Part shown: in pieces, positions 1 through 64,000 of the stretch
How positions within the stretch are numbered: position 1 is the stretch's first letter
Layout of the letters: every line of letters begins with the position of its first letter
NCBI RefSeq assembly: GCF_013362815.1
Contig: NZ_JABFVK010000013.1
Location: 1-64,000, forward strand
Origin: Hamadaea sp.
Lineage (GTDB): Bacteria; Actinomycetota; Actinomycetes; Mycobacteriales; Micromonosporaceae
Length of the DNA stretch: 64,000 bases
Direction of reading: 5' to 3'
Notes under the pieces: model-generated
Told to the model about the DNA's origin: nothing
The model's database searches: none
The model's input: the letters and a program-made list of their open reading frames with translations, nothing else
Position numbers and translations under genes: made by a program

Positions 1-1
1 C

Positions 2-109
2 CTGTTGTACATCGCGGTGGCGCAGCGCACTCATGAGCGCTCGCACGCGGCCTTTCAGCGTACGGCTCGTGCGGTGGAGGCCCATCGAATCCGGGAGGTC
101 GCCGGATGA
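2..109 (+). CDS. C-terminal end of an unidentified gene (cut by window edge)
   Basis: An open frame runs in from the window edge and stops at TGA 107-109, giving the last 35 residues of a protein rich in Arg, Ala and His. The tail carries no motif I recognise, so no function is offered. It is transcribed in the same direction as ngcE, whose start lies 83 bases further on, so it could be the preceding gene of that operon or simply an upstream neighbour. Confidence 0.4.
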   Translation: MLYIAVAQRTHERSHAAFQRTARAVEAHRIREVAG

Positions 110-192
110 CGACCCGTCCCGAAGAAGCTTCGGCGCGGCGGCCTGCCGAGCCGCAGAACCCTCACCAACGAACCCTTTACCGAGGAGACACC

Positions 193-1611
193 ATGTCCCA
201 CACCAGCCTGAACCGCCGTACGGTCCTGCGCCGTGCCGCGGCCGCGGGTCTGCTGGCGACGCCGGCCGCCGGGTTCCTCGCGGCCTGCGCTTCCAGCGAC
301 AGCACCGGCGACGGCAACGGCGGCACCGCCGCCAAGACGAAGGACAACCCCTTCGGCGTCGACGCCAAGAAGAACCTCGACGCGGTCGTCTTCGACGGCG
401 GCTTCGGCCAGGAGTACGCCAAGGGCTACGCCTCGCTCTACGAGCAGAAGTACAGCGGTTCCAAGGTCGGCATCACCTGGTCCAAGGAGATCCTGACCGA
501 CATGCAGCCCCGGTTCACGGGGAACACCGCGCCGGACGTCATCAACAACTCCTCGCCGAAGACGCTCGACCTGGCGACCATCGTGGACCAGCTCACCGAC
601 CTGACCGAGCTGTACGACGCGCCGAGCGTCGACGACCCCAACGTCAAGATCCGCGACACCCTGCTCGCCGGCACCATCGAGTCGGGCCTGTTCAACGACA
701 AGCCCTACACGCTGAACGCCGCCTACACGGTGTACGGCTTCTTCCACGACCAGACCCTGTTCGACACCAAGGGCTGGAAGGTTCCGACCACGTGGGAGGA
801 GTTCCTGGCGCTGGCCGAGAACGCCAAGAAGGAGGGCATCGCCGCCTTCACCCACCAGGGCAAGTACCCGTGGTACATGTACAACGTAATCACCGACTGG
901 ATCTGGAAGGTGGGCGGCAAGGAGGCGATCTTCGCGATCGACAACCTGGAGCCCAACGCCTGGACCTCCGACGCGGTGAAGACGGTCATCGACCACATCC
1001 ACGAGATGCTGGGCAAGGGTTACGTCCAGGCCGGTGCGGCCGCGCTGGACCACACCACCACCCAGCAGGCGGTCATCGACCGCAAGGCGCTGTTCATCCC
1101 CTGCGGCACCTGGCTCGAGGGCGAGATGGCCAAGACCCTGCGCTCGGACACCAAGCTGGAGGTCAGCGCGCAGTGGAGCCTCACCGCGTCGGACAAGAGC
1201 CCCTACGGCACCGTACGCGCGGCCGCCGGTGAGGGCTGGATCGTCCCGAAGACCGGCAAGAACCCGGCCGGTGGCCTGGAGTTCCTGCGGATCATGCTGT
1301 CGAAGGCGGGCGCCCGTAAGTTCGCCGAGCTGACCAAGTCGCTGCCCGTCGTCAAGGGCGCGGCCGACGGACTGACCGGCTCGTCGCAGTTCGTCTCGGC
1401 GAACAAGGTCCTGGCCGCCGCCGGCACCAACGTCGTCAGCGTCCGCTTCGACGGCTGGTACAAGGACCTCTACACCGCCCTCGAGGGTGCGATCACCAAC
1501 CTCATGTCGGGCAAGGGTGGCTCCGCGGAGTTCACCACGGCGATGCAGAAGGCGGCCGACAAGATCGCGGCCGACCCGAACGTCAAGAAGCAGCCCAAGC
1601 GGACTGCCTGA
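193..1611 (+). CDS. ngcE: N-acetylglucosamine/diacetylchitobiose ABC transporter, substrate-binding lipoprotein NgcE
   Basis: Extracellular solute-binding lipoprotein of 472 residues. I chose ATG 193, which sits 6 bases after a CGAGGAG ribosome site; the open frame extends further up but without a signal. The N-terminus has a twin-arginine pattern (NRRTVLRRAAAAG) and a lipobox (FLAAC) near residue 34, so it is Tat-exported and lipid-anchored. The mature part resembles the NgcE branch of family 1 sugar-binding proteins, which in Streptomyces delivers GlcNAc and chitobiose. The two permeases follow and a GH18 chitinase lies 8 kb away, which fits chitin-derived substrates. Assignment to NgcE rather than another CUT1 binding protein is by overall resemblance read by eye. 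Confidence 0.8.
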   Translation: MSHTSLNRRTVLRRAAAAGLLATPAAGFLAACASSDSTGDGNGGTAAKTKDNPFGVDAKKNLDAVVFDGGFGQEYAKGYASLYEQKYSGSKVGITWSKEILTDMQPRFTGNTAPDVINNSSPKTLDLATIVDQLTDLTELYDAPSVDDPNVKIRDTLLAGTIESGLFNDKPYTLNAAYTVYGFFHDQTLFDTKGWKVPTTWEEFLALAENAKKEGIAAFTHQGKYPWYMYNVITDWIWKVGGKEAIFAIDNLEPNAWTSDAVKTVIDHIHEMLGKGYVQAGAAALDHTTTQQAVIDRKALFIPCGTWLEGEMAKTLRSDTKLEVSAQWSLTASDKSPYGTVRAAAGEGWIVPKTGKNPAGGLEFLRIMLSKAGARKFAELTKSLPVVKGAADGLTGSSQFVSANKVLAAAGTNVVSVRFDGWYKDLYTALEGAITNLMSGKGGSAEFTTAMQKAADKIAADPNVKKQPKRTA

Positions 1612-1615
1612 CCAT

Positions 1616-1680
1616 CGGCTGGATCAGGGTTCCGGGTCGGATCGTGACCCGTGATTCGACCCGGAACCCTGATCCAGCGC
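1616..1680. repeat. Long palindrome family A, copy 1 (intra-operon hairpin)
   Basis: Inverted repeat with 26-bp arms (1618-1643 and 1653-1678, one G-T wobble) and a 9-base loop, five bases after the ngcE stop. Near-identical 65-bp elements with the same 9-base loop occur at 9860-9924 and 14634-14698. Inside the ngc operon such a hairpin could stop part of the transcripts or protect the upstream message, giving more binding protein than permease. There is no T tract. Confidence 0.8.
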
Positions 1681-1709
1681 CGAAAAGGACCCGACCTAAG
1701 GAAATCGCC

Positions 1710-2696
1710 ATGAACCACGGCAGAGCCCGCTTCATCGTGGGCTTCCTGTTCTTCCCCGTGCTGCTGTACGTGGTCTACGTGATCTGGCCGTACCTGCAGA
1801 CCATCGGCTACTCGCTGACGGACTGGAACGGCTTCACGCCGGAGGTGCCGTACGCCGGCTTCGGCAACTACGCCGACCTGCTCAAGGACGAGACCTTCCT
1901 GCGGTCGCTTTACCACAACGCCGTGATCCTCGTGGTCTATCCGATCGTCACCATCCTGCTGGCACTGTTCTTCGCGTTCATGCTCAACGTTGGCGGCCGG
2001 GGGGACAAGGCGGGCGTACGCGGAGTGGCCGGATCCGGTCTGTACAAGACGATCTTCTTCTTCCCACAGCTGCTGTCGATCGCGATCGTGGCGATCCTGT
2101 GGAGCCGCATCTTCGAGAGTTCCACCGACACCGGCTTCCTCAACGCGCTGCTGGCGAAGGTCGGCATCGTCGACCCGCAGCGGCCGTTGCTGTTCCTCGG
2201 CGAGACGAACTCATGGCTGCTCCCGGGCATCCCGTTCGGCGACACCATCCTCGACGCGCCGGTCGTCCTCTGGTGTCTCATCGCGATCGCCGTCTGGGGC
2301 GGCGTCGGGTTCTACCTCGTGCTGTTCTCGGCCGGTATGCAGTCCATCCCCCGGGACATCTTCGAGGCGGCGCTGCTCGACGGTTCGACTCGCGGGCAGA
2401 CGTTCTTCCGCATCACCCTGCCGCTGCTGTGGGAGCAGATCTCGGTCGCCTGGGTCTACCTGGGCATCGCGGCGCTGGACTTCTTCCTGCTCGCGTACGC
2501 GATCGCGCCGCCGAGCATGCAGGCGACCGGGGCCAGCCACGTGATGAGTTCGTGGATCTATCACACCGCCTTCGGCAGCAGCCGTTACGACAAGTTCGGG
2601 TACGCCTGCGCGATGGCGGTGGCGATGGCGGCGTTCACCTTCATCTTCGCGCTGATCCAGTTGCGGATCACGCGCCGGGAAAAGATCGAGTTCTAG
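1710..2696 (+). CDS. ngcF: Sugar ABC transporter permease NgcF
   Basis: Integral membrane permease of 328 residues, the first of the two that form the channel for the substrate bound by NgcE. ATG 1710 follows a TAAGGAAATCGCC ribosome site; the frame is open upstream only because it runs through the palindrome. About six membrane segments are visible, the first at residues 9-28. The cytoplasmic EAA loop that contacts the ATPase is present near residue 224 (EAALLDGSTRGQTFFRITLP). No ATPase gene accompanies the cluster, as in Streptomyces ngc operons, which borrow the general ATPase MsiK. Confidence 0.8.
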   Translation: MNHGRARFIVGFLFFPVLLYVVYVIWPYLQTIGYSLTDWNGFTPEVPYAGFGNYADLLKDETFLRSLYHNAVILVVYPIVTILLALFFAFMLNVGGRGDKAGVRGVAGSGLYKTIFFFPQLLSIAIVAILWSRIFESSTDTGFLNALLAKVGIVDPQRPLLFLGETNSWLLPGIPFGDTILDAPVVLWCLIAIAVWGGVGFYLVLFSAGMQSIPRDIFEAALLDGSTRGQTFFRITLPLLWEQISVAWVYLGIAALDFFLLAYAIAPPSMQATGASHVMSSWIYHTAFGSSRYDKFGYACAMAVAMAAFTFIFALIQLRITRREKIEF

Positions 2697-2707
2697 GGCG
2701 GCCGCAG

Positions 2708-3649
2708 ATGACGACGACAACTTCGAAGCACGAGCTGCCGACCGCGTCCGGGCCGGTCACGACGACGGAGAAGCGCAAGCCCGAGGGCCGCTTCCTCACC
2801 GGTTTCTCCCACGTGTTCCTCGCCGTGTGGGGTCTGATGGTCGGCGTACCGCTGATCTGGGCGACGGTCCAGTCGTTCCGGTCCGACGACGAGATCCTGC
2901 ACCAGCCGCTGAGCCTGCCGACCTCGTGGCACATCGGCGCGTTCGGCCGGGCGTGGACCAAGGGGCACATCGGGGAGTACTTCTTCAACACCATCGTCGT
3001 GATGACGTTCAGCGTGACGCTGAGCATGCTGTTCGGCGCGATGGTCGCGTATGTGCTCGCCCGGTACCGCTTTCCCGGCAACCGGGCGATCTACTACCTG
3101 TTCTTCACCGGGCTGGTCATGCCGATCTTCCTCGGCCTGATCCCGCTCTACAAGACGGTGCAGAACCTGGCGGCCATGCTCGGGCTGTCCAGCGTCATCG
3201 GCCTGAACACCTACGGCGGGCTCATCCTCGTCTACATCGCGTACTCGTTGCCGTTCACGGTGTTCTTCCTGCACTCGTTCTTCCGTACGCTGTCCACCGA
3301 CGTGGCCGAGGCGGGCCTGATCGACGGGGCGAGCCACACGACGCTGTTCTTCCGGGTGATGCTGCCGATGGCCAAGCCCGGCCTCGTCAGCATCGGCCTG
3401 TTCAACATCATCGGCCAGTGGAACCAGTTCATCCTGCCCAACCTGCTCATGAAGCCGCAGAGCGGCTTCGAGGAGGGCAAGTTCGTGCTGACCCAGGGCC
3501 TGCTGAACCTCGTGAACAACTCGAAGTACGAGACGGACTGGGCGCGCCTGTTCGCCGGCATGACGCTGGCCATGCTGCCGATCCTGGTCACGTACCTCGT
3601 CTTCAATCGCCAGATCCAGGCTGGGCTCACCGGCTCGATCACCAAGTAA
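2708..3649 (+). CDS. ngcG: Sugar ABC transporter permease NgcG
   Basis: Second permease of the importer, 313 residues, MalG-like. ATG 2708 lies 11 bases past the ngcF stop, so the two are co-translated; a GGGCGGCC stretch upstream is a weak ribosome site. A hydrophilic Thr/Lys-rich tail of about 30 residues precedes the first membrane segment. The EAA loop is AEAGLIDGASHTTLFFRVML around residue 200. The gene ends the ngc operon, with 61 bases to the next frame. Confidence 0.8.
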   Translation: MTTTTSKHELPTASGPVTTTEKRKPEGRFLTGFSHVFLAVWGLMVGVPLIWATVQSFRSDDEILHQPLSLPTSWHIGAFGRAWTKGHIGEYFFNTIVVMTFSVTLSMLFGAMVAYVLARYRFPGNRAIYYLFFTGLVMPIFLGLIPLYKTVQNLAAMLGLSSVIGLNTYGGLILVYIAYSLPFTVFFLHSFFRTLSTDVAEAGLIDGASHTTLFFRVMLPMAKPGLVSIGLFNIIGQWNQFILPNLLMKPQSGFEEGKFVLTQGLLNLVNNSKYETDWARLFAGMTLAMLPILVTYLVFNRQIQAGLTGSITK

Positions 3650-3710
3650 GGCCCGCTGGGCCCGGCTCACAGGCTGGGCACAGCTTGCCCCTAGCGGGCA
3701 CATACGCGCC

Positions 3711-5090
3711 TTGGGGATCCTCGACGGCGTGAAGACGAAGCGCTGGTCGGCCGACGCGGCCGGATTCGCCGCCGGGCTGACGATGATCGTCGTCGCCGCG
3801 CTGTGGGTCCGGCAGGGCGGCGTACTGGAGGTCGCGGGCGGCGGCTGGGCTGCGGTGGCCGCGATCGGGCGGCTGGCCGGGTTGTTCGCCTCCGACTTGA
3901 TGCTGCTGCAGGTGCTGCTGCTCGCCCGGATCCCCTGGGTCGAGCGGGCGTTCGGCCAGGACCAGCTGGCCCGGTGGCATCGCTGGGTCGGATTCACCTC
4001 GTTCCACCTCATGCTGGCGCACATCGTCCTCATCACGCTCGGGTACGCCGGCCCGGTGCAGGACAACGTGCTGCACACCTTCTGGGACTTGATCACCAAG
4101 TATCCGGGGATGCTGCTGGCGGTGGCGGGAGCGGCGGCGATCGTCATGGTCGTGGTGACCTCGATCAAGGCGGCCCGGCGTCGGCTGCGCTACGAGTCGT
4201 GGCACCTGCTGCACCTTTATGCATACCTCGGGGTGGGGTTGGCGCTGCCGCATCAGTTGTGGACCGGCGCGGACTTCCTCGCCTCGCCGCTCGCGCGGGC
4301 GTACTGGTGGACGCTGTGGGCGGGGACGGCGGCGGCCATCGTGATCTTCCGGCTCGGGCTGCCCGCGTGGCGTACCGCCCGGCACCGGCTGGAGGTCGCC
4401 GAGGTGGTTCCCGAAGGACCGGGGCTGACCTCCGTCTATCTCAAGGGCCGCTTCCTCGACCGGCTGCCGGTCCACGCGGGGCAGTTCTTCCAGTGGCGGT
4501 TCCTCGACGGTCCGGGCTGGTCACGGGCCCATCCATACTCGTTGTCCGGGCCCCCGCGCAGGGACAGACTGCGGATCACCGTCAAGGATCTCGGCGACGG
4601 CAGCTCCCGCGTCGCGACCCTGCGGCCCGGCACCCGCGTCCTGGTCGAAGGCCCCTACGGCCGGCTCACCGGCGAGGTCTACGACGGTGGCCCGGTCACG
4701 ATGATCGCTTGCGGTATCGGCATCACCCCACTGCTCGCGCTGCTGTGGGACCTGCCCTACCGCGACGGTGAAGCGACGCTCGTCTATCGCGCCCGGTCCG
4801 CGCAGGAGCTCGCCTTCCGGTCCGAGATCGAGTGGCTCGCCGCGCGACGCGGGGTCCGTGTCGTTCCGCTGCTCGGTCCGCGAGTCCAGGATTCGTGGTT
4901 GCCGCACGGGTACGCCGAAAGCAGCGGTCGATCGGGTGAGTTGGCAGCGCTGCGTCGCATCGTCCCGGATCTGCGGGGTCAGCACCTCTATGTCTGCGGC
5001 CCGGACGAGTGGACCGCCGGCGTGCGCCGGACGGCCGCCGAGGCCGGGGTCGCACCGGACCGGATCCACCTCGAACACTTCGCCTGGTAG
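3711..5090 (+). CDS. Membrane flavocytochrome: ferric-reductase-like transmembrane domain fused to FAD/NAD(P)-binding reductase
   Basis: Protein of 459 residues with two parts. The N-terminal ~200 residues form a ferric-reductase-like haem b domain with paired histidines on two helices (WHRW...FHLMLAH near 90-105 and WHLLHLYAYLG...LPHQ near 165-185). The C-terminal part is a ferredoxin-NADP reductase module: FAD motif HPYSLSGPP near 274, nucleotide motif GIGITPLLALL near 334, and a YVCGPDEW end motif. It should pass electrons from NAD(P)H across the membrane. The next two genes encode an extracytoplasmic FMN protein and ApbE, so the likely acceptor is that flavoprotein. TTG 3711 gives the full frame; GTG 3729 after GGGGA is an equally possible start. 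Confidence 0.82.
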   Translation: MGILDGVKTKRWSADAAGFAAGLTMIVVAALWVRQGGVLEVAGGGWAAVAAIGRLAGLFASDLMLLQVLLLARIPWVERAFGQDQLARWHRWVGFTSFHLMLAHIVLITLGYAGPVQDNVLHTFWDLITKYPGMLLAVAGAAAIVMVVVTSIKAARRRLRYESWHLLHLYAYLGVGLALPHQLWTGADFLASPLARAYWWTLWAGTAAAIVIFRLGLPAWRTARHRLEVAEVVPEGPGLTSVYLKGRFLDRLPVHAGQFFQWRFLDGPGWSRAHPYSLSGPPRRDRLRITVKDLGDGSSRVATLRPGTRVLVEGPYGRLTGEVYDGGPVTMIACGIGITPLLALLWDLPYRDGEATLVYRARSAQELAFRSEIEWLAARRGVRVVPLLGPRVQDSWLPHGYAESSGRSGELAALRRIVPDLRGQHLYVCGPDEWTAGVRRTAAEAGVAPDRIHLEHFAW

Positions 5091-5126
5091 CTCATCCGTA
5101 GCAAGCTCTGCAGAGAAAGGGAGACG

Positions 5127-5603
5127 ATGCGGCGCATCACGCTGTGGCTGCTGTCCACTGTGGCTATTACGGTGCTGTTGTTCAGCTACCGCACCAGCAC
5201 CATGGGGTCCGGCGGCGGCGACACGGTCGCGGTGACCCCCGCGAACAACAAGTCGAACAACGACTCGGGCGGCTCTACGGCCGGCTCGACCCAGACCGGC
5301 ACTTCGACGGGGAACAGCACGGGGAGCAAGACCTATGAAGGATCGGTGGCGCAGACCCGGTGGGGTCCCGTGCAGGTGCGCATCACCGTGGCGAACGGCA
5401 AGATCACCGACGTCGAGGCGATCGAATACCCGACGGAGAACCACCGTGACCAGGAGATCAACCAGTACGCCCTCCCGATCCTGCACGACTCCGTGATCTC
5501 GAAGCAGAGCGCGCAGATCGACACCGTGTCGGGTGCGACGGTCACCAGTGAGGGGTACATCGAGTCGTTGCAGGCGGCCCTGGACTCCGCCCATTTGTCA
5601 TGA
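5127..5603 (+). CDS. Membrane-anchored FMN-binding domain protein
   Basis: Protein of 158 residues, ATG 5127 after AAAGGGAGACG. It has one N-terminal membrane segment (residues 5-20), a Ser/Thr/Gly-rich linker of about 45 residues, then an FMN-binding domain. The flavinylation motif (D)xxSGAT is present as DTVSGATVTS; the Thr expected to carry FMN through a phosphoester bond is T138. It overlaps apbE by four bases (ATGA), so the modifying enzyme and its substrate are translated together. Predicted role: one-electron carrier outside the membrane, fed by the preceding flavocytochrome. Confidence 0.85.
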   Translation: MRRITLWLLSTVAITVLLFSYRTSTMGSGGGDTVAVTPANNKSNNDSGGSTAGSTQTGTSTGNSTGSKTYEGSVAQTRWGPVQVRITVANGKITDVEAIEYPTENHRDQEINQYALPILHDSVISKQSAQIDTVSGATVTSEGYIESLQAALDSAHLS

Positions 5604-6379
5604 CGACCGCCAGGCAGAATCAGCGGGCCTGGGTCGAGCAGATCATGGGGCTGCCGATCAGCGTGAATCTGCGGGGACCTGGGCTGACGACTCCCGCCGT
5701 CGAGACGCGGGTCGCGGCGTACTTCGCCGAGTTGCGGCGGATCGACGAGATCTTCAGCACCTATCGACCCGACAGCGAGATCAGTCGATGGCAGCGCGGC
5801 GAGCTGACCCTGGCTGCCGCCGATCCGCTCCTCGGGCACGTACTCGCGTTGTGCGACCGCGCCTTTGTGCGTACCAGTGGATTCTTCGACGCGCGATCCT
5901 TGCCCGACCCACTGGGCGGAGCCACGCGGACCGATCCTTCCGGCCTGGTCAAAGGCTGGGCCGTGGAGCGAGCGACCCGGCAGCTGCCCGTGGGCCTGGG
6001 CTGGTGCGTGAACGCGGGCGGCGACGTGCTGGTCACCGCGGCGGACGGTCAGCCCGCGTGGCGTGTGGGGATCGAGGACCCGTCGCGGGACGGCAAAATC
6101 CTGCGGGCCGTGACCCTACGGCGGGGCGCGGTCGCGACCTCCGGGACCCGCCATCGCGGTACGCACATCGTCGACCCGCGCACCCGCCGCCCGCCTACGG
6201 GACTTCGCCAGGTCAGCGTGCTGGGGCCGGAGCTGCTCTGGGCGGACGTGTACGCCACGGCGGCGTTCGCGCGGGGCGGGAGTGCGCTGGAGTGGCTCGC
6301 GGAGCTGGACGGGTACGAGGGGCTGGTGGTGTCGGCGGACGGCCGGATCTCGAGTACGCCGGGCTGGCCGATCGCCTGA
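5600..6379 (+). CDS. apbE: FAD:protein FMN transferase ApbE
   Basis: Enzyme of 259 residues that cleaves FAD and attaches FMN to threonine in SGAT-type motifs. Family landmarks seen are VNAGGDVLVT, the GTHIVDPRT segment that closes the active site, and WADVYATAAFARG near the end. No signal peptide is visible, so unlike many ApbE proteins it looks cytoplasmic, or its export signal is not recognisable. Its obvious substrate is the overlapping upstream FMN-binding protein, motif residue T138. Confidence 0.88.
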   Translation: MTTARQNQRAWVEQIMGLPISVNLRGPGLTTPAVETRVAAYFAELRRIDEIFSTYRPDSEISRWQRGELTLAAADPLLGHVLALCDRAFVRTSGFFDARSLPDPLGGATRTDPSGLVKGWAVERATRQLPVGLGWCVNAGGDVLVTAADGQPAWRVGIEDPSRDGKILRAVTLRRGAVATSGTRHRGTHIVDPRTRRPPTGLRQVSVLGPELLWADVYATAAFARGGSALEWLAELDGYEGLVVSADGRISSTPGWPIA

Positions 6380-6417
6380 GCGGGTTTGACCGGCGGCGGC
6401 CGTGGAAAGGGGAGGGT

Positions 6418-6864
6418 ATGACTAGTGTTCTGCCTGCTCCCAACGCCTCCGCAACCAGCACATCGGGTAGCACCCCGAGCGGCGCTTCGGGCAGCGCCGA
6501 GGCAGACGTGCGGGCGATGTTGCGACTGTGGACCACCGCCGAATACCGCGGCCTGGTCGACGTCGTCGAGGAACTGCTGACCGACGACTTCCTCGGGGTC
6601 GACCGCGCCGGGGAGGTGCTCGACAGACAAGACTGGCTCGCCCGGCGACGGGACGGGCGGCTGTTCCACACCACGTTCACCCTGAACGCCGTCGACGTGC
6701 GGGTGCACGACGACGCGGCGATCGCGGTGGGTGACCATGAATGCGCCGGTCACGACCAGGGCGAGACGTTCGGCCGGCACTGCCGGATCACTGCGGTCGG
6801 CGTACGCGACGGAAAGTTGTGGAAGCTCGCCTCGGTGCACATCAGCGAAGTGCCGGATCACTGA
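6418..6864 (+). CDS. SnoaL/NTF2-like domain protein
   Basis: Small protein of 148 residues. ATG 6418 follows an AAAGGGGAGGGT ribosome site, which rules out the longer open frame upstream. The first 25 residues are a Ser/Thr/Pro-rich tail; the rest has the cone-like NTF2 pattern (helix, then FLGVDRAGEVLDRQDWLARR and strands ending WKLASVHISEV). Proteins of this fold include isomerases, cyclases and small ligand carriers; nothing in the context identifies the ligand. Confidence 0.6.
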   Translation: MTSVLPAPNASATSTSGSTPSGASGSAEADVRAMLRLWTTAEYRGLVDVVEELLTDDFLGVDRAGEVLDRQDWLARRRDGRLFHTTFTLNAVDVRVHDDAAIAVGDHECAGHDQGETFGRHCRITAVGVRDGKLWKLASVHISEVPDH

Positions 6865-6933
6865 TCGGAATCACCGCAAAAGTGTCGGGGCCTCCCCGGG
6901 CGGGTACAGCCTGGGGTGAACGGAGGCCCGACA

Positions 6934-7497
6934 ATGGAAGAGATCCTGATGACGGGACCGCCGGCGGTCGATTCCCGGCCGGCGATCGCCGCCACCGGTC
7001 TGACGAGATACCTGACCCTCGACGGGCACGGCGCGCCCGACGCCTTCCCCGCGTACGCCGACGCGCTGCGGCGTGTCGCCACCGCGCTGAGACTGGCGGT
7101 GCACCCGACGGAGGCGTTGTGGTGGTCCGCCGACGGCGGCCCGATGCGCCCGGAACGGATGCACACCTGGCGGTGGACGCTGTTGCAGCAGGTGCCGCTG
7201 GAGACCTCGACGGCTGACGTGGCGCGGGCGTCGGCCACGCTGCGCGGCATCGTCCCCGACGGTCTGCTCTCCGAGATGGGCGTGACCAGTCTCGACGAGG
7301 GCACCGTCGCCCAGGTGCTCTACACCGGTTCGCTGCGGGACAAGGCGCCCGCCTTGCGGATGTTGCGGGATTTCGCCCGTACGCACGGCTATGCCGTCCA
7401 AGGGAAGTATCACGAGATCTATCTGGACGATCCGGGTCCGCATTCGCCACCGGACGCCCGGACGATCCTCCGGCTGCCCCTCGTCCGGACGGCCTGA
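6934..7497 (+). CDS. GyrI-like small-molecule-binding domain protein
   Basis: Protein of 187 residues, ATG 6934 with GGAGG 8 bases upstream (an in-frame GTG at 6916 is less likely). The C-terminal pattern KYHEIYLDDP...ARTILRLPL is characteristic of stand-alone GyrI-like/SOUL domains, the effector-binding fold also found in BmrR-type regulators. There is no DNA-binding domain, so it may simply bind or hydrolyse a small molecule. Monocistronic as far as can be seen. Confidence 0.6.
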   Translation: MEEILMTGPPAVDSRPAIAATGLTRYLTLDGHGAPDAFPAYADALRRVATALRLAVHPTEALWWSADGGPMRPERMHTWRWTLLQQVPLETSTADVARASATLRGIVPDGLLSEMGVTSLDEGTVAQVLYTGSLRDKAPALRMLRDFARTHGYAVQGKYHEIYLDDPGPHSPPDARTILRLPLVRTA

Positions 7498-7519
7498 CTC
7501 GCGGCACGGCTCCCACCTG

Positions 7520-7537
7520 CCTCTCGTTGAGAGAGGG
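7520..7537 (+). terminator. Small stem-loop after the GyrI-like gene
   Basis: CCTCTC and GAGAGG arms lie 23 bases past the stop at 7497. The stem is short and has no T tract, so termination is only a possibility. Confidence 0.25.
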
Positions 7538-7601
7538 AAGGCTGTCTCATTCCCGCCGACAGCGTGGATGAGCAGTGCGAACGCGAATCAGGGAGGCCGT
7601 G

Positions 7602-7865
7602 ATGGCTCGCAAACGACGCACGGCGGTGGCGGCCGCGGTCCCACCGCCGCCGGTCGAGCGGCATCCGGTGGTGGCGCCGGACAGTCCGCTGGCGGTGACC
7701 GCCCGGGAGCTGCTGGCAGCGCATACGCCGCCGGAGGGAAGCACGACGTGCCCGCGATGCGACGTGCCCGATCCGTGCCCGACGGCTCGGCACGCCAGCA
7801 TCGTCTGCCTCGCCGCGCGGGATCCGGCCGAGGAGAACGCGCTGACTCCAGCCAGTGCCGGTTAG
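7602..7865 (+). CDS. Hypothetical small cysteine-containing protein
   Basis: A frame of 87 residues; ATG 7602 has GGGAGG six bases upstream. The visible landmark is CPRCDVPDPCPTARHA at about residues 50-65, with three closely spaced cysteines that could bind a metal, preceded by an Arg/Pro/Val-rich tail. I do not recognise the family. The frame ends in a 14-bp tandem repeat (7891-7918) shared with the stop of the opposing gene. Confidence 0.5.
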   Translation: MARKRRTAVAAAVPPPPVERHPVVAPDSPLAVTARELLAAHTPPEGSTTCPRCDVPDPCPTARHASIVCLAARDPAEENALTPASAG

Positions 7866-7917
7866 CGGTCCGGCCTCCCGCCCGCGCGGATAGTGGACCG
7901 CGGCTAGTGGACCGCAG

Positions 7918-8349
7918 CTAGTGGGCTCGGCCCGGGCTCGGCTGGCGAATGCCTTCCGGGCCGGGCTGTTTGGCCTCGCGATCGACCCGGGCTCGGAAGT
8001 CCAAGTCGGCGCAGTAGACGGCCAGCATCGCGCGCAGGCGGGAGGCGGGTGAGACGCCGTCGCCGAGGCGGAAGGCCTTCAACGCCAGATCCTCCTCGAC
8101 GGTCAGCGTGACGCTCACCCGTTCGGGGCGTTTGGCGAGCGGCCGCGGTTCGCGTACCGCGCGGCGGGTCTGCGTCGCGTCGAGGAATCCCCGTTGGTAG
8201 TCGCGACCATGCCGGGCGGACAAGGCCCGCATCGCGTCACGGAGCAGGGTGGTTCCCCCACCGAGGCCGTGCCGCCAGCGGTGGCCGTCGTCCGTCTCCA
8301 GCCAGGCCCGCCCCATCCGGCTGCCGGCTTCGTACTCGTCGGTCGTCAC
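7918..8349 (-). CDS. Hypothetical protein, possible ribbon-helix-helix-like
   Basis: Frame of 143 residues on the minus strand, convergent with the preceding gene. I placed the start at GTG 8349; no good ribosome site is present. Residues 80-125 (VSVTLTVEEDLALKAFRLGD and following helices) have the strand-helix-helix rhythm of small DNA-binding proteins, but the match is loose. The rest is Arg-rich. A TTGACT-17-CACTAT promoter-like pair reads toward it at about 8394-8422. Function unknown. Confidence 0.45.
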   Translation of the reverse strand: MTTDEYEAGSRMGRAWLETDDGHRWRHGLGGGTTLLRDAMRALSARHGRDYQRGFLDATQTRRAVREPRPLAKRPERVSVTLTVEEDLALKAFRLGDGVSPASRLRAMLAVYCADLDFRARVDREAKQPGPEGIRQPSPGRAH

Positions 8350-8508
8350 GGAGAGCGCGCTACCCAATCCGGCGAGGATGAAACCCGCCTGCACTCGATA
8401 GTGGGACCACGCGGGACTACAGTCAAAACATCCATCGCCGTCCACTCCCCACGGACGGGCCCGGCTCCGCCCAGAGCCGCCGGACGGCGCGACCCGAAAG
8501 GATGTCCC

Positions 8509-9849
8509 GTGCGCGTGCCTCGTCTGAGGCGCGTGACCCTGCTGCGCTCCACGGTCATCGCGGCTGCCCTGCTCGTCGTCGGCTACGCCGGCGCCGCGCT
8601 CGCGCTGCCCGATCCGCCCGCGCCGGTCACCGCCAACGCCACCTGGTTCGATGCCCTCGGTTCGCCGTACGGCGGTTGCGGGCTGCCACAGGCCAATTTG
8701 GACAGTCAGAACTTCGTCGCCCTCAACGTGTTCAACACGCCCGGCGACTACGCGTACTCGACGCGGCCGGTGCCCGACGCCGCCAAGACCGGGATGTGGG
8801 AGAACGGGCACAACTGCGGCCGCTGGGTCCAGGTCTCGATCGCCGACTACTGCACCGGCGTCAACGACGGCGCACCGAACCAGCCGTTCTGCCGGAACGG
8901 TTCCTGGGTGAGCGACGCGTACAACGGCGGCACGCTCACCATGCTCGTCGCCGACAGCTGCGGTGACGGCAACGCGTGGTGCCGTGACGACCCGTATCAC
9001 CTCGACCTCGCGAAGGGGTCGCTGAGCAAGTTCGTCAAGAACGGCACGACGCTGACCGACCTCTACCCGGACCACTGGAACAACCGGCACATCAGCTGGA
9101 AGTTCGTCCCCGCGCCCAACTACTCGGGGGACATCAACATCGGCTTCCTCCAGGGCGCTCAGCAGTGGTGGCCGGCGATCGCGGTCTCGCACCTGGCCAA
9201 CGGCATCCACGGAGTCGAGTACCTGGCCGACGGAGCCTGGCACACCGCCACCATGAACAGCGACATGGGGCAGTCCTACATCATCGGCGGGCTCACCTCG
9301 GGTGCGACGAACTTCCAGATTCGCGTACGCGATGTCAACGACGCGCTGATCAACGGCGGGCGGGTGTACTCGTTCAGCCTGCCGTGCTCGTCGCAGTGCT
9401 CGGTGCCCTACACCGCGGCTGCGTACACGACGTCCCGCGGCGGCTCTGGATCGCCGTCGGCTTCCCCCTCGGCCTCCGTTTCGCCGTCCGCTTCCGCGTC
9501 GCCGTCTGCCTCGGTGTCCCCGTCTGCTTCGACGTCGCCGTCTTCATCGGGGGCGTGCTCGGCGGCGTACCGGATCACGAGCTCCTGGCCGGGCGGCTTC
9601 GGCGGTGAGGTCACCGTGACGGCGGGCAGCGCCCCGATCACGGGCTGGACCGTGAAATGGACGTACGCCAACGGGCAGGCGATCACCCAGCTGTGGAACG
9701 GCACGCTCACCACGAGCGGGTCGTCCGTCACCGTGAAGAACGTGTCCTACAACGGCTCGCTCGGTGCGGGCGGGACGGCGACGTTCGGCTTCAACGGCAC
9801 CGCCGGCGGCACGAATGGCATTCCGACGTTGAGCTGCACCAGCCCCTGA
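8509..9849 (+). CDS. Secreted expansin-like protein with CBM2 cellulose-binding module
   Basis: Secreted protein of 446 residues, GTG 8509 after GAAAGGA. Order of parts: signal peptide (1-33), a double-psi beta-barrel domain like expansin D1/GH45 (about 38-155, with paired cysteines and VADSCGDGNAWC), a second beta domain (about 165-260), a Pro/Ser/Ala linker (about 312-350) and a C-terminal CBM2 (starts ACSAAYRITSSWPGGF). Expansin-like proteins loosen cellulose or chitin fibres without hydrolysis and help glycoside hydrolases. Only the palindrome at 9860 and a promoter separate it from the chitinase, suggesting joint use on fungal or plant walls. The DNA of the linker is low-complexity (9447-9555). 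Confidence 0.8.
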   Translation: MRVPRLRRVTLLRSTVIAAALLVVGYAGAALALPDPPAPVTANATWFDALGSPYGGCGLPQANLDSQNFVALNVFNTPGDYAYSTRPVPDAAKTGMWENGHNCGRWVQVSIADYCTGVNDGAPNQPFCRNGSWVSDAYNGGTLTMLVADSCGDGNAWCRDDPYHLDLAKGSLSKFVKNGTTLTDLYPDHWNNRHISWKFVPAPNYSGDINIGFLQGAQQWWPAIAVSHLANGIHGVEYLADGAWHTATMNSDMGQSYIIGGLTSGATNFQIRVRDVNDALINGGRVYSFSLPCSSQCSVPYTAAAYTTSRGGSGSPSASPSASVSPSASASPSASVSPSASTSPSSSGACSAAYRITSSWPGGFGGEVTVTAGSAPITGWTVKWTYANGQAITQLWNGTLTTSGSSVTVKNVSYNGSLGAGGTATFGFNGTAGGTNGIPTLSCTSP

Positions 9850-9859
9850 CGCGTTTTGG

Positions 9860-9924
9860 GCGCTGGATCAGGGTTCCGGGTCGAATCTTGCCCCATGATC
9901 CGACCCGGAACCCTGATCCAGCGC
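9860..9924. repeat. Long palindrome family A, copy 2
   Basis: Arms 9860-9887 and 9897-9924 (28 bp, one mismatch), 9-base loop. It starts 11 bases after the expansin gene stop and could act as its terminator. Same element as at 1616 and 14634. Confidence 0.85.
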
Positions 9925-9932
9925 GCCACACA

Positions 9933-9962
9933 TTGACGAAGGTGCGTGCTGAAATATTTAAT
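9933..9962 (+). promoter_or_regulatory. Promoter of the chitinase gene
   Basis: TTGACG (9933-9938), 18 bases, TTTAAT (9957-9962), in an unusually AT-rich island that continues to about 9979 and contains ATAAAGCTTCCTTAT, a possible operator next to the start point. I find no DasR-type dre element here. Confidence 0.55.
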
Positions 9963-10005
9963 AAAGCTTCCTTATAGGTTCCCCGGTCACTCTGCTGGAG
10001 GAGCG

Positions 10006-11916
10006 ATGATGAAGCTAACGCGCATCACGGCGCTGGTCGCAGCCGCCGTTCTCTTGATCACGGCACCGGCGGCCCCCGCGATCGGGGCCGAGCTACTGTC
10101 CAACGGCGGCTTCGAGACGGGTGCGCTCAGCCCGTGGAGCTGTTCGGGCGGGCTGGGTAGCGTCGTCACCACGCCGGTGCGTACGGGGACGAAGGCGTTG
10201 CGCGGAGCGGCGTCCAGTTCGGACAACGCGAACTGCACGCAGACCGTTCCCGTCGTGTCCGGCACCTCCTACACCCTCACCGGCTGGGTTCGCGGCAGTT
10301 ACGTCTACCTCGGCGTCACCGGGGGATCGTCGACGTGGACGCCGAGCGCCACGAACTGGACGCAGCTGACCGTCACCTTCACCGCGTCGAGCAGCAGCGT
10401 GCAGGTGTTCCTGCACGGCTGGTACGGCACCGGCGACTACTTCGCCGACGACGTGTCGTTGCAGGGCACGGCCGGGGCCGGCGTGCCCGGCGTCCCCGGT
10501 ACGCCGGCCGCCGGGACGATCACGAACACCTCGGTCGCGCTGAGCTGGGCCGGGTCCACCGGGACGGTCACGGGTTACCGGGTGTACGAAGGCTCCACGG
10601 TGAAGTCGAGCGGCACCGGCACAACGGCGACGATCTCCGGGTTGACCGCCTGTACCAGCCACACCTACGACGTGACGGCGTACAACAGTGTCGGGGAGTC
10701 GGCGCACTCGGGGAGCGTCACGATCACCACGACCGGCTGCGGCACCGGAGTCCCGGGCACGCCCGGGAATGCGCGCGTGACGTCCACAGCGGATACTTCG
10801 CTCGGACTCGCCTGGGACGCGTCGAGTGGGACCGTCACCGGCTACCGGGTGTACGAAGGCACCACCGTGCGGGCGACTGTGACCGGCACGACGGCGACGA
10901 TCTCCGGGCTGACCGCCTGCACAAGCCACACGTACGCCGTTCGCGCGTACAACGGCAGCGGTGAATCGGGCTCGGCGAGCGTGACCGGCACGACGACCGG
11001 ATGCACCACGGGCACCTTGCCGAAACACCTGCTCACGGGCTACTGGCAGAACTTCACCAACGGCGCTACGCCGCTGCGGCTGTCGTCGGTCCCGACGACC
11101 TACGACATCGTGGCGATCGCATTCGCCAATGCCGACCCGAACTCGGCCGGCGGCGTGACCTTCGGCGTCGATTCCGGCCTGTCGAGCGCGCTCGGCGGTT
11201 ATACCGACGCGCAGTTCAAGGCGGACGTCGCGACGCTGCACTCGCGCAACCAGAAGGTCATCCTCTCGGTCGGCGGCGAGAAGGGCACCGTCTCGGTCTC
11301 CAGCTCGACGGCGGCGACCAACTTCGCCAACAGCGTGTACGCGATCATGACCAGCTACGGGTTCGACGGCGTCGACATCGACCTGGAGAACGGGCTGAAC
11401 GCGACCTACATGGAGCAGGCGTTGCGGTCGCTGCGGTCGAAGGCGGGCACGAACCTGATCATCACGATGGCGCCGCAGACGATCGACATGCAGTCGACCG
11501 GGTCGACGTACTTCGCGCTGGCCCTGAACATCCGCGACATCCTGACCATCGTGCACACGCAGTTCTACAACTCGGGCGGCATGCTGGGCTGCGACCAGAT
11601 GTTCGCGTACGGGCAGGGCACGATCAACTTCCTGACCGCGCTCGCCTGCATCCAGCTGCAAAGCGCGCTGCGGCCGGACCAGGTGGCGCTCGGCCTGCCG
11701 TCGTCCACCTCGGCGGCGGGCGGCGGTTACGTCAGCCCCGGCGTGGTCAACAACGCGCTGGACTGCCTAGCCGCCGGGACGAGCTGCGGCAGCTTCGTTC
11801 CCCCGGCGAAGTGGCCGAGCATCCGTGGCGCCATGACGTGGTCGATCAACTGGGATGCGAGCAACGGGTACGCCTTCGCCAACACCGTCCACTCGCACCT
11901 CGTCGCCATGCCGTGA
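10006..11916 (+). CDS. Secreted GH18 chitinase with carbohydrate-binding module and two fibronectin III domains
   Basis: Secreted enzyme of 636 residues that hydrolyses beta-1,4 GlcNAc chains. ATG 10006 and 10009 both follow GGAGGAG. Parts: signal peptide (1-30), a jelly-roll carbohydrate-binding domain (about 30-150, LLSNGGFETGALSPW), two fibronectin type III domains (about 158-240 and 247-335) and the GH18 barrel (about 345-636). The catalytic DxxDxDxE motif is complete, with D454, D457, D459 and acid E461. The product matches the substrates of the NgcEFG importer at the window start. Confidence 0.9.
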   Translation: MMKLTRITALVAAAVLLITAPAAPAIGAELLSNGGFETGALSPWSCSGGLGSVVTTPVRTGTKALRGAASSSDNANCTQTVPVVSGTSYTLTGWVRGSYVYLGVTGGSSTWTPSATNWTQLTVTFTASSSSVQVFLHGWYGTGDYFADDVSLQGTAGAGVPGVPGTPAAGTITNTSVALSWAGSTGTVTGYRVYEGSTVKSSGTGTTATISGLTACTSHTYDVTAYNSVGESAHSGSVTITTTGCGTGVPGTPGNARVTSTADTSLGLAWDASSGTVTGYRVYEGTTVRATVTGTTATISGLTACTSHTYAVRAYNGSGESGSASVTGTTTGCTTGTLPKHLLTGYWQNFTNGATPLRLSSVPTTYDIVAIAFANADPNSAGGVTFGVDSGLSSALGGYTDAQFKADVATLHSRNQKVILSVGGEKGTVSVSSSTAATNFANSVYAIMTSYGFDGVDIDLENGLNATYMEQALRSLRSKAGTNLIITMAPQTIDMQSTGSTYFALALNIRDILTIVHTQFYNSGGMLGCDQMFAYGQGTINFLTALACIQLQSALRPDQVALGLPSSTSAAGGGYVSPGVVNNALDCLAAGTSCGSFVPPAKWPSIRGAMTWSINWDASNGYAFANTVHSHLVAMP

Positions 11917-11923
11917 CGCTGTG

Positions 11924-11960
11924 GGCGCACTGATCGCCGAAGCCTGGCGATCAGTGCGCC
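11924..11960 (+). terminator. Perfect 15-bp hairpin, terminator of the chitinase gene
   Basis: Arms 11924-11938 and 11946-11960 are exact complements with a 7-base loop, starting 8 bases after the stop codon. Stable enough to stop transcription, though no T tract follows. Confidence 0.6.
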
Positions 11961-12214
11961 TCGCCTCGCCTGTGAGTGCTGTCGAACGCGCTGATCGTCG
12001 GAAGCCGACGATCTTGGAGGTTCGCGGTTCCTTGATCGTCGGCTTCCGACATTCGTGGCACGAATCGTGCACTGATCGTCGGCTTCCGACGATCATGGTG
12101 CGGCCGGCGAGCAGGCCACGGCCAGGCGTCAGGCCACGGCCAGGCGTCCGGCCACGGCCAGGCGTCAGGTCGCGGGTGGGAAAGCGGCCGCGCCCGGGCG
12201 AAGGGGCCGACGCG
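11961..12214. repeat. Gene-free stretch with short palindromes and an 18-bp tandem repeat
   Basis: No credible gene lies here. It holds three copies of a 21-base palindromic unit (11993-12013, 12034-12054 diverged, 12074-12094), the first inverted relative to the others, and three tandem copies of an 18-base unit (12113-12130, 12131-12148, 12149-12166) differing at one base. Frames crossing the tandem repeat read as Arg/Pro/Gly repeats, which looks like an artefact of the repeat. Confidence 0.7.
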
Positions 12215-12637
12215 TCACTCAGCCGACGTGGCGGCGCGCTGGAGCCCGGCGTTCTCGGTCGCCAGTGCCTTGGCGAAAGTCTTGCCCAGCAACGTTCCGA
12301 GGAGCTTGGCACCCGGTCCGGCCAGCTCCAGGACGAGAGTGTTGCGGCACCCGTCGCCCTCGTCGGCGAGCAGATGCCGTCCGGTCATCGTCACCCCGAG
12401 CCGCCGCGTCTGCCAGGTGAACTCCCGTACCGGCGTCAGCCGTGTCACCGTCCAGATCGCCGGGGTCTGCGCCGGCTGCCAGATCTTGGCCTGGCTGCCT
12501 TCGTGGATCGGCCCGTCGTCGAGGCGTACGACCCGGCGCATGGTCGGCGTCACCGACGGCAGGTTCTCGACATCAGTGGTGAGGTCCCAGACGCGCTCGG
12601 TCGGCGCGTCGATGGTGACCGTGTTCTCCCAACGCAT
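12215..12637 (-). CDS. SRPBCC (START-like) family protein
   Basis: Protein of 140 residues with the pattern of the polyketide cyclase/dehydrase branch of the START-like fold: it begins WENTVTIDAPTERVWDLTTD, followed by a curved sheet, and ends in the long C-terminal helix. These proteins enclose a hydrophobic ligand in a deep cavity. It is transcribed away from a TetR gene 23 bases off, across a shared palindrome, so its expression probably responds to the TetR ligand. Specific activity cannot be read. Confidence 0.7.
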   Translation of the reverse strand: MRWENTVTIDAPTERVWDLTTDVENLPSVTPTMRRVVRLDDGPIHEGSQAKIWQPAQTPAIWTVTRLTPVREFTWQTRRLGVTMTGRHLLADEGDGCRNTLVLELAGPGAKLLGTLLGKTFAKALATENAGLQRAATSAE

Positions 12638-12645
12638 GACGTCAA

Positions 12646-12661
12646 TGTACCATTCGGTACA
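12646..12661. promoter_or_regulatory. TetR operator between divergent genes
   Basis: A 16-bp perfect palindrome, TGTACC-ATTC-GGTACA, fills most of the 23-base gap between the SRPBCC and TetR starts. It overlaps the -10 like TACCAT (12648-12653) that lies 7 bases before the TetR ATG, so binding would block that leaderless promoter. Confidence 0.6.
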
Positions 12662-13206
12662 TGTCGAGTGCGCGGGCGGAGACGCTGGACCGGGTGATGG
12701 CGTACGCGGCCGCCAACGGCATCGGTGGCAAGAGTCTCCGGGAGATCGCCGACGGGATCGGCAGCAGTCATCGGATGCTCCTCTACCACTTCGGTACGCA
12801 CGAAGGACTGCTCGCGGCGCTCGTCGAGGCGGTGGAACAGCAGCAGCGGGACCTGATGACGGAGTTGGCCGCGCGGCACCAGTCGGCCCAGGAGTTGATG
12901 CTCGCCCTGTGGGAGCGCGTCAGCAGTCCCGAGGTACGCCCCTTCGTCCGCCTGTTCTTCGAAGTGCTCGGCTTGGCGGCGCAAGGGGCGGCCGGAACGG
13001 ACCGATTGCTGAGCGGGCTCACCGAACCGTGGCTGGACAGCGGAGCCGCGCTGGCGCCGGGCGTACGCCGGGAGGCGGTGCGGGTCGGTGTCGCAGTCGT
13101 CCGCGGACTGCTTCTCGATCTGGTCGCCGGAGCGGATCCGGCCGATGTGGACCGAGCCTATCGGCTGTTCGCGGGGTCCTTCGAAGACCTGACCCGGAAC
13201 GGATGA
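12661..13206 (+). CDS. TetR family transcriptional regulator
   Basis: Repressor of 181 residues. The N-terminal helix-turn-helix is clear (SLREIADGIGSSHRMLLYHF, residues 24-43, the YHF being typical of TetR), followed by an all-helical ligand domain. ATG 12661 lies directly after a -10 like TACCAT with no ribosome site, so the message is probably leaderless. It likely represses itself and the divergent SRPBCC gene through the palindrome that overlaps its start. Confidence 0.8.
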   Translation: MSSARAETLDRVMAYAAANGIGGKSLREIADGIGSSHRMLLYHFGTHEGLLAALVEAVEQQQRDLMTELAARHQSAQELMLALWERVSSPEVRPFVRLFFEVLGLAAQGAAGTDRLLSGLTEPWLDSGAALAPGVRREAVRVGVAVVRGLLLDLVAGADPADVDRAYRLFAGSFEDLTRNG

Positions 13207-13306
13207 CGTCGATGCCAGTCAATTAGGTGACGGAGAGGAGTCATTCCCTCACTCCGGGCGTACGGTGCTTGCAACCCCAACGCCTTTCGCCAGAATCGAG
13301 GGTGCA

Positions 13307-13681
13307 ATGAGCAACGTTCAGAAGTGGGGCTACGCCAGCTTCGGCGTCGGCCTGGTCCTCGCGGCGGGCTGCTACATCGGGTTCGCCGCCGCGTCCGGTG
13401 CAGGTGTCAAGACGACCCTCCTGGTCGCCGCCACCGTCTTCACCGTGGCCGCAGCGAACGGCCTCGGCGTCGGCATCGCCGACAGCGTCACGACCGGGAA
13501 ATGGGTCGGCCTGATCGTCGGGGCGGTCGGCTTCGTCGCCTGGGGCATCGCCTGGCTCGCCACGAGCGGCGCGCTGAAGGATTCCTTCGGGTGGGCTGCC
13601 GTCTTCGCGGCGATCGCGGCGCTCGCCTCGATGCTTCCGGAACTGTTCGGCGGGAGCAGCGCACCCGCTACCACCAACTGA
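13307..13681 (+). CDS. Small four-helix membrane protein of unknown function
   Basis: Frame of 124 residues, ATG 13307 after GAGGGTGCA. Four hydrophobic segments are evident (about 8-28, 33-52, 63-84, 92-110) with short loops and a polar C-terminal tail. It is not a recognised transporter. It stands alone between a TetR gene and a hairpin terminator. Confidence 0.6.
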   Translation: MSNVQKWGYASFGVGLVLAAGCYIGFAAASGAGVKTTLLVAATVFTVAAANGLGVGIADSVTTGKWVGLIVGAVGFVAWGIAWLATSGALKDSFGWAAVFAAIAALASMLPELFGGSSAPATTN

Positions 13682-13690
13682 CAGAGGAGA

Positions 13691-13739
13691 CGTACGCCCG
13701 GCCCGGCGGCGAGAAATCGCGTGCCCGGCCGGGCGTACG
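13691..13739 (+). terminator. Hairpin terminator after the small membrane protein
   Basis: Exact 13-bp GC-rich arms (13691-13703 and 13727-13739) with a 23-base loop begin 9 bases after the stop. Confidence 0.5.
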
Positions 13740-13875
13740 CGCGTATCGTGGCCGCGTCTTGTGAAGCGACTACCTGATGAGGTGCATTGGATGACGGTTC
13801 AGGCAGCGTCGGCCCCGGTGGCCGGCCGACCCCACGGTTCTGTCCTGATCCCAGCCAATCCAAGGAGCATCCATC

Positions 13876-14622
13876 GTGGATCTTCCACGCCACTTCGTCA
13901 TCCGCGAGAGCGGTCACCGCATTCACAACCCGTTCAGTCCTGAAAAACTCGCCATCCTCGGGCGGGCCCTGGGCCTGACGCCCGGGACCACCGCCCTGGA
14001 CCTGGCCTCCGGCAGCGGCGAGATGCTGTGCACCTGGGCCCGGGACCACGGTCTCACCGGGACCGGAGTCGACATCAGCACCGTGTTCACCGCGGCCGCC
14101 CAGGCGCGCGCCGCCGACCTGGGCGTCGCCGACCGCGTACGCTTCGAGCACGGCGACGCGGCCGGACATGTCGCGGCCGAACCGGTCGACCTCGCCGCGT
14201 GCATCGGCGCGACCTGGATCGGCAACGGCGTCGCCGGCACGGTGGAGCTGCTGCAACGCAGCCTCCGTCCCGGTGGCCTGATGCTGATCGGCGAACCCTA
14301 CTGGCGGATCGACCCGCCGGACCAGGAGACCGTCGAGGCCAATCACACGGCCAGCAAGGACGACTTCCGGGCGTTGCCGGAGTTGCTCGAACAGTTCGGC
14401 GACCTCGGCTACGACGTCGTCGAGATGGTGCTGGCCGACCAGGACAGCTGGGACCGTTACTCGGGGGCGCAGTGGCTTTCCATCCGCCGCTGGCTCGACG
14501 AGAACCCCGACGACGAGCTGGCCGAGTCGTTCCGCGCCGAACTGCGCGACGGACCGGCGAGGTACGCCCGCTTCCGGCGTGAGTACCTCGGCTGGGGCGT
14601 GTTCGCACTGATGCGCCGCTAA
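13876..14622 (+). CDS. Class I SAM-dependent methyltransferase
   Basis: Protein of 248 residues, GTG 13876 with AAGGAG 8 bases upstream. The SAM-binding motif I is ALDLASGSGEML (about 40-51), motif II is the acidic GTGVDIS, and a LRPGGLMLIGEPYW segment follows as in many small-molecule methyltransferases. The end contains FRREYLGWGVFALMR, recurrent in this subfamily. Substrate unknown; no pathway genes adjoin. Confidence 0.75.
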   Translation: MDLPRHFVIRESGHRIHNPFSPEKLAILGRALGLTPGTTALDLASGSGEMLCTWARDHGLTGTGVDISTVFTAAAQARAADLGVADRVRFEHGDAAGHVAAEPVDLAACIGATWIGNGVAGTVELLQRSLRPGGLMLIGEPYWRIDPPDQETVEANHTASKDDFRALPELLEQFGDLGYDVVEMVLADQDSWDRYSGAQWLSIRRWLDENPDDELAESFRAELRDGPARYARFRREYLGWGVFALMRR

Positions 14623-14633
14623 CGCTGATCCCC

Positions 14634-14698
14634 GCGCTGGATCAGGGTTCTGGGCCGAATCATGAACGAAGATTCGACCGGGAACCCTGATCCAGCGC
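14634..14698. repeat. Long palindrome family A, copy 3
   Basis: Arms 14634-14661 and 14671-14698 (28 bp, two clear mismatches and one wobble), 9-base loop, beginning 11 bases after the methyltransferase stop. The most diverged of the three copies. Confidence 0.85.
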
Positions 14699-14782
14699 CC
14701 GCAGAGAAAGCGCCGTCGGTTGTAACGTGCGCGTCAGTGCGGTGAAAGGGCCGTGACAGGCGGTCCGCCGAATATTCTCGGC

Positions 14783-15598
14783 ATGCAGAACACACTTACT
14801 CCCAGCGCCGCCGCCACTACGAAGGCCGCGCGCCCCAACCGTTTCGTCGAGCTCCTGCTCGCCGACCGCCACTCGATCCCGCTGTCGATCGCGCTGCATC
14901 TCGTGCCCGGCGCGCTGATCGTCGCCGCGTACTTCCTCCTCGCCGAACCGTTCGTCAAGGCGATCGATTATCCGATCTTCTTCGCCTGGGCGGTCGCCCT
15001 CGTGATCGTGCTCGTGCCGGTGCTCTTCGGCCTGTTGTGGCTGGGCCGGCGGCGTAACGGCCGGTTCTCACTGCGCGGGGTCGTCGGATACGCGGACAAG
15101 CCGATCCCGCGCCGGAAGGTCATCGGCATGATGGCGGGTCTGCTGGTGTGGATGACCGTGGTGTCGCTCGCCCTGACCCCGCTGGACAACTTCGTCTTCG
15201 ACCACTTCTTCACGTGGGTTCCCTTCGAGGGAGCGGGCGGCAGCGCCACCACCTATCTCGACGGGTACTCGCATTCGCAGCTGGTCATCACGATGCTGGT
15301 GTGCTTGCCGCTGACGGGGTTCAGCCTGCCGCTGATCGAGGAGTTCTACTTCCGGGGCTTCCTGCTGCCGCGCATCTCCCACCTGCGCTGGGGCGCGCCG
15401 GTGCTCAACACGGTTCTGTTCTCGGTGTACCACTTCTGGGCGCCGTGGACGGTGCTGTCCAAGCTCGTCTTCCTGTTCCCCGGCATCTGGCTGGTCTGGC
15501 GCAAGCACGACATCCGGCTCTCGATCGGCATGCACCCCGGTTCCGCGCTGCTCATGGCTACGGTCGGGACCGTCTTGGTCGTGCTCGGCCTGGTCTGA
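14783..15598 (+). CDS. CPBP family intramembrane metalloprotease
   Basis: Membrane protein of 271 residues. The CPBP (Abi/CAAX) motifs are present: EExxxR as EEFYFRG near residue 190, then VYHFWAPW and the MHPGS helix. In bacteria such enzymes process peptides or support bacteriocin immunity; the substrate here is unknown. ATG 14783 is preceded by TATTCT at the leaderless distance and no ribosome site; an upstream GTG at 14753 with AAAGGG very close by is the alternative. Confidence 0.78.
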   Translation: MQNTLTPSAAATTKAARPNRFVELLLADRHSIPLSIALHLVPGALIVAAYFLLAEPFVKAIDYPIFFAWAVALVIVLVPVLFGLLWLGRRRNGRFSLRGVVGYADKPIPRRKVIGMMAGLLVWMTVVSLALTPLDNFVFDHFFTWVPFEGAGGSATTYLDGYSHSQLVITMLVCLPLTGFSLPLIEEFYFRGFLLPRISHLRWGAPVLNTVLFSVYHFWAPWTVLSKLVFLFPGIWLVWRKHDIRLSIGMHPGSALLMATVGTVLVVLGLV

Positions 15599-15671
15599 CG
15601 AAGACCGGTGATTTCGCCGATGCGCCCGGCGCACGCCATCCAAAACAATCGCACCTGTCAATGTTTTCCGA

Positions 15672-15704
15672 CCCGGCCCGCCGTCGCTCCCTAGGCGGGC
15701 CGGG
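15672..15704 (+). terminator. Stem-loop between the protease and cutinase genes
   Basis: Perfect 11-bp arms (15672-15682, 15694-15704) around an 11-base loop, ending 20 bases before the cutinase ATG. It may end the upstream transcript or form part of the cutinase leader. Confidence 0.45.
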
Positions 15705-15724
15705 CTCGACTCCCGGGAGGACAG

Positions 15725-16588
15725 ATGCACCTTCGCAGATCCCGGCTTCTGGCCACGTTGTCGCTCGCGCTTACTCTCGCGGTCGGCGCGGCCGTGGCGA
15801 GCCCGGCGCACGCGCTCAACCCGTACCAGCGGGGACCCAACCCGACGGCCGCGATCCTCGAGGCGGGCAGCGGGCCCTACGCGACCTCCTCGATCGGCGT
15901 CCCGTCGACCGTGCTCGGATTCGGCGGCGGCCGGATCTACTACCCGACGACCACAGCCGACGGGACGTTCGGCGGCATCGCCATCTCGCCCGGCTTCACC
16001 GCCACCTGGTCCAGTCTCGCCTGGCTCGGCCCGCGCCTGGCCTCGCACGGTTTCGTGGTGATCGGCATCGAGACCAACACCATCTACGACCAGCCCAGCA
16101 GCCGGGGCCAACAGCTCCTCTCGGCCCTCGACTACCTGGTCAACTCCAGCTCGGTGCGCAGCCGCGTCGACTCCTCCCGGCTCGCGGTGGCCGGTCATTC
16201 GATGGGCGGCGGCGGTACGCTTTGGGCAGCGAACGCCCGACCCTCGTTGCAGGCGGCGATCCCGCTCGCGCCGTGGAACACGGACAAGTCGTGGGGTGGC
16301 GTACAGGTGCCGACGATGATCATCGGTGGCCAGTCCGACACGGTCGCACCGGTCGCGACGCACTCGATCCCGTTCTACACCAGCATTCCGGCGTCGTCGG
16401 AGAAGGCGTACCTGGAATTGCGGGGGGCGAGCCACTTCTTCCCGCAGGCGGTGAACACGACCGTGGCGGTGTCGATGGTGTCCTGGCTCAAGCGATACGT
16501 CGACGACGACACCCGCTACGAACCTTGGTTGTGCCCGGCTCCGTCCGGGTTGGCCATCTCCGACTACCGCGACACGTGCCCCGCCTGA
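15725..16588 (+). CDS. Secreted cutinase / polyester (PET) hydrolase-like enzyme
   Basis: Secreted alpha/beta hydrolase of 287 residues, ATG 15725 after GGGAGGAC. A 30-residue signal peptide is followed by a sequence closely resembling actinobacterial cutinases of the PET-hydrolase family (NPYQRGPNPT start, SPGFTATWSSLAWLGPRLAS, RSRVDSSRLAVAGHSMGGGG). The catalytic triad is S159 (GHSMGG), D205 and H237; the substrate-clamp aromatics are F91, where many relatives have Tyr, and W184. One disulfide is likely near the C-terminus (LCPAP...DTCPA); the extra active-site disulfide of the Ideonella enzyme is absent. Natural substrate is probably cutin or microbial polyester. Confidence 0.88.
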   Translation: MHLRRSRLLATLSLALTLAVGAAVASPAHALNPYQRGPNPTAAILEAGSGPYATSSIGVPSTVLGFGGGRIYYPTTTADGTFGGIAISPGFTATWSSLAWLGPRLASHGFVVIGIETNTIYDQPSSRGQQLLSALDYLVNSSSVRSRVDSSRLAVAGHSMGGGGTLWAANARPSLQAAIPLAPWNTDKSWGGVQVPTMIIGGQSDTVAPVATHSIPFYTSIPASSEKAYLELRGASHFFPQAVNTTVAVSMVSWLKRYVDDDTRYEPWLCPAPSGLAISDYRDTCPA

Positions 16589-16638
16589 TCTTCGGCGCAC
16601 ACCTGGGGTGGCCGTTCGCGGTCACCCCTTCCCATGTC

Positions 16639-16654
16639 GTTACCTGTGGGTAAC
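16639..16654. promoter_or_regulatory. Palindrome before the large LuxR gene, possible autoregulatory site
   Basis: GTTACC-TGTG-GGTAAC, a perfect 6-4-6 palindrome, ends 10 bases before the ATG of the large LuxR regulator. A closely related site with one extra spacer base lies at 19827-19841 before the SnoaL-like gene on the other strand. Confidence 0.5.
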
Positions 16655-16664
16655 ACTGGACCGC

Positions 16665-19433
16665 ATGGTATTTGCATCGACAGTGCATGTATCTAGGTTG
16701 CGCGGCCGGACCCGGGAGACCGAGGCCGTCGCGGCAGTGCTCGCCGGAGCCGCTGTCGGGCGGGGCGGGGCGCTGGTCTTCGCCGGCGAGCTCGGTCTCG
16801 GCAAGTCCGCGCTGCTTCAGCACGCTGTGCGTACGGCGACGGGGTTCCTCGTGTTGCAGACGGCGGGCGTGGCCGCCGAAGCTCATCTCGCGTACGCCGG
16901 ACTCATCCGCCTGCTGGAACCGTTGGCCGACGGCGTACCCCGGTTGGCCGAGGAGCACCGACGCACCGTACGCCGAATGCTGAGTGGCCAGAGCTGCCCG
17001 GACGCCGATCGGCTCCCGCTCCGGCTCGCCGTGCTGGAGCTGCTCGGTTCGGCCGGTCGTCCGGTGCTGTGCTGTGTGGACGATGTGGACGCCGCTGATC
17101 CCGCGACGGCAGACGTGCTCGCGTTCGTCGCCCGGCGGGTGGCCGACCGGCCGGTCGCGATGCTGCTCACCGCCGGGGACGGCGTCGACGGCGTACGCAC
17201 GCTCCAGCTTGAAGCGCTCGACTTCGCCGACAGCCGTGCGCTCGTCGCCGATCGGGCCGATCTCGTCGACGATGCCGTCGCCGCGCACCTCGCCGAGGTC
17301 GGCTGCGGCAATCCGCAGGCCCTCGTCGATCTGGCCGAATCGCTCACTCCCGGGCAACGGGCGGGCGCCGCACCGTTGCCGAACGGGTTGCCCGGGGCCA
17401 GTTCGCTGCGGCAGGCGTACCGGGCGAGGATCGCCGGACTGCCTACGGAGACTCGGGACCTGCTTCTTCTGACGGCGGCCGAGGCGGCGGCGACGGCGGA
17501 GTCCCTGCCCACCGCCATGCTCGCCCGGGTGGCCGAGGTACGCGATCTCGCGCTGGGCTCGCTGAGTCCGGCCGAACTGTCCGGCGTCGTACGCGTCGCC
17601 GACGGCGTGGTGTCCTTCGCGCAACCGCTCGTCCGGCAGACCGCGTACGAGCTCGTCCCGCTGGCCCGGCGACGGGCGGCGCACCGGCTCCTCGCCGAGC
17701 AGGCCGATCAGCCGGCTGACCGGCTGCGTCGCGTCCTGCACCTCGCGGCGGCCGGTGATGCGCCCGATCCGGTGTTGGCCGAGCGGCTGGCCGAGGTGGC
17801 GGCGGATGCCGTTCGGCCCGGTCCGGCGGCCATCGCCTTCGAAGCCGCGGCCGAGCTGGCCGGGGATTCGCAGACCGCCGCCGCGTACCTCATCGCCGCA
17901 GCTCGCTCCGGGTGGCTGGCCGGTCGTCCGGCGTACGCCCGCCGCCTCATCACCCGAGTCCGGCGTACGCTCGCCGACGTCCCGCGTACGCCCGAAGCAG
18001 ACCGCGTCCTCGGCCAGACCGACCTGCTCCTCGGCGAGATCGAGCTGCGCTCCGGTGCGACCGCGGCCGCCCTGGACGCCCTGCTCGCGGCGGCCGACCG
18101 CCTCGCCCGACAGCACCGGGAGCTGGCCGTGAGTGTCCTCATGCGAGCGTCGGAGGCGGCCCGCTTCTCCGGCGAATACCCGCGGATAACCGAGGTGCGC
18201 GCTCGGGCGGAGGCGCTGCGGCGGCCGGGTGACTCGCTCCGGCTGCGCTTCGTGTTCGCCCAGATCGAGGGGTTCGCCGCGACCTTCACCGGCCGCTTCG
18301 ACCAGGCGAAACCGGCTCTGCGGGAGGCGATCGCCCTCAGCGAGCGGCTCGGCGAACCGGGCGCGCTGACCGCCGCCGGAGCAGCTGCGTTACTGCTCGG
18401 CGACGATCACACCGCGTTGCGGGTGACCGAACGGGCCTGTGCCTCGGCCGACGCCGCCGGAGACCGGGCGGTCTTACCGGTGACGCTCGAACTGACGGCG
18501 TACGCCCAGTTCTGGCTCGGCCGCCATGACGCCGTCCGGCAGTCCTGTCTGGCCGGACTCCGGGCGGCCCGAGCCGGTGGGCAGGAGAACTACGCAGGCG
18601 ACCATCTCGGTCTGCTCGCCGTGCTGGCCGCCGTACGCGGTGACGCCGACGAATGCCGATCGCAGCTGGCCCGGCTGCGTACGCCGATCGAGGCGGGCCG
18701 GGTCAGCCGGCCGCGTGTCCTGCGGGACTGGGCGCTCGGAGTGCTCGACTTGGCCGCGGGCCGGCCTGCCGAGGCGTTGAGCCGATTCGCGGGCATCGCC
18801 GATCCGGCCACCGGCCACGGGCACGTGGTCGTCCAGGTGCTGGCGACACCGTGGCTGGTCGAGGCGGCCGCTCGAAGTGGGGCCGGTGACCTGGCCCGGC
18901 CCGCCTGGCAGGCGTACGACCAGTGGGCGGAGCTCACCGGCGACCCAGTACGCCGTGCGCTGTCCCGGCGATGCCGAGCGCTGTTGGCGGAGCGGGGGAG
19001 TGCCGAGGCCGAACGGCATTTCCGGGTGGCGCTGGAGTTGCACGGTTCCTCGGACGCCGACTTCGAACACGCCCGTACGCAGCTGCTGCTCGGCCAGGAC
19101 CTCCGGCGTACGCGGCGGCCCCGGGACGCCCGGGAGCATCTGCATCGGGCGGCCGACCTGTTCCAGTCCGCCGGCGCGGACTACTGGATCGACCAGGTCC
19201 GGGCCGAACTGCGGGCGGCGGGCGAACCGGTCGCGTCCCCCGGGCCGGACGCGACCGCCGCGCTGACGGCGCAACAGTTGCAGATCGCGCAACTGGTCGC
19301 CGACGGCTCGACCAATCGCGAGGTCGCGGCGCAGCTGTTCATCAGCACCCGGACCGTCGACCATCACATGCGCAACATCTTCCACCGGCTCGGCATCCGC
19401 TCGCGGACCGAGCTGGTACGCGCCCTGCGTTAG
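16665..19433 (+). CDS. Large ATP-binding LuxR family regulator (LAL type)
   Basis: Regulator of 922 residues. The N-terminus holds an AAA-type ATPase with Walker A GELGLGKS (about residues 46-53) and Walker B LCCVDDVD; the middle ~600 residues are Ala/Leu/Arg-rich helical repeats of TPR type; the C-terminus is a LuxR helix-turn-helix (NREVAAQLFISTRTVDHHMR, about 883-902). LAL proteins usually activate local pathways on binding ATP and a ligand. ATG 16665 is chosen because it follows a palindrome and a short leader. The gene ends overlapping a convergent SnoaL-like gene by four bases; that gene carries a similar upstream palindrome. Confidence 0.85.
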   Translation: MVFASTVHVSRLRGRTRETEAVAAVLAGAAVGRGGALVFAGELGLGKSALLQHAVRTATGFLVLQTAGVAAEAHLAYAGLIRLLEPLADGVPRLAEEHRRTVRRMLSGQSCPDADRLPLRLAVLELLGSAGRPVLCCVDDVDAADPATADVLAFVARRVADRPVAMLLTAGDGVDGVRTLQLEALDFADSRALVADRADLVDDAVAAHLAEVGCGNPQALVDLAESLTPGQRAGAAPLPNGLPGASSLRQAYRARIAGLPTETRDLLLLTAAEAAATAESLPTAMLARVAEVRDLALGSLSPAELSGVVRVADGVVSFAQPLVRQTAYELVPLARRRAAHRLLAEQADQPADRLRRVLHLAAAGDAPDPVLAERLAEVAADAVRPGPAAIAFEAAAELAGDSQTAAAYLIAAARSGWLAGRPAYARRLITRVRRTLADVPRTPEADRVLGQTDLLLGEIELRSGATAAALDALLAAADRLARQHRELAVSVLMRASEAARFSGEYPRITEVRARAEALRRPGDSLRLRFVFAQIEGFAATFTGRFDQAKPALREAIALSERLGEPGALTAAGAAALLLGDDHTALRVTERACASADAAGDRAVLPVTLELTAYAQFWLGRHDAVRQSCLAGLRAARAGGQENYAGDHLGLLAVLAAVRGDADECRSQLARLRTPIEAGRVSRPRVLRDWALGVLDLAAGRPAEALSRFAGIADPATGHGHVVVQVLATPWLVEAAARSGAGDLARPAWQAYDQWAELTGDPVRRALSRRCRALLAERGSAEAERHFRVALELHGSSDADFEHARTQLLLGQDLRRTRRPRDAREHLHRAADLFQSAGADYWIDQVRAELRAAGEPVASPGPDATAALTAQQLQIAQLVADGSTNREVAAQLFISTRTVDHHMRNIFHRLGIRSRTELVRALR

Positions 19434-19789
19434 AACATGCCGTACGGGGTCTCCGACTCCGGCGGCACCGGCTGGACGACATCCCAGTGTTCGACGATCT
19501 TGCCGTCGGCCAGCCGCCAGATGTCGACCACCGCGAGCTCCTCGGTAGGCGTACTCATCCGGTAATGGAGGACGACGAGGTCGTTTTCGGCGATCACACG
19601 CTTGAGGTCGAGTTTCGCCCCCGCGACCGGCGCAGTCTTCATATACGCGACGAACGCGTCCCGGCCGGACGGATTGCCCGGGCTGTGCTCCACGAAGTCC
19701 TCGTGCAGCAGCGTATGCAGGATGTCGATGTTGCCGGCGGCGAACTCGGCGAAGCCGTTGAGGACGAGGTCCTTGTTGCTGTGCGTCAT
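19430..19789 (-). CDS. SnoaL-like polyketide cyclase/NTF2-fold protein
   Basis: Protein of 119 residues resembling the SnoaL-like family: it has the FVEHSPGNPSGRDAFVAYMK segment, VVLHYRM and the DIWRLADGKIVEHWDVVQP end that lines the cavity in these proteins. ATG 19789 is used; GTG 19798 would add three residues, and neither has a strong ribosome site. Convergent with the LuxR regulator, and likely its target through the palindrome at 19827-19841. Reaction unknown. Confidence 0.72.
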   Translation of the reverse strand: MTHSNKDLVLNGFAEFAAGNIDILHTLLHEDFVEHSPGNPSGRDAFVAYMKTAPVAGAKLDLKRVIAENDLVVLHYRMSTPTEELAVVDIWRLADGKIVEHWDVVQPVPPESETPYGMF

Positions 19790-19826
19790 GTGGATCACGC
19801 TCGCAGCAAGCGCCTTGCCCGGTCTA

Positions 19827-19841
19827 TTACCTCACAGGTAA
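19827..19841. promoter_or_regulatory. Palindrome before the SnoaL-like gene, similar to the LuxR upstream site
   Basis: TTACC-TCACA-GGTAA, 38 bases before the SnoaL-like ATG and 64 before rpmJ. Read on the other strand the core is TTACCTGTGAGGTAA, differing from the site at 16639 by one inserted base. Confidence 0.45.
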
Positions 19842-19904
19842 CGCGGAATAGGCCGCCGCCGATCGGCGTTGCAGCGCACGTTCCACCATCGAAGGGAGAG
19901 TGCG

Positions 19905-20027
19905 ATGAAGGTTCGCAGCTCACTGCGGTCGCTCAAGCAGAAGCCGGGTTCGCGGGTCGTCCGCCGGCACGGCAAGCTGCTGGTGATCAACAAGCGGGAT
20001 CCGCGGCTGAAGGCCCGCCAGGGCTGA
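19905..20027 (+). CDS. rpmJ: Ribosomal protein L36, cysteine-free paralogue
   Basis: A 40-residue basic protein, ATG 19905 after GAAGGGAGAG. It starts [19 protein letters not shown] and ends with [12 protein letters not shown], which is the zinc-independent (C-minus) L36. The four Cys/His zinc ligands of normal L36 are missing. In actinobacteria such paralogues replace the zinc form when zinc is scarce, usually under Zur control; I see no clear Zur box here. It is a large-subunit ribosomal component. Confidence 0.85.
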
Positions 20028-20053
20028 CGCGGCATTCGTGAGACAGTGGGGGT

Positions 20054-20872
20054 ATGCCAGTCGCGGAGACCGCGGATCGGCTCGCCCCGGCGTACTTGCG
20101 GCATGCCGTCGGGATGTACCGCGGGTATCACTACAGTGGCCAGCAGCCGGGCGTACACCGCGGGCTGCCGTCACTGGGCGTCACCGTCGTCATCAGCCTC
20201 GATGCCCCGACCCTGGTCGCACTGGACGCGGGGGAACCCGCACTCGGCTACGCGTCGCTCGCCTCGGGGATGACAGTCGGTCCCGCTTACATTCCGCACG
20301 ACGGCTCGCAGTACGGCGTACAACTTGAATTGACTCCGGCTGGAGCACGTGACCTGCTGGGGCTGCCCGCGGCCCCGCTGGCCGCTGCCGTCGTGCCGCT
20401 TCCGGACCTGCTGGGCCCGGACGCGCGCGAGCTGATCGATCGACTGGCCGCCGCGCCTGATTGGCCGCGACGGTTCGACGTGCTCGACGAAATCCTCACG
20501 CGGCGGCTGGATCGCGCTCCGCGGCGCGATCCAGCCGCGGAGGTCGCGCAAGCTTGGGACATTCTCGTCGCCCAGCAAGGAGTGGTACGCGTAGAGCAGC
20601 TGGCGAAGGCGGTCGGTTGGAGCAGACGCCACCTGTCAGCGCGATTCGCGGCCGAATTCGGCGTCTCGCCCAAAGACGCGGCCCGCATCGCCCGGTTCGA
20701 CCGATCGCACCGGCTGCTTCGCGCCGACCGGAAGCTGTCGCTGGCCGACATCAGCGCGCGATGCGGCTACTACGACCAGCCCCACCTCGACCGCGAATGG
20801 CGAGCGTTGGCCGGAGCCGCGCCGACCACCTGGCTCGCCGAGGAGAACCTGCCGCTGCGCCCGCTCGATTGA
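20054..20872 (+). CDS. AraC family transcriptional regulator
   Basis: Regulator of 272 residues with an N-terminal beta-rich sensor domain (about 10-130, GYHYSGQQPGVHRGLPS) and a C-terminal AraC double helix-turn-helix (about 170-260: VEQLAKAVGWSRRHLSARF, then LSLADISARCGYYDQPHLDR). The sensor resembles that of AraC proteins that guard small enzyme genes. A GACAGT hexamer lies 6 bases before ATG 20054, next to a G-rich stretch, so it may be leaderless. Target unknown; the neighbours are a nucleotidyltransferase and a VOC protein. Confidence 0.75.
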   Translation: MPVAETADRLAPAYLRHAVGMYRGYHYSGQQPGVHRGLPSLGVTVVISLDAPTLVALDAGEPALGYASLASGMTVGPAYIPHDGSQYGVQLELTPAGARDLLGLPAAPLAAAVVPLPDLLGPDARELIDRLAAAPDWPRRFDVLDEILTRRLDRAPRRDPAAEVAQAWDILVAQQGVVRVEQLAKAVGWSRRHLSARFAAEFGVSPKDAARIARFDRSHRLLRADRKLSLADISARCGYYDQPHLDREWRALAGAAPTTWLAEENLPLRPLD

Positions 20873-20873
20873 G

Positions 20874-21524
20874 CTAAGCCACCGGTGGGTGGCCGAGCGC
20901 GTCGTCGACCACAGCCTCCCACGGATGCGGCTGCTTCCACGGCGGGGCCAGCCGTGGCCGCAGCCAGGCCAGCTGTTCGTGATCCAGGTGGGCGACGGCG
21001 TCGACGAAGTCGCTCCGGTCTTTCTCCCTGGCGTCCCTCGCCTTCAAGAGGAGCACAATCTCCGGTGTGAGGTAAGGGATTCCACCGGGGCTCCGCCGGA
21101 TGAGGTCCGCCAGCGGCCAGCGGATCTTCCCGCCCCGATGGAAGATCCAGTCCGAGTCGTCGCTCGACGCGAAGAGCACCTGGACGTCGCCGCACTCCGG
21201 CGGCAGATCCTTGGTGAACGAGACGGTCATCCGGCCCGGCTCGATGTCGAAGCCCTGTTCGGCGGGCCGGCTCTCGTTCGTCTGCTCGTCGGTGACCACC
21301 GGCCCGAACGGCCGCATCACCTCGAGGAGATGGGCGAAGTCGGCGGCCAGGACCAGCACGTCGAGATCGGAATGGTCTCGGCGTACCGCACCGGTGAGGA
21401 AATCCACCGCCCAGCCGCCTGCGATTCCGTGGAGTCGCCGGTATCGAGTGAACAGCTCTTGGAATGCGGTGATCTGCGGATGCTCATCGGGATGCACGGT
21501 CGGATTCTGCGCCCGATTTCCCAT
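20874..21524 (-). CDS. Aminoglycoside/lincosamide-type nucleotidyltransferase family protein
   Basis: Protein of 216 residues with the nucleotidyltransferase signature GGWAVDFLTG...RDHSDLDVLV (about 36-58), whose acidic residues bind metal and NTP. This pattern is shared by ANT(2'') and LinB-type resistance enzymes and by many uncharacterised relatives in soil actinomycetes. It could modify an antibiotic or another small molecule; resistance is not shown by sequence alone. Divergent from a VOC gene with only 41 bases between them. Confidence 0.7.
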   Translation of the reverse strand: MGNRAQNPTVHPDEHPQITAFQELFTRYRRLHGIAGGWAVDFLTGAVRRDHSDLDVLVLAADFAHLLEVMRPFGPVVTDEQTNESRPAEQGFDIEPGRMTVSFTKDLPPECGDVQVLFASSDDSDWIFHRGGKIRWPLADLIRRSPGGIPYLTPEIVLLLKARDAREKDRSDFVDAVAHLDHEQLAWLRPRLAPPWKQPHPWEAVVDDALGHPPVA

Positions 21525-21565
21525 TCGTCCAAGCCTTGGCGGTCGCGACGCGGGACCCTGAGGAC

Positions 21566-21964
21566 ATGAGCGAAATCAAGACGGCCGTTTGGCCGGTACT
21601 GCGGTATCAGGACGCCGCCGAGGCGATCCGGTTCCTCGTCGAGGCGTTCGGGTTCGTCGAGAAAGCGGTATACGCCCGTGACGGCGGAGGCGTCGACCAC
21701 GCCGAGCTGACCTGGCCCAACGGCGGCGGAGTCATGCTGTCGAGCCGGTCGGCCGACGGTGACGAAGTGCGTACTGCGCCTGGAATGGGCTCGGTGTATC
21801 TGGTGACCGACGAGCCCGACCAGCTCCACGATCGGGCGGTCGCTGCGGGGGCGAAGATCGTGCGCGGACTGCGCGACGAGGACTACGGCTCGCGGGGTTT
21901 CACCGCTCGTGACCCGGAAGGCGTGGTGTGGAGCTTCGGCACGTACGCCGGAGAACCCGACTGA
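21566..21964 (+). CDS. VOC (glyoxalase/bleomycin-resistance-like) protein
   Basis: Protein of 132 residues with two beta-alpha-beta-beta-beta halves: PVLRYQDAAEAIRFLVEAFG at the start and GSRGFTARDPEGVVWSFGTY at the end. The end resembles the PhnB-like subgroup. It may bind a metal and act on, or sequester, a small molecule. ATG 21566 has GAGG close by. Its stop codon lies inside the left extension of palindrome B1. Confidence 0.7.
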   Translation: MSEIKTAVWPVLRYQDAAEAIRFLVEAFGFVEKAVYARDGGGVDHAELTWPNGGGVMLSSRSADGDEVRTAPGMGSVYLVTDEPDQLHDRAVAAGAKIVRGLRDEDYGSRGFTARDPEGVVWSFGTYAGEPD

Positions 21965-22028
21965 TCATGGGCGGCCATGATCAGCGGAAGATTCGCGGTG
22001 CCATAACCCCGCATTTTCTCCGTTGATC
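21963..22028. repeat. Palindrome family B, copy 1
   Basis: The 50-bp palindromic core (21979-22028) begins GATCAGCGGA and ends TCCGTTGATC. A 16-bp extension (21963-21978) overlaps the stop of the VOC gene. The reverse complement of this whole element matches 35405-35470 with its extension intact; a third core is at 37843-37892. Confidence 0.8.
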
Positions 22029-22114
22029 TCCGCCAAGCACGTCGGACGCCGGACCGGCCCCGACAACCGGTGGCCGGGTCGGGACGATGCCACGCAAGCG
22101 CGATACTGGCCGGC

Positions 22115-22882
22115 ATGACGGGTAGGAGACGAGGGCGTGGCGGCGTCAGCGAGCCGGTCGACTTCGGCACCGCGGATTTGATCCCCGACGCTGACCATCC
22201 GTCCAGTTGGACCCTGCTGTACGACGGTCGGCCTCAGTCACATGTCGATCTTGCGAATCCGGCCCGGCTGCACTTCGAGTACATGCGCCACCTCGCCGCG
22301 ATAATCGACACGGCCTGGGCGCCGGGCCTCCCGTTGCGTGTGCTGCACCTCGGCGGCGGCGCGCTGTCGCTGCCGCGCTACGTGGCCGCGACTCGGTCCC
22401 GATCGGCGCAGCTCGTGATCGAGCGTGACGGCGCCTTGGTCGCGCTGGTTCGCGAGAACGCCCCGTTGCCGCCGAAATCCAGCATCCGGGTACGCATCGC
22501 CGATGCCGTCGCCGCCTTGCCCACCATCGCCGACGCCCGATTCGACCTCGTCATCGGTGACTTCCCCGGGCAGCCGGCCGAGCTTACTCCCGACATTGCC
22601 CGGGTGCTCGCACCGCAGGGTATCTACGCGGCCAACGTGATCGACGGCCCGCCCCTGCGCGAGACTCGGCAGCATGTGGTCGCGGCGAAGGCCGCCTTCG
22701 ACGACGTCTGCCTGCTGGCGGACCGGGCGGTCCTGCGGCGTCGGCGGCCCGGCAACCTCGTGCTGGCCGCGAGCAAGGAGCGCCCGCTGCCCATGACCGA
22801 GCTCAACCGCCTGGCGGCCAAGGAGCCTCAGCCCGTCCAGCTCGTGCACGACTTCGGTGACGCCGACTTCTCCTTCGGATGA
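22115..22882 (+). CDS. Spermidine-synthase-like methyltransferase-fold protein
   Basis: Protein of 255 residues with a Rossmann fold: LRVLHLGGGALSLPRYVA is motif I and FDLVIGDFPGQ is the acidic catalytic-strand region. This resembles the spermidine-synthase-like proteins of actinobacteria, many of which lack the polyamine residues and have unknown substrates. ATG 22115 sits 7 bases after GATACT and has no ribosome site, so the transcript is probably leaderless. It overlaps the next gene by ATGA. Confidence 0.7.
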   Translation: MTGRRRGRGGVSEPVDFGTADLIPDADHPSSWTLLYDGRPQSHVDLANPARLHFEYMRHLAAIIDTAWAPGLPLRVLHLGGGALSLPRYVAATRSRSAQLVIERDGALVALVRENAPLPPKSSIRVRIADAVAALPTIADARFDLVIGDFPGQPAELTPDIARVLAPQGIYAANVIDGPPLRETRQHVVAAKAAFDDVCLLADRAVLRRRRPGNLVLAASKERPLPMTELNRLAAKEPQPVQLVHDFGDADFSFG

Positions 22883-23496
22883 TCACCGTCGTGGCGCTAT
22901 CCTCCATGATCGTGACGGTGGCGGAGGACATTCTGGCTCGGGTGCTGGCCCGCCCGGCGGTGAACGGCGTACGCGTGATCGGGGTGGACGGCGGAGCCGG
23001 GGGCGGTAAGAGCACCCTCGCCCGGCAGCTCGCCGAGCTCTCCGGCGCAGGGCTGGTCGAGATCGACGACTTCGTCTCATGGGACGACTTCGCGGGCTGG
23101 TGGCCCCGGTTCGACGAGCAGGTGCTCGAACCGCTTCTGGCCGGCAAGGACGCCCACTACCAGGTACGCGACTGGATCAACGACTGGCGCGGTGGTTCGC
23201 TGGGCGGCTGGAAGACGCTGCCGTGGCAGCCGCTGGTCGTGATCGAGGGGGTCACCTGCACCCGGCTGGCGACCGAGGGGCGGCTCGCGTACGGGGTCTT
23301 CGTGGAAGCGCCCGCCGACGTGCGGATGGCGCGCGGACTGGCCCGCGGTCACGGGCAAGAGTATGACGTCCGGTGGCTGTGGGAACGGTGGCTCGTCGAG
23401 GAGGGCGAGTTCTTCGCCGCCGACCGTACGCGAGAACGCGCGGATGCGGTGCTGGACACCGGTTGCGACCCGGCCACGGTGACGTACCGAGTCTGA
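22879..23496 (+). CDS. Uridine-kinase-like P-loop NTPase
   Basis: Protein of 205 residues with Walker A GVDGGAGGGKSTLARQL (about 34-50) and the kinase pattern LVEIDDFVSWDDF...WWPRFDEQVLEPLL, followed by LVVIEGVTCTRL and RGLARG as in small nucleoside or uridine kinase relatives. Likely phosphorylates a nucleoside or similar hydroxylated compound. Its start overlaps the stop of the preceding gene; ATG 22909 is another possibility. Confidence 0.7.
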   Translation: MITVVALSSMIVTVAEDILARVLARPAVNGVRVIGVDGGAGGGKSTLARQLAELSGAGLVEIDDFVSWDDFAGWWPRFDEQVLEPLLAGKDAHYQVRDWINDWRGGSLGGWKTLPWQPLVVIEGVTCTRLATEGRLAYGVFVEAPADVRMARGLARGHGQEYDVRWLWERWLVEEGEFFAADRTRERADAVLDTGCDPATVTYRV

Positions 23497-23574
23497 CCGG
23501 TCCACCTACGGTTCCACCCAGGTTCCACCCGTGGGTGGCAGCCTTCCGACGCCGAGATCCCTAGCGTCGAGCGC

Positions 23575-24084
23575 ATGAATTACGCGCAGATCCTGCTCAT
23601 CGCCGCCCTCATCGTGTGGACCATGGTCCGCCGGATGGCCGGGCAGCCCGTCCAGAGCCGTCGCATGCTCATCATCCCGTTGGGCGTGACGGTCGCGGGC
23701 GTGGCCCAGCTGGACGCCGGTCATCTGGCCACAGTGGACTTGGCGATCCTCGTGGTGCAGGCGGCGCTGTCGATCGGCCTCGGTCTTGCCCGGGGCGCGT
23801 CGGTCCGGCTGTACCTGCGAGACGGGGTCGCATGGTCCCGGTACCGCTGGCTGACCATCGGACTCTGGGTCGCGACCATCGGCGTACGCGTCGTCTTCGC
23901 CGTGATGACCGGCGCGCTCCGCTCGGGCGCCGCTGCGAGCGCGATGCCGTCGCTGCTGATCGGGCTCGGCGTCGGGCTGCTGGCCGAGGCGGCGCTCGTG
24001 CTCTTCCGGGTCACCACGAGCGAGCTGCCGCTGGCTCCGGACGATCGGGCGGGGCGTACGAGCCGCCGTCAGCCCATCCTGTAG
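23575..24084 (+). CDS. Integral membrane protein of the two-component system locus
   Basis: Protein of 169 residues with about five membrane segments and a polar, Arg-rich C-terminal tail. It resembles DUF1453/CcdC-like membrane proteins. TAGCGT lies 7 bases before ATG 23575, so it is probably leaderless. It ends 10 bases before the sensor kinase and is likely part of the same signalling unit. Confidence 0.6.
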   Translation: MNYAQILLIAALIVWTMVRRMAGQPVQSRRMLIIPLGVTVAGVAQLDAGHLATVDLAILVVQAALSIGLGLARGASVRLYLRDGVAWSRYRWLTIGLWVATIGVRVVFAVMTGALRSGAAASAMPSLLIGLGVGLLAEAALVLFRVTTSELPLAPDDRAGRTSRRQPIL

Positions 24085-24094
24085 AACACAGATC

Positions 24095-25171
24095 ATGTGG
24101 TTCACCACCATCCGTGGCCTGCTCGTTCTCGGGCTGGTCACGGTGGGCACCGTCAACAACGCCCCGGCGGGCCGGCTTCCGCTCACGGTCGGCCTGGTAG
24201 CCGTGGCGGCGTTGGGCTGGCTTGCCTGGTTGATCCGGCCGGACGACGACCACTGGCTGATCGCCGGATCGGCGGTGGTCGGCGTTGGCGGGGTGCTGCT
24301 GTGGGTCACGCCGAACGGGGTGGCTTTCGGATTCGTCGCCGCCGCCGCTGTTCGCGCTGCCCGCCGGCTGCGCCCGGCGTACTCGTTGATGGTGACGATG
24401 GGGCTCGCGGTCCTGTTCCTGATCGCGTGCCTGGTCACCGGGCGTGATCACGTGCTTTTGGGCGCGGGCCTGGGCGTGCTCGCGATCAGCGAGCTGGCGG
24501 GGCTGGCCCGGCGGCAGGCCGATCAGCTCCGCGAGCAGAGCCAGCTGGCCCAGGCCGAGCAGGCGCGGGCCGAGGCGCTCGCCCAGCGCGCCCAGCTCGC
24601 GCGCGAGGTGCACGACGTGCTCGCGCACTCGCTCGGCGCGCTCAGCGTGCAGCTCGAGTCGGCCGATGCGCTGCTCGAGCACGGCCGCGCGGAGCAGGCT
24701 CGCGTGGCGATCGGCCAGGCGGGACGTCTGGCCCGCGACGGCCTGGCCGAGACCCGGCGGGCGATCGGCGTGCTGCGCGGTGATTCCGTCCCGTTGTCTC
24801 AACTGGTACGCGATCTGGCCGCCGCGCACGAGGATCTCGTGACGGTACGCGTAGCGGGCGAAGAAGTCCTGCTGGACCCGCAGGTCTCGCTCGCGCTCTA
24901 CCGGACGGTGCAGGAGTCGCTGACCAACGTCCGCAAGTACGCACCCGGCGCGACGGTGACAGTGCAGCTGACCTACGAGCCGAAGCAGGTCGGGATGACG
25001 GTCACCGACACCGGCCCGGTACGCCCGACCGGAGTGCTCGCCACGACCGGCGGCGGATTCGGGCTGACCGGGCTGCGGGAGCGGGCCGAGCTGCTCGGCG
25101 GCACCTTCACCGCAGGCCCTTCGGAGGGTCGCGACATCGGGTGGACGGTGAGTGTCAGGATTCCCCTGTGA
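24095..25171 (+). CDS. NarL-type sensor histidine kinase
   Basis: Kinase of 358 residues. Four or five membrane segments fill the first 140 residues, with little outside the membrane, so it probably senses the membrane itself. A coiled-coil rich in Gln/Glu/Ala follows, then the HisKA_3 H-box REVHDVLAHSLG (about 170-180; phospho-His in VHD), the N-box QESLTNVRKYAPG and the G-box GGGFGLTGLRERAELLGG. It phosphorylates the overlapping response regulator (GTGA). Confidence 0.87.
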   Translation: MWFTTIRGLLVLGLVTVGTVNNAPAGRLPLTVGLVAVAALGWLAWLIRPDDDHWLIAGSAVVGVGGVLLWVTPNGVAFGFVAAAAVRAARRLRPAYSLMVTMGLAVLFLIACLVTGRDHVLLGAGLGVLAISELAGLARRQADQLREQSQLAQAEQARAEALAQRAQLAREVHDVLAHSLGALSVQLESADALLEHGRAEQARVAIGQAGRLARDGLAETRRAIGVLRGDSVPLSQLVRDLAAAHEDLVTVRVAGEEVLLDPQVSLALYRTVQESLTNVRKYAPGATVTVQLTYEPKQVGMTVTDTGPVRPTGVLATTGGGFGLTGLRERAELLGGTFTAGPSEGRDIGWTVSVRIPL

Positions 25172-25815
25172 TCAAGGTGGTGGTGGCCGACGACCAGACG
25201 ACGATCCGCGAGGCGCTCGCGCTGATGCTCGACCTGTTCGAGGACTTCGAAGTGGTCGGCACGGCGGCCGATGGTGACGAGGCGGTCCGGCTGGTGGTCG
25301 AGCGCGGAGCCGACGTCGTCCTGATGGACCTGCGGATGCCCGGGACCGACGGCGTCGCCGCCACCGCCCGCATCCGACGGGATCACCCCCAGACTCAGGT
25401 CGTGGTGCTGACGACGTACTCCGATGACGCCGATGTCCTCGCCGGGCTGCGCGCCGGTGCTCTCGGGTACCTGACCAAAGACGCCAACCGAAATCAGATC
25501 GCCCAGGCGATCCGGGCCGCCGCCGAAGGCACCTCGGTTCTCGATCCCGAGGTCAGCCGCAAGTTGCTGGCCGCCTTGGACTCACCGGCAGCTCCTCCCG
25601 GCGGCCCGCTGCCGGACGGGTTGAGTGCCCGGGAGGCCGAGGTGCTCACGTTGATCGCGGCGGGACTGGCCAACCGCGAGATCGCCGCACGGCTGTTCGT
25701 CACCGAGGCGACCGTGAAATCCCACATCAACCGGCTCTTCGCCAAGATCGGCGTGACCGACCGCGCGCAGGCGGTGCGGTATGCGTACCGGCACGGGTTG
25801 AAAACGCCCGGCTAG
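25168..25815 (+). CDS. NarL/LuxR family response regulator
   Basis: Regulator of 215 residues, GTG 25168 overlapping the kinase stop. Receiver domain: acidic pocket VVADDQ, phospho-Asp in VLMDLRMPG (about residue 54), conserved Thr in VVLTTYS and Lys in YLTKDA. The C-terminal LuxR helix-turn-helix is NREIAARLFVTEATVKSHIN. Complete and standard. Its targets are not visible here; a 23-bp hairpin ends the operon. Confidence 0.88.
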   Translation: MIKVVVADDQTTIREALALMLDLFEDFEVVGTAADGDEAVRLVVERGADVVLMDLRMPGTDGVAATARIRRDHPQTQVVVLTTYSDDADVLAGLRAGALGYLTKDANRNQIAQAIRAAAEGTSVLDPEVSRKLLAALDSPAAPPGGPLPDGLSAREAEVLTLIAAGLANREIAARLFVTEATVKSHINRLFAKIGVTDRAQAVRYAYRHGLKTPG

Positions 25816-25835
25816 GGCTTTCGCCCCGGCCGGCT

Positions 25836-25898
25836 CGCTCGGTGGTACGCCATCGACGCTTCGGCGGTCCGGAGACGTCGACGGCGTACCACCGAGCG
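25836..25898. terminator. 23-bp hairpin between convergent operons
   Basis: Arms 25836-25858 and 25876-25898 pair with one mismatch around a 17-base loop. It lies between the response regulator and the convergent SMI1 gene and could end transcription from both sides. Confidence 0.6.
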
Positions 25899-25924
25899 CG
25901 GCGGATCAGGCCGCACGAACCCCG

Positions 25925-26632
25925 CTAATCCTCGTAGGGATTCCGGGCGGGCACGTGGCGGAGCCACTCCGGGCGTACGCCGGTCGCTTCGGGGCGCTCA
26001 CCCCATTCGCAGGCAGGCCCGACTTCTTCATTGATCTTGAGTGCCGACGTCGCGGGGTCGGCGGCGAAGCGTTCGAGGTCGTCGGCGTACCGGTGAAGGA
26101 GGTCTGTCCACGATGGAGCCAGAACGTCCCAGGTGCCGCACTCGGGATCGACCCGGACGACTTGGCCGGGCGTACCACCGGCGGGGGGATCCAGGTCGAG
26201 CAGCCACCACACGTCGCCGTTCATCGTGCCGACGACCACGCGGTTCTCGGCGCTCAGCGTCGGGCGTACGGGTCCACTGGCGCGCAGCTCGCCCTTGTCG
26301 ATCAAGTACGCCAACACCCCGGGATCGGTCCAGAGTGGATCGTCGTCGGAGTTGTCCCGCCACATCCCGGTGGCCTCGACGATCTCCTCCGTCGAGTAGA
26401 GGTTGTCCAGCGGCACCGCGCTCGGTTGATACCCGGTCCCGTCGTGCACTCGGAGGCTGGCCCGGAAGTCAGCCGGCAGCGCCAGGCCCAACTCCGCCGC
26501 CACGGCGTCGATCGCCGCGTCGGTGGCGGGCGGGCGCAGCATCGGGACCGCCGCCGGCAGTACGCGGAACAGCGCGTACTCGACGCGTGTCCACGCCTCG
26601 GCGGCGGCCCGATCCAGGTCGGTGTCGATCAC
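25925..26632 (-). CDS. SMI1/KNR4 family protein
   Basis: Protein of 235 residues of the SMI1/KNR4 (SUKH) fold: LGLALPADFRASLRVHDG near residue 50-67, PLDNLYSTEEIVEAT, and the WDVLAPSWTDLLHRYADDL end. SUKH proteins often act as immunity proteins for toxins, but many have other binding roles. GTG 26632 overlaps the stop of the ABC permease (GTGA), so it is the last gene of that operon. No toxin gene is nearby. Confidence 0.75.
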   Translation of the reverse strand: MIDTDLDRAAAEAWTRVEYALFRVLPAAVPMLRPPATDAAIDAVAAELGLALPADFRASLRVHDGTGYQPSAVPLDNLYSTEEIVEATGMWRDNSDDDPLWTDPGVLAYLIDKGELRASGPVRPTLSAENRVVVGTMNGDVWWLLDLDPPAGGTPGQVVRVDPECGTWDVLAPSWTDLLHRYADDLERFAADPATSALKINEEVGPACEWGERPEATGVRPEWLRHVPARNPYED

Positions 26633-29018
26633 GCCAGGAGTCTACGAGCCCGGTCGCCGAACATCAGTGCGGCGCCGGTCGACAGCACGGCCAAGGCGAG
26701 GCACAGCCCGACGGTCACGCCGAGCGTCGTCCACGGGACCACCATCGGCACCGTCGCGCCGAGCTGGGCCGACAGCCCGCGGGCCAGCGCTGCCAACGCG
26801 GCTACTGCGACGCCGAGCCCGAGTCCGCCGCCGACGACCACGACCGTTGCCGTCTCCGCACTCAGCATGCCCAGCACCTGCGTGCGGGTGGCCCCCGACA
26901 ACCGCAGCAGCCGCAGATCACCTGCCCGGGCGGCGCTCGCCATCATCGTGGTGTTGACCACGGCGAGCAGCCCGAAGCCGGCAGACACGGCGATCAGGAT
27001 CACGGTGAACACCCAGACGAGCCGGTCGTCTTCGTCGGCGGTGCTCTGGGCGTACGCCGCACCGCTGAGTTCGCGCGCGCCGAGCCCGGTCAGCCCGCTC
27101 GCCCCGCTCGCGGTGCGGTAGACCGACGCCGTCAACGCAGACGAGTCGAGTTTGCGTACGGTGTCCCGGTCGAGCAGGACGCTCGCCGGGGTCGGCCCCT
27201 TCGTCACCACCGCCGCGACGAGCAAGGTGTACGCGCGTCCGTCCACTGCGGTCACCGGATGCGTACTGCCGAGTTGCCAGCCCGCCTGATCGGCGTACCA
27301 GTTGGTGACGGCGATGGGGATGCGCGGACCGGGACGGTGGATCGCGGTCAGGTCGCCGGAGCCGATCGTGAACAGCGAGTCCTCGGCGGCGCTGATTCCG
27401 GCCGCCGCCAAGGGTTCCGAGCCGGAATACACAGTGGTGGGCAATGTGGACAGTCCGGTGGCGGCAGTTACCGCGGCATCCGACAGACCCGGCACGCCGT
27501 CGGGCACGACGACCGCAGCGGCCCCGGCGGCGGCGACCCGACCGATGCCGTAGGACGCGGTCGACGTCTGGACCAGGCCGCCGACGAGGACCGCGAAGGC
27601 CACGCTGAGCAGGATCGGAGCGGCGGTCGAGGCGGTCCGGCGGGCGGCGGTCCGGGTGTGCTGCCGGACCAGGAGAACCGTCGCACCCCGATCGCGCGCG
27701 AACGGCGCGGTCAGCAGCCGCACGGCGAACGGCAGGATCGCCGGTGCCAGCAGGCTTCCCGCCGTCGTCAGGGCCATCGCCGCATACAGCGCGTACGTGC
27801 CGAGGTCCGCCCCCGAAGCGCTGGTCGCGGCCACGCCGAACAGCCCGGCCACGGCCACCGCGAGCAGCCCGGTCACCCAGCGCATCCGGCTCATCGGCCG
27901 ATCGTCCAATGCGGACTCACGCAACGCGTCGAGCGGGCTCACCCGGGCCGCGCGCCAGGCCGCGGCGATCGCTCCGGCAAGGCTCACGAGCATTCCGGCG
28001 GCAATCGCGGCGATCGGCACCCACAACTGGTACGCGATGACGAAAGTCCTCGGTTCGAACCCGGTACGCACGAGCCACCGCCCGACGAGGGCGGCCGTCG
28101 CCAGCCCGAGCGGCGCTCCGGCCAGTCCACCGGCGAGGCCGACGAGCAGCACTTCACCGTGGATCATGCGCCGGATCTGCCGGGGCGCGGCCCCCAGCAG
28201 CCGTAGCAGCGCGAGTTCCCGATGCCGTCGGCGGGTGGCGAAGGCGAACGCCGAGGCGACGATGAACACCGAGACGAACGCGCCCAACGCCGAGACCGCC
28301 AGCAGCACCTGCATCCCGATCCAGCGCGTACGCGCGTCCGCCACCGGTTCCAGCGCAGCGCGCTGCGAACCGGTCAGCACCTCGCCGTCGGATCCGACGA
28401 CGTCGGCGATCTTCGCCGGGTCCACCGATCTCGTGCCGAGCACACCGATGACGCGTACGCCGCCCGCCCGCTCCCGGGCCAGCGCGTCGCCCACCCAGAG
28501 ACCCGGCCCGTCGGCGGTGCCCGACACCGTGAACGTCTCCGGCCCACGCGCGGTCAGCAGCGTGACGGCCGAGCCGGGAGCGATCCCGAGCCCGCTGTCC
28601 ACCACGACTTCATCGGCCTTCTCCGGAATGCGCCCTGCGGTGACGGAGTACCCGCCGAGCGCGGCAGCCGACCAGCCGGACGCGTCCGCTACCTCACCGA
28701 CGGGTTTGCCGTAGCGGATGAGCTGGGCGTAGAAGCGATGCTCGGGCACGACCCGGTCGACGCCCGTGATTCCGGTCAACTGGAGCGCCAGCGCATCGGC
28801 CTGATCGGCGGACCACGGGCGCGGCTCGGTGAACGCCTCCGGGTCGGTGGGCGGGATCGGGCGGACCAGGGCGGGGGCAGCGGCGTACCGGTCGGGCAGC
28901 ACCGGCCCGGCCGAGGTGAGCAACAGACCGCAGATCGTCAGCAGCGCGACCGCGATGGCGAGCGTGACGGTGGTGCCGAGCAGGCTGCGCCACCGCTGCC
29001 GCAGGGAGGCCAACGCGA

Positions 29019-29022
<4 letters not shown>
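26629..29022 (-). CDS. FtsX-type ABC transporter permease
   Basis: Membrane protein of 797 residues with the duplicated FtsX (MacB-like) layout: an N-terminal helix, a large extracellular domain, three helices, a second large domain and three final helices. ATG 29022 overlaps the ATPase stop (ATGA), which sets the start despite a much longer open frame. Such transporters export peptides or lipids, or resist envelope-active antibiotics by mechanotransmission. The divergent NarL-type kinase/regulator pair is a plausible controller. Confidence 0.85.
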
Positions 29023-29756
<734 letters not shown>

Positions 29757-29866
29757 GGGGACAACTCCACCCGGCCGAGCGCCTCGGCACATTGGCGTGG
29801 GAGCGAGGATCGGAACTACACCTAGCACTACTGTGTGCCGCGTTTACGCAGGCTAGGGTCATTCCC

Positions 29867-31090
29867 GTGACTGCTCGCACCGCTCTGGCCGCCGCCGCGT
29901 CGCGACCATGGCGGCTCCTGCGGTCGGCCTGGCCCTGGCGGTCGCTGGCGTACCTGGTGACCGGGCTGATCCCGGCTGCGCTGCCGCTGGCGTTGCTCGG
30001 CGGCATCGAACTGCTCCGTCCGGAGCTGACGCCGCTGGTCGGGCTCCTGCTGGCCGCCCTGCTGATCGTGGTGGCCGCCGGTCCGGTGCTCGCCACGTTC
30101 GAGCGACGGCGGTTGCGACTGGTCGACGCCCGGCCGCTGCCCGCCCGGCCGCCCGTCCGGCTCGGCGAGCCCGGTCTGTGGCGGGAGATCGCGTGGGCGG
30201 TCCTCACCGCCTGCGTCGCCTGGTTCCTCGATCTCGCGGTGATCGCGTTGTCGCTGTTCCTGCCGCTGTTGCTGCTCTCGGCGCCGCTGCAGCCGGCCGA
30301 CCCCGGCGCGGAGGTGCCGACCGCGTGGTGGGTACGCCTCGCACTCTTCACGATCGGGCTGGTGCTGCTGCCCTTCACGGCGTACCCGATCACCGCGTGG
30401 GCGGGTGCGCGGGCGGCGATCGCCCGGGCGGTGCTGGCCCCGGCCGATGCCGAGCTGGCCGACGAGCTCGTCGAGGTCCGGCGTTCCCGGGAGCGCCTGG
30501 TGGACGGGTTCGACTCCGAACGCCGCCGGATCGAGCGCGACCTGCACGACGGCGCGCAGCAGCGGCTCGTGGCGCTGAGCATGACGCTCGGGCTGACGCG
30601 ATTGCAGCTCGCCGACGACCACCCGGCCGTGGCGTTGCTCGAGCAAGCCCGGGAGCAGACCGCGCTGGCCCAGGCGGAGCTGCGCGAACTCATCCGGGGC
30701 GTGCATCCGCAGATCCTCAGCGACCGCGGGCTCGCCGCCGCCCTCCGGGACGTCGCCGGGCGCTCGCCGATCCCGGTCGACCTGCGGTTGCGGCTCGACG
30801 GGCGGCTCCCCGCGCCGGTCGAGATCACGGCGTACTTCGCCGTCTCCGAGGCGCTGGCGAATCTGGCCCGGCACAGCGGAGCCGCGACCGGATCGGTGTC
30901 TGCCTCGGTGCAGGGGGACACGCTGGTCGTCGAGGTGTCCGATGACGGGACCGGGGGAGCCGATCCGGCTCGGGGCACCGGCCTGACCGGCCTGGCCGAC
31001 CGGGCCGCCACCGTCGGCGGGCGGCTGCTGCTGGCCAGCCCGCCCGGCGGCCCGACGCTGCTGCGGGTGGAGCTGCCGTGCGCGCGCTGA
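29867..31090 (+). CDS. NarL-type sensor histidine kinase
   Basis: Kinase of 407 residues with four to six membrane segments in the first 190, then the HisKA_3 motif IERDLHDGAQQRLVALSMTL (about 220-239), QAELRELIRGVHPQIL, an N-box SEALANLARHSGA and G-box GTGLTGLADRAATVGG. GTG 29867 is 7 bases after TAGGGT, so probably leaderless. It is divergent from the FtsX-type ABC operon across 110 bases, the usual arrangement for kinases that sense envelope antibiotics. Confidence 0.87.
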   Translation: MTARTALAAAASRPWRLLRSAWPWRSLAYLVTGLIPAALPLALLGGIELLRPELTPLVGLLLAALLIVVAAGPVLATFERRRLRLVDARPLPARPPVRLGEPGLWREIAWAVLTACVAWFLDLAVIALSLFLPLLLLSAPLQPADPGAEVPTAWWVRLALFTIGLVLLPFTAYPITAWAGARAAIARAVLAPADAELADELVEVRRSRERLVDGFDSERRRIERDLHDGAQQRLVALSMTLGLTRLQLADDHPAVALLEQAREQTALAQAELRELIRGVHPQILSDRGLAAALRDVAGRSPIPVDLRLRLDGRLPAPVEITAYFAVSEALANLARHSGAATGSVSASVQGDTLVVEVSDDGTGGADPARGTGLTGLADRAATVGGRLLLASPPGGPTLLRVELPCAR

Positions 31091-31728
31091 GGATCGTGCT
31101 CGCCGAGGACTCGGTGTTGTTGCGCGAGGGGCTGACCAGCCTGTTACGCCACTTCGGCCACGACGTCGTGGCGGCGGTCGGCGACGCCGACGCGTTACGC
31201 CGGGAGACACCGGCCGCCGAGCCGGACATCGTCGTCACCGATGTACGCATGCCGCCCGCGTACGGGGACGAGGGCCTGCGGGCGGCTTTGGCGCTGCGGG
31301 TGGACCGTCCACAGTTGCCGATCCTCGTCCTCAGCCAATACGTCGAGCAGACGTACGCCACCGAGCTGATCGACGCGGGCCGGTCCGCGGGCACGGGTTA
31401 CCTGCTCAAGGACCGGATCGGTGAGGTGGCCGAGTTCGTCGACGCGCTGGTGCGGGTGGCCGACGGGCATACCGTGATCGATCCGGAGGTCGTCCGTCAG
31501 CTGCTGGACCGCCGCCGTGATCCCGTGAGCCGGTTGACTCCCCGCGAACGGGAGGTGCTGGGACTGGTCGCCGAGGGCCGGTCCAACGCCGCCATCGCCC
31601 GGCGGCTCGTGGTGACCGAAGCCGCCGTCGCCAAACACATCGCGGGGATTCTGACCAAACTCGACCTGCCGCCGGATGCCGACGACCATCGGCGGGTGCT
31701 CGCGGTGCTGGCGTACCTGCGGGCCTGA
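31078..31728 (+). CDS. NarL/LuxR family response regulator
   Basis: Regulator of 216 residues overlapping the kinase by 13 bases. Receiver: ED pair in VLAEDS, phospho-Asp in VTDVRMPP (about residue 53), Ser in LVLSQY and Lys in YLLKDR. LuxR helix-turn-helix: NAAIARRLVVTEAAVAKHIA. The VRMPPAYGDEG loop is typical of the DesR-like group common next to ABC exporters in actinomycetes. Likely controls the divergent ABC operon. Confidence 0.87.
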   Translation: MRALRIVLAEDSVLLREGLTSLLRHFGHDVVAAVGDADALRRETPAAEPDIVVTDVRMPPAYGDEGLRAALALRVDRPQLPILVLSQYVEQTYATELIDAGRSAGTGYLLKDRIGEVAEFVDALVRVADGHTVIDPEVVRQLLDRRRDPVSRLTPREREVLGLVAEGRSNAAIARRLVVTEAAVAKHIAGILTKLDLPPDADDHRRVLAVLAYLRA

Positions 31729-31737
31729 CGCGAACTC

Positions 31738-31784
31738 TTGACATGTGGACGTAGGTCTATCATTCTCTGCGAGAGAGCGCTCTC
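31738..31784 (+). promoter_or_regulatory. Promoter and LacI-type operator of the GH3 gene
   Basis: TTGACA (31738-31743), 17 bases, CATTCT (31761-31766). The 12-bp palindrome GAGAGCGCTCTC (31773-31784) sits on the expected start point and matches the core of the CebR box known from Streptomyces cello-oligosaccharide genes. A LacI-type repressor responding to beta-glucosides is therefore likely, encoded outside this window. Confidence 0.6.
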
Positions 31785-31883
31785 CAGCAAGATCCGCCGG
31801 TTTCCCACCGGCCGTCCCCGCACGCCCCGGTGGACGGCAGCGACGCCGCCGCCGGGCGTACCCGCACCCCCTGGAGATGCCCC

Positions 31884-34800
31884 ATGAGCCTCCGCCCAGG
31901 CCTGCTCCGCCCACCCCGCATACGTCCACGCTGGACGATCCTGGCCGCGTCCGCCGTCCTCGTCGTGGCCACCTCGCTCGTCGGCGCGGCCCAGCCCGGC
32001 CACGCCGCCTCCGTCCTGCTGTCCCAGGGCAAGCCCGCGACCGCCGCCACCGCCGAGAACGCCGGAACTCCGGCGAGCGCCGCCGTCGACGGCGACACCG
32101 GCACCCGCTGGTCGAGCGCATTCAGTGATCCACAGTGGATTCAGGTCGACCTCGGCGCGACCGCGACGATCGATCAGGTGATCCTGCGCTGGGAGACGGC
32201 GTACGCGACCGCGTTCCAGATTCAGGTGTCGGCCGACGCCGCGACCTGGACGTCCATCTACTCCACGACCAGCGGCACCGGCGGGACCCAGACCCTCACA
32301 GTCGCCGGGACCGGTCGCTATGTCCGCATGTACGGCACGGTCCGGGCGACCGGCTACGGCTACTCCCTGTGGGAGTTCCAGGTCTACGGGTCCGCCGGTT
32401 CCGGCAGTTGCGGCACGACCAACGTGGCGCTGAACAAGACCGCGACCGCGTCCTCCGCGGAGAACGCCGGCACCCCGGCGTCGGCCGCCGTCGACGGCAA
32501 CACCGGTACGCGCTGGTCCAGTGCGGCGAGCGATCCACAATGGCTCCGCATCGACCTCGGCTCGTCGCAGACCATCTGCAAAGTCGGGCTGAGCTGGGAA
32601 GCGGCGTACGCGACGGCGTTCCAGGTGCAAGTGTCGGCCGACGGTGCGACCTGGACGTCGATCTACTCGACGGCTACCGGAACCGGTGGTTCGCAGAGCC
32701 TCACCGTCACCGGAACCGGCCGCTACCTCCGCATGTACGGCACGGCGCGGGCGACCGGCTGGGGCTATTCGCTGTGGGAGTTCACGGTGAACACCACCGG
32801 CGGCGGTGACGGGGGCGGCGGGGGAGTCACCGGCCCGATCATCTCGCAGTACGCCCCGGTCAAGGCGTCCTCGTACGAGGGGGGCAACGCGCCCGCCGCC
32901 GCGCTCGACGGGCGTACGACGACGCGGTGGAGCAGCGCGTTCGGCAGTGATCCCCAATGGATCCAGGTCGATCTCGGGGGCACCGCGTCGATCACCGGCG
33001 TCGTGCTCAACTGGGAGTCGGCGTACGCGTCGGCGTACCGGGTCGAGGTGTCCGGCGATGCCATGACGTGGACGTCGATCTACTCCACGACTAGCGGGCA
33101 CGGCGGGATCGAGAACCTCGGGATCACCGGCAGCGGCCGCTACCTGCGGCTGTACGGCACAGCTCGGGCGACCGGCTACGGCTATTCGCTCTGGGAGCTG
33201 GAAGTACACGGCACAGTGGACACGAGTGCCAGCACTCCGCCGATGCTGTCCGGGCCGACCAAGCCGCCCGCCACCACCGGTCAGTTCGCCCTGTCCGTCC
33301 CGGCCGACGCCGCGATGATCACCAGTACGCGTCGCCCGACGTTCGGCTGGGCGGCGGTCTCCGGCGCGGTGCGCTACCAGGTCTGGATCAACCTCAGCCG
33401 AACCGACTACGACTTCGCCGCCAGTGGGAGCCTCCTCGACCTCTACACCAAGGTCGCCGAGCCCACCGGCACCAGCTACACCCCGAACTGGGACATCCCC
33501 GACCGGTGGACCTACAAGTGGTACGTCACCTCGGTGTCCGGCAGCGGCGCGACCACCACGTCGGCCATCCGGACGTTCAGCGTCTACGTGCCGGTGCTCG
33601 CCTCCGGCGACGGCGTGAACCTCGTCAACGGCAGCCGGGACCTCAACAAGAACGGTTCCATCGAGCCGTACGAGGACTGGCGGTTGCCCGTCGCGACCCG
33701 GGTGGCCGATCTCCTGTCGCGGATGACGCTCGCGGAGAAGGCGTACCAGATGTTCTACAACGCCCAGACCTACCCGCAGTCGGGCTGGCACTTCGGCCCG
33801 GCGCAGGCCGCGGACCTGGACACCTATCTGCGGGCCTCGGCCACCACGCGCCTGGGCATTCCGTTCGTCAGCGCCGGGGACACGATCCACGGCTACCAGA
33901 CGACGTATCCCACGCAGAGCGCGCTGGCCGCGAACCGCGACTACCTGCTGGATTACAAGCTCGGCGACGTGCAGCGCCGCGAGCAGCTCGAAGTCGGCAC
34001 GCGCGGCGTCCTCGGCCCGCTGGCCGAGGTAGGTACGAAGGTCATCTATCCCCGCATTCAGGAGGGCAACGGGGAGAACGCGGAGGTGGCCGCGGCTCAG
34101 GTCCGCGCGCTGGTCGCCGGTCTCCAAGGCGGGCCCGAGCTCAACCCGAAGTCGGTCCTGGCCACGGTCAAGCACTGGCCCGGCGAGGGCGCGGGCGGTG
34201 AAGCGGGCATCACCTACGACGCCGTCACGATCAAGTACCACATGATTCCGTTCCGGGCCGCGATCGAGGCCGGCGCGGTCAACATCATGCCCGGGTACGC
34301 CGGAAGCTCGTTCCTGGATCCGGGCGGTCCCGGAGCCGGCAACAGCGCGCCGATCCTGAACTACTTGCGGACGAACCTCGGTTACACCGGCCTCATCACG
34401 ACCGACTGGCTGCCCGCCGGGGACCCGTGGATCTCCGCCGCCAACGCCGGATCGGACGTGATGGGCGGAGCTGACCCGGGCGCGGCCGGCTTCTCGATGA
34501 CCACGTTCACGTCGAGCGTCGCGGCGAGCCGGATCGACGACGCCGTACGCCGCATCCTGACCCTGAAGTTCAAACTGGGGGTGTTCGAGAACCCGTACGG
34601 CGACCCCGTCAACGGGCCCTATCGGATGCATCAGCCCGCGTACGCGCAGCTCGCCAACCAGGCCGCGCGGGAGTCGATGACCCTCCTGAAGAACACGGGA
34701 GCCGTCCTGCCGGTACGCCTCAACGCCGGAGACAACCTCGTCGTCGCCGGCGCTCGGGCGGCCGACGGGCTGGCCTGCTGCGTCTGGACGAGCTACTTCC

Positions 34801-35393
34801 ATCAGGAGTACGGCTCGATGACGTTCTTCGACGCGATCAAGGCGAGGGGAGCGGCGGCTGGGATCAACGTCTACCAAGACTCCGCGCCGACGAAGCCGAA
34901 GCTGGCGATCGTGGCGGTCGGCGAACCTTCCTACACCCACGCCACCGCGTGGGCGAAGGAGCAGCCGTACCTCCCGGCGGATCAGGTGGCGCTGATCCAG
35001 AACTTCAAGAACCAGGGCATCCCGGTCGTCGTCCTGCTCGTCCTGCCCCGGCCCTATGTGATCAGCGACTGGAACGGCCTCGCCGACGCCATCGTGGTCA
35101 CCTATCGGGGTGGCGAGGAGATGGGACCGGCCGCGGCGAGCCTGCTCTTCGGTGACTACACCCCGCGTGGGCGGCTGCCCTGGCAGCTTCCGCGTACGCT
35201 CGACCAGGTGCTCAAGCCGGGCGGCACGGATGTGCTCGCCGATGCGAACGAGCATTGGGACGTGCCCTATGACCTCGGTGCCACCGATGCCGAGGTGACG
35301 TCCATCCGCACGTATATCAACAATGGACAGACGGTGCCGACGACCTTCGGCAACCCGCTCTATCCCTACGGAGCCGGCCTGCAAGGCTGGTGA
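31884..35393 (+). CDS. Secreted GH3 beta-glycosidase with three F5/8 type C domains
   Basis: Secreted enzyme of 1169 residues, ATG 31884 with GGAG 7 bases upstream. Parts: signal peptide with a long basic start (1-45), three discoidin-like F5/8 type C domains (about 45-178, 190-312, 328-452) that bind sugars, a fibronectin-like domain (about 470-570) and a GH3 catalytic region (about 590-1169). The GH3 nucleophile is the Asp of GLITTDW (near 840); the C-terminal domain has FGDYTPRGRLPWQLP. GH3 enzymes release beta-linked glucose, xylose or GlcNAc. The CebR-like operator favours beta-glucosides, but specificity is not fixed by sequence. Confidence 0.85.
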   Translation: MSLRPGLLRPPRIRPRWTILAASAVLVVATSLVGAAQPGHAASVLLSQGKPATAATAENAGTPASAAVDGDTGTRWSSAFSDPQWIQVDLGATATIDQVILRWETAYATAFQIQVSADAATWTSIYSTTSGTGGTQTLTVAGTGRYVRMYGTVRATGYGYSLWEFQVYGSAGSGSCGTTNVALNKTATASSAENAGTPASAAVDGNTGTRWSSAASDPQWLRIDLGSSQTICKVGLSWEAAYATAFQVQVSADGATWTSIYSTATGTGGSQSLTVTGTGRYLRMYGTARATGWGYSLWEFTVNTTGGGDGGGGGVTGPIISQYAPVKASSYEGGNAPAAALDGRTTTRWSSAFGSDPQWIQVDLGGTASITGVVLNWESAYASAYRVEVSGDAMTWTSIYSTTSGHGGIENLGITGSGRYLRLYGTARATGYGYSLWELEVHGTVDTSASTPPMLSGPTKPPATTGQFALSVPADAAMITSTRRPTFGWAAVSGAVRYQVWINLSRTDYDFAASGSLLDLYTKVAEPTGTSYTPNWDIPDRWTYKWYVTSVSGSGATTTSAIRTFSVYVPVLASGDGVNLVNGSRDLNKNGSIEPYEDWRLPVATRVADLLSRMTLAEKAYQMFYNAQTYPQSGWHFGPAQAADLDTYLRASATTRLGIPFVSAGDTIHGYQTTYPTQSALAANRDYLLDYKLGDVQRREQLEVGTRGVLGPLAEVGTKVIYPRIQEGNGENAEVAAAQVRALVAGLQGGPELNPKSVLATVKHWPGEGAGGEAGITYDAVTIKYHMIPFRAAIEAGAVNIMPGYAGSSFLDPGGPGAGNSAPILNYLRTNLGYTGLITTDWLPAGDPWISAANAGSDVMGGADPGAAGFSMTTFTSSVAASRIDDAVRRILTLKFKLGVFENPYGDPVNGPYRMHQPAYAQLANQAARESMTLLKNTGAVLPVRLNAGDNLVVAGARAADGLACCVWTSYFHQEYGSMTFFDAIKARGAAAGINVYQDSAPTKPKLAIVAVGEPSYTHATAWAKEQPYLPADQVALIQNFKNQGIPVVVLLVLPRPYVISDWNGLADAIVVTYRGGEEMGPAAASLLFGDYTPRGRLPWQLPRTLDQVLKPGGTDVLADANEHWDVPYDLGATDAEVTSIRTYINNGQTVPTTFGNPLYPYGAGLQGW

Positions 35394-35400
35394 CTTGCTG

Positions 35401-35470
35401 CCATGATCAGCGGAGGAAATGTGGGGTTATAACCCCACGAAATCTCCGCTGATCATGGCCGCCCATGATC
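35401..35470. repeat. Palindrome family B, copy 2 (inverted relative to copy 1)
   Basis: Core 35405-35454 with 16-bp right extension to 35470, eight bases after the GH3 stop and reaching to the stop of the convergent YcaQ-like gene. It matches the reverse complement of 21963-22028 closely, extension included. Confidence 0.8.
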
Positions 35471-36569
35471 ATGCCCGCTGAGGGGCCAGGCGGAGAAAGC
35501 GGGCGAGGTCTTCGATCTCGTGCCGCACCTCGGCCGAGAGCTTCTTGGTGAAGGGCACATCCTGATGGATCGCGTCCACCCGGAACACGCCGCGTTTGTG
35601 GTCGGCGGTGGCGTCGACCTTGCCGACGAGCCGGTCGCCGTGCAGGATCGGCAGCGCGAAGTAGCCCCAGCGACGTTGCGCCACCGGCTTGTACATCTCC
35701 AGCTGATAGTCGAACTCGAACAACTCGGTCATCCGCTTGCGGTCGTAGACGAGCCGGTCCAGCGGCGACAGCAGCGCGGTGCGTCCCTCGAACGGCCGGC
35801 CGAGCTGCTCCGGATCGACCCGCCACTTTCCGCGTACGCCCTCGATCACGGCCGGCTCCCCGGCCACGTCCACATCGGCCGGCTCGATCTGATGCTCGGT
35901 GGACTTGCCCCGGGCGATGCCCAGCGATCGCAGCCGCTTGTCGTCGCGAAGCCGGCGCGCCTCCTCACGCGGCACGACCCGATCGTCCGGGTAGATGCGT
36001 TCCGCGAGGTCCCACAGCCGCTCCCGGCCCTGCCGTCCGGCCGTCGCCACCTCGCCACGCCGCTCCATGAATTCGAGCATCTTCATGACGTTCTTGTCAT
36101 TCGTCCAGCCGCTCGACTGCCACGGCACGACACACGTGTCCGGAATCTCCCGCGCGGCCAGCGGTCCGTCGGAGCGCAGCCGCTCCAGGATGTCGTGCCG
36201 GCAACCCCGGTTCGCGTCGACCCAGTCGCGCTGATACTCCTGCCAGTCGCGCAGCGGCTCCGGCCCCGGCCAGGCCGCCATGTCCGCGCGGTACAGCGCC
36301 AGGTCCTCGCGCGGCCGGATCAGGCCGAACACCTCGACCAGCGTCTGATTCCCCAGGCCCGTCTCCAGATCTTTCGACTGGTACGCCGCGGAGCCGAGCC
36401 GGCTCCACAACACGAGATCGGCGTTGGGCGCGACGGCAGCCGTCAGATCGACCTGCAGCAGGGTCAGCTGCCGGACGACGTCCACCAGGTCATCCGGCCG
36501 GGGACGATCGAGCAGCTGGGCGCGTACGGCGATGCGCCGCGCCTCCAGCCGGGACAGCTCGTGGATCAT
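35469..36569 (-). CDS. Winged-helix protein of the YcaQ/AlkX DNA glycosylase family
   Basis: Protein of 366 residues resembling the HTH_42 family (YcaQ/AlkZ/AlkX), DNA glycosylases that unhook interstrand crosslinks or other bulky adducts. Visible family traits are the N-terminal winged helix (LSRLEARRIAVRAQLL), a central LLSPLDRLVYDRKRMTELF segment and KVDATADHKRGVFRV. Family members use QxQ or QxD catalytic pairs; here the N-terminal TLLQVD fits QxD. ATG 36569; the stop lies in palindrome B2. Confidence 0.75.
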   Translation of the reverse strand: MIHELSRLEARRIAVRAQLLDRPRPDDLVDVVRQLTLLQVDLTAAVAPNADLVLWSRLGSAAYQSKDLETGLGNQTLVEVFGLIRPREDLALYRADMAAWPGPEPLRDWQEYQRDWVDANRGCRHDILERLRSDGPLAAREIPDTCVVPWQSSGWTNDKNVMKMLEFMERRGEVATAGRQGRERLWDLAERIYPDDRVVPREEARRLRDDKRLRSLGIARGKSTEHQIEPADVDVAGEPAVIEGVRGKWRVDPEQLGRPFEGRTALLSPLDRLVYDRKRMTELFEFDYQLEMYKPVAQRRWGYFALPILHGDRLVGKVDATADHKRGVFRVDAIHQDVPFTKKLSAEVRHEIEDLARFLRLAPQRA

Positions 36570-36608
36570 CCGCCGAGGATATGCCCCAGGTATGACCGAC
36601 GGGCCTCG

Positions 36609-37517
36609 TCAGCGCCGCTGCGGCCGGCAGTCTGTGGTCTCGTTCAACGGTTGGTACTGGTTCTTCGTGCAGATGAGGTCGACCTGAGTCACGCCTGTGG
36701 TCTGAAACGGCTGTCCGTGGTCGTCGATGGTAAAGGTTCCGGTCTCGCCTTGCGAACTCCAATCGAGGTCGATGACCCAGCGGCAGAGGCACTTCGTGGC
36801 GGTGCCGAACACGGTGAAGACCTCGGCGTCGCCGATGGCAACCGTGTACGGGAACTTCACCGGCCCCCGGCGTTGCGGCAGGTCGCCCTCCGGATCCAGG
36901 GATTCGTCGTAACGGGAGCTCAGCTTAGGCGTCGGCGGATCCAGATTGGCCGATATCCATCGGTAGACGCCGTCGCCGCCGCAAGCCAACCCGTACGCCG
37001 TGCCTTTTGCCGGGGCGAGCCGCTCGATGACGCGGATGTGCATCCCGAGGAGCACCACCTGGGCGGTCGACCGTCCCTGGACGGTGAAGTCAACGCCTGA
37101 AGTCGTCGGGATGGCATGTTGGGCAGCCGCCCAAGTACGCCACTGGTCGTCCTCGTCCATCCCGTCGCCCGGCTTGACCCCTTGTCCGGCGGGCAGAACC
37201 CAGCCGACGCCGCACGGCGTGGTCCGGTCCCGGACGGCCACCGTGAACGGCGTCTCGGCCGGGGACCTGCTCGGCGACGGCGTTGCGGCCGCTGTCGCGG
37301 TAGCGGTCGCCGAGGTCCCCGCTCGGGTGACGGGACCGGACGGCTCCGACTTGAACAGCTGCACGAGCGTGACGACGAGGCTGAGCGCGGCGAGGATGCC
37401 GCCGACGGCGGCCCACCATCCGGCACTGTGCCAGCGGGCCGGTGGTTTCGCCGCCACAGGTGTGTCCTTCGTGGGCGTAGGCCCGTTGGCAACGGCCGGC
37501 CGCCGACGTTTCGCCAC
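36609..37517 (-). CDS. Single-pass membrane protein of unknown function
   Basis: Protein of 302 residues, GTG 37517. A basic, proline-rich cytoplasmic tail of about 33 residues leads to one membrane helix (about 34-53), a Ser/Thr/Ala/Pro linker and an extracellular domain with several cysteines (two in KCLCRW, others at CG and IC). No family recognised. It shows the usual build of actinomycete surface proteins that bind a partner in the wall. Confidence 0.55.
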   Translation of the reverse strand: MAKRRRPAVANGPTPTKDTPVAAKPPARWHSAGWWAAVGGILAALSLVVTLVQLFKSEPSGPVTRAGTSATATATAAATPSPSRSPAETPFTVAVRDRTTPCGVGWVLPAGQGVKPGDGMDEDDQWRTWAAAQHAIPTTSGVDFTVQGRSTAQVVLLGMHIRVIERLAPAKGTAYGLACGGDGVYRWISANLDPPTPKLSSRYDESLDPEGDLPQRRGPVKFPYTVAIGDAEVFTVFGTATKCLCRWVIDLDWSSQGETGTFTIDDHGQPFQTTGVTQVDLICTKNQYQPLNETTDCRPQRR

Positions 37518-37980
37518 GTCATACCTCGTCTCGTGTCGGGAGGACCCGGACTCGGCTCAGTCTGACGTGGACTCCGGCCCGCCGGAGTCGCCTACGCGGC
37601 AGATCAATGCGATCGAGGAGGCGGTCCGCCCGTTCGGGGGTGACCGGTCGGCCCGGCGTCACCCTCGCCCTCCCCCTTCGGCTGGGGCGCGTGGCGTACG
37701 CTCGGGGCCTTCGCGCTCACAGCCGCGGAACCACGGTTGTCAAGAGTGTGACGGGCTGGTGGTGGGAGCCCGTCCTCGGCGTGGGCCGCTCTCCGCTCTC
37801 GGCGGGGACCGGTCCACGCCGCTTCTTCGGCCGGGCGTCCTTGATCAGCGGAGTTTTCGCGGTGCCATGACCCCACGAAAACTCCGCTGATCAAGGACGC
37901 CGTTTGCCGCCGGGGGCGAAGGAGTTTGCCGAGCACGTCGGTGGGGTAGCCGTAAGACAACCGTCCGAGGGGAGACCCCC
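37518..37980. other. Gene-free stretch between divergent genes
   Basis: No open frame here has a credible start, ribosome site and composition. The stretch contains palindrome B3 and a GGGGAGAC ribosome site for the next gene. I see no tRNA-like fold. Confidence 0.5.
37837..37898. repeat. Palindrome family B, copy 3
   Basis: Core 37843-37892 with arms extended to 37837 and 37898 by a GTCCTT/AAGGAC pair, so the stem is longer than in the other copies. It is the only B copy not directly after a stop codon. Confidence 0.75.
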
Positions 37981-38391
37981 ATGTTTACCCGTAGACATGA
38001 TCGCACCGCGGAGTGGTGGCACAGCCTGTCCGAGGCCCTGTCCGACGCCCGCGACTCCGCATCCGACCGAGCCCACGACGTCGGCGGTAAGTTCGACGAC
38101 GCGACGTCGGAGGCTCAGCGCCGCGCCGTACGCGCGTGGGCGGCGCTGTCGGGCAAGCCGGTTCGCCCGGCCTGGCCGATGATCGCGGCCGCGGTCGGCG
38201 CCGGAGTGGCGCTCGGCTGGCTGGGCGCGCAGGCGTACCGGCGGCCGCAGATTCGCCGGGCGCTGGCCTCGGCCGAGGAAACCGCCCAGGAACGCATGGA
38301 GGATCTCACTGCGGCCGCCGGCGAACGTGTCCGGCAGGCCAAGGCGACGTCCAACAGCCTCCTGGACAAGGCCCAGGGCCGGGTGTCCTGA
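37981..38391 (+). CDS. Small membrane-associated helical protein (YtxH/DUF3618-like)
   Basis: Protein of 136 residues, ATG 37981 after AGGGGAGACCCCC. Charged amphipathic helices (DARDSASDRAHDVGGKFDDA) flank one membrane segment (about 62-82), followed by an Ala/Glu/Arg coiled-coil tail. The layout recalls YtxH or DUF3618 stress-related membrane proteins. Function unknown. Confidence 0.55.
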   Translation: MFTRRHDRTAEWWHSLSEALSDARDSASDRAHDVGGKFDDATSEAQRRAVRAWAALSGKPVRPAWPMIAAAVGAGVALGWLGAQAYRRPQIRRALASAEETAQERMEDLTAAAGERVRQAKATSNSLLDKAQGRVS

Positions 38392-38397
38392 CGGACC

Positions 38398-38430
38398 GCG
38401 CGGGGTCGGGAGTGCATCCCGACCCCGCGC
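38398..38430. terminator. Perfect 14-bp hairpin between convergent genes
   Basis: Arms 38398-38411 and 38417-38430 are exact with a 5-base loop, seven bases after one stop and 13 from the other. Likely a two-way terminator. Confidence 0.65.
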
Positions 38431-38443
38431 GCCGTGCAGTGGG

Positions 38444-40477
38444 TTACAGGGTCGCCTCTCCGGGGAGCCCGAAGAAGTCGTGCCACTTCACCCCGCCGTT
38501 GAACGAGCTACCGGTGGACAAGCCCACCCAGACGTCGTTCGTCGAGCCCTTGGTGAAGGTGATCGCGTCGGCTTTGCCGTCGCCGTTGTAGTCGCCGAGG
38601 AACGGGAACTCGCCGGACAGGCAGAAGTAGTCGCTCCACTTGACCCCGGTGCCGACGAAGGACGTCCCGTTCGACAGCGCGACGTACGCGTCCGCATTCG
38701 CGTCGCAGGTGAAGCTGACGATGTCGGCCTTGCCGTCCCCGTTGACATCACCGACGCGCGGCTGCTCGTTGCCGACCGCGAACAGGTCGTGCCACTTGCT
38801 CGACGCGGCGAACGAAGTGCCGGTGGACAGTGCCACCCAGACGTCGGCCAGGGTGTCGCCGGGCCCGCGGGTGAAGGTGATGATGTCGTCCTTCCCGTCG
38901 CCGTTCACGTCGGCCGAGGCGGGGATCTCGCCGGTCAGGGCGAAGAAGTCGTGCCACTTGGTGGACGCCGTGAACGAGGTGCCGGTCGACAGCGCTACCC
39001 ATACGTCGCCCTCGGAGTTGTGGGTGAACGAGATGATGTCGTCCTTGCCGTCGCCGTTCACATCGCCGACCGCGGGCACCTCGGAGCCGGGCGCGAACCA
39101 ATCGTCCCATTTGACGCCGCCGGCGAAGGACGTGCCGGTGGACAGTCCTACGTAGACGTCCCCGAGCGCGCCGCCGGTGAACGTGATCGCGTCGTCCTTG
39201 CCGTCGCCGTTGAAGTCCCCGGCCAGCAGGGTCTCGCCGGTCAGCCCGAAGTAGTCGTTCCACTTCACCGAGGTTCCGGAGAACGAGGAGCCGGTCGAGG
39301 TGGCCACGTACGCGTCGTTGAGCGTACCGAGGGTGAAGGTGACGATGTCGTCCTTGCCGTCGCCGGTGAAGTCGGTCGACGCCCCGGCCACCAGCTGGCC
39401 GCCGGAGTTGACCAGCGACATGTAGTAGTCCCAGTTCCAGTACGCGCCGGGGTCGGTGTGGTCGTTGCCCGGCATCTCGTTGTGACCCTTGATCGCGGTC
39501 CGGTTCTTCGGCAGGCCCCACTTGTCGGCCAGATACCGGGTCAGCGCGGCCGATGAGCGGTACATCGAGTCCGTGAACCATCCGGGATCGTCGATGTAGC
39601 CCTCGTGTTCGATGCCGAGCGCGTACGAGTTCGCGTCCCGTACGTGGTAGGCAGTGTCCTCCTCGCGCACCATCTGGGTGATGTCGCCGTCGCTCGAACG
39701 CACCACGTAATGCGCGCTGACCTGCGCCGACGGGTTCTGGAACCAGCTGATGGTTCCCGCGTACGAGCCCTGTGTCACGTGGATGACGATCGTCGTGATC
39801 GCCGACGAGCGGCCCGGCGAGTAGTTGCTGCCGCTCGCGGGCACCCAATGCGCCAGCGGATACTGCGGCACCGCTGCCGCCAGCGCTTGCGTCTGCCCGG
39901 TCGACAACTGCCCGGCCGGCGCGACGTCCGCGTACCGGCCCAGCTCCGGGCGCACCGGCTGCGGCGCAACGCGTACCGGTGCGGCGATGCCCTGCCGCAG
40001 CAGGTCGTAGACGTGATCGGCGGCCACCCGCGCGGTCGAGTCACTGCTCGCGCCCGCGAAGGCGGCCACGGCGGGATACCAGGCCGCGATCCGCTTCCGG
40101 TCACTGCGGCTCATTCCGTTTTCCTTGGCGTACGCCGAGAGCACGGCGGCCGCCCCCCGCACGTTGGCGGCGACGTCGGACTTGAGCCGGGCGACGCCGA
40201 CGCCGGTGAGCGCGGCCGCCTTCGCCAGGCTGCGGTTGGCCGGGTTGTCGGCGAGGTGCATCACGCCGTATCCGTTGTCCTGACTGGGTTTCCCGGCATG
40301 ATCGAGCAGCCGGGTCTCGCTGAAGCCGACGGCGACGAGCAGATCCCTGGGCACGTCGTACGCCGCCGCCGCGCGGGCGAACGTGGTGGCCAGGTCGGGT
40401 GCGGCCGGGGCGGCGACGGCGGGTGTCGCGGGAAGAAGCAGGATCGCCGCTCCCACGAGGACGGGTATGCGTTTCAT
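38444..40477 (-). CDS. Secreted two-headed peptidoglycan hydrolase: transglycosylase-like plus N-acetylmuramoyl-L-alanine amidase, FG-GAP repeats
   Basis: Secreted protein of 677 residues, ATG 40477 after TAAAGGAGACTTCG. Parts: signal peptide (1-22); a lytic-transglycosylase-like helical domain (about 28-140, likely catalytic Glu in VGFSETRL); an amidase_2 domain (about 200-350) with zinc-ligand histidines in VIHVTQG and GHNEMPGNDHTDPG; then six FG-GAP/VCBS units of about 50 residues, each with a calcium loop like NGDGKDD and ending KWxDxF. It should cut both glycan and stem peptide. The last gene of a two-gene operon; the repeat domain is shared with its partner and may bind the target wall. 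Confidence 0.85.
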   Translation of the reverse strand: MKRIPVLVGAAILLLPATPAVAAPAAPDLATTFARAAAAYDVPRDLLVAVGFSETRLLDHAGKPSQDNGYGVMHLADNPANRSLAKAAALTGVGVARLKSDVAANVRGAAAVLSAYAKENGMSRSDRKRIAAWYPAVAAFAGASSDSTARVAADHVYDLLRQGIAAPVRVAPQPVRPELGRYADVAPAGQLSTGQTQALAAAVPQYPLAHWVPASGSNYSPGRSSAITTIVIHVTQGSYAGTISWFQNPSAQVSAHYVVRSSDGDITQMVREEDTAYHVRDANSYALGIEHEGYIDDPGWFTDSMYRSSAALTRYLADKWGLPKNRTAIKGHNEMPGNDHTDPGAYWNWDYYMSLVNSGGQLVAGASTDFTGDGKDDIVTFTLGTLNDAYVATSTGSSFSGTSVKWNDYFGLTGETLLAGDFNGDGKDDAITFTGGALGDVYVGLSTGTSFAGGVKWDDWFAPGSEVPAVGDVNGDGKDDIISFTHNSEGDVWVALSTGTSFTASTKWHDFFALTGEIPASADVNGDGKDDIITFTRGPGDTLADVWVALSTGTSFAASSKWHDLFAVGNEQPRVGDVNGDGKADIVSFTCDANADAYVALSNGTSFVGTGVKWSDYFCLSGEFPFLGDYNGDGKADAITFTKGSTNDVWVGLSTGSSFNGGVKWHDFFGLPGEATL

Positions 40478-40488
40478 CGAAGTCTCCT

Positions 40489-41919
40489 TTAGAGGGTGGT
40501 CTCGCCGGGGAGGCCGAAGAAGTCGTGCCACTTCACTCCGCCGAGGAATCCGGAGCCGGTGGACAGCCCAACCCAGACGTCATTGGTCGAGCCTTTGGTG
40601 AAGGTGACGGCGTCGTCTTTGCCGTCGCCGTTCACGTCGGCGAGATAGGGGAATTCGCCGCCGAGACAGAAGTAGTCGCTCCACTTCAGACCCGTACCGG
40701 TGAAGGAGGACCCGGTCGACAACGCGACGTACGCGTCCGCGTTCGCATCGCAGGTGAAGCTGACGATGTCGGCCATGCCGTCGCCGTCGACGTCACCCAC
40801 CCGGGGCAGCTCGTTCCCGACCGCGAACAGGTCGTGCCACTTGGCCGAGGCGGCGAAAGTGGTGCCGGTCGACAAGGCAACGTAGACGTCGGCCGCAGTG
40901 TCGCCGGGTCCTTGGGTGAAGGTGACGATGTCGGCTTTGCCATCGCCATTCACATCCGCGACGGCCGGGTACTCGCCGGTCGGCGCGAACCAGTCGTGCC
41001 ACTTCGTCGAGCCCGCGAAGGAGGTGCCGGTGGACAAGGCCACCCAGACGTCGCCGAGCCCGTCATGGGTGAACGAGACGATGTCGTCCTTGCCGTCGCC
41101 ATTGACGTCACCCGTCGCCACCAGTTCGGCGTGCGGCGCGAAGAAGTCGTGCCACTTCGTCGAGCCCGCGAACGAGGTGCCCGTGGACAAGGCCACCCAG
41201 ACGTCGGCGTCGTCGCCATGGGTGAAGGTGACGGCGTCGTCCTTGCCGTCGCCGTTGAAGTCGCCGGTCAGCGCGGTCTCGCCGCCGAGGGAGAAGTAGT
41301 CGTTCCACTTGACGGACGTCCCGGTGAACGTCGTGCCGGTCGACGTCGCCACGTACGCGTCGGCCAGCGACCCCTGCGTGAAGGTGACGATGTCGTCCTT
41401 GCCGTCGCCGGTGAAGTCGGTGGGGGAGCCCGCCGAAGTCTCGACGATCCGCCGAGCCGCCGCGAGCAGTTGCCGGGCGGTGCCCTCGGCCTGGTCATAG
41501 CGGTCGGGGAACCCGGATCCCTGCACGCATTGGGCGACCTGCCCCGCCGTGTACGCCGGATGATCCCGGTCGCAGCCGATCGCCCGGGTGAAGAACTGGG
41601 TCGAGGCGTATACGGGGTCCATGATCTGCTCGGGCGTGCCCCATCCGTAGTCGTAGCGCTGCTGGAAGACGCCGAGCGAGGTCTTGTCACCGCACGGCAG
41701 GTTGTTCATGTGCGACTCGACCCAGCCCGCCTCGAATCCGGCGAGCAGAGCCTTGTCCGAGACGTTCAGGTTCCGGCCGACGCGGTGCACGACGACAATC
41801 ACCGCCGGGTCCGCAGTGGACGGAATCGAGGAACAGGTGGCGAACGCGGGGGTGGGATCGAGCACGGCCACGCCGCCGGCCGTGCCGAGGGCGCAGAGGA
41901 TCGCGAGGAGACGTCGCAT
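40489..41919 (-). CDS. Secreted lysozyme-like protein with FG-GAP repeats
   Basis: Secreted protein of 476 residues, ATG 41919 after CAGGAGCTTCG. A signal peptide (1-27) precedes a lysozyme/transglycosylase-like domain (about 30-165) with the putative catalytic Glu in AGWVESHMNNL and the TSLGVFQQR motif. Six FG-GAP/VCBS units follow, colinear with those of the next gene and very similar at DNA level, so one arose by duplication. Its TAA overlaps the ribosome site of the amidase gene 11 bases on, so they are translated as a pair. The substrate is probably peptidoglycan of other bacteria. Confidence 0.78.
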   Translation of the reverse strand: MRRLLAILCALGTAGGVAVLDPTPAFATCSSIPSTADPAVIVVVHRVGRNLNVSDKALLAGFEAGWVESHMNNLPCGDKTSLGVFQQRYDYGWGTPEQIMDPVYASTQFFTRAIGCDRDHPAYTAGQVAQCVQGSGFPDRYDQAEGTARQLLAAARRIVETSAGSPTDFTGDGKDDIVTFTQGSLADAYVATSTGTTFTGTSVKWNDYFSLGGETALTGDFNGDGKDDAVTFTHGDDADVWVALSTGTSFAGSTKWHDFFAPHAELVATGDVNGDGKDDIVSFTHDGLGDVWVALSTGTSFAGSTKWHDWFAPTGEYPAVADVNGDGKADIVTFTQGPGDTAADVYVALSTGTTFAASAKWHDLFAVGNELPRVGDVDGDGMADIVSFTCDANADAYVALSTGSSFTGTGLKWSDYFCLGGEFPYLADVNGDGKDDAVTFTKGSTNDVWVGLSTGSGFLGGVKWHDFFGLPGETTL

Positions 41920-42053
41920 CGAAGCTCCTGGATGAAAGATGGGCGCACTCGTCCAAGGCGAGCGCGATGAGCAGGGAGTTCAGCGCGGCCGGGAAGACGG
42001 GGGCGCTGCGTCAGGCGTACACGGAATGGATGGAGGTCGAATTGTTGCGGGCG

Positions 42054-42083
42054 AAATTAGCAACCGCTCCGAAGTCGCGTCAA
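42054..42083 (-). promoter_or_regulatory. Promoter of the peptidoglycan hydrolase pair
   Basis: On the minus strand, TTGACG (42083-42078), 18 bases, TAATTT (42059-42054), 135 bases before the first ATG. An imperfect inverted repeat with CGAAAATTCG lies just upstream of the -35. It is not a copy of the LacI palindrome found around the arabinan genes. Confidence 0.5.
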
Positions 42084-42108
42084 GTGACGAATTTTCGATC
42101 ACCCGTGT

Positions 42109-43107
42109 TCACGCAGGCCGGACCGAGCTTTCCCGGATCTTGAGCTCGGTCTGCAAGGTCACCGTCGACGGAGGACGGCTCGGCTCGGCGATCCGCTCGG
42201 CCAAGAGCAGGGCCGCGGTGCGGCCGAGCTCGTACGTGGGCTGGACGACCGTGGTCAGCGATGGGCGTACCAGATGGGCCCAGGGAATGTCGTCGAAGCC
42301 CACGACGCCGAACCGGGCCGGGACCGAGACCCCCCGGTCCACCAGGCATTCCATCGCCCCGACGGTCATGAGGTTGTTCGCGCCGAAGACGGCGTCAGGC
42401 TCGGCGCCGGAGTCGAGCAGCGACGCCATCGCGGCGTAACCGCCCTCCTCGCGGTAGTCCGCGTGCCGGATGAGCTGGTCGTCGACCGGTCGCTTGTGGC
42501 GCTTGAGCGCGTTGGTGTAGCCGCGAAGCCGCTGCTGGGCGGTGGGCGTCTTGCGGGGGCCGGTGATGCAGGCGACCCGCTGGTAGCCGGCCCCGATGAG
42601 GTGCGATGTCGCGGCGTCCGCGCCGTGCTCGTTGTCGGACAGCACCGTGTCCACATTGGCGCCCCGGACCTGCCGGTCGATCGCGACCACGGGCGTGCCC
42701 GACTCGACGAGCCGGGTGATCGCCGCGAGCTTGCCACTGGAGGAGATGATCACGCCTGCCATCTGCTCGGCGAGCGCGGCGGTGACGTAGCGGTCCTCTT
42801 TGGTGGGATCTTCGTCGCTGTTGCAGAGGACCACGGAGTAGCCGGCCGCCTGGGCGACGTCCTCGACGCCGCGCACCAGCGAGGTGAAGAACGGGTTGCC
42901 GATGTCGGAGATGATCACGGCCCAGATGCTCGTCTGCTGGCGGCGCAGGTTACGGGCGACCGCGTTCGGGCGGTAATCGAGATCGCGCATCGCCTGGTGC
43001 ACCCGGGCGGCGAGCGCGCCGTCAACCGTCGTACGCCCGTTGACGACGCGCGAGACCGTCGCGGCGGAGACGCCGGCATGCCGTGCCACGTCGTAGATCG
43101 TTGCCAT
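42109..43107 (-). CDS. LacI family repressor of the arabinan locus
   Basis: Repressor of 332 residues. The N-terminal helix-turn-helix is TIYDVARHAGVSAATVSRVV, with the hinge helix YRPNAVARNLRRQQ; the rest is a periplasmic-binding-protein-like effector domain. It is divergent from the sugar operon. Five copies of the palindrome GAAATCGATTTC, of the CG-centred type bound by LacI proteins, lie in front of itself, the operon, the mutarotase gene and the esterase gene. It is therefore probably the local repressor, released by D-arabinose, its phosphate or an arabino-oligosaccharide. Confidence 0.85.
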   Translation of the reverse strand: MATIYDVARHAGVSAATVSRVVNGRTTVDGALAARVHQAMRDLDYRPNAVARNLRRQQTSIWAVIISDIGNPFFTSLVRGVEDVAQAAGYSVVLCNSDEDPTKEDRYVTAALAEQMAGVIISSSGKLAAITRLVESGTPVVAIDRQVRGANVDTVLSDNEHGADAATSHLIGAGYQRVACITGPRKTPTAQQRLRGYTNALKRHKRPVDDQLIRHADYREEGGYAAMASLLDSGAEPDAVFGANNLMTVGAMECLVDRGVSVPARFGVVGFDDIPWAHLVRPSLTTVVQPTYELGRTAALLLAERIAEPSRPPSTVTLQTELKIRESSVRPA

Positions 43108-43150
43108 GCGCCCTCGCCTTCACCTGCGAACCGGGTGAAGCCTAACAGGA

Positions 43151-43162
43151 GAAATCGATCCC
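43151..43162. promoter_or_regulatory. LacI operator copy O1 (10 of 12 bases)
   Basis: Partial match to GAAATCGATTTC, 44 bases before the lacI ATG, so it could mediate autoregulation. Confidence 0.45.
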
Positions 43163-43188
43163 CCGGACCGCAGCCCCGGCGGGGTTCG

Positions 43189-43200
43189 GAAATCGATATC
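43189..43200. promoter_or_regulatory. LacI operator copy O2 (11 of 12 bases)
   Basis: GAAATCGATATC in the gap between lacI and the operon, 94 bases from O3; the pair could be bridged by a tetramer. Confidence 0.6.
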
Positions 43201-43261
43201 GCCTTCGTTGACCAGGCATCTCGTCCGAGACATCCCCTGCTAACAGCGACGAAACGAGCTG

Positions 43262-43305
43262 TTGACAACCCTCGTTGCCGAGCCTAGTCTCTGGAAATCG
43301 ATTTC
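43262..43305 (+). promoter_or_regulatory. Operon promoter with perfect LacI operator O3
   Basis: TTGACA (43262-43267), 17 bases, TAGTCT (43285-43290), then the exact palindrome GAAATCGATTTC (43294-43305) on the start point. Repressor bound here would block initiation. The spacing is repeated at the mutarotase promoter. Confidence 0.8.
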
Positions 43306-43340
43306 TCGGCTGTACCTCAGAACCCCCGGTTAGGAGCACC

Positions 43341-43988
43341 GTGACGACGCAATCGGCGGACGGGCCCGCTCGCCTCGATCCCGGACTCGGCGATCCCGGC
43401 ATCACTGCGGCCCGCCAGGCGCTGCGCCACGAGGCCGACGCGGTGGCCGCCCTCATCGGACGGCTCGGACCGCAGTTCAGCGCGGTCGTCGACGCGATCC
43501 TCGAATGCCGCGGGCGCGTGGTCGTCTCCGGTCTGGGCAAGTCCGGCATCATCGGCCGGAAGATCGCGGCGACGCTGGCGAGCACGGGAACGCCGACGGC
43601 GTTCGTGCACGCGGCGGAGGCGCTGCACGGCGACTCCGGCATGGTGGCGCCCGGCGATCTGGTGATCGCGTTGTCAGCCTCTGGCGAGACCGCCGAGGTC
43701 TGCGACTTCGCCGAGATGGTGACGGCGCGAGGCATACCGGTGGTCGCGTTGACCGGACGTCCCGAGTCCACCCTCGCGACACTGGCCAAGCACATCCTCG
43801 ACGTGGCGGTCGAACGCGAGGCGGACCCGTTGAACGTCGCGCCGACGGCGTCCACCACGGCGACCCTGGCCATGGGCGACGCGCTCGCCTCGGCGTTGAT
43901 GGTGCGCCGCGGGTTCACCTCGCAGGACTTCGCCGGCTTCCACCCGGGCGGATCACTCGGACGCCGCCTCACCGGGGGTGCCCGATGA
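43341..43988 (+). CDS. SIS-domain arabinose-5-phosphate isomerase (KpsF/KdsD family), no CBS domains
   Basis: Enzyme of 215 residues that should interconvert D-arabinose 5-phosphate and D-ribulose 5-phosphate. GTG 43341 has AGGAG five bases upstream. Family motifs are strong: SGLGKSGIIGRKIAATLAST, HAAEALHGDSGM, and PTASTTATLAMGDALA...RGFTSQDFAGFHPGGSLGRRL. The tandem CBS domains of the Gram-negative enzymes are missing. Those enzymes supply KDO for lipopolysaccharide, which this organism should lack, so a catabolic role with the overlapping kinase gene is the simplest reading. Confidence 0.85.
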   Translation: MTTQSADGPARLDPGLGDPGITAARQALRHEADAVAALIGRLGPQFSAVVDAILECRGRVVVSGLGKSGIIGRKIAATLASTGTPTAFVHAAEALHGDSGMVAPGDLVIALSASGETAEVCDFAEMVTARGIPVVALTGRPESTLATLAKHILDVAVEREADPLNVAPTASTTATLAMGDALASALMVRRGFTSQDFAGFHPGGSLGRRLTGGAR

Positions 43989-45019
43989 TCCCGCAGCAGA
44001 CCTCCTCGGCCGGTGACCAGTTCGACGTTTGCGTCCTGGGCAGCTTCATGAAAGACCTGGTCACGCAGGCTCCCCGGCGACCGCGGCCGGGCGAGACGAT
44101 CCGCGGCCGCGCCTTCGACGAGTACCTCGGCGGCAAGGGCTTCAACCAGGCGGTTGCGGCCACTCGGGCGGGAGCGCGTACGGCGATGATCGGTCGCGTC
44201 GGCGACGACCGGCACGGCGCGGAGTTCCTGGCGATGCTCGCCGACGAGGGCGTCGACTCGGCGTACGTGCGGCGCGACGCGGGCTGGGGAACCGGTGTCG
44301 GGCTGCCGGTCGTCGAGCCGGACGGGAGCAACTCCATCATCGTGGTGCCCCGGGCGAACGACGCCGTGACCGCCGACGACGTGCTGTCCGCCGCCCCGGT
44401 CATCCAGCGCAGCCGCGTACTGCTGGTGCAGCTGGAGGTGCCGATGCCGGCCGTGCTCACCGCGTTGCACCTGGCCCGGTCGGCCGGAGTGCTGACCGTC
44501 TTGAACCCGGCGCCTTCGGCGCCGCTGCCGGAGGACATCGGCGCGCTGGTCGATGTGGTGGTCCCGAACGAGGTCGAGGCCGAGAGCCTGACCGGCCTGC
44601 TCTGCCACGGCGACGCCGTCCTCGGCACCGCCCCGACGCTGCGGCGACGGCTGGCCCGGCGCGGTGCGATCGTCACTCTCGGCGGCCGCGGCGTCGTGGT
44701 GGTCGACCGGCGCGACGGCGACGAGGTGCCGCCGGACGCGGTCGACGAGTACGCCGGCTGGCGGACCAGCGTGCTGAACCCGATAGCGGTCGACACCATC
44801 GACACGGTCGGAGCCGGCGACGCGTTCTGCGGAGCGCTCGCCGCCCGCATCGCCGCCGGGGACGACCTGCTCAGCGCAGCCGAATACGCCAACGCGGCCG
44901 GCGCGCTCGCCACGACTCGCCGGGGAACCGCACCGGCCATGCCCCGCGCCGACGAAATCGACGCGCTGCTCACCCGTACGACCGTCTCCGGCGCCACCGT
45001 CGGAGAGCGTGCACTGTAA
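43985..45019 (+). CDS. PfkB/ribokinase family sugar kinase, probable D-arabinose kinase
   Basis: Kinase of 344 residues, overlapping the isomerase by ATGA. Ribokinase signatures: GGKGFNQAVAATRAGA near 43-58 (signature 1) and DTVGAGDAFCGAL near 273-285 (signature 2, catalytic Asp). An aromatic Phe replaces the usual Ala in GGKGANQ, which may alter the sugar pocket. With the isomerase next door, phosphorylation of D-arabinose at O5 gives the isomerase substrate. Ribose or another pentose cannot be excluded from sequence. Confidence 0.8.
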   Translation: MIPQQTSSAGDQFDVCVLGSFMKDLVTQAPRRPRPGETIRGRAFDEYLGGKGFNQAVAATRAGARTAMIGRVGDDRHGAEFLAMLADEGVDSAYVRRDAGWGTGVGLPVVEPDGSNSIIVVPRANDAVTADDVLSAAPVIQRSRVLLVQLEVPMPAVLTALHLARSAGVLTVLNPAPSAPLPEDIGALVDVVVPNEVEAESLTGLLCHGDAVLGTAPTLRRRLARRGAIVTLGGRGVVVVDRRDGDEVPPDAVDEYAGWRTSVLNPIAVDTIDTVGAGDAFCGALAARIAAGDDLLSAAEYANAAGALATTRRGTAPAMPRADEIDALLTRTTVSGATVGERAL

Positions 45020-45040
45020 CCCCGTTGGAGGTGGTGCTCG

Positions 45041-46549
45041 ATGAAGACCCGGACCCTCTGCGCCGCGGCGACCGGCGTACTGCTGATGGCACAACTGGTC
45101 GCGGTCGCTCAACCGGCCGCGGCGACGACCGCGACGTCACCGGCGATCGTGGTGGCCAAGGTGACCGGCCCCGGGTCGGTCAGCTCGACCGACACGGCCT
45201 GGAACGTCAAGGCGACCGATCTCGGCATCATGTGGGACAACGGCGCGGGCGAGATCCTGACCGCGTTCGGCGACACCTTCGGCGCGGCGGCCACCCCGCC
45301 GGGCGCGAACGGCGACGACTGGCGCAGCCAGGTCCTGTTGCGCAGCAGCGATCACAACCTCTGGGACGGCATGTCCTTCAGCAGCGCGGCCACCGACGCC
45401 CCGGGGCACGCCAAGCAGCTCATCCCCAGCCAGAAGGTCGACAACTCCGAGATCACGGTCATCCCGACCGCGGGGGTCTCGGTCGGCTCGCGGCAATATC
45501 TCGCCTACATGTCGGTACGCCATTGGGGCGCGCCCGGTTACTGGGACACGAACTACGCCGCGATCGCGTACTCGGACGACAACGGGCAGAACTGGGTGAC
45601 CTCGGGCGGTCCCCGCTGGGACAACCCCTCCGGCAACGACCACTTCCAGATGGCCGCGATGGTGCGCCGCTCGGGGTACGTCTACCTCTACGGCACCCCG
45701 AACGGCCGTAACGGCGCACTGTACCTGGCCCGGGTGCCGGAGGCGTCGGTGCTGACGAAGTCCGCGTACGAGTACTGGACGGGCAGCGCCTGGCAGACCG
45801 GCGCGGACACGCTGGCGACTGCGATCGTCGCCGCGCCGGTGTCCGAGCTGTCGGTGCAGTTCAACGCGTACACCGGCAAGTGGCTGATGACCTATCTGCA
45901 GGGCAGCGACATCGTGCTGCGTTCGGCGACCGCGCCGACCGGCCCGTGGAGCGGACCCAGTGTGCTGGCCTCGTCGGCGGACTATCCCGGGCTGTACGGC
46001 GGGTTCATGCACCCCTGGTCCAGCGGCTCCGACCTGTATCTGACGATGTCGGACTGGACGCCGTACAACGTGTATCTGATCCGCGTGACGCTGAACCCGG
46101 ACGCCACGATCGGCAACTCGAACCTCGTCCGGGATCCGAGCTTCGAGCGGCAGACCAGCGGATCGGTCGCGTGGCCGTGGGCGGCCGTCGGCAACGGCGG
46201 GATCGACCACGATACCTGGAGCTTCACCGGCGACCGCAACGGATTCGTCCGGTACAACAGCGGTTGGCACGATCTGCACCAGGTGGTGAACGTCGCCGCG
46301 AACACGAACTACGTGCTGACCGGCTGGCTGCGTACCTCGGGCAACAACGACAACGGCTTCTTCGGCGTACGCAACGTCAACGGGCCGCCGTTCGCCGAGG
46401 TCAACTTCCACGCCGTGGGTTCGTGGACCCGCTTCACGGTGTCGTTCAACAGCGGCGGGCGTACGCAAGTCGAGGTGTTCGCCGGAATCTGGACCGACAA
46501 CGGCGACATGTGGCTCCAGCACGACGACTTCGCCCTGGTCAAGGCATAG
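45041..46549 (+). CDS. Secreted DUF4185/GH183 protein with C-terminal carbohydrate-binding domain, probable endo-D-arabinanase
   Basis: Secreted protein of 502 residues, ATG 45041 with GGAGG 10 bases upstream. A signal peptide (1-29) leads to a DUF4185 beta-propeller (about 35-350) with landmarks AFGDTFG, YMSVRHWGAPGYWDTNYAAI and WTPYNVYLIRV, and a jelly-roll carbohydrate-binding domain (about 362-502, starting NLVRDPSFERQTSG). DUF4185 is the founding domain of GH183, whose characterised members are endo-acting on mycobacterial D-arabinan. It would make arabino-oligosaccharides outside the cell for the ABC importer. The lipoprotein encoded two genes later is a paralogue lacking the binding domain. 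Confidence 0.8.
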   Translation: MKTRTLCAAATGVLLMAQLVAVAQPAAATTATSPAIVVAKVTGPGSVSSTDTAWNVKATDLGIMWDNGAGEILTAFGDTFGAAATPPGANGDDWRSQVLLRSSDHNLWDGMSFSSAATDAPGHAKQLIPSQKVDNSEITVIPTAGVSVGSRQYLAYMSVRHWGAPGYWDTNYAAIAYSDDNGQNWVTSGGPRWDNPSGNDHFQMAAMVRRSGYVYLYGTPNGRNGALYLARVPEASVLTKSAYEYWTGSAWQTGADTLATAIVAAPVSELSVQFNAYTGKWLMTYLQGSDIVLRSATAPTGPWSGPSVLASSADYPGLYGGFMHPWSSGSDLYLTMSDWTPYNVYLIRVTLNPDATIGNSNLVRDPSFERQTSGSVAWPWAAVGNGGIDHDTWSFTGDRNGFVRYNSGWHDLHQVVNVAANTNYVLTGWLRTSGNNDNGFFGVRNVNGPPFAEVNFHAVGSWTRFTVSFNSGGRTQVEVFAGIWTDNGDMWLQHDDFALVKA

Positions 46550-46618
46550 ATCATCCTGCGATCATCGGATCGGTCCGCACGGCAGCGTCGCCGCCGGGGC
46601 CGCTAGAGAGGGGACAGC

Positions 46619-47692
46619 GTGAACTACGGTTCATACGGAAGCAGCCTTCGGGACCTGCCCCGGTTGCGGCCGCACCGCCGCCGGCGCGAGTCGAGCTGGG
46701 ACCGCAGCGGCGGCAACGACGACCGAGTCACCGTCCACCCCGGTGAAACCGTCACGCTCGCCGACATCGAAGGCGCCGGCTCGATCAATCACATCTGGAT
46801 GACCGTCGCCCCGCGGGACGCGGCCACGCCGGCCACTGCTGACCGGGACTTCCTGCGCAAGCTGGTCCTGCGGGTCTACTGGGACGACGCGGAGCACCCG
46901 AGCGTGCTCGTGCCGCTCGGCGACTTCTTCGGGGTCGGCCACGGCCGCACCGCCAACTTCGTTTCGGCGCCGCTCCAGATGAGCCCGCAGGACGGCAAGG
47001 CGTTCAACTGCTTCTTCCACATGCCCTTCGCGACCCGGGCCCGGTTCGAACTCACCAGTGAGTGCGAGTCGGAGGTCCTGTGGTTCTACTACTACATCGA
47101 CTACGACCAGTTCGACGAGCTGGGCGCGGATCTGGGCCGATTCCATGCGCAATGGCGGCGGGAGTGCCCGACCGACGGCATCGAACAGGGCGAGCTGTCG
47201 AACTCTGACTGGCTCTTCTCGGGAAGCAACCTCGACGGCGCGGGCAACTACACGATCCTCGACGCCGAGGGGCGTGGTCACTATGTGGGCTGCGTGCTCA
47301 ACGTGACCAACCTCCGCCAGACCGCCGACTGGAACTGGTACGGCGAGGGCGACGACATGATCTTCATCGACGGCGAGGCGTTCCCTCCGAGCCTGCACGG
47401 GACCGGGACCGAGGACTACTTCAACACCGCCTGGTGCCCGAGCGAGAGCTATCACGCGCCGTACCACGGGATCACGCTGCCGGGCGGGGAGAACTGGAGC
47501 GGGCAGATCTCGCTCTACCGCTTCCACATCGAAGATCCCGTGCCGTTCCGCAGCTCCATCCGGGTGACCATCGAGCACGGGCACGCCAACCGGCGCAACG
47601 ACGACCTCTCCTCGGTCGCGTACTGGTATCAGGAGCTGCCCCACAAACCGTTCACGTTGCCGCCGGTCGGCCGGCGACTGCCCGGGCTGTGA
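46619..47692 (+). CDS. DUF2961/GH172 protein, probable cytoplasmic exo-alpha-D-arabinofuranosidase
   Basis: Protein of 357 residues, GTG 46619 with GAGGGGA nearby. It shows the DUF2961 pattern: ESSWDRSGGNDD near the start, GSINHIWMT, VPLGDFFGVGHG, WYGEGDDMIFIDGE and LHGTGTEDYF (about 260-269), which supplies conserved acidic residues. GH172 includes alpha-D-fructofuranosidases and exo-alpha-D-arabinofuranosidases active on mycobacterial arabinan. There is no signal peptide, so it should trim imported oligosaccharides. The next lipoprotein gene starts within its stop codon (GTGA). Confidence 0.82.
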   Translation: MNYGSYGSSLRDLPRLRPHRRRRESSWDRSGGNDDRVTVHPGETVTLADIEGAGSINHIWMTVAPRDAATPATADRDFLRKLVLRVYWDDAEHPSVLVPLGDFFGVGHGRTANFVSAPLQMSPQDGKAFNCFFHMPFATRARFELTSECESEVLWFYYYIDYDQFDELGADLGRFHAQWRRECPTDGIEQGELSNSDWLFSGSNLDGAGNYTILDAEGRGHYVGCVLNVTNLRQTADWNWYGEGDDMIFIDGEAFPPSLHGTGTEDYFNTAWCPSESYHAPYHGITLPGGENWSGQISLYRFHIEDPVPFRSSIRVTIEHGHANRRNDDLSSVAYWYQELPHKPFTLPPVGRRLPGL

Positions 47693-48861
47693 TCCGCCGA
47701 GCCCGAATGTCCGCTCTGCTCGCGGTGGCGCTGCTCGCCACCGGGTGCACGAGCTCGTCAGGAGAGACCGTGACCGTGCTGGACCCGCGTACCGACAAGC
47801 CGTTCGTGCTGACCGGCGTCGGCAACCTGACCGAGATCGGCCAGGTCACCGGTGTGCCCGGCGGCACTGACGCGTATGCGGTGCACGGGACCGATCTCGG
47901 CTCGGTCTTCACCGCCGGGGACACGACGTACCTGGTCTTCGGCGACACCTTCGGCGAACGGACAGCCGAGCAGACCGGCGCGGGCGGCAGCTTCTGGCGG
48001 TCGAACGTGCTCGGCTACACCACCGATCGCGACCTGTCCGACGGCGTACGCCTGACGGGCATGATCACCGACGAGACCGGGCTCGCCAAGGAACTGCTGG
48101 ACAGCAAGAAGGTCGACGGCGTTGAGATGACCGTCATCCCCACTTACGGGTTTGCCGTCGGCCCGAACGCTCGAGCCGGGAGTGAGGACGAAGGGCCGAC
48201 CAATGGCGGCACAGCGGGGAAGACCTTGTACCTCTATTACATGTCGGTGCGGCACTGGGGCGACCCGGGCCGCTGGGATGCCAACCACGCCGGGCTGGCC
48301 CGCTCCACCGACGGCGGGCAGAACTGGACCCGGCTGGAACAGACGACGTGGCCGGGTGACTCCGGATTCATCCAGGTCAGCGTCGCCCATGTCCTCGAAG
48401 ACGGGGTGGACCAGCTCTACTTCTGGGCCATCCCGGCCGGCCGGTTCGGCGGCGTACGCCTCATGCGCGTACCCGCCGCGCAGGTGGAGGACCCGTCGGC
48501 CTACCGGTACTACGCCGGAGCCGACTCCACCGGTCCGATCTGGGCCGCCGAACGGGACCGGGCGGTCCTGATCGTCGACGACACCATCGGCGAGCTTTCG
48601 GTGGCGTACAACTCGTATCTCGACCGGTGGATCATGATGTATCTCCGCGAGGGCGACGGCGTCGTGCTGCGCGAGGGCATCACCCCCTGGGGGCCGTGGA
48701 GCGAGCCGCGGACCGTCGTGGACGCGGCCGGACATCCCGGGCTCTACGCGCCCTTTCAATACCCGGTGACCGGCGAAGACGGCCGCCGAATCTACTTCAA
48801 CCTCTCCCTCTGGGGACCGTACAACGTGTTCCTCTACTCAATTGATCTTGAGAAATCCTAG
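47689..48861 (+). CDS. DUF4185/GH183 lipoprotein, second probable endo-D-arabinanase
   Basis: Surface lipoprotein of 390 residues. GTG 47689, overlapping the GH172 stop, gives a compact signal with lipobox LLATGC at residue 20; ATG 47707 is an alternative. The mature part is a DUF4185 propeller sharing VFGDTFGERT, YYMSVRHWGDPGRWDANHAG and LWGPYNVFLYS with the paralogue at 45041, but no carbohydrate-binding domain. Anchored next to the transporter, it may shorten chains just before import. Confidence 0.8.
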   Translation: MIRRARMSALLAVALLATGCTSSSGETVTVLDPRTDKPFVLTGVGNLTEIGQVTGVPGGTDAYAVHGTDLGSVFTAGDTTYLVFGDTFGERTAEQTGAGGSFWRSNVLGYTTDRDLSDGVRLTGMITDETGLAKELLDSKKVDGVEMTVIPTYGFAVGPNARAGSEDEGPTNGGTAGKTLYLYYMSVRHWGDPGRWDANHAGLARSTDGGQNWTRLEQTTWPGDSGFIQVSVAHVLEDGVDQLYFWAIPAGRFGGVRLMRVPAAQVEDPSAYRYYAGADSTGPIWAAERDRAVLIVDDTIGELSVAYNSYLDRWIMMYLREGDGVVLREGITPWGPWSEPRTVVDAAGHPGLYAPFQYPVTGEDGRRIYFNLSLWGPYNVFLYSIDLEKS

Positions 48862-48869
48862 GAGTCGCG

Positions 48870-50189
48870 ATGAAGCGCAGAGCTCTGCTCGGCGGCCTGG
48901 CCGGCGCGGCCGCTCTCGCCGCCGCCGGATGCGGCAGCGGCAAGGACAGCGGATCGGGTGGCAAGACCGAGGTGACCATCTGGCAGCAGAAGTTCACCGA
49001 CCAGGAGGACGCCTGGTACAAGAAGGCGGTCGCCGCGTACAACGCCGCTCAGGACAAGGTGAAGGTCGTGCACCAGATCGTGCCGGCCGACGCGTGGGAC
49101 CAGAAGATGAAGGCCGCCCAGGCGGCGGGGAAGGCGCCCGACGTCTTCACCCTGAACTACAACAAGGTGCAGGGCTTCGCCCGGACGAGCCAGATCCAGG
49201 CGCTCGACGGCGTCATCGCCGCCGACAAATGGTCGGGCCTGCAGGATTCCGTGGTCGGCTCGATCACCTACAAGGGCAAGAAGTACGGCTACCCGATGCT
49301 CGTCGAACCGTCGGCCGTCCTCTACTACCGCAAGGACCTGTTCGCCAAGGCCGGGCTCGACCCGGAGAAGCCCCCGGCGAGCTGGGCCGAACTGATCGAC
49401 TACGGCAAGAAGCTGACGACCAAGCAGGTCTCGGGCTTCTCGACGGCCGGCAACCAGATCGACATGGGCTGGTCCACCTGGGGCCTGCAGTGGAACGCCG
49501 CCGGACACCTGCCGATCAGCGACGACTGGTCGCAGCCCCGGGCCACCGACCCGGCGTACAAGCAGCTGCTGCAGGCGTACCAGGATCTGTACAAGCAGGG
49601 CGTCATGCCCAAGCAGCCGCTCGCCGCGTACGCCGACGCGACCCCCTTCGGTCAGGGCAAGGCGGCCATGATGGCCTGCGGTTCCTGGGCGGCCAGCGTG
49701 CTGCTGTCGGACTTCCCGAAGGTCGTGGGCAACGTGGCCGCCGCGCCGATGCCCTCGTTCGACGGCGACGCCACCAAGCCGACCGCCACCCTGGGCGGCT
49801 GGACCTGGGTGATCGACGGCAAGTCGACCAAGGCGCAGGCGGCGGCCGACTTCATCGCGTACGTGCTCGCCGGTGACCCGGCTCTGCTGGTCGACTACTT
49901 CAAGACGACCAAGTTCTCGAAGTACTCTCCCCGCACCGCGGTCGCCGACACGATCAGCAGCGACCCGGCCGCGAAGGAGAACCCGTGGGCGCAGACGATC
50001 CAGGACAAGGTGGTCAAGTACGCCAAGCCGGAGCCGACCTACGACTGGTCGATCAGCCTGGCGTTCGGCAAGGCGATCGAGAAGGCCCTCCAGGGCAAGG
50101 ACATCGACACGGCGCTGAAGGAGGCCGACGCCGAGATCAAGGACATCATCGCGAAGAACAACCTGGCCGGACAGGGCACGACGTCATGA
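48870..50189 (+). CDS. Sugar ABC transporter substrate-binding lipoprotein (arabinan oligosaccharides)
   Basis: Lipoprotein of 439 residues, ATG 48870 after TAGGAGTCGCG. The signal has MKRRALLGG and a lipobox LAAAGC at residue 20. The rest is a family 1 (CUT1) oligosaccharide-binding protein: WAELIDYGKKLT, GKAAMMACGSWA and GGWTWVIDGKSTKAQAAADF. CUT1 systems carry di- to oligosaccharides, in line with the two surface endo-enzymes encoded just before it. Specificity for arabino-oligosaccharides is inferred from context only. Confidence 0.82.
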   Translation: MKRRALLGGLAGAAALAAAGCGSGKDSGSGGKTEVTIWQQKFTDQEDAWYKKAVAAYNAAQDKVKVVHQIVPADAWDQKMKAAQAAGKAPDVFTLNYNKVQGFARTSQIQALDGVIAADKWSGLQDSVVGSITYKGKKYGYPMLVEPSAVLYYRKDLFAKAGLDPEKPPASWAELIDYGKKLTTKQVSGFSTAGNQIDMGWSTWGLQWNAAGHLPISDDWSQPRATDPAYKQLLQAYQDLYKQGVMPKQPLAAYADATPFGQGKAAMMACGSWAASVLLSDFPKVVGNVAAAPMPSFDGDATKPTATLGGWTWVIDGKSTKAQAAADFIAYVLAGDPALLVDYFKTTKFSKYSPRTAVADTISSDPAAKENPWAQTIQDKVVKYAKPEPTYDWSISLAFGKAIEKALQGKDIDTALKEADAEIKDIIAKNNLAGQGTTS

Positions 50190-51139
50190 CGACCACGGCC
50201 GGTGCTGCGACCTCGGTCGCAGCACCGGGCACCCGTGAAGTGTCCGGGGCACGGTCCCGGCGCCGGCGGCACGGCGACACCAAGGTGGCGTTTGTGATGC
50301 TCGCGCCACTGGTGGTGCTCCTGGCGATCTTCGTCATCTGGCCGCTGCTGCACGCCGTCTACATCAGCTTCTTCACCTGGAGCTTCTACGCCTCGTCAGA
50401 GTTCGTCGGGCTCGACAACTACGTGAACGTGCTGACCGACCAGGCGTTCCTTGCCTCGGTGCTGCGCGGACTCGGGTTCGCCGCGATGGTGGTCCCGGCG
50501 CAGCTGGTGATCGCCTTCGCGTTCGCCAACCTCGTGAAGTCGTTCAGCGGGCGCATGGCCGGTCTGCTCAAGGTGACGATCTACGTCCCGGCCGTGATCT
50601 CCGAGGTCATCGCCTCCATCATCTTCACCATCATCTACGCATACCGTGGGGGCATCCTGAACTGGGCCTTGAGCCTCGTCGGCCGCGACGACACCGCGTG
50701 GCTGGGCGAGACCGGGACCGCGTTGCCCGCGATCGCGGTGCCGGCGATCTGGATCGGGATGGGCATCGCCTCGCTGATCATGCTGGCCGGGCTGCTCGAC
50801 ATCCCCGAGGCCTACTACGAGGTGGCCTCGCTCGACGGGGCGGGCTGGTGGGCCAAGATGGTCCACATCACGCTGCCGCTGATGAAGAACATCTTCCTGT
50901 ATCTGCTGGTCACCGGGTTCGCCGGGTCGTTGCAGTTCCTCGTGGTGCCGCTGGTGATGACCAACGGCGGGCCGCTGGAGTCGACCACGCTGCCGAACCT
51001 GTTCATCTTCCGGCACTTCACCAACGACCTGTACGCCGGTTATCCGATCGCCGCCGCCCTCCTCCTCTTCCTGGTGCTGGGTTCGGTCTCGGCGGTCATC
51101 TTCCGGCTGGTCCGCTCCGAGAAGGCGGTGGATGGATGA
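50186..51139 (+). CDS. Sugar ABC transporter permease 1
   Basis: Permease of 317 residues of the MalF/UgpA type, overlapping the binding protein by ATGA. A 30-residue Arg-rich tail precedes six membrane segments. EAA loop: YYEVASLDGAGWWAKMVHIT near residue 212. It pairs with the next permease. Confidence 0.85.
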   Translation: MTTTAGAATSVAAPGTREVSGARSRRRRHGDTKVAFVMLAPLVVLLAIFVIWPLLHAVYISFFTWSFYASSEFVGLDNYVNVLTDQAFLASVLRGLGFAAMVVPAQLVIAFAFANLVKSFSGRMAGLLKVTIYVPAVISEVIASIIFTIIYAYRGGILNWALSLVGRDDTAWLGETGTALPAIAVPAIWIGMGIASLIMLAGLLDIPEAYYEVASLDGAGWWAKMVHITLPLMKNIFLYLLVTGFAGSLQFLVVPLVMTNGGPLESTTLPNLFIFRHFTNDLYAGYPIAAALLLFLVLGSVSAVIFRLVRSEKAVDG

Positions 51140-51954
51140 CCCGGCTGCTCGTGACGATCGGCAAGGTGTTCCTCGCCGGGCTGTTCTTGCTCAGTGCCCT
51201 GTTCCCGCTGGCCTGGATGCTGATCGCGGGATTCAAGAGCAAGACGGAGGTAGTGCAGACCCCGTTCCAGTTCTTCCCCGAGGTCTGGCGCTGGGAGAAC
51301 TACACTCAGATCCTCGAGGACCCGGCGTTCCTGCGCTCGATCGGCGTGACCTTCGTCGGTGCGCTGCTGTTCGCCGCACTGAGCCTGGTGGTCAACTCGC
51401 TCGGGGCGTACGCCTTCGCCCGGCTGGACTTCGCGTTCAAGCGCACCCTGTGGGTCGTCGTCATCACGACGATGTTCATCCCGGGGATCGCCATCATGCT
51501 GACCTCGTTCATCGTGGTGACGCAGCTGCACATGCTCGACACGATGGCGGTCCTGGTCGTTCCGGGTGCGGCGTCGGGCTTGCAGGTGTTCTTCCTGCGG
51601 CAGTACTACCTGGGGGTGCCGGTCGCGCTGGAGGAGGCGGCCCTCATCGACGGCGCCGGGCGCTGGCGGATCTTCCTGCACATCTTCACGCCGATTTCCA
51701 AGGGCGCGCTGGTGGTCGTCGGGGTCACCTCGTTCCTGGCGTTCTGGAACGCGTACGTGTGGCCGGTGCTCACCATCACCGATGCGAACCTGTTTCAGAT
51801 CCAGCAGTATCTGGCGACCTTCCGATCCGACCGCTCCTCCGAGCTCGGCCTGCTCATGGCGGGCTCGACGCTCGCCGCGCTGCCCGTCATCCTGCTCTTC
51901 CTGGCCTTCCAGAAGCAGATCATCGGCGGCATCCGGATCTCGGGGATGAAATGA
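51136..51954 (+). CDS. Sugar ABC transporter permease 2
   Basis: Permease of 272 residues of the MalG type, overlapping permease 1 by ATGA. Six membrane segments; EAA loop VALEEAALIDGAGRWRIFLH near residue 170. No ATPase gene follows, so the importer probably uses a shared MsiK-like ATPase encoded elsewhere. Confidence 0.85.
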   Translation: MTRLLVTIGKVFLAGLFLLSALFPLAWMLIAGFKSKTEVVQTPFQFFPEVWRWENYTQILEDPAFLRSIGVTFVGALLFAALSLVVNSLGAYAFARLDFAFKRTLWVVVITTMFIPGIAIMLTSFIVVTQLHMLDTMAVLVVPGAASGLQVFFLRQYYLGVPVALEEAALIDGAGRWRIFLHIFTPISKGALVVVGVTSFLAFWNAYVWPVLTITDANLFQIQQYLATFRSDRSSELGLLMAGSTLAALPVILLFLAFQKQIIGGIRISGMK

Positions 51955-54365
51955 GTTCTCTCGAACGCGCGCGGCCGATCCGGCACGACGAAGGGCGCTT
52001 CGTCGCGCTGCCGATCGGCGGCATCGGCACCGGCGGGTTCGCGCTCGGCGCGGACGGCGGGCTGCGGCAGTGGCAGCTGCAGAACGTCGGCAACCATCGC
52101 GGGGAGTTGCCGGGCACGTTCTTCGCGCTGCGGGTCAGCCAGATCGAGCCGCCGCTCGACCGGACCGTCGTCCTGCAGGCACCGGTCGAGCCCGGCCCGC
52201 CCACGCCGCTGGTCAACGACGATCTCGTGCCCGATTGGCAGCGTGAGTTGTCGGCCACTTACCCGGGCGTGGAATCGACGACGTTCCGCGGGCTGTATCC
52301 GTTCGCCGAGATCGACTACCACGGGCTGCCGGTGGAGGTCCGGCTAACGGCGGTCAACCCGCTGATCCCGCTCGACGTCGAACGGTCCTCGCTGCCCGTG
52401 GGAATGTTCACCTTCACCGTCACCAATCCGTCTGATGTGGACGCTCACGTCTGGCTCGGGGCGGCGATGCAGAATCCGGTCGGCCACGACGGCACCACGC
52501 CGATCGACGGCGTCAACGGGCGCGGCTACGGCGGCAACACGAATCGCGTACGGCGGGAGAACGGCTGGACCTCGCTGGTCATGGACAACCACGCGATCGA
52601 TCCACTCGCGCCCGGCGCCGGCCAGGCGGTGCTGTCGATCGACTCGCCGTCCGCGGCGACCCTGCCACAGTGGCAGGACGCCGATGAATTCCTCGGCTTC
52701 CTCGGCTCGCGAGCGTTCTATGTGGACACGTCGACCGTGGTCCCGCACGGCTTCGACTACCAGCCCAGTGGGCCCGCGCCGGCCTTCGGGCCGAGCGGCC
52801 CCGGCCGCACGTGGAACGGCGGGGTCGCGGCCGTCCTCGACCTCAAGCCGGGGGAGAGCGGCACCGTCCGCGTCCTGCTGGCCTGGCATTTTCCCAATCG
52901 GTACGCGAATTTCGTGCAGTTCGGTCCGCCGAACCCCCAGTGGGGGCCGACCCGGTTCTGGCTTGGCAACGCCTATGCGCAGCGGTACGCCGACGCCGTG
53001 TCCGTCGCGTCCCACGTCACCTCGTCGTGGGACGCCCTGGTCGCCGGTACGCACGCCTGGACCTCGGTGCTCGCCGAGAGCGACCTCGACGACGAAGCCG
53101 TCGAACATCTCGCCGCTCAGGCGGCGATCCTGCGCAGCCCGTCCTGCTTCGTCACCGCCGACGGCGCGTTCTTCGGGTTCGAGGGCGTCCTCGGGGCGTC
53201 GACGGTGATGTGGACCGGCGACGTCGGCGGATCGTGCCCGCTCAACTGCACCCACGTGTGGAACTACGCCCAGACCGTCGCGCGGCTGTTCCCCGAGCTC
53301 GAACGCAGCATGCGGCAGACCGAGTACGACGTGATGCAAGCGCCGGAGGGCTATCTGCCGCATCGGGTCATCTCGCCGACCTACCTGCCGCAATTGTGGG
53401 ACAAGCCGATCGGCGGCCCCGTCGAGCCGGCCCTCGACGGGATGCTCGGCAGCGTCCTGAAGACTTATCGCGAGATACGCAACGGAGCCGGCCTCGACTG
53501 GCTACGCCGATACTGGCCCTCCGTGCAGCGGTTGCTGGACTACGTCCGCGAACGGTGGGATCCCTCCTCGACCGGGGTGCTGCGCGGCGTACAACCGTCC
53601 ACACACGACATCGACTTGTGCGGCGTCAACAGCTTCATGGGGACGCTGTGGCTCGCCGCGTTGCGGGCTGCCGGCACCATGGCCGACCTGATGGGTTCTT
53701 CGCGGGACCAGTTCGACGAGCTGTTCGAGCGAGGCTCCGCAGCCTATGACAAGTTGCTGTTCAACGGCTCCTACTACGTCCAAGTCCTCGACGAGGGGGA
53801 GTCCACGGACTACCAGTGGCTGGACGGCTGCCTCGCCGACCAGCTCATCGGCCAGTGGTGGGCGCATCAGCTCGATCTCGGCTATCTGTTGCCGCGTGAC
53901 CACGTCGTCAGCGCGCTGCGCTCGGTCGTGGCGAACAACCTCCGGACGGGATTCGACGGGTTCGACCACATCTACCGGGTCTTCGCCGACCGGGACGACA
54001 CCGGGCTGCTCATGTGCACCTGGCCCGACGGCGGCCGTCCGGCGGTGCCGACGCGCTACTGCGACGAGGTGTGGACCGGTAGCGAATACCAGGTGGCGGC
54101 GCACTGCCTCTGGGAAGGACTCGACGACGAGGCGTACGCGATCCTCCGGGGGATCTGGGCTCGCTATGACGGGCGGCGGCGCAATCCCTACAACGAGATC
54201 GAGTGCGGCGACCACTACGTACGCGCGATGGCGGGCTGGTCAGTCGTCGACGCGTTGTCCTCGCGACCCGGGACGTGGCCGCTGATCACTCCGACCGGGT
54301 GGGGGACCGTCACTCGCTCCGCCGACGGCGTCGCCGTCTCGTGCCGCTACGGCGACCTTTCCTAA
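51951..54365 (+). CDS. GH116 family glycosidase, probable cytoplasmic exo-beta-D-arabinofuranosidase
   Basis: Enzyme of 804 residues, overlapping permease 2 by ATGA. It has the GBA2-type N-terminal domain (VALPIGGIGTGGFALGADGG) and an alpha/alpha-barrel C-terminal domain, with VMWTGDVGGSCPLNCTHVWN and the conserved RRNPYNEIECGDHYVRAMAG. GH116 covers beta-glucosidases, beta-xylosidases, N-acetyl-beta-glucosaminidases and exo-beta-D-arabinofuranosidases. Beside GH183 and GH172 the last activity is the best fit: it would remove the beta-1,2-linked arabinose caps of mycobacterial arabinan. No signal peptide. Last gene of the operon. Confidence 0.82.
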   Translation: MSSLERARPIRHDEGRFVALPIGGIGTGGFALGADGGLRQWQLQNVGNHRGELPGTFFALRVSQIEPPLDRTVVLQAPVEPGPPTPLVNDDLVPDWQRELSATYPGVESTTFRGLYPFAEIDYHGLPVEVRLTAVNPLIPLDVERSSLPVGMFTFTVTNPSDVDAHVWLGAAMQNPVGHDGTTPIDGVNGRGYGGNTNRVRRENGWTSLVMDNHAIDPLAPGAGQAVLSIDSPSAATLPQWQDADEFLGFLGSRAFYVDTSTVVPHGFDYQPSGPAPAFGPSGPGRTWNGGVAAVLDLKPGESGTVRVLLAWHFPNRYANFVQFGPPNPQWGPTRFWLGNAYAQRYADAVSVASHVTSSWDALVAGTHAWTSVLAESDLDDEAVEHLAAQAAILRSPSCFVTADGAFFGFEGVLGASTVMWTGDVGGSCPLNCTHVWNYAQTVARLFPELERSMRQTEYDVMQAPEGYLPHRVISPTYLPQLWDKPIGGPVEPALDGMLGSVLKTYREIRNGAGLDWLRRYWPSVQRLLDYVRERWDPSSTGVLRGVQPSTHDIDLCGVNSFMGTLWLAALRAAGTMADLMGSSRDQFDELFERGSAAYDKLLFNGSYYVQVLDEGESTDYQWLDGCLADQLIGQWWAHQLDLGYLLPRDHVVSALRSVVANNLRTGFDGFDHIYRVFADRDDTGLLMCTWPDGGRPAVPTRYCDEVWTGSEYQVAAHCLWEGLDDEAYAILRGIWARYDGRRRNPYNEIECGDHYVRAMAGWSVVDALSSRPGTWPLITPTGWGTVTRSADGVAVSCRYGDLS

Positions 54366-54431
54366 GCGGGAAGCCTGCAGATCACGGATATGCAGGCTTC
54401 CCGCGCTCTTTTAGCCTGCATATCCGTGATC
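54366..54431 (+). terminator. Operon terminator with two mutually exclusive hairpins
   Basis: Hairpin 1 has exact 14-bp arms (54366-54379, 54391-54404) followed by GCTCTTTT, a good intrinsic terminator for the plus-strand operon. Hairpin 2 has exact 19-bp arms (54380-54398, 54413-54431) that use the right arm of hairpin 1, so both cannot form together. Confidence 0.65.
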
Positions 54432-54444
54432 CGGTGCCCGGCGG

Positions 54445-54864
54445 TCAGCCCGGGAGCGGCTCGGGAGCGGCCGGTCCATAGGGGACGCCCGCCTGCAGGA
54501 TGACGTTGGCGTACGGAGTCACCTCGCCGGTGCGCACGATCGCCCGCGCCGTACGCGTGATCCGCTTGAACTCCTCGTGGCTGACCCGTCCGATCCGTTG
54601 CGCCGGAACGAGACCGGCGATGCCGTCGGCGATCGTGGCATCGGACAGCTCCTCGGCGATGGTGGCGTGTTCCACCACGAACTCGCCGAGGATCTGCCGG
54701 AGCACGGGAAGGAAGGCGGGTTCGCCGGACCGCCAGGCGAGGTGGACGACCTCCACTCCGGGCGGGGCGGGCAGTCCGGCGTCGCAGACGACGATCAGAT
54801 CGGTGTGGCCTGCGCTCGTGAGGATCTCCAGCAGGCGTGGATGCCACAGACCGTCGTGCCGCAT
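54445..54864 (-). CDS. RbsD/FucU family sugar mutarotase
   Basis: Protein of 139 residues, ATG 54864 after GGAGGAAGAC; an upstream TTG is less likely. RbsD/FucU features: GLWHPRLLEILTSAGHTDLI with the catalytic His in GH, VVCDAGLP, and the TGEVTPYANVILQAGVPY end. RbsD interconverts ring forms of D-ribose and FucU those of L-fucose, which D-arabinose resembles sterically. It would supply the ring form needed by the PfkB kinase. It has its own LacI-controlled promoter with operator O4. Confidence 0.85.
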   Translation of the reverse strand: MRHDGLWHPRLLEILTSAGHTDLIVVCDAGLPAPPGVEVVHLAWRSGEPAFLPVLRQILGEFVVEHATIAEELSDATIADGIAGLVPAQRIGRVSHEEFKRITRTARAIVRTGEVTPYANVILQAGVPYGPAAPEPLPG

Positions 54865-54890
54865 GTCTTCCTCCAGCTGCTCACCACACT

Positions 54891-54940
54891 CGGGAATTCG
54901 ATTTCCCGGCAACGCTAAAGAATCGGCTTTCGCGTGTCAA
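54891..54940 (-). promoter_or_regulatory. Mutarotase gene promoter with LacI operator O4
   Basis: On the minus strand: TTGACA (54940-54935), 17 bases, TAGCGT (54917-54912), then GAAATCGAATTC (54905-54894; 11 of 12), extended to an 18-base palindrome by flanking CGG/CCG. Geometry is nearly the same as at the operon promoter. The -35 overlaps the TGA stop of the esterase gene. Confidence 0.75.
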
Positions 54941-55929
54941 CCGGCGGGCGTCAGGGCCGCGACGATGCCCGGGACGTCCTCGCGGAAGTTGCGCGCCCAG
55001 TGCTCACCGGTATGCGTACCGGGGTAGTCGTGGAAGGCGTTGGGAATCCCGGCGTCGAGCAGGCGCTGGTGGAACGCCGCGTTCTGGTAATGCACCACCC
55101 GCTCCTGGACGTCGCTCATCCAGGCGTCCGGCGTCACGTCGGTCAGCCCGGCGTACAACGCGATTCGCTTGCCGCGGAAGCTTTCCACGCGATCCCACGG
55201 ATTCTCGGCGGTCATGATGTCGTGCCGTTCGCCGATGCCGCCGTAGACCGCGCCGGGGAACTGCCCGTCGGCGGCCGGGGTCACGAAGATCCAGCTCTCG
55301 ATGTCGGCTGCAAGGTTGTTCGACGGGCCTGAGTAGGACGACACCGCCGCGAACCGATCCGGGAACTCGGCGGCGTACTTCTGCGCGCCGTAGCCGCCCA
55401 TCGACAGTCCGGCGACGGCACGCCCGGCAGCGCTCCCGGTGGTCCGCAGGTTGGCGTCGATCCACGGGATCAACTGGTAGATGTGGAAGTTCTTCCAGTT
55501 CAGCGGGCCGAGCAGCGGGCGGAGGTGATTCGCGTACCAGCCGATCTTGTAGCAGTCGGGCATGACCACGATGACCTCCAGCCCGGCGGTGGAATCCACC
55601 GCGCCGAGTTCCATGTGCCACTGGCGGAAGTCGGTGTTGCCGCCGTGCAGCAGGTAGAGCACCGGATAGCGGCGGGCCGGGTTGGCGTCGTAGCCGTCGG
55701 GCAGCAGGATGTTGACACCCGGATCGCGAGTCAGCTCGGTGCTGCGGAATCGCACGTACGCCAGGCGCGCGTCCCATCGCTGGTTGTCGAGCACGGTCAG
55801 CCCGAATCCGTTGCCGACCGGCAACCCCGCAGCATGTGCGGGCGAGCCGAGCTGCCCGGCGGCAGCCGTCGCGGCGACGGTGGCGGCGGTGCCGGTCAGC
55901 AGGCGACGGCGCGAAACGGTTGGTCGCAT
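54937..55929 (-). CDS. Tat-exported antigen-85-like esterase
   Basis: Secreted alpha/beta hydrolase of 330 residues, ATG 55929 after GGGGAGGACTC. The signal peptide has a twin-arginine motif (SRRRLLTGTAAT). The catalytic core is of the esterase D/antigen 85 family (PF00756): YPVLYLLHGGN, nucleophile Ser in AGLSMGGYGA, Asp likely in the LYAGLTD region and His in YPGTHTGEHW. Antigen 85 itself transfers mycolic acids on arabinan. In this LacI-controlled locus it could remove mycolyl or succinyl esters that shield the arabinan, though other ester substrates remain possible. Confidence 0.78.
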   Translation of the reverse strand: MRPTVSRRRLLTGTAATVAATAAAGQLGSPAHAAGLPVGNGFGLTVLDNQRWDARLAYVRFRSTELTRDPGVNILLPDGYDANPARRYPVLYLLHGGNTDFRQWHMELGAVDSTAGLEVIVVMPDCYKIGWYANHLRPLLGPLNWKNFHIYQLIPWIDANLRTTGSAAGRAVAGLSMGGYGAQKYAAEFPDRFAAVSSYSGPSNNLAADIESWIFVTPAADGQFPGAVYGGIGERHDIMTAENPWDRVESFRGKRIALYAGLTDVTPDAWMSDVQERVVHYQNAAFHQRLLDAGIPNAFHDYPGTHTGEHWARNFREDVPGIVAALTPAG

Positions 55930-55952
55930 GAGTCCTCCCCAAGACGATGTGA

Positions 55953-55964
55953 GAAATCGATTGC
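55953..55964. promoter_or_regulatory. LacI operator copy O5 (11 of 12 bases)
   Basis: GAAATCGATTGC, 24 bases before the esterase ATG, in its promoter region. No strong -35 is visible for this gene. Confidence 0.6.
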
Positions 55965-56052
55965 AGGGACGCTCCATCGTGCCACAGGTATCGACGATGG
56001 CGAAAGCCTCAATCGCGTGGCGGCGGTCCACCCCCGCCACTACCGTTGGCCC

Positions 56053-56958
56053 ATGATCCCGGTTACCTACCGTTCGGCGACCATGGCGGACGCGGCCCGG
56101 CTGGCCCGATTGCGGTCGGTCATCCGTGAGACGACCGGCCATGGCCGCCCCGCCACCGAGGCAGACGTGATCCGCGAGTTCACCGTGTACGCCGAACCCG
56201 AGGCGTTCCTGCTCGCCGAGGTGGACGGCGACCTCGTCGGCTGGGGATTCGCCGCGCCGGACAAGAACGGCGGACGCAGCTTCCTGGGCGGCGGCGTGCT
56301 GGCCGAGTACCGGGGCCGGGGCATCGGTCGGCATCTGCTGGGCTGGCAGCTCGACCAGTGCAGCCCAGCGGACCTGCCGATCGTGGGCTGCCGCAGCACC
56401 GACCAGGCGACGCAGTCGCTGGTGCGGCGGTTCGGCCTCGTTCTGGAGCGTGGCTTCATCTGGATGACCCGTGACGTGGCGTTGCCGACTGTCCCCGCGA
56501 CGACCGACCTGCGGATCGCGGCGTACGCACCCGGCGACGAGTACGCGTTGTGGGTGGCGCACCAGGAAGGCTTCGGCGAGCACTTCGGATTCCATCCGAC
56601 GCCGTTCGAGGAGTGGGCCGCTCGCTTCCCGCAGGACGAACGGTTCCGCCCCGACCTGTCGTACGCCGCCTGGGACGGCGACGAACTGGTCGCCTTCGCG
56701 CTGTGTTACGTGCCCTCGGTGACTCCGGAGCCGCCGAAGACCGTCGTCATCGAGCAGGTCGCGACGCGTACGCCGTGGCGGGGCCGCGGAGCGGCCGGTG
56801 CCCTGCTGGCGACGGTGATCGACGCGGCCCGGGCGGCCGGCGTACCGGAGTTGGCGTTGAACGTCGACGGGGAGAACCCGACCGGCGCGGTACGCCTCTA
56901 CGAGAAAGCCGGGTTCGTCGAGTCATTCCTCCGGCTCCAGTTCAGCCGCCGGAACTAG
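56053..56958 (+). CDS. Tandem GNAT acetyltransferase
   Basis: Protein of 301 residues made of two GNAT domains. The first (1-150) has acetyl-CoA loop AEYRGRGIGRHLL; the second (about 155-301) has TRTPWRGRGAAGALLATVID and ends with NPTGAVRLYEKAGFVESF. TACCGT lies 6 bases before ATG 56053, with no ribosome site, so it is probably leaderless. Substrate unknown. It stands outside the arabinan regulon. Confidence 0.8.
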   Translation: MIPVTYRSATMADAARLARLRSVIRETTGHGRPATEADVIREFTVYAEPEAFLLAEVDGDLVGWGFAAPDKNGGRSFLGGGVLAEYRGRGIGRHLLGWQLDQCSPADLPIVGCRSTDQATQSLVRRFGLVLERGFIWMTRDVALPTVPATTDLRIAAYAPGDEYALWVAHQEGFGEHFGFHPTPFEEWAARFPQDERFRPDLSYAAWDGDELVAFALCYVPSVTPEPPKTVVIEQVATRTPWRGRGAAGALLATVIDAARAAGVPELALNVDGENPTGAVRLYEKAGFVESFLRLQFSRRN

Positions 56959-56964
56959 GTCCAC

Positions 56965-57579
56965 TCAGCGATAGATCGCCGACAACCACAACTGCGTCAG
57001 GGTGTCGACCAGGGTCTTTCGATCGTCGAAGGGCGGAACCCCACAGGCGGCCAGGTAGTAGAGCCGTTCGCCGGTCCACGTCAGCGTCGCGGCGAGCGCG
57101 CGTACGTCGACCCCGTCGAGCCGGGCCGCGACTGCCGGATCGGCCTGCCGATCGGCTTCGATCCGGCTGATCGTGGCGTCGGTGAACGTCTTCATCTGAG
57201 TGAGCCAGAGTTCGCGTAGCTGCGGATCGGAGGCCCAGTTCTCGACGATCGCGCGTAACACCGCCGCATTGGCGAGCCACAGTTCGGCTCCGGCGTCGAT
57301 GCCCGACCGGAGTGTCTCGTGCGGACCGGCCTTGGCTTGGGTCCATGGTTCCGCCGCCTCGTGGCCGGCCCCAACTGCGCGTCGTACGAGTTCGGCCAGC
57401 ACCGCCGGTTTGCCGGCGAAGTAGAAGTAGAAGCTGGCGCGGGAAACTCTGGCCGCAGCGATGATCTCCGCGACGCTGAGCGCGTCGAAAGCGCGGTCGG
57501 CTAGGAGGTCGCGGGTCGCGTCGAGAATGCGCTCGCGCAGGTCGGCGTCGTTTCCTTGAGGTTCGTCGCGTCTGGCCAT
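56965..57579 (-). CDS. TetR family transcriptional regulator
   Basis: Regulator of 204 residues with helix-turn-helix LSVAEIIAAARVSRASFYFYF (about 33-53). ATG 57579 (or GTG 57582) follows TAGGCT at the leaderless distance. Divergent from a VOC gene across 67 bases, so it most likely represses both; GTCTAGAC at 57607-57614 is a small candidate half of the operator. Confidence 0.78.
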   Translation of the reverse strand: MARRDEPQGNDADLRERILDATRDLLADRAFDALSVAEIIAAARVSRASFYFYFAGKPAVLAELVRRAVGAGHEAAEPWTQAKAGPHETLRSGIDAGAELWLANAAVLRAIVENWASDPQLRELWLTQMKTFTDATISRIEADRQADPAVAARLDGVDVRALAATLTWTGERLYYLAACGVPPFDDRKTLVDTLTQLWLSAIYR

Positions 57580-57646
57580 CACGGTCGACAGCCTAGCGGA
57601 CGTCGCGTCTAGACATGATGACCAGACACGCTGTATGGTCGCTCGC

Positions 57647-58081
57647 ATGACACAGCTTGCCGTACATCTCGTAGTGAACGATCCCGACGCTGCGGCCGAG
57701 TGGTATGCCGAGGTACTCGGCGCGCGGGAGACCAGTAGAGTGCCGTTGCCGGATGGGCGGCCGCTGACGGTCGAGCTGATGATCGGCGACACTGTGCTGG
57801 CCATCGCAGGCGAGTGGCCCGATCGCGGGCTCCGGACGCCGGCCGCGCTCGGCGCGAGTCCGGCCGCCTTCCACCTGCCGGTGTCCGACGTCGACGCGGT
57901 TTACGAGCGTGCGATCGCCGCCGGAGCAACCTCGTTCGAGCCGCCGAACGACGCGTTCTGGGGCGATCGCACGGCGCAGTTCCTCGATCCGTCCGGACAC
58001 CGGTGGGCGGTCGACCGCCACTTGCGCGACGTCTCCGCCGAGGAGCTCGCCGAGCGCGTCGCCGAGATGTTCGCCGGATAA
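57647..58081 (+). CDS. VOC family protein with a tandem duplication at its stop codon
   Basis: Protein of 144 residues of the glyoxalase fold: LAVHLVVNDPDAAAEWYAEV and DRTAQFLDPSGHRWAVDRHL, resembling PhnB-like members. ATG 57647 lies 7 bases after TATGGT; ATG 57635 is within the promoter and unlikely. Its last 21 bases are repeated immediately after the stop (58061-58080 and 58082-58101), so the old stop now lies downstream. Probably regulated by the divergent TetR. Confidence 0.75.
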   Translation: MTQLAVHLVVNDPDAAAEWYAEVLGARETSRVPLPDGRPLTVELMIGDTVLAIAGEWPDRGLRTPAALGASPAAFHLPVSDVDAVYERAIAAGATSFEPPNDAFWGDRTAQFLDPSGHRWAVDRHLRDVSAEELAERVAEMFAG

Positions 58082-58186
58082 GCCGAGATGTTCGCCGGAT
58101 AGGCGACGTTCGGCGGGTCCCCGGCGATCCCGCCGGGGTGCTACGTTCCCGGACGTCACCACCATGGACCGTACGCAGGAGCGCCG

Positions 58187-58501
58187 ATGAGCGACGACAA
58201 CCTCGATCTCGACGTGGAAGTGGGGATCGTCGGCGAGCCTCACATGGTGAGTGACTTCCTGGTCTGGGCCCGGGAGAACTCCTGCTCGGTCCGGAGTCGC
58301 GCGAAGGCCGGCGACGGGTTCGAACGCGTCGTGATCGTCTATCGCGGCCCGGCGACCGGGGCCGAAGCGCAGCTGGCCGAGGAGAACCTCCATCGCCTCT
58401 GGCGTCGCCATGCCCGGCGGCCGGCCAAGATCCGGGTCAGCTTCGTGCCGAGTCCGGGTGAGGCGTGGCAGCAGAAGTACCCGCAGTCCTGGGCCGGCTA
58501 G
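58187..58501 (+). CDS. Hypothetical small acidic protein
   Basis: Frame of 104 residues, ATG 58187 with CAGGAG six bases upstream. It alternates predicted strands and helices (LDVEVGIVGEPHMVSDFLVW, then FERVVIVYRGPATG) and ends in a basic tail. Family not recognised. Its last 65 bases overlap the end of the convergent LtrA gene. Confidence 0.5.
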   Translation: MSDDNLDLDVEVGIVGEPHMVSDFLVWARENSCSVRSRAKAGDGFERVVIVYRGPATGAEAQLAEENLHRLWRRHARRPAKIRVSFVPSPGEAWQQKYPQSWAG

Positions 58502-59621
58502 CGCGGCGCATGAGCAGGTGCTCGGCGCCGAGCTGGCCGGTGATGACGGCCAGCACGATCAGGTCGACCGCCAGGATCGGCAGGCTGCCGACAGCCGCGA
58601 GGCCGAGCAGCGCGAGGCCGGCAGCGGCCCGGCTCCAGACGCGTAGGTCGCCGGACGGGCGCGTGACCGTCCAGCGGATCACCGCGAGCACGAGGAAGTA
58701 GGCGGCTGCGCCACCGCATAGGCACCACCGTGCGGCCACTTCGTGCGGCGGCTCCTGGCTGGCGAGCAGCACGCCCACCCCGTACGCCGTGATCGCGGGG
58801 AACAGCACGAGGTGTCCATAGACATAGGACTGTCCACTCACGAGCCAACGCTGGAGCGGCGTACCGTCGACGCAGTCGAAGTAGTGCCACCAGAGCGCGC
58901 CGACGCCGAGGAACCCGACTGCGGCCGCGACCAGCGTCGGGGCTCCCAGCGTACTGCCGCCGAGCCCGGCCACCCCGAGCGCGACCGCCTCGCCGAGCAC
59001 GATGATGACGAACAGCCCGAACCGCTCGGGGATGTGCGACCGGTGGAACGCCACCCGGGAGATCGCCCGTGCCGACACCAGGGGCGTGGCCAGCTCGACG
59101 ACGAAGCCCGCCACCCACAGCCAGTGCCGTTGCGGCAGCGATACGCCCGCCGAGCCCAGCCACAGCAGCAGCCCGATCGTGAAACCCAGCAGATATCGCC
59201 CGGTCAGCGGCCGGGCCGCCGGATCGGTCCGCCACGCTCGTGCGTACAAGATGATGAGCAGGAGCCGGACGGCGCTGTAGCTGAGCGCGAATCGGATGGA
59301 GCCACGGTCGCCGGTGAAGGCGTGCGGGATCGCGAGCGCGAGAAACGCGACCATCAGCATCGCGATGATCATCAGCGCCTTGTGCGGCGCGTCTTCGCGT
59401 TGCCAGCGGTCGGCGAAGAAGGTGTAGCCCACCCAGGCCCAGCAGACGGGCAGGAAGAGGGCCACATACCGCACGAAACCGTGCACGGTGGGGTGATGTT
59501 CGAGCGTGTTGGCGAGTTCCGCGACCGCCACCACGAAGATCAGGTCGAAGAACAACTCCAGCCAGGAGCCGTGCCGTTCCTCGGCGTCACCCGCCACCCC
59601 GAAGCGCAGTCGTCGCGTCAC
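58437..59621 (-). CDS. Low temperature requirement A (LtrA)-like membrane protein
   Basis: Membrane protein of 394 residues with about ten to eleven helices. LtrA landmarks: WLELFFDLIFVVAVAELAN near 20-38, ERFGLFVIIVLGEAV, and WWHYFD. GTG 59621 follows TACCGT by 6 bases and has no ribosome site. Function of the family is unknown, though the name comes from cold-sensitive Listeria mutants. Convergent overlap of 65 bases with the preceding small gene. Confidence 0.8.
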   Translation of the reverse strand: MTRRLRFGVAGDAEERHGSWLELFFDLIFVVAVAELANTLEHHPTVHGFVRYVALFLPVCWAWVGYTFFADRWQREDAPHKALMIIAMLMVAFLALAIPHAFTGDRGSIRFALSYSAVRLLLIILYARAWRTDPAARPLTGRYLLGFTIGLLLWLGSAGVSLPQRHWLWVAGFVVELATPLVSARAISRVAFHRSHIPERFGLFVIIVLGEAVALGVAGLGGSTLGAPTLVAAAVGFLGVGALWWHYFDCVDGTPLQRWLVSGQSYVYGHLVLFPAITAYGVGVLLASQEPPHEVAARWCLCGGAAAYFLVLAVIRWTVTRPSGDLRVWSRAAAGLALLGLAAVGSLPILAVDLIVLAVITGQLGAEHLLMRRASRPRTAGTSAATPHPDSARS

Positions 59622-59640
59622 CGGGGAACGGTAGCGAAGA

Positions 59641-60558
59641 TCAGCGGCGCGAAGCGAATCCCGTGCCCAGCGCCTCCGCGATCGGTCCACTGTAGAGACG
59701 ATCGGGATCCATCTCCGGATCGTAGATGCCGACGTCGGCTCCGATCACCCGATCGTCTGCGGCCAGCCCGGCCAGCAGCTCGGTGAGCTGCGCGAAGTCC
59801 AGTCCCGGCGAGCCGGGGGAGTCGACGGCCGGCATGACGGCCGCGTCCAGGATGTCGACGTCGAGGTGCAGCCAGATCCGGTCCAGGCGGCGCTCGTCGA
59901 ATCGCTCGATCGTGCGCGCGACGGTCGTCGCGATGCCGTGCGCGAGCATCTGCTGCGCGGTGAAGCACACGATCGCCGAGTCCTCGACCGCCGCCCAATG
60001 GGTCTGCGTGGCGGGCACGTCGGTCTCCCGGTCGCCCAGCTGCACGACGTCCGCGTCGGTCACGAGCGGCGTGCCGATGATCGGCCAGTGGGTCAGCAAC
60101 GGCTCGCCGCGCCCGGTCGCCAGCGCCAGGTCCATGCCCGCGGCCGAGCCCAGCCGAGCCGCAGTGTCGTAGTTGTTCGGGTGGAAGAAGTCGTTGTGAC
60201 CATCGAGGTGCGCCAGCCCGCAGCGCCCGTCGCGCCGCGCGCCGGCCAGGCTTCCGAGCAGATTCGAGCAATCGCCGCCGACCACCACCGGGAATCGGCC
60301 CGCCGCCAGGGCCGTGCCCACTACTTCTGCCAAGATCATCGAGTACGCACGCAGCCCGTGCCCGTTTCGTAGCCGAGTGAGGGGCTGGGCCTCGAAGTCA
60401 TAGTCGGGATGCTCGAGGGTGACGACGTGGTGCGCCCCGAGCTGGTCGGCCAGCCCGGCGTCCAGCAGGACTTGCGGGGCCTGCCAGGCCCCGGGTTCGT
60501 GCCCGGGAGTGAGCGGACGCAGGCCGAGGCTGGACGGCGCGGTGATGAGCTCGATCAT
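59641..60558 (-). CDS. Arginase/agmatinase family protein
   Basis: Protein of 305 residues of the ureohydrolase family. Metal motifs: VGGDCSNL, LDGHNDFF in place of the usual DAHxD, and LHLDVDILD for SxDxDxxDP; the last retains two aspartates. Substitution of the first Asp/Ala-His pattern suggests changed specificity, as in formiminoglutamase-like or uncharacterised groups. ATG 60558 is 6 bases after TACGCT. Divergent from a CGNR regulator across a 24-bp palindrome. Confidence 0.78.
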   Translation of the reverse strand: MIELITAPSSLGLRPLTPGHEPGAWQAPQVLLDAGLADQLGAHHVVTLEHPDYDFEAQPLTRLRNGHGLRAYSMILAEVVGTALAAGRFPVVVGGDCSNLLGSLAGARRDGRCGLAHLDGHNDFFHPNNYDTAARLGSAAGMDLALATGRGEPLLTHWPIIGTPLVTDADVVQLGDRETDVPATQTHWAAVEDSAIVCFTAQQMLAHGIATTVARTIERFDERRLDRIWLHLDVDILDAAVMPAVDSPGSPGLDFAQLTELLAGLAADDRVIGADVGIYDPEMDPDRLYSGPIAEALGTGFASRR

Positions 60559-60569
60559 GCGGTCAGCGT

Positions 60570-60593
60570 ACCAGTAAAACGCTGTTTACTGGT
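60570..60593. promoter_or_regulatory. 24-bp inverted repeat between arginase-like and CGNR genes
   Basis: ACCAGTAAA-ACGCTG-TTTACTGGT, exact 9-bp arms. It overlaps the arginase-gene promoter and lies just before that of the CGNR gene, so it is the likely binding site of the CGNR protein. Confidence 0.6.
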
Positions 60594-60617
60594 TGCATGA
60601 TCGAGTATCCTCGGATC

Positions 60618-61232
60618 ATGCAGGTGCGTGCGCACGACTTCCGGCCCCGGGATCTGGTCGCCGGCGACCTCGTGCTCGACTTCGTCAACACGGTCACCGC
60701 GCGCGACACCGAGCCGATCGACTGGCTCGACGCGTACGCCGCCCTGCTGTCCTGGGCCCGCTTGGCCGGGCTGCCGCCGGCCGCGCTCGCCGGGCTCGCC
60801 GCCGAAGCGCAGGCTCACCCGCGCCGGGCGGCTCGCGCGCTCGCCGACGCGAAGGTGCTCCGGGAAGCGCTGTGGGAGCTGCTCACCGCGCTGAGCGAAG
60901 AGGACACCCCGCCACCCGGAGCCCTCGTGCGCCTGACCGAATCGTGGCGCGCGGCAGCGGCCGCGGTCGTGCTCACTGACCTGGACGGTCGACTGGAAGC
61001 GACCGTCACGCCCGAGACCTCCGGACTGGCCTACCCGGAGCACTACGTCGCCCTGCGAGCGGTACGCCTCCTGGAGAACCTGCCGTCGCCACGCCTGCGG
61101 GTCTGCGGTGGCATTCACTGCGGCTGGCTGTTCCTCGACACCTCCAAGGCCGGTCGCCGCCGCTGGTGCGACATGGCGACCTGCGGAAACGCGGCCAAGA
61201 CTCGTCGTCATCGATCTGTCGTACAGCCCTGA
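60618..61232 (+). CDS. CGNR zinc-finger transcriptional regulator
   Basis: Protein of 204 residues. The N-terminal ABATE-like domain begins LVAGDLVLDFVNTVTARD; the C-terminal zinc finger has CGGIHCGWLFLD, then RRRWCDMATCGNAAKTRRHR, with four cysteines and the GN(A)AK signature. TATCCT lies 6 bases before ATG 60618, so this ATG is preferred over 60597. It probably controls the divergent arginase-family gene through the 24-bp palindrome. Confidence 0.82.
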   Translation: MQVRAHDFRPRDLVAGDLVLDFVNTVTARDTEPIDWLDAYAALLSWARLAGLPPAALAGLAAEAQAHPRRAARALADAKVLREALWELLTALSEEDTPPPGALVRLTESWRAAAAAVVLTDLDGRLEATVTPETSGLAYPEHYVALRAVRLLENLPSPRLRVCGGIHCGWLFLDTSKAGRRRWCDMATCGNAAKTRRHRSVVQP

Positions 61233-61246
61233 CACGATCCGGAACC

Positions 61247-61735
61247 ATGGAGATCATGAACGACGGACGGCACGACTTCGACTTCATCTTCGGCCGGTGG
61301 CAGGTGCTGAACCGCAAACTCGTGGATCCGCTCGATCCCGCTTGTGACGAATGGGTGGAGTTCGGCGCGCACGCGGTGGCCGAGCCGATTCTCGGCGGGC
61401 TCAGTCACGTCGACCGGATCTGGGCCGACGCACCGCCGGGCGGGACCGCGTTCGAGGGCTACACGCTGCGTCAGTTCGACCCCGAGGCGAAGGTCTGGCG
61501 GATCTGGTGGGCGTCCACCCGGCAGCCCGGCCACCTGGATCCGCCGGTCGAAGGTGCCTGGTCGGACGGTCGCGGCGTGTTCGAGTGCGACGACGTGCTC
61601 GGCGGGCGGCCCACGCGCGTCCGGTTCGTCTGGACGCACGACCGGCCCGACGAAGCCCGGTGGGAGCAGTCGTTCTCCGTCGACGGCGGAGCCTGGCGGA
61701 GGAACTGGGTCATGGAGTTGACCCGCGTGGCTTGA
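61247..61735 (+). CDS. Hypothetical DUF1579-like beta-barrel protein
   Basis: Protein of 162 residues. Trp-rich strands (DFDFIFGRWQVLNRKLVD, VWRIWWASTRQPGHLDPP, WEQSFSVDGGAWRRNWVMEL) recall DUF1579-type lipocalin-like proteins that bind small hydrophobic molecules. ATG 61247 and 61256 are both possible. It follows the CGNR gene by 14 bases and may be co-transcribed. Confidence 0.55.
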   Translation: MEIMNDGRHDFDFIFGRWQVLNRKLVDPLDPACDEWVEFGAHAVAEPILGGLSHVDRIWADAPPGGTAFEGYTLRQFDPEAKVWRIWWASTRQPGHLDPPVEGAWSDGRGVFECDDVLGGRPTRVRFVWTHDRPDEARWEQSFSVDGGAWRRNWVMELTRVA

Positions 61736-61844
61736 CCCCTCGGGGCGAGATCATCAGGGCGCGACCAGGGGTTCCCCCGAGGTCGGCGGGGGCCGATCCG
61801 GACGACGATGGCAATAGAGATCACGTCGTACGGGAGGAACCGAC

Positions 61845-62834
61845 ATGGCTGCACAATGGACCGTTCCAGACGGGCTGCGGACCGCCCCGCCGAGGCTGCC
61901 GGTCGAGGGCGTGCTGCCGTCGTTCGCCGGTGCGCCCGCCGATCTGCGCGGTAAGGTGGTGCTGGTCAGCTTCTGGACCTACACCTGCGTCAACTGGCTG
62001 CGCCAACTGCCTTACCTGCGCGCCTGGGCGCACAAGTACGCCGCTCACGGCCTGGTCGTCGTCGGTGTGCATACGCCGGAGTTCGAGTTCGAGGCGTCGA
62101 CCGGCAACCTGCGCCGGGCGGTGCGGGAGCTGGGCGTGGACTATCCGATCGTCGCCGACGACGACTACGCGATCTGGCGCGCGTTCGGCAACTCGGCCTG
62201 GCCCGCGCTCTACCTCGCCGACGCCGAGGGCCGCATCCGCCGCCATCACCTCGGTGAAGGGGAGTACCAGCAGACCGAGGCGGCCATTCAGGCGCTGCTG
62301 ACCGAACGCGGCTCGGCGGGCTTCGACCCGGCCCCCGTCAAGGTCACTGCGCAGGGGATCGAGGCCCCGGCCGACTGGACGACCCTGCGGACGGCCGAGA
62401 CCTACACCGGATACCAGCGGACGGCATACTTCGCTTCGCCGGGCGGGCTCGTTCCTCAGCGGCAGCACGGTTATCGCGTACCGGCCGACCTCGCGGTGGA
62501 CTCGTGGGCGCTCGCCGGGGACTGGATCGCCCAACCGCAGGCCGTCGTGTCGGCCGCGCCCGGTGGGCGGATGGCGTACCGCTTCCATGCGCGCGATCTG
62601 CACCTGGTGCTGGCTCCGGCCACGCCGGGGGTGCCGCTGCGGTTCTGTGTACGCCTCGACGGCGAAGCGCCCGGTCCGGCGCACGGGCTCGACGTCGACG
62701 CCGAAGGCCATGGTGTCCTCGTCGAACCCCGGCTGTATCAGCTGATCCGGCAGCCCGGCGACATCGCCGACCGGACTTTCGACATCACCTTCGCCGACGC
62801 CGGTGCCGGGGCGTACGCCTTCACCTTCGGCTGA
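61845..62834 (+). CDS. Redoxin-domain protein with DipZ-like C-terminal domain, resolving cysteine missing
   Basis: Protein of 329 residues, ATG 61845 after GGGAGGAACCGAC. The N-terminal thioredoxin fold (about 12-155) has FWTYTCVNWLRQLPYLRAW, where relatives have CxxC; here C48 remains but the second cysteine is W51. A C-terminal beta-rich domain (about 170-329) matches the soluble tail of DipZ proteins. No signal peptide or membrane part. With one cysteine it cannot form the usual disulfide, so a peroxidase-like or glutathione/mycothiol-type role is possible. Confidence 0.75.
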   Translation: MAAQWTVPDGLRTAPPRLPVEGVLPSFAGAPADLRGKVVLVSFWTYTCVNWLRQLPYLRAWAHKYAAHGLVVVGVHTPEFEFEASTGNLRRAVRELGVDYPIVADDDYAIWRAFGNSAWPALYLADAEGRIRRHHLGEGEYQQTEAAIQALLTERGSAGFDPAPVKVTAQGIEAPADWTTLRTAETYTGYQRTAYFASPGGLVPQRQHGYRVPADLAVDSWALAGDWIAQPQAVVSAAPGGRMAYRFHARDLHLVLAPATPGVPLRFCVRLDGEAPGPAHGLDVDAEGHGVLVEPRLYQLIRQPGDIADRTFDITFADAGAGAYAFTFG

Positions 62835-62882
62835 GCCCGGGCCCTTCGCGCCGGGCGGGTCTTGCGTTCGGCGGTCGGGTCT

Positions 62883-63776
62883 TCAGCGTTCGGGGTTCGC
62901 GTCTTCGGCGGTCCACGGCGCGAGTTTCTCCGGGTTGCGGACCGCCCACACGCGCCGGATCAGGTCGCCGGCCAGCTCGAACGCGAACACGGCCACGGTG
63001 ACGCCGTCGCGCCGGCCGACCAGTCCGGGTTGGCCGTTGACCGTCCGCTCGACCAGCGTCAAGCCGGGTGCCTGCGTCGCGATGTAGAGGGCGAACTGAG
63101 CCACCTGCTCCGCGCCCTGCACCGGGCGTACCACCGTGTTCACCAGACCGCCGCCGTCGGCGACCACAGTCACGTCCGGATCCAGCAGCCCGACGAGGGC
63201 CGGGATGTCCTGAGCCTCCCAAGCCTGCTTGAACTCCCGGACGACGGTGGCCAAGTGGGTCGCCGGGGCGGGCGACGGCTGCGCCGAATCGAGCCTGCGG
63301 CGGGCCGCGGTGGCGAGCTGGCGGCAGGCAGCGGGCGTACGCCCGACGATGTCGGCGACTTCCGTGAACGGATACCGGAAGACGTCATGCAGGATGAAGG
63401 CGACTCGTTCGGCTGGCGTCATCGACTCCAGGACGACCAGAAACGCCATGCTCACCGACTCGTCGAGGGTGACTCGATCGGCGGGATCGGCCGGCGACTG
63501 ATCCGGCAGCGGCTCCGGAATCCACTCCCCGACATAGCGCTCCCGGCGTACGCGGGCCGACCCGAGCACGTCGAGACAGATCCGGCTGGCCACCTTCGTC
63601 AGCCACGCGCCCGGCGACTCCACCACCGCCTGCTGCTCCGGCGACATGGCGTACCAGCGGGCGTACGTGTCCTGGACGACGTCCTCGGCGTCCGCCAGCG
63701 AACCCAGCATCCTGTACGCCAGATTGATCAGCTGGCGTCGTTCGGCCGCTACGGCGCTGATGTCGGGAGTGCTCAT
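62883..63776 (-). CDS. ECF41-type RNA polymerase sigma factor
   Basis: Sigma factor of 297 residues, ATG 63776. Regions 2 and 4 are present (YRMLGSLADAEDVVQDTYAR and TEVADIVGRTPAACRQLATAARRR). The linker motif YVGEWIPEP and the C-terminal SnoaL-like domain with DGGG and NPEKL (canonical NPDKL) are hallmarks of ECF41, where the fused domain acts as a built-in regulator instead of an anti-sigma factor. Its own promoter and that of the divergent gene both carry the ECF41 motif, so it should be autoregulated. Confidence 0.88.
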   Translation of the reverse strand: MSTPDISAVAAERRQLINLAYRMLGSLADAEDVVQDTYARWYAMSPEQQAVVESPGAWLTKVASRICLDVLGSARVRRERYVGEWIPEPLPDQSPADPADRVTLDESVSMAFLVVLESMTPAERVAFILHDVFRYPFTEVADIVGRTPAACRQLATAARRRLDSAQPSPAPATHLATVVREFKQAWEAQDIPALVGLLDPDVTVVADGGGLVNTVVRPVQGAEQVAQFALYIATQAPGLTLVERTVNGQPGLVGRRDGVTVAVFAFELAGDLIRRVWAVRNPEKLAPWTAEDANPER

Positions 63777-63785
63777 GTCAGTACC

Positions 63786-63811
63786 GACGATATAGCCGCC
63801 CGGAATGTGAG
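63786..63811 (-). promoter_or_regulatory. ECF41 promoter of the sigma factor gene
   Basis: On the minus strand, CTCACA (63811-63806), 16 bases, CGTC (63789-63786), ten bases before the ATG. ECF41 promoters have TGTCACA-16-CGTC. This -35 is half of a 14-bp inverted repeat shared with the opposite promoter. Confidence 0.7.
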
Positions 63812-63825
63812 CCGCGCCTCCCTGC

Positions 63826-63851
63826 CTCACATTCCGGGCCGCCAGGTCGTC
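63826..63851 (+). promoter_or_regulatory. ECF41 promoter of the divergent gene
   Basis: CTCACA (63826-63831), 16 bases, CGTC (63848-63851), 42 bases before ATG 63894. It mirrors the sigma gene promoter exactly in spacing. Confidence 0.7.
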
Positions 63852-63893
63852 GGATCTGATGACAACATCCACGTCGACTGACAGGAAAGTCTG

Positions 63894-64000
63894 ATGCGTA
63901 AGGTCTTCGCCGCCCTGGCCGGAATCCTCGTGCTCCTGGTGGTGGCCCAGTTCTTCTTCGCCGCGAGTGGCGGCTTCAGCACGCGCCCGGGCGAAGAGGC
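63894..64000 (+). CDS. Start of a membrane protein gene, probable ECF41 target (cut by window edge)
   Basis: ATG 63894 follows AGGAAAG and opens a frame that runs off the window. The first 35 residues are one hydrophobic helix (KVFAALAGILVLLVVAQFFF) and SGGFSTRPGEEA, resembling DUF6220-type small membrane proteins. Its promoter carries the ECF41 motif, so the adjacent sigma factor should drive it. Confidence 0.65.
   Translation, partial: MRKVFAALAGILVLLVVAQFFFAASGGFSTRPGEE

Follow-up and report, generated by a model that had tools for sequence, protein, structure and literature searches.

A 12-base palindrome and a LacI-family protein at a putative D-arabinan utilisation locus of Hamadaea sp.

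What controls a putative D-arabinan operon in Hamadaea sp., and do the genes around it belong to the same regulon? In the window (the whole stretch of 64,000 nucleotides that we analysed), an earlier note had described a palindrome in front of a lacI gene, a sugar operon, and antisense mutarotase and esterase genes. We find that the sites are rare and conserved, and we propose that the LacI protein very probably serves as a repressor dedicated to the use of D-arabinan, with a regulon that includes the operon, lacI itself, the mutarotase gene, and the esterase gene.

Operators and promoters

A scan of the window found the palindrome at all five places where it had been claimed (43151, 43189, 43294, 54894, and 55953, with 2, 1, 0, 1, and 1 mismatches, respectively) and nowhere else with up to two mismatches. 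In 100 shuffles of the window, the mean was 0.66 sites and the maximum was 4. As the note had said, the sites lie in promoter regions, all of them in 5' non-coding DNA: 43151 and 43189 are upstream of lacI, 43294 is upstream of the SIS/kinase/GH operon, 54894 is upstream of rbsD/fucU, and 55953 is upstream of the esterase gene (Table 1). The conserved operator core is GNAATCGATTNC, which corrects the earlier motif. The information in the site matrix ends at these 12 bases, although the matrix is biased, as its sites were chosen by similarity. Like other LacI/GalR operators, the core is an even palindrome with a central CG and is near the promoters to be regulated.

All five sites are retained in two sister species. 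The sequence of operator 1 is invariant in both, and so is the offset of 105 bases between operators 2 and 3. Operator 5 is an exact palindrome in one sister (G061) and is unchanged in the other (G080). Operator 1 is a weak though conserved site: because 115 places in the genome match with up to two mismatches, it is insufficient by itself.

Across the 7.45-Mb genome, the palindrome occurs exactly just once, at operator 3, and four other places have one mismatch. Four of these five places are in this locus, and the fifth (C28:57254) is in a stretch that appears by eye to be coding. The note had said that a motif equally frequent elsewhere would refute it; the palindrome is not equally common elsewhere. 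Thirteen other genomes contain the exact palindrome five times in total (in 5 of the 13), always inside the D-arabinan locus. The exact site is present in 43 of 150 genomes of the family, the Hamadaea genome included; a control palindrome was present in 7 of the 150. Together with the shuffles and the ranking of palindromes in relatives (see below), the rarity of the sites and the control palindrome rule out a chance origin.

Two of the sites were said to share a build (TTGACA, 17 bases, TAGNNT, 3 or 6 bases, operator), and this is present at the operon and at rbsD. In the sister species, the -10 element of the operon is TACTCT, without the TAG. Among 201 distinct site contexts in relatives, 77 have TTGACA (5/6 matching), 16–18 bases, and TANNNT within reach; in 50 of these, the operator starts 3–6 bases past the -10 element, and in 10 it overlaps the promoter spacer. 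At displaced control positions, which are mostly in coding DNA, we found the promoter build in 0 of 604. No comparable promoter is evident beside operator 5, at the esterase gene, and a general sigma-70 promoter scan of 42000–57000 at default stringency found none. The hairpin in Table 1 is likely a two-way terminator.

Table 1. Features of the locus, in window coordinates.
Feature	Position	Strand	Details
LacI-family repressor, 332 aa	42109..43107	-	helix-turn-helix VSAATVSRVVNG
Operator 1	43151..43162		GAAATCGATCCC, 10/12; 43 bases from lacI start
Operator 2	43189..43200		GAAATCGATATC, 11/12; window scan
Operon promoter, TTGACA-17-TAGTCT	43262..43290	+	ends 3 bases before operator 3
Operator 3	43294..43305		GAAATCGATTTC, exact palindrome; 35 bases from the operon's first gene
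SIS-domain sugar-phosphate isomerase, KpsF/GutQ type, no CBS domains	43341..43988	+	215 aa
PfkB/ribokinase-type sugar kinase	43985..45019	+	PF00294; ribokinases in PDB
GH183 (DUF4185) endo-D-arabinanase, putative	45041..46549	+	PF13810, 399 bits
GH172 (DUF2961) exo-furanosidase	46619..47692	+	PF11175, 298 bits, within the family
Second GH183 (DUF4185) protein	47707..48861	+	PF13810, 284 bits; frame open from 47689
ABC sugar-binding protein	48870..50189	+	PF01547/PF13416
ABC permease 1	50186..51139	+	position, membrane-like sequence, conservation
ABC permease 2	51136..51954	+	position, membrane-like sequence, conservation
GH116 exo-beta-D-arabinofuranosidase, putative	51951..54365	+	PDB 8ic6
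Hairpin	54364..54444		between convergent operon and rbsD; -45.3 kcal/mol, z -5.8
RbsD/FucU sugar mutarotase	54445..54864	-	NF008761, 119.3 bits
rbsD promoter, TTGACA-17-TAGCGT		-	operator 4 starts 6 bases after it
Operator 4	54894..54905		GAATTCGATTTC, 11/12; 29 bases from rbsD start; kept in both sister species
Exported esterase, putative	54937..55929	-	PF00756; twin-arginine-like start by eye
Operator 5	55953..55964		GAAATCGATTGC, 11/12; 23 bases from esterase start

The putative repressor and the other proteins of the locus

The LacI protein has the N-terminal LacI helix-turn-helix and a periplasmic-binding-like domain (PF00356, 63 bits; PF00532, 123 bits; PF13377, 121 bits; all above cut-off). 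It resembles the RbsR/CcpA branch of the LacI/GalR family: among curated models, RbsR and CcpA score best, and among PDB chains, CcpA and RbsR do. However, it misses the cut-offs of the RbsR equivalog models widely (250.9 bits versus 531, and 245.9 versus 382), and its gene neighbours differ. The genome has 41 matches to this protein, including itself, and the next best is 41% identical.

The SIS protein scores above the cut-off of the subfamily model TIGR00393 (210.4 versus 203.7 bits), and it matches an arabinose 5-phosphate isomerase of known structure (PDB 2xhz, E = 1.5e-45). It has the SIS domain only and is below the equivalog cut-offs for GutQ (216.3 versus 481) and KdsD (210.5 versus 505). 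We infer from these matches that it may be a D-arabinose 5-phosphate isomerase. The kinase scores below the cut-off of the ribokinase equivalog TIGR02152 (264.9 versus 299.65), which would fit a putative kinase for a pentose other than ribose. The first GH183 protein is similar over nearly its full length (residues 29–501 of 502) to a characterised endo-alpha-D-arabinanase (PDB 8hhv, E = 2e-165), which together with its DUF4185 domain places it in the family; by eye, it has an N-terminal export signal, and it has a C-terminal extension. The second GH183 protein has a lipoprotein-like start, again by eye. The GH116 protein matches an exo-beta-D-arabinanase (8ic6) with E = 2.5e-111, as compared to about 1e-29 for glucosylceramidases, and is of the ExoMA2 type. 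The GH172 protein has PDB matches of both kinds, to D-arabinofuranoside enzymes (including the exo-alpha-D-arabinofuranosidase 8ic8) and to D-fructofuranoside enzymes.

The mutarotase is above the cut-off of 93 bits for the D-ribose pyranase (RbsD) equivalog. For the esterase, which may or may not be a mycolate esterase of the antigen 85-like kind, feruloyl esterases lead by E-value in both sequence and fold searches; with a structural model of mean pLDDT 67.7, mycoloyltransferase A of C. glutamicum has the higher query TM-score (0.67–0.68).

The operator in relatives, and alternatives to the proposed regulon

In 43 loci of relatives that have the same GH172 gene, the palindrome ranks first of the 4,096 twelve-base palindromes in 5' regions. 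(Gene calls in the relatives came from a simple home-made program based on codon usage, and the gene labels came from tblastn.) Its matches lie upstream in 62 of 66 cases, while 119 controls of the same composition reach at most 3. The site is present at 21 of the 22 loci with a LacI that is at least 39% identical, versus 2 of the 21 others (Fisher p = 5e-9, with related genomes treated as independent). Two loci (L031 and L039) have sites but no LacI at least 39% identical. In a separate set, drawn from GH183 loci, the site occurs with at most one mismatch in 10 of 11 regions, in one of them solely within a coding match; 11 of 12 regions were examined, the twelfth being a 3.4-kb contig, and 2 of the 14 matching genomes were already in the earlier set. 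The regulon is thus not peculiar to the Hamadaea genome, and D-arabinan clusters in different actinomycete families show it again. Mere phylogenetic closeness is excluded, because the sites recur despite other gene orders and LacIs that are about 40% identical. It is further countered by 10 Saccharopolyspora loci that have the same GH172 gene and no detected LacI, where we found no match to the palindrome with at most one mismatch. Against the proposed regulon, three clusters from Tessaracoccus/Arachnia with the enzymes and a more distant LacI (36–37% identity) have no site with at most one mismatch.

Of the 55 regions in the family with an exact site, 27 gave no tblastn match to a D-arabinan or D-arabinose gene in the surrounding 10 kb or so, and the palindrome is therefore probably shared with other regulators. 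So we considered that a DNA-binding protein other than this LacI might read it here as well. The genome encodes about 40 other LacI-type proteins, and 30 of the 55 family regions with exact sites have no LacI that is at least 42% identical. However, this LacI and the site are closely associated across loci, many of the relatives' lacI genes have sites in front of them, and the palindrome has a central CG, as do those of 1,173 of the 1,303 LacI-family regulators in a published survey (main text of PMC4052901); another reader of the palindrome seems very unlikely to us. A similarly small chance is left for an operon that serves some other furanose polymer, such as D-fructofuranosides. GH172 does include D-fructofuranoside enzymes, and alphaFFase1 is a closer PDB match than ExoMA1, but the GH183 and GH116 proteins are far better matches to D-arabinan enzymes than to others, and the operon encodes an arabinose 5-phosphate isomerase-type enzyme.

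The sites at the mutarotase and esterase genes might be chance occurrences or relics, with the regulon limited to lacI and the operon. The esterase gene lacks a clear promoter at its site, and 7 of the 18 family genomes that have a homologue show no site next to it, as do 14 of 18 with an RbsD homologue. (In genome G126, the contig stops about 150 bases into the 5' region of the esterase gene.) Against this, the esterase gene is linked to the operator in the other 11 of the 18 genomes, operators 4 and 5 are among just five places in the genome with at most one mismatch, both are retained in the sister species, and the links recur in other genera: at L157, rbsD lies next to lacI and sis and is preceded by a site at a distance of 24 bases; a site precedes the esterase gene at L104/L167, L099/L187, and L106; and the esterase gene is directly behind GH183 in a regulated cluster at four loci (L136, L138, L156, and L182), and at L131 two FG-GAP genes stand between GH183 and the esterase gene. 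We think it very improbable that the two sites are idle, and the note's tie of both genes to the operon is supported.

The proposed inducer and pathway

Behind the operator, relatives have one of two routes: FucI/FGGY in 26 loci, or the isomerase/kinase pair in 15, and in no locus did we find both. (Within the fetched stretches, we required 45% identity for the isomerase and kinase and 50% for FucI and FGGY, and weaker FucI-like matches of 23–25% beside FGGY genes were left out. L025 and L155 are one and the same locus, as are L036 and L151, which leaves 13 distinct loci among the 15 with the isomerase. In a sixteenth isomerase locus, L247, the core is absent.) LacIs that are 64–74% identical to the Hamadaea protein belong to clusters that encode either an enzyme of the fucose-isomerase type or an FGGY kinase. 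The FucI/FGGY route behind the same operator points to D-arabinose as the inducer, and since this route bypasses D-arabinose 5-phosphate, D-arabinose would fit better than its 5-phosphate.

The effectors of LacI proteins vary, and the inducer could instead be D-arabinose 5-phosphate, D-ribulose 5-phosphate, or an arabino-oligosaccharide, with the repressor and operators as described. D-ribulose 5-phosphate is common to both downstream routes, and the binding protein belongs to oligosaccharide-type families (SBP_bac_1/8). On the other side, D-arabinose 5-phosphate is off the FucI/FGGY route of the clusters with LacIs of 64–74% identity, and D-arabinose alone induced most genes of a Microbacterium cluster, which argues against an obligatory oligosaccharide, although it leaves the choice between D-arabinose and its metabolites undecided (PMC10509167). 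Overall, we consider a different inducer unlikely, if by no means far-fetched.

We propose that a LacI dimer would bind the palindrome. Because 3 or 6 bases separate the -10 elements of the operon and the mutarotase gene from the operators that follow, the bound repressor would block the start of transcription, and it would repress its own gene via two sites. D-arabinose derived from the polymer would fill the sugar pocket of LacI and free the DNA. The exported GH183 would cut D-arabinan, the ABC system would take up the fragments, and GH172 and GH116 would free D-arabinose inside the cell. RbsD/FucU would accelerate the interconversion of its rings, the kinase would form D-arabinose 5-phosphate, and the SIS enzyme would convert this to D-ribulose 5-phosphate. 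The esterase probably removes ester groups from the wall polymer.

The D-arabinan locus PUL42 of Dysgonomonas gadei has another type of uptake than the Hamadaea locus. It likewise encodes GH172 and GH183 D-arabinan enzymes, but it is a Bacteroidota locus, and the main text of its description is without LacI or another regulator (PMC10115798). The locus of Microbacterium arabinogalactanolyticum likewise has GH183, GH172, GH116, an ABC importer, and a putative isomerase and kinase, and the cluster was induced by D-arabinose and by mycobacterial wall extract; the main text names no regulator or operator (LacI, regulat-, repressor, operator, and promoter occur 0 times; PMC10509167). Several families of D-arabinan-cutting enzymes were first described recently, in 2023 (PMC10115798, PMC10509167). 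Our literature search found no description of a regulator or operator of D-arabinan clusters, and among the matches listed, none described a catabolic route through arabinose 5-phosphate. Local LacI regulons in the survey by Ravcheev et al. (2014) share with ours an even palindrome, a central CG, self-regulation, and tandem sites, and their sites are mostly 30–140 bases before the start codon, as here; but their motifs have 16–22 bases instead of 12, and "arabin" is absent from the main text (PMC4052901).

The walls of mycobacteria and related bacteria typically contain D-arabinan, and LacI with its operator is a candidate for the switch that turns on D-arabinan enzymes in bacteria that feed on it. 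As a search handle, the operator brings in further likely members (esterases, peptidases, mannosidases, and importers) that homology alone would miss, and the operon promoter should be naturally responsive to D-arabinose. In different genomes, sites with at most one mismatch precede an exported esterase, a cutinase-like protein, M23 peptidases, and a GH38 alpha-mannosidase. We speculate, as a reading less likely than not, that GNAATCGATTNC is a switch by which soil actinomycetes go beyond the use of one sugar, dismantle the walls of mycobacteria and related bacteria, and feed the D-arabinose into one of two routes. If so, esters, mannose caps, arabinan, and peptidoglycan could be removed together, and one of the routes, which is little described, would phosphorylate first: a ribokinase-type enzyme would act before an arabinose 5-phosphate isomerase.

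The predicted operator and its locus

The earlier note had proposed that five copies of the palindrome GAAATCGATTTC tie a lacI gene, a sugar operon, and the antisense mutarotase and esterase genes into one LacI regulon. Our scan of the window returned exactly those five places (see the table), while the expectation from shuffled sequence is 0.66. Among all 4,096 twelve-base palindromes, GAAATCGATTTC had the most matches in the window's 5' regions with at most one mismatch (4; the runner-up had 3). Genome-wide (7.45 Mb in 124 contigs), we found the exact palindrome once, before the operon, and four more places with one mismatch. Of these 5 places, 4 are in the locus, and the other looks coding by eye. 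Because 115 places in the genome have up to two mismatches, the site at 43151 carries little weight when taken alone, yet both sister species (G061 and G080) have the same twelve bases there.

Sites, genes, and structures, with coordinates in the window unless a contig (C) of another genome region or a relative's locus (L) is named
Feature	Position	Strand	Remarks
lacI	42109..43107	-
Site before lacI	43151		two mismatches
Site before lacI	43189		one mismatch
Site before operon	43294		exact
Site before rbsD	54894		one mismatch
Site before esterase	55953		one mismatch
Place outside the locus, own genome	C28:57254		one mismatch
Hairpin between convergent GH116 and rbsD	54364-54444		-45.3 kcal/mol, z -5.8
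N-acetylmuramoyl-L-alanine amidase with FG-GAP repeats, and second FG-GAP protein	38444-41919	-	downstream of lacI; no operator before them at up to two mismatches in the window scan
Another DUF4185 (GH183) gene, own genome	G000:C12:102800-103753		no operator nearby among the places listed with up to two mismatches (a subset of the 115)
GCAATCGATTGC before GH172, Cohnella	L038:9797 and 9894
RbsA-type double-domain importer ATPases	L134:4200-5744, L135:9995-11542, L141:10811-12397, L144:6617-8173		right behind exact sites
Exact site before oxidoreductase	L137:9634 (G117), L152:9898 (G108)		26 bases before the gene

Comparisons to Pfam, NCBIfam, and PDB identified the genes of the locus as a LacI regulator; a single-domain KpsF/GutQ-type isomerase; a ribokinase-type kinase; a GH183 protein (which matches a solved endo-alpha-D-arabinanase, E = 2e-165); a GH172 protein; a second GH183 protein; a sugar-binding protein, with two permease-like frames behind it; a GH116 protein (closest to a solved exo-beta-D-arabinanase, E = 2.5e-111); an RbsD/FucU protein (the mutarotase); and an esterase that is predicted to be exported. 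By eye, the first GH183 protein starts with an export signal, and GH172 and GH116 do not. This fits the scheme in the main text on Microbacterium (PMC10509167), with endo-enzymes outside the cell, import of the oligosaccharides, and exo-enzymes inside. As described there, D-arabinose and mycobacterial wall extract induced the genes for GH183, GH116, and the binding protein, with milder induction of GH172; that main text names no regulator for the cluster.

The hairpin between GH116 and rbsD is likely a two-way terminator. The amidase and the FG-GAP protein downstream of lacI may be functional partners of the locus, given that some relatives have the operator at FG-GAP and M23 peptidase genes.

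Conservation and form of the operator in relatives

Searching relatives with GH172 as the query yielded 43 loci. With at most one mismatch, 23 of these hold 66 palindrome places, and 62 are in 5' regions, which make up 9.8% of the bases; 119 control palindromes of the same composition gave at most 3 each. Where a locus has a LacI that shares at least 39% identity with the window's, a site was present in 21 of 22 cases, versus 2 of the 21 other loci (Fisher p = 5e-9, counting related genomes as independent). Despite its LacI, the Occultella locus (L011) has GTAATCGATTAC in place of the palindrome, and a site is nonetheless present in L031 (LacI 37%) and L039 (stretch without a LacI). Allowing one mismatch, we saw no site in three Tessaracoccus/Arachnia clusters that have the enzymes and LacIs of 36-37%. 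Searching 13 of these relatives' genomes in full, we found the exact palindrome five times, in five genomes, always inside the D-arabinan locus (in L031, inside a frame called as a gene). In a separate set of 396 genomes from the order of Ruania (L013), 14 had a GH183 match, and 10 of 11 new GH183 regions hold a site with at most one mismatch (in L247, only inside a coding match); the eleventh has GTAATCGATTGC.

Within the window's family, the exact copy is present in 43 of 150 genomes, counting the own one (control palindrome with the same core: 7 of 150). Leaving out the own genome, 24 of 55 regions around exact copies have D-arabinan glycosidase matches (only weak GH172 ones in L141 and L148), and 4 have other genes of the set. 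By tblastn, 27 have neither. In one genus (L159, L162, L168, L170-L174), the exact copy recurs between two large genes; in L159, the only one scanned, these encode a melibiase-type protein and a CBM6/35 carbohydrate-binding protein. No D-arabinan match was found near these sites, which probably belong to a different LacI regulon that uses this operator too. Since the 27 regions include this recurring site, other regulators probably share the palindrome.

Across 164 distinct upstream sites, which were chosen by similarity and so give a biased profile, information drops steeply beyond the twelve bases, within which positions 2 and 11 vary. Some loci have symmetric variants: GTAATCGATTAC precedes the Occultella isomerase gene and, in a Kutzneria MAG (L020), GH172, and two copies of GCAATCGATTGC precede GH172 in Cohnella sp. 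JJ-181 (Bacillota), a hint of transfer between phyla of the operator or of the cluster as a whole. This reduces the core to GNAATCGATTNC. The first two sets contain 15 isomerase loci (13 distinct), and each has the core no more than 250 bases ahead of the isomerase gene. A sixteenth, L247, lacks it there; its nearest counterpart is GAAAACGATTCC, with two mismatches, some 220 bases ahead of where the match starts.

The promoter build described in the earlier note recurs as well: 77 of 201 distinct contexts have a TTGACA-like element, 16-18 bases, and TANNNT within reach of the operator. The operator starts 3-6 bases after the -10 element in 50 of the 77 and overlaps the promoter spacer in 10. 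A repressor bound at either position would hinder the start of transcription.

Genes probably under the operator

The sites before the mutarotase and esterase genes are both kept in the two sister species, and one of these has an exact palindrome before the esterase. G061 keeps the whole gene order; in G080, the operon is on one contig and the rbsD-esterase pair is on another, and their linkage is not visible. In another genome of the genus (G039), the operator accompanies a cluster of different make-up, which includes an FGGY kinase and a LacI at 49%, and neither RbsD nor the esterase has a match. RbsD homologues occur in 18 of the 150 family genomes; four have a site just before the gene (own, two sisters, and L157 from another genus, at 24 bases), and one more has a one-mismatch site about 1.3 kb away.

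Esterase homologues also occur in 18 of 150. Six have a site with at most one mismatch in the gene's own 5' region (own, G061, G080, G121, G066, G017), four have the esterase directly behind GH183 in a regulated cluster (G117, G108, G099, G128), and in G001 it comes after GH183 and two FG-GAP genes, all on one strand. No link was seen in the other 7, of which four were covered by stretches of 11-20 kb (one ends at a contig edge just upstream of the gene) and three only within about 1.5 kb. The esterase model (mean pLDDT 67.7) has a fold of the CE1/antigen-85 kind and does not separate feruloyl esterases from mycoloyltransferases.

RbsA-type ATPases right behind exact sites are candidate D-arabinose importers. 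A GFO/IDH/MocA-type oxidoreductase gene behind an exact site is a possible further member of the regulon; G117 and G108 also have a D-arabinan cluster, on another contig.

Probable inducer and possible biological role

Elsewhere, genes for FucI-type isomerases and FGGY kinases have this operator before them. The window's own pair of isomerase and kinase is found in 15 loci and FucI/FGGY in 26, and no stretch has both at the thresholds used. Both routes convert D-arabinose to D-ribulose 5-phosphate, with the steps in opposite order. LacIs that are 64-81% identical to the window's serve both kinds of route, so the inducer would most likely be something common to both, with D-arabinose as the first candidate.

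In the literature searched (which excludes subscription papers and databases such as RegPrecise), we found neither the string GAAATCGATTTC nor any publication that mentions both D-arabinan and LacI, or both GH183 and "regulator" as whole words. "Arabin" is absent from the main text (supplements aside) of a survey of LacI regulons (PMC4052901).

Overall, the sites, their rarity, and the relatives confirm the original observation, and the single-regulon reading is supported and widened. Sequence comparisons give good evidence for the operator and for the genes that it would govern, as a local LacI regulon of a known kind; LacI binding, the inducer, and the esterase's substrate are putative. In relatives, sites with at most one mismatch also lie before genes for M23 peptidases (L036, L132), a GH43-like protein (L131), and, in Thermoactinospora (L005), a cutinase-like protein. 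In L182, the one scanned of four loci with a like-placed gene (the others are L136, L138, and L156), such a site precedes a GH38 alpha-mannosidase gene that diverges from GH183. On a bold reading, this company, although each case is single or one of a few, would suit an attack on the mycobacterial-type wall as a whole, and mannose-capped lipoarabinomannan would be one of its targets.
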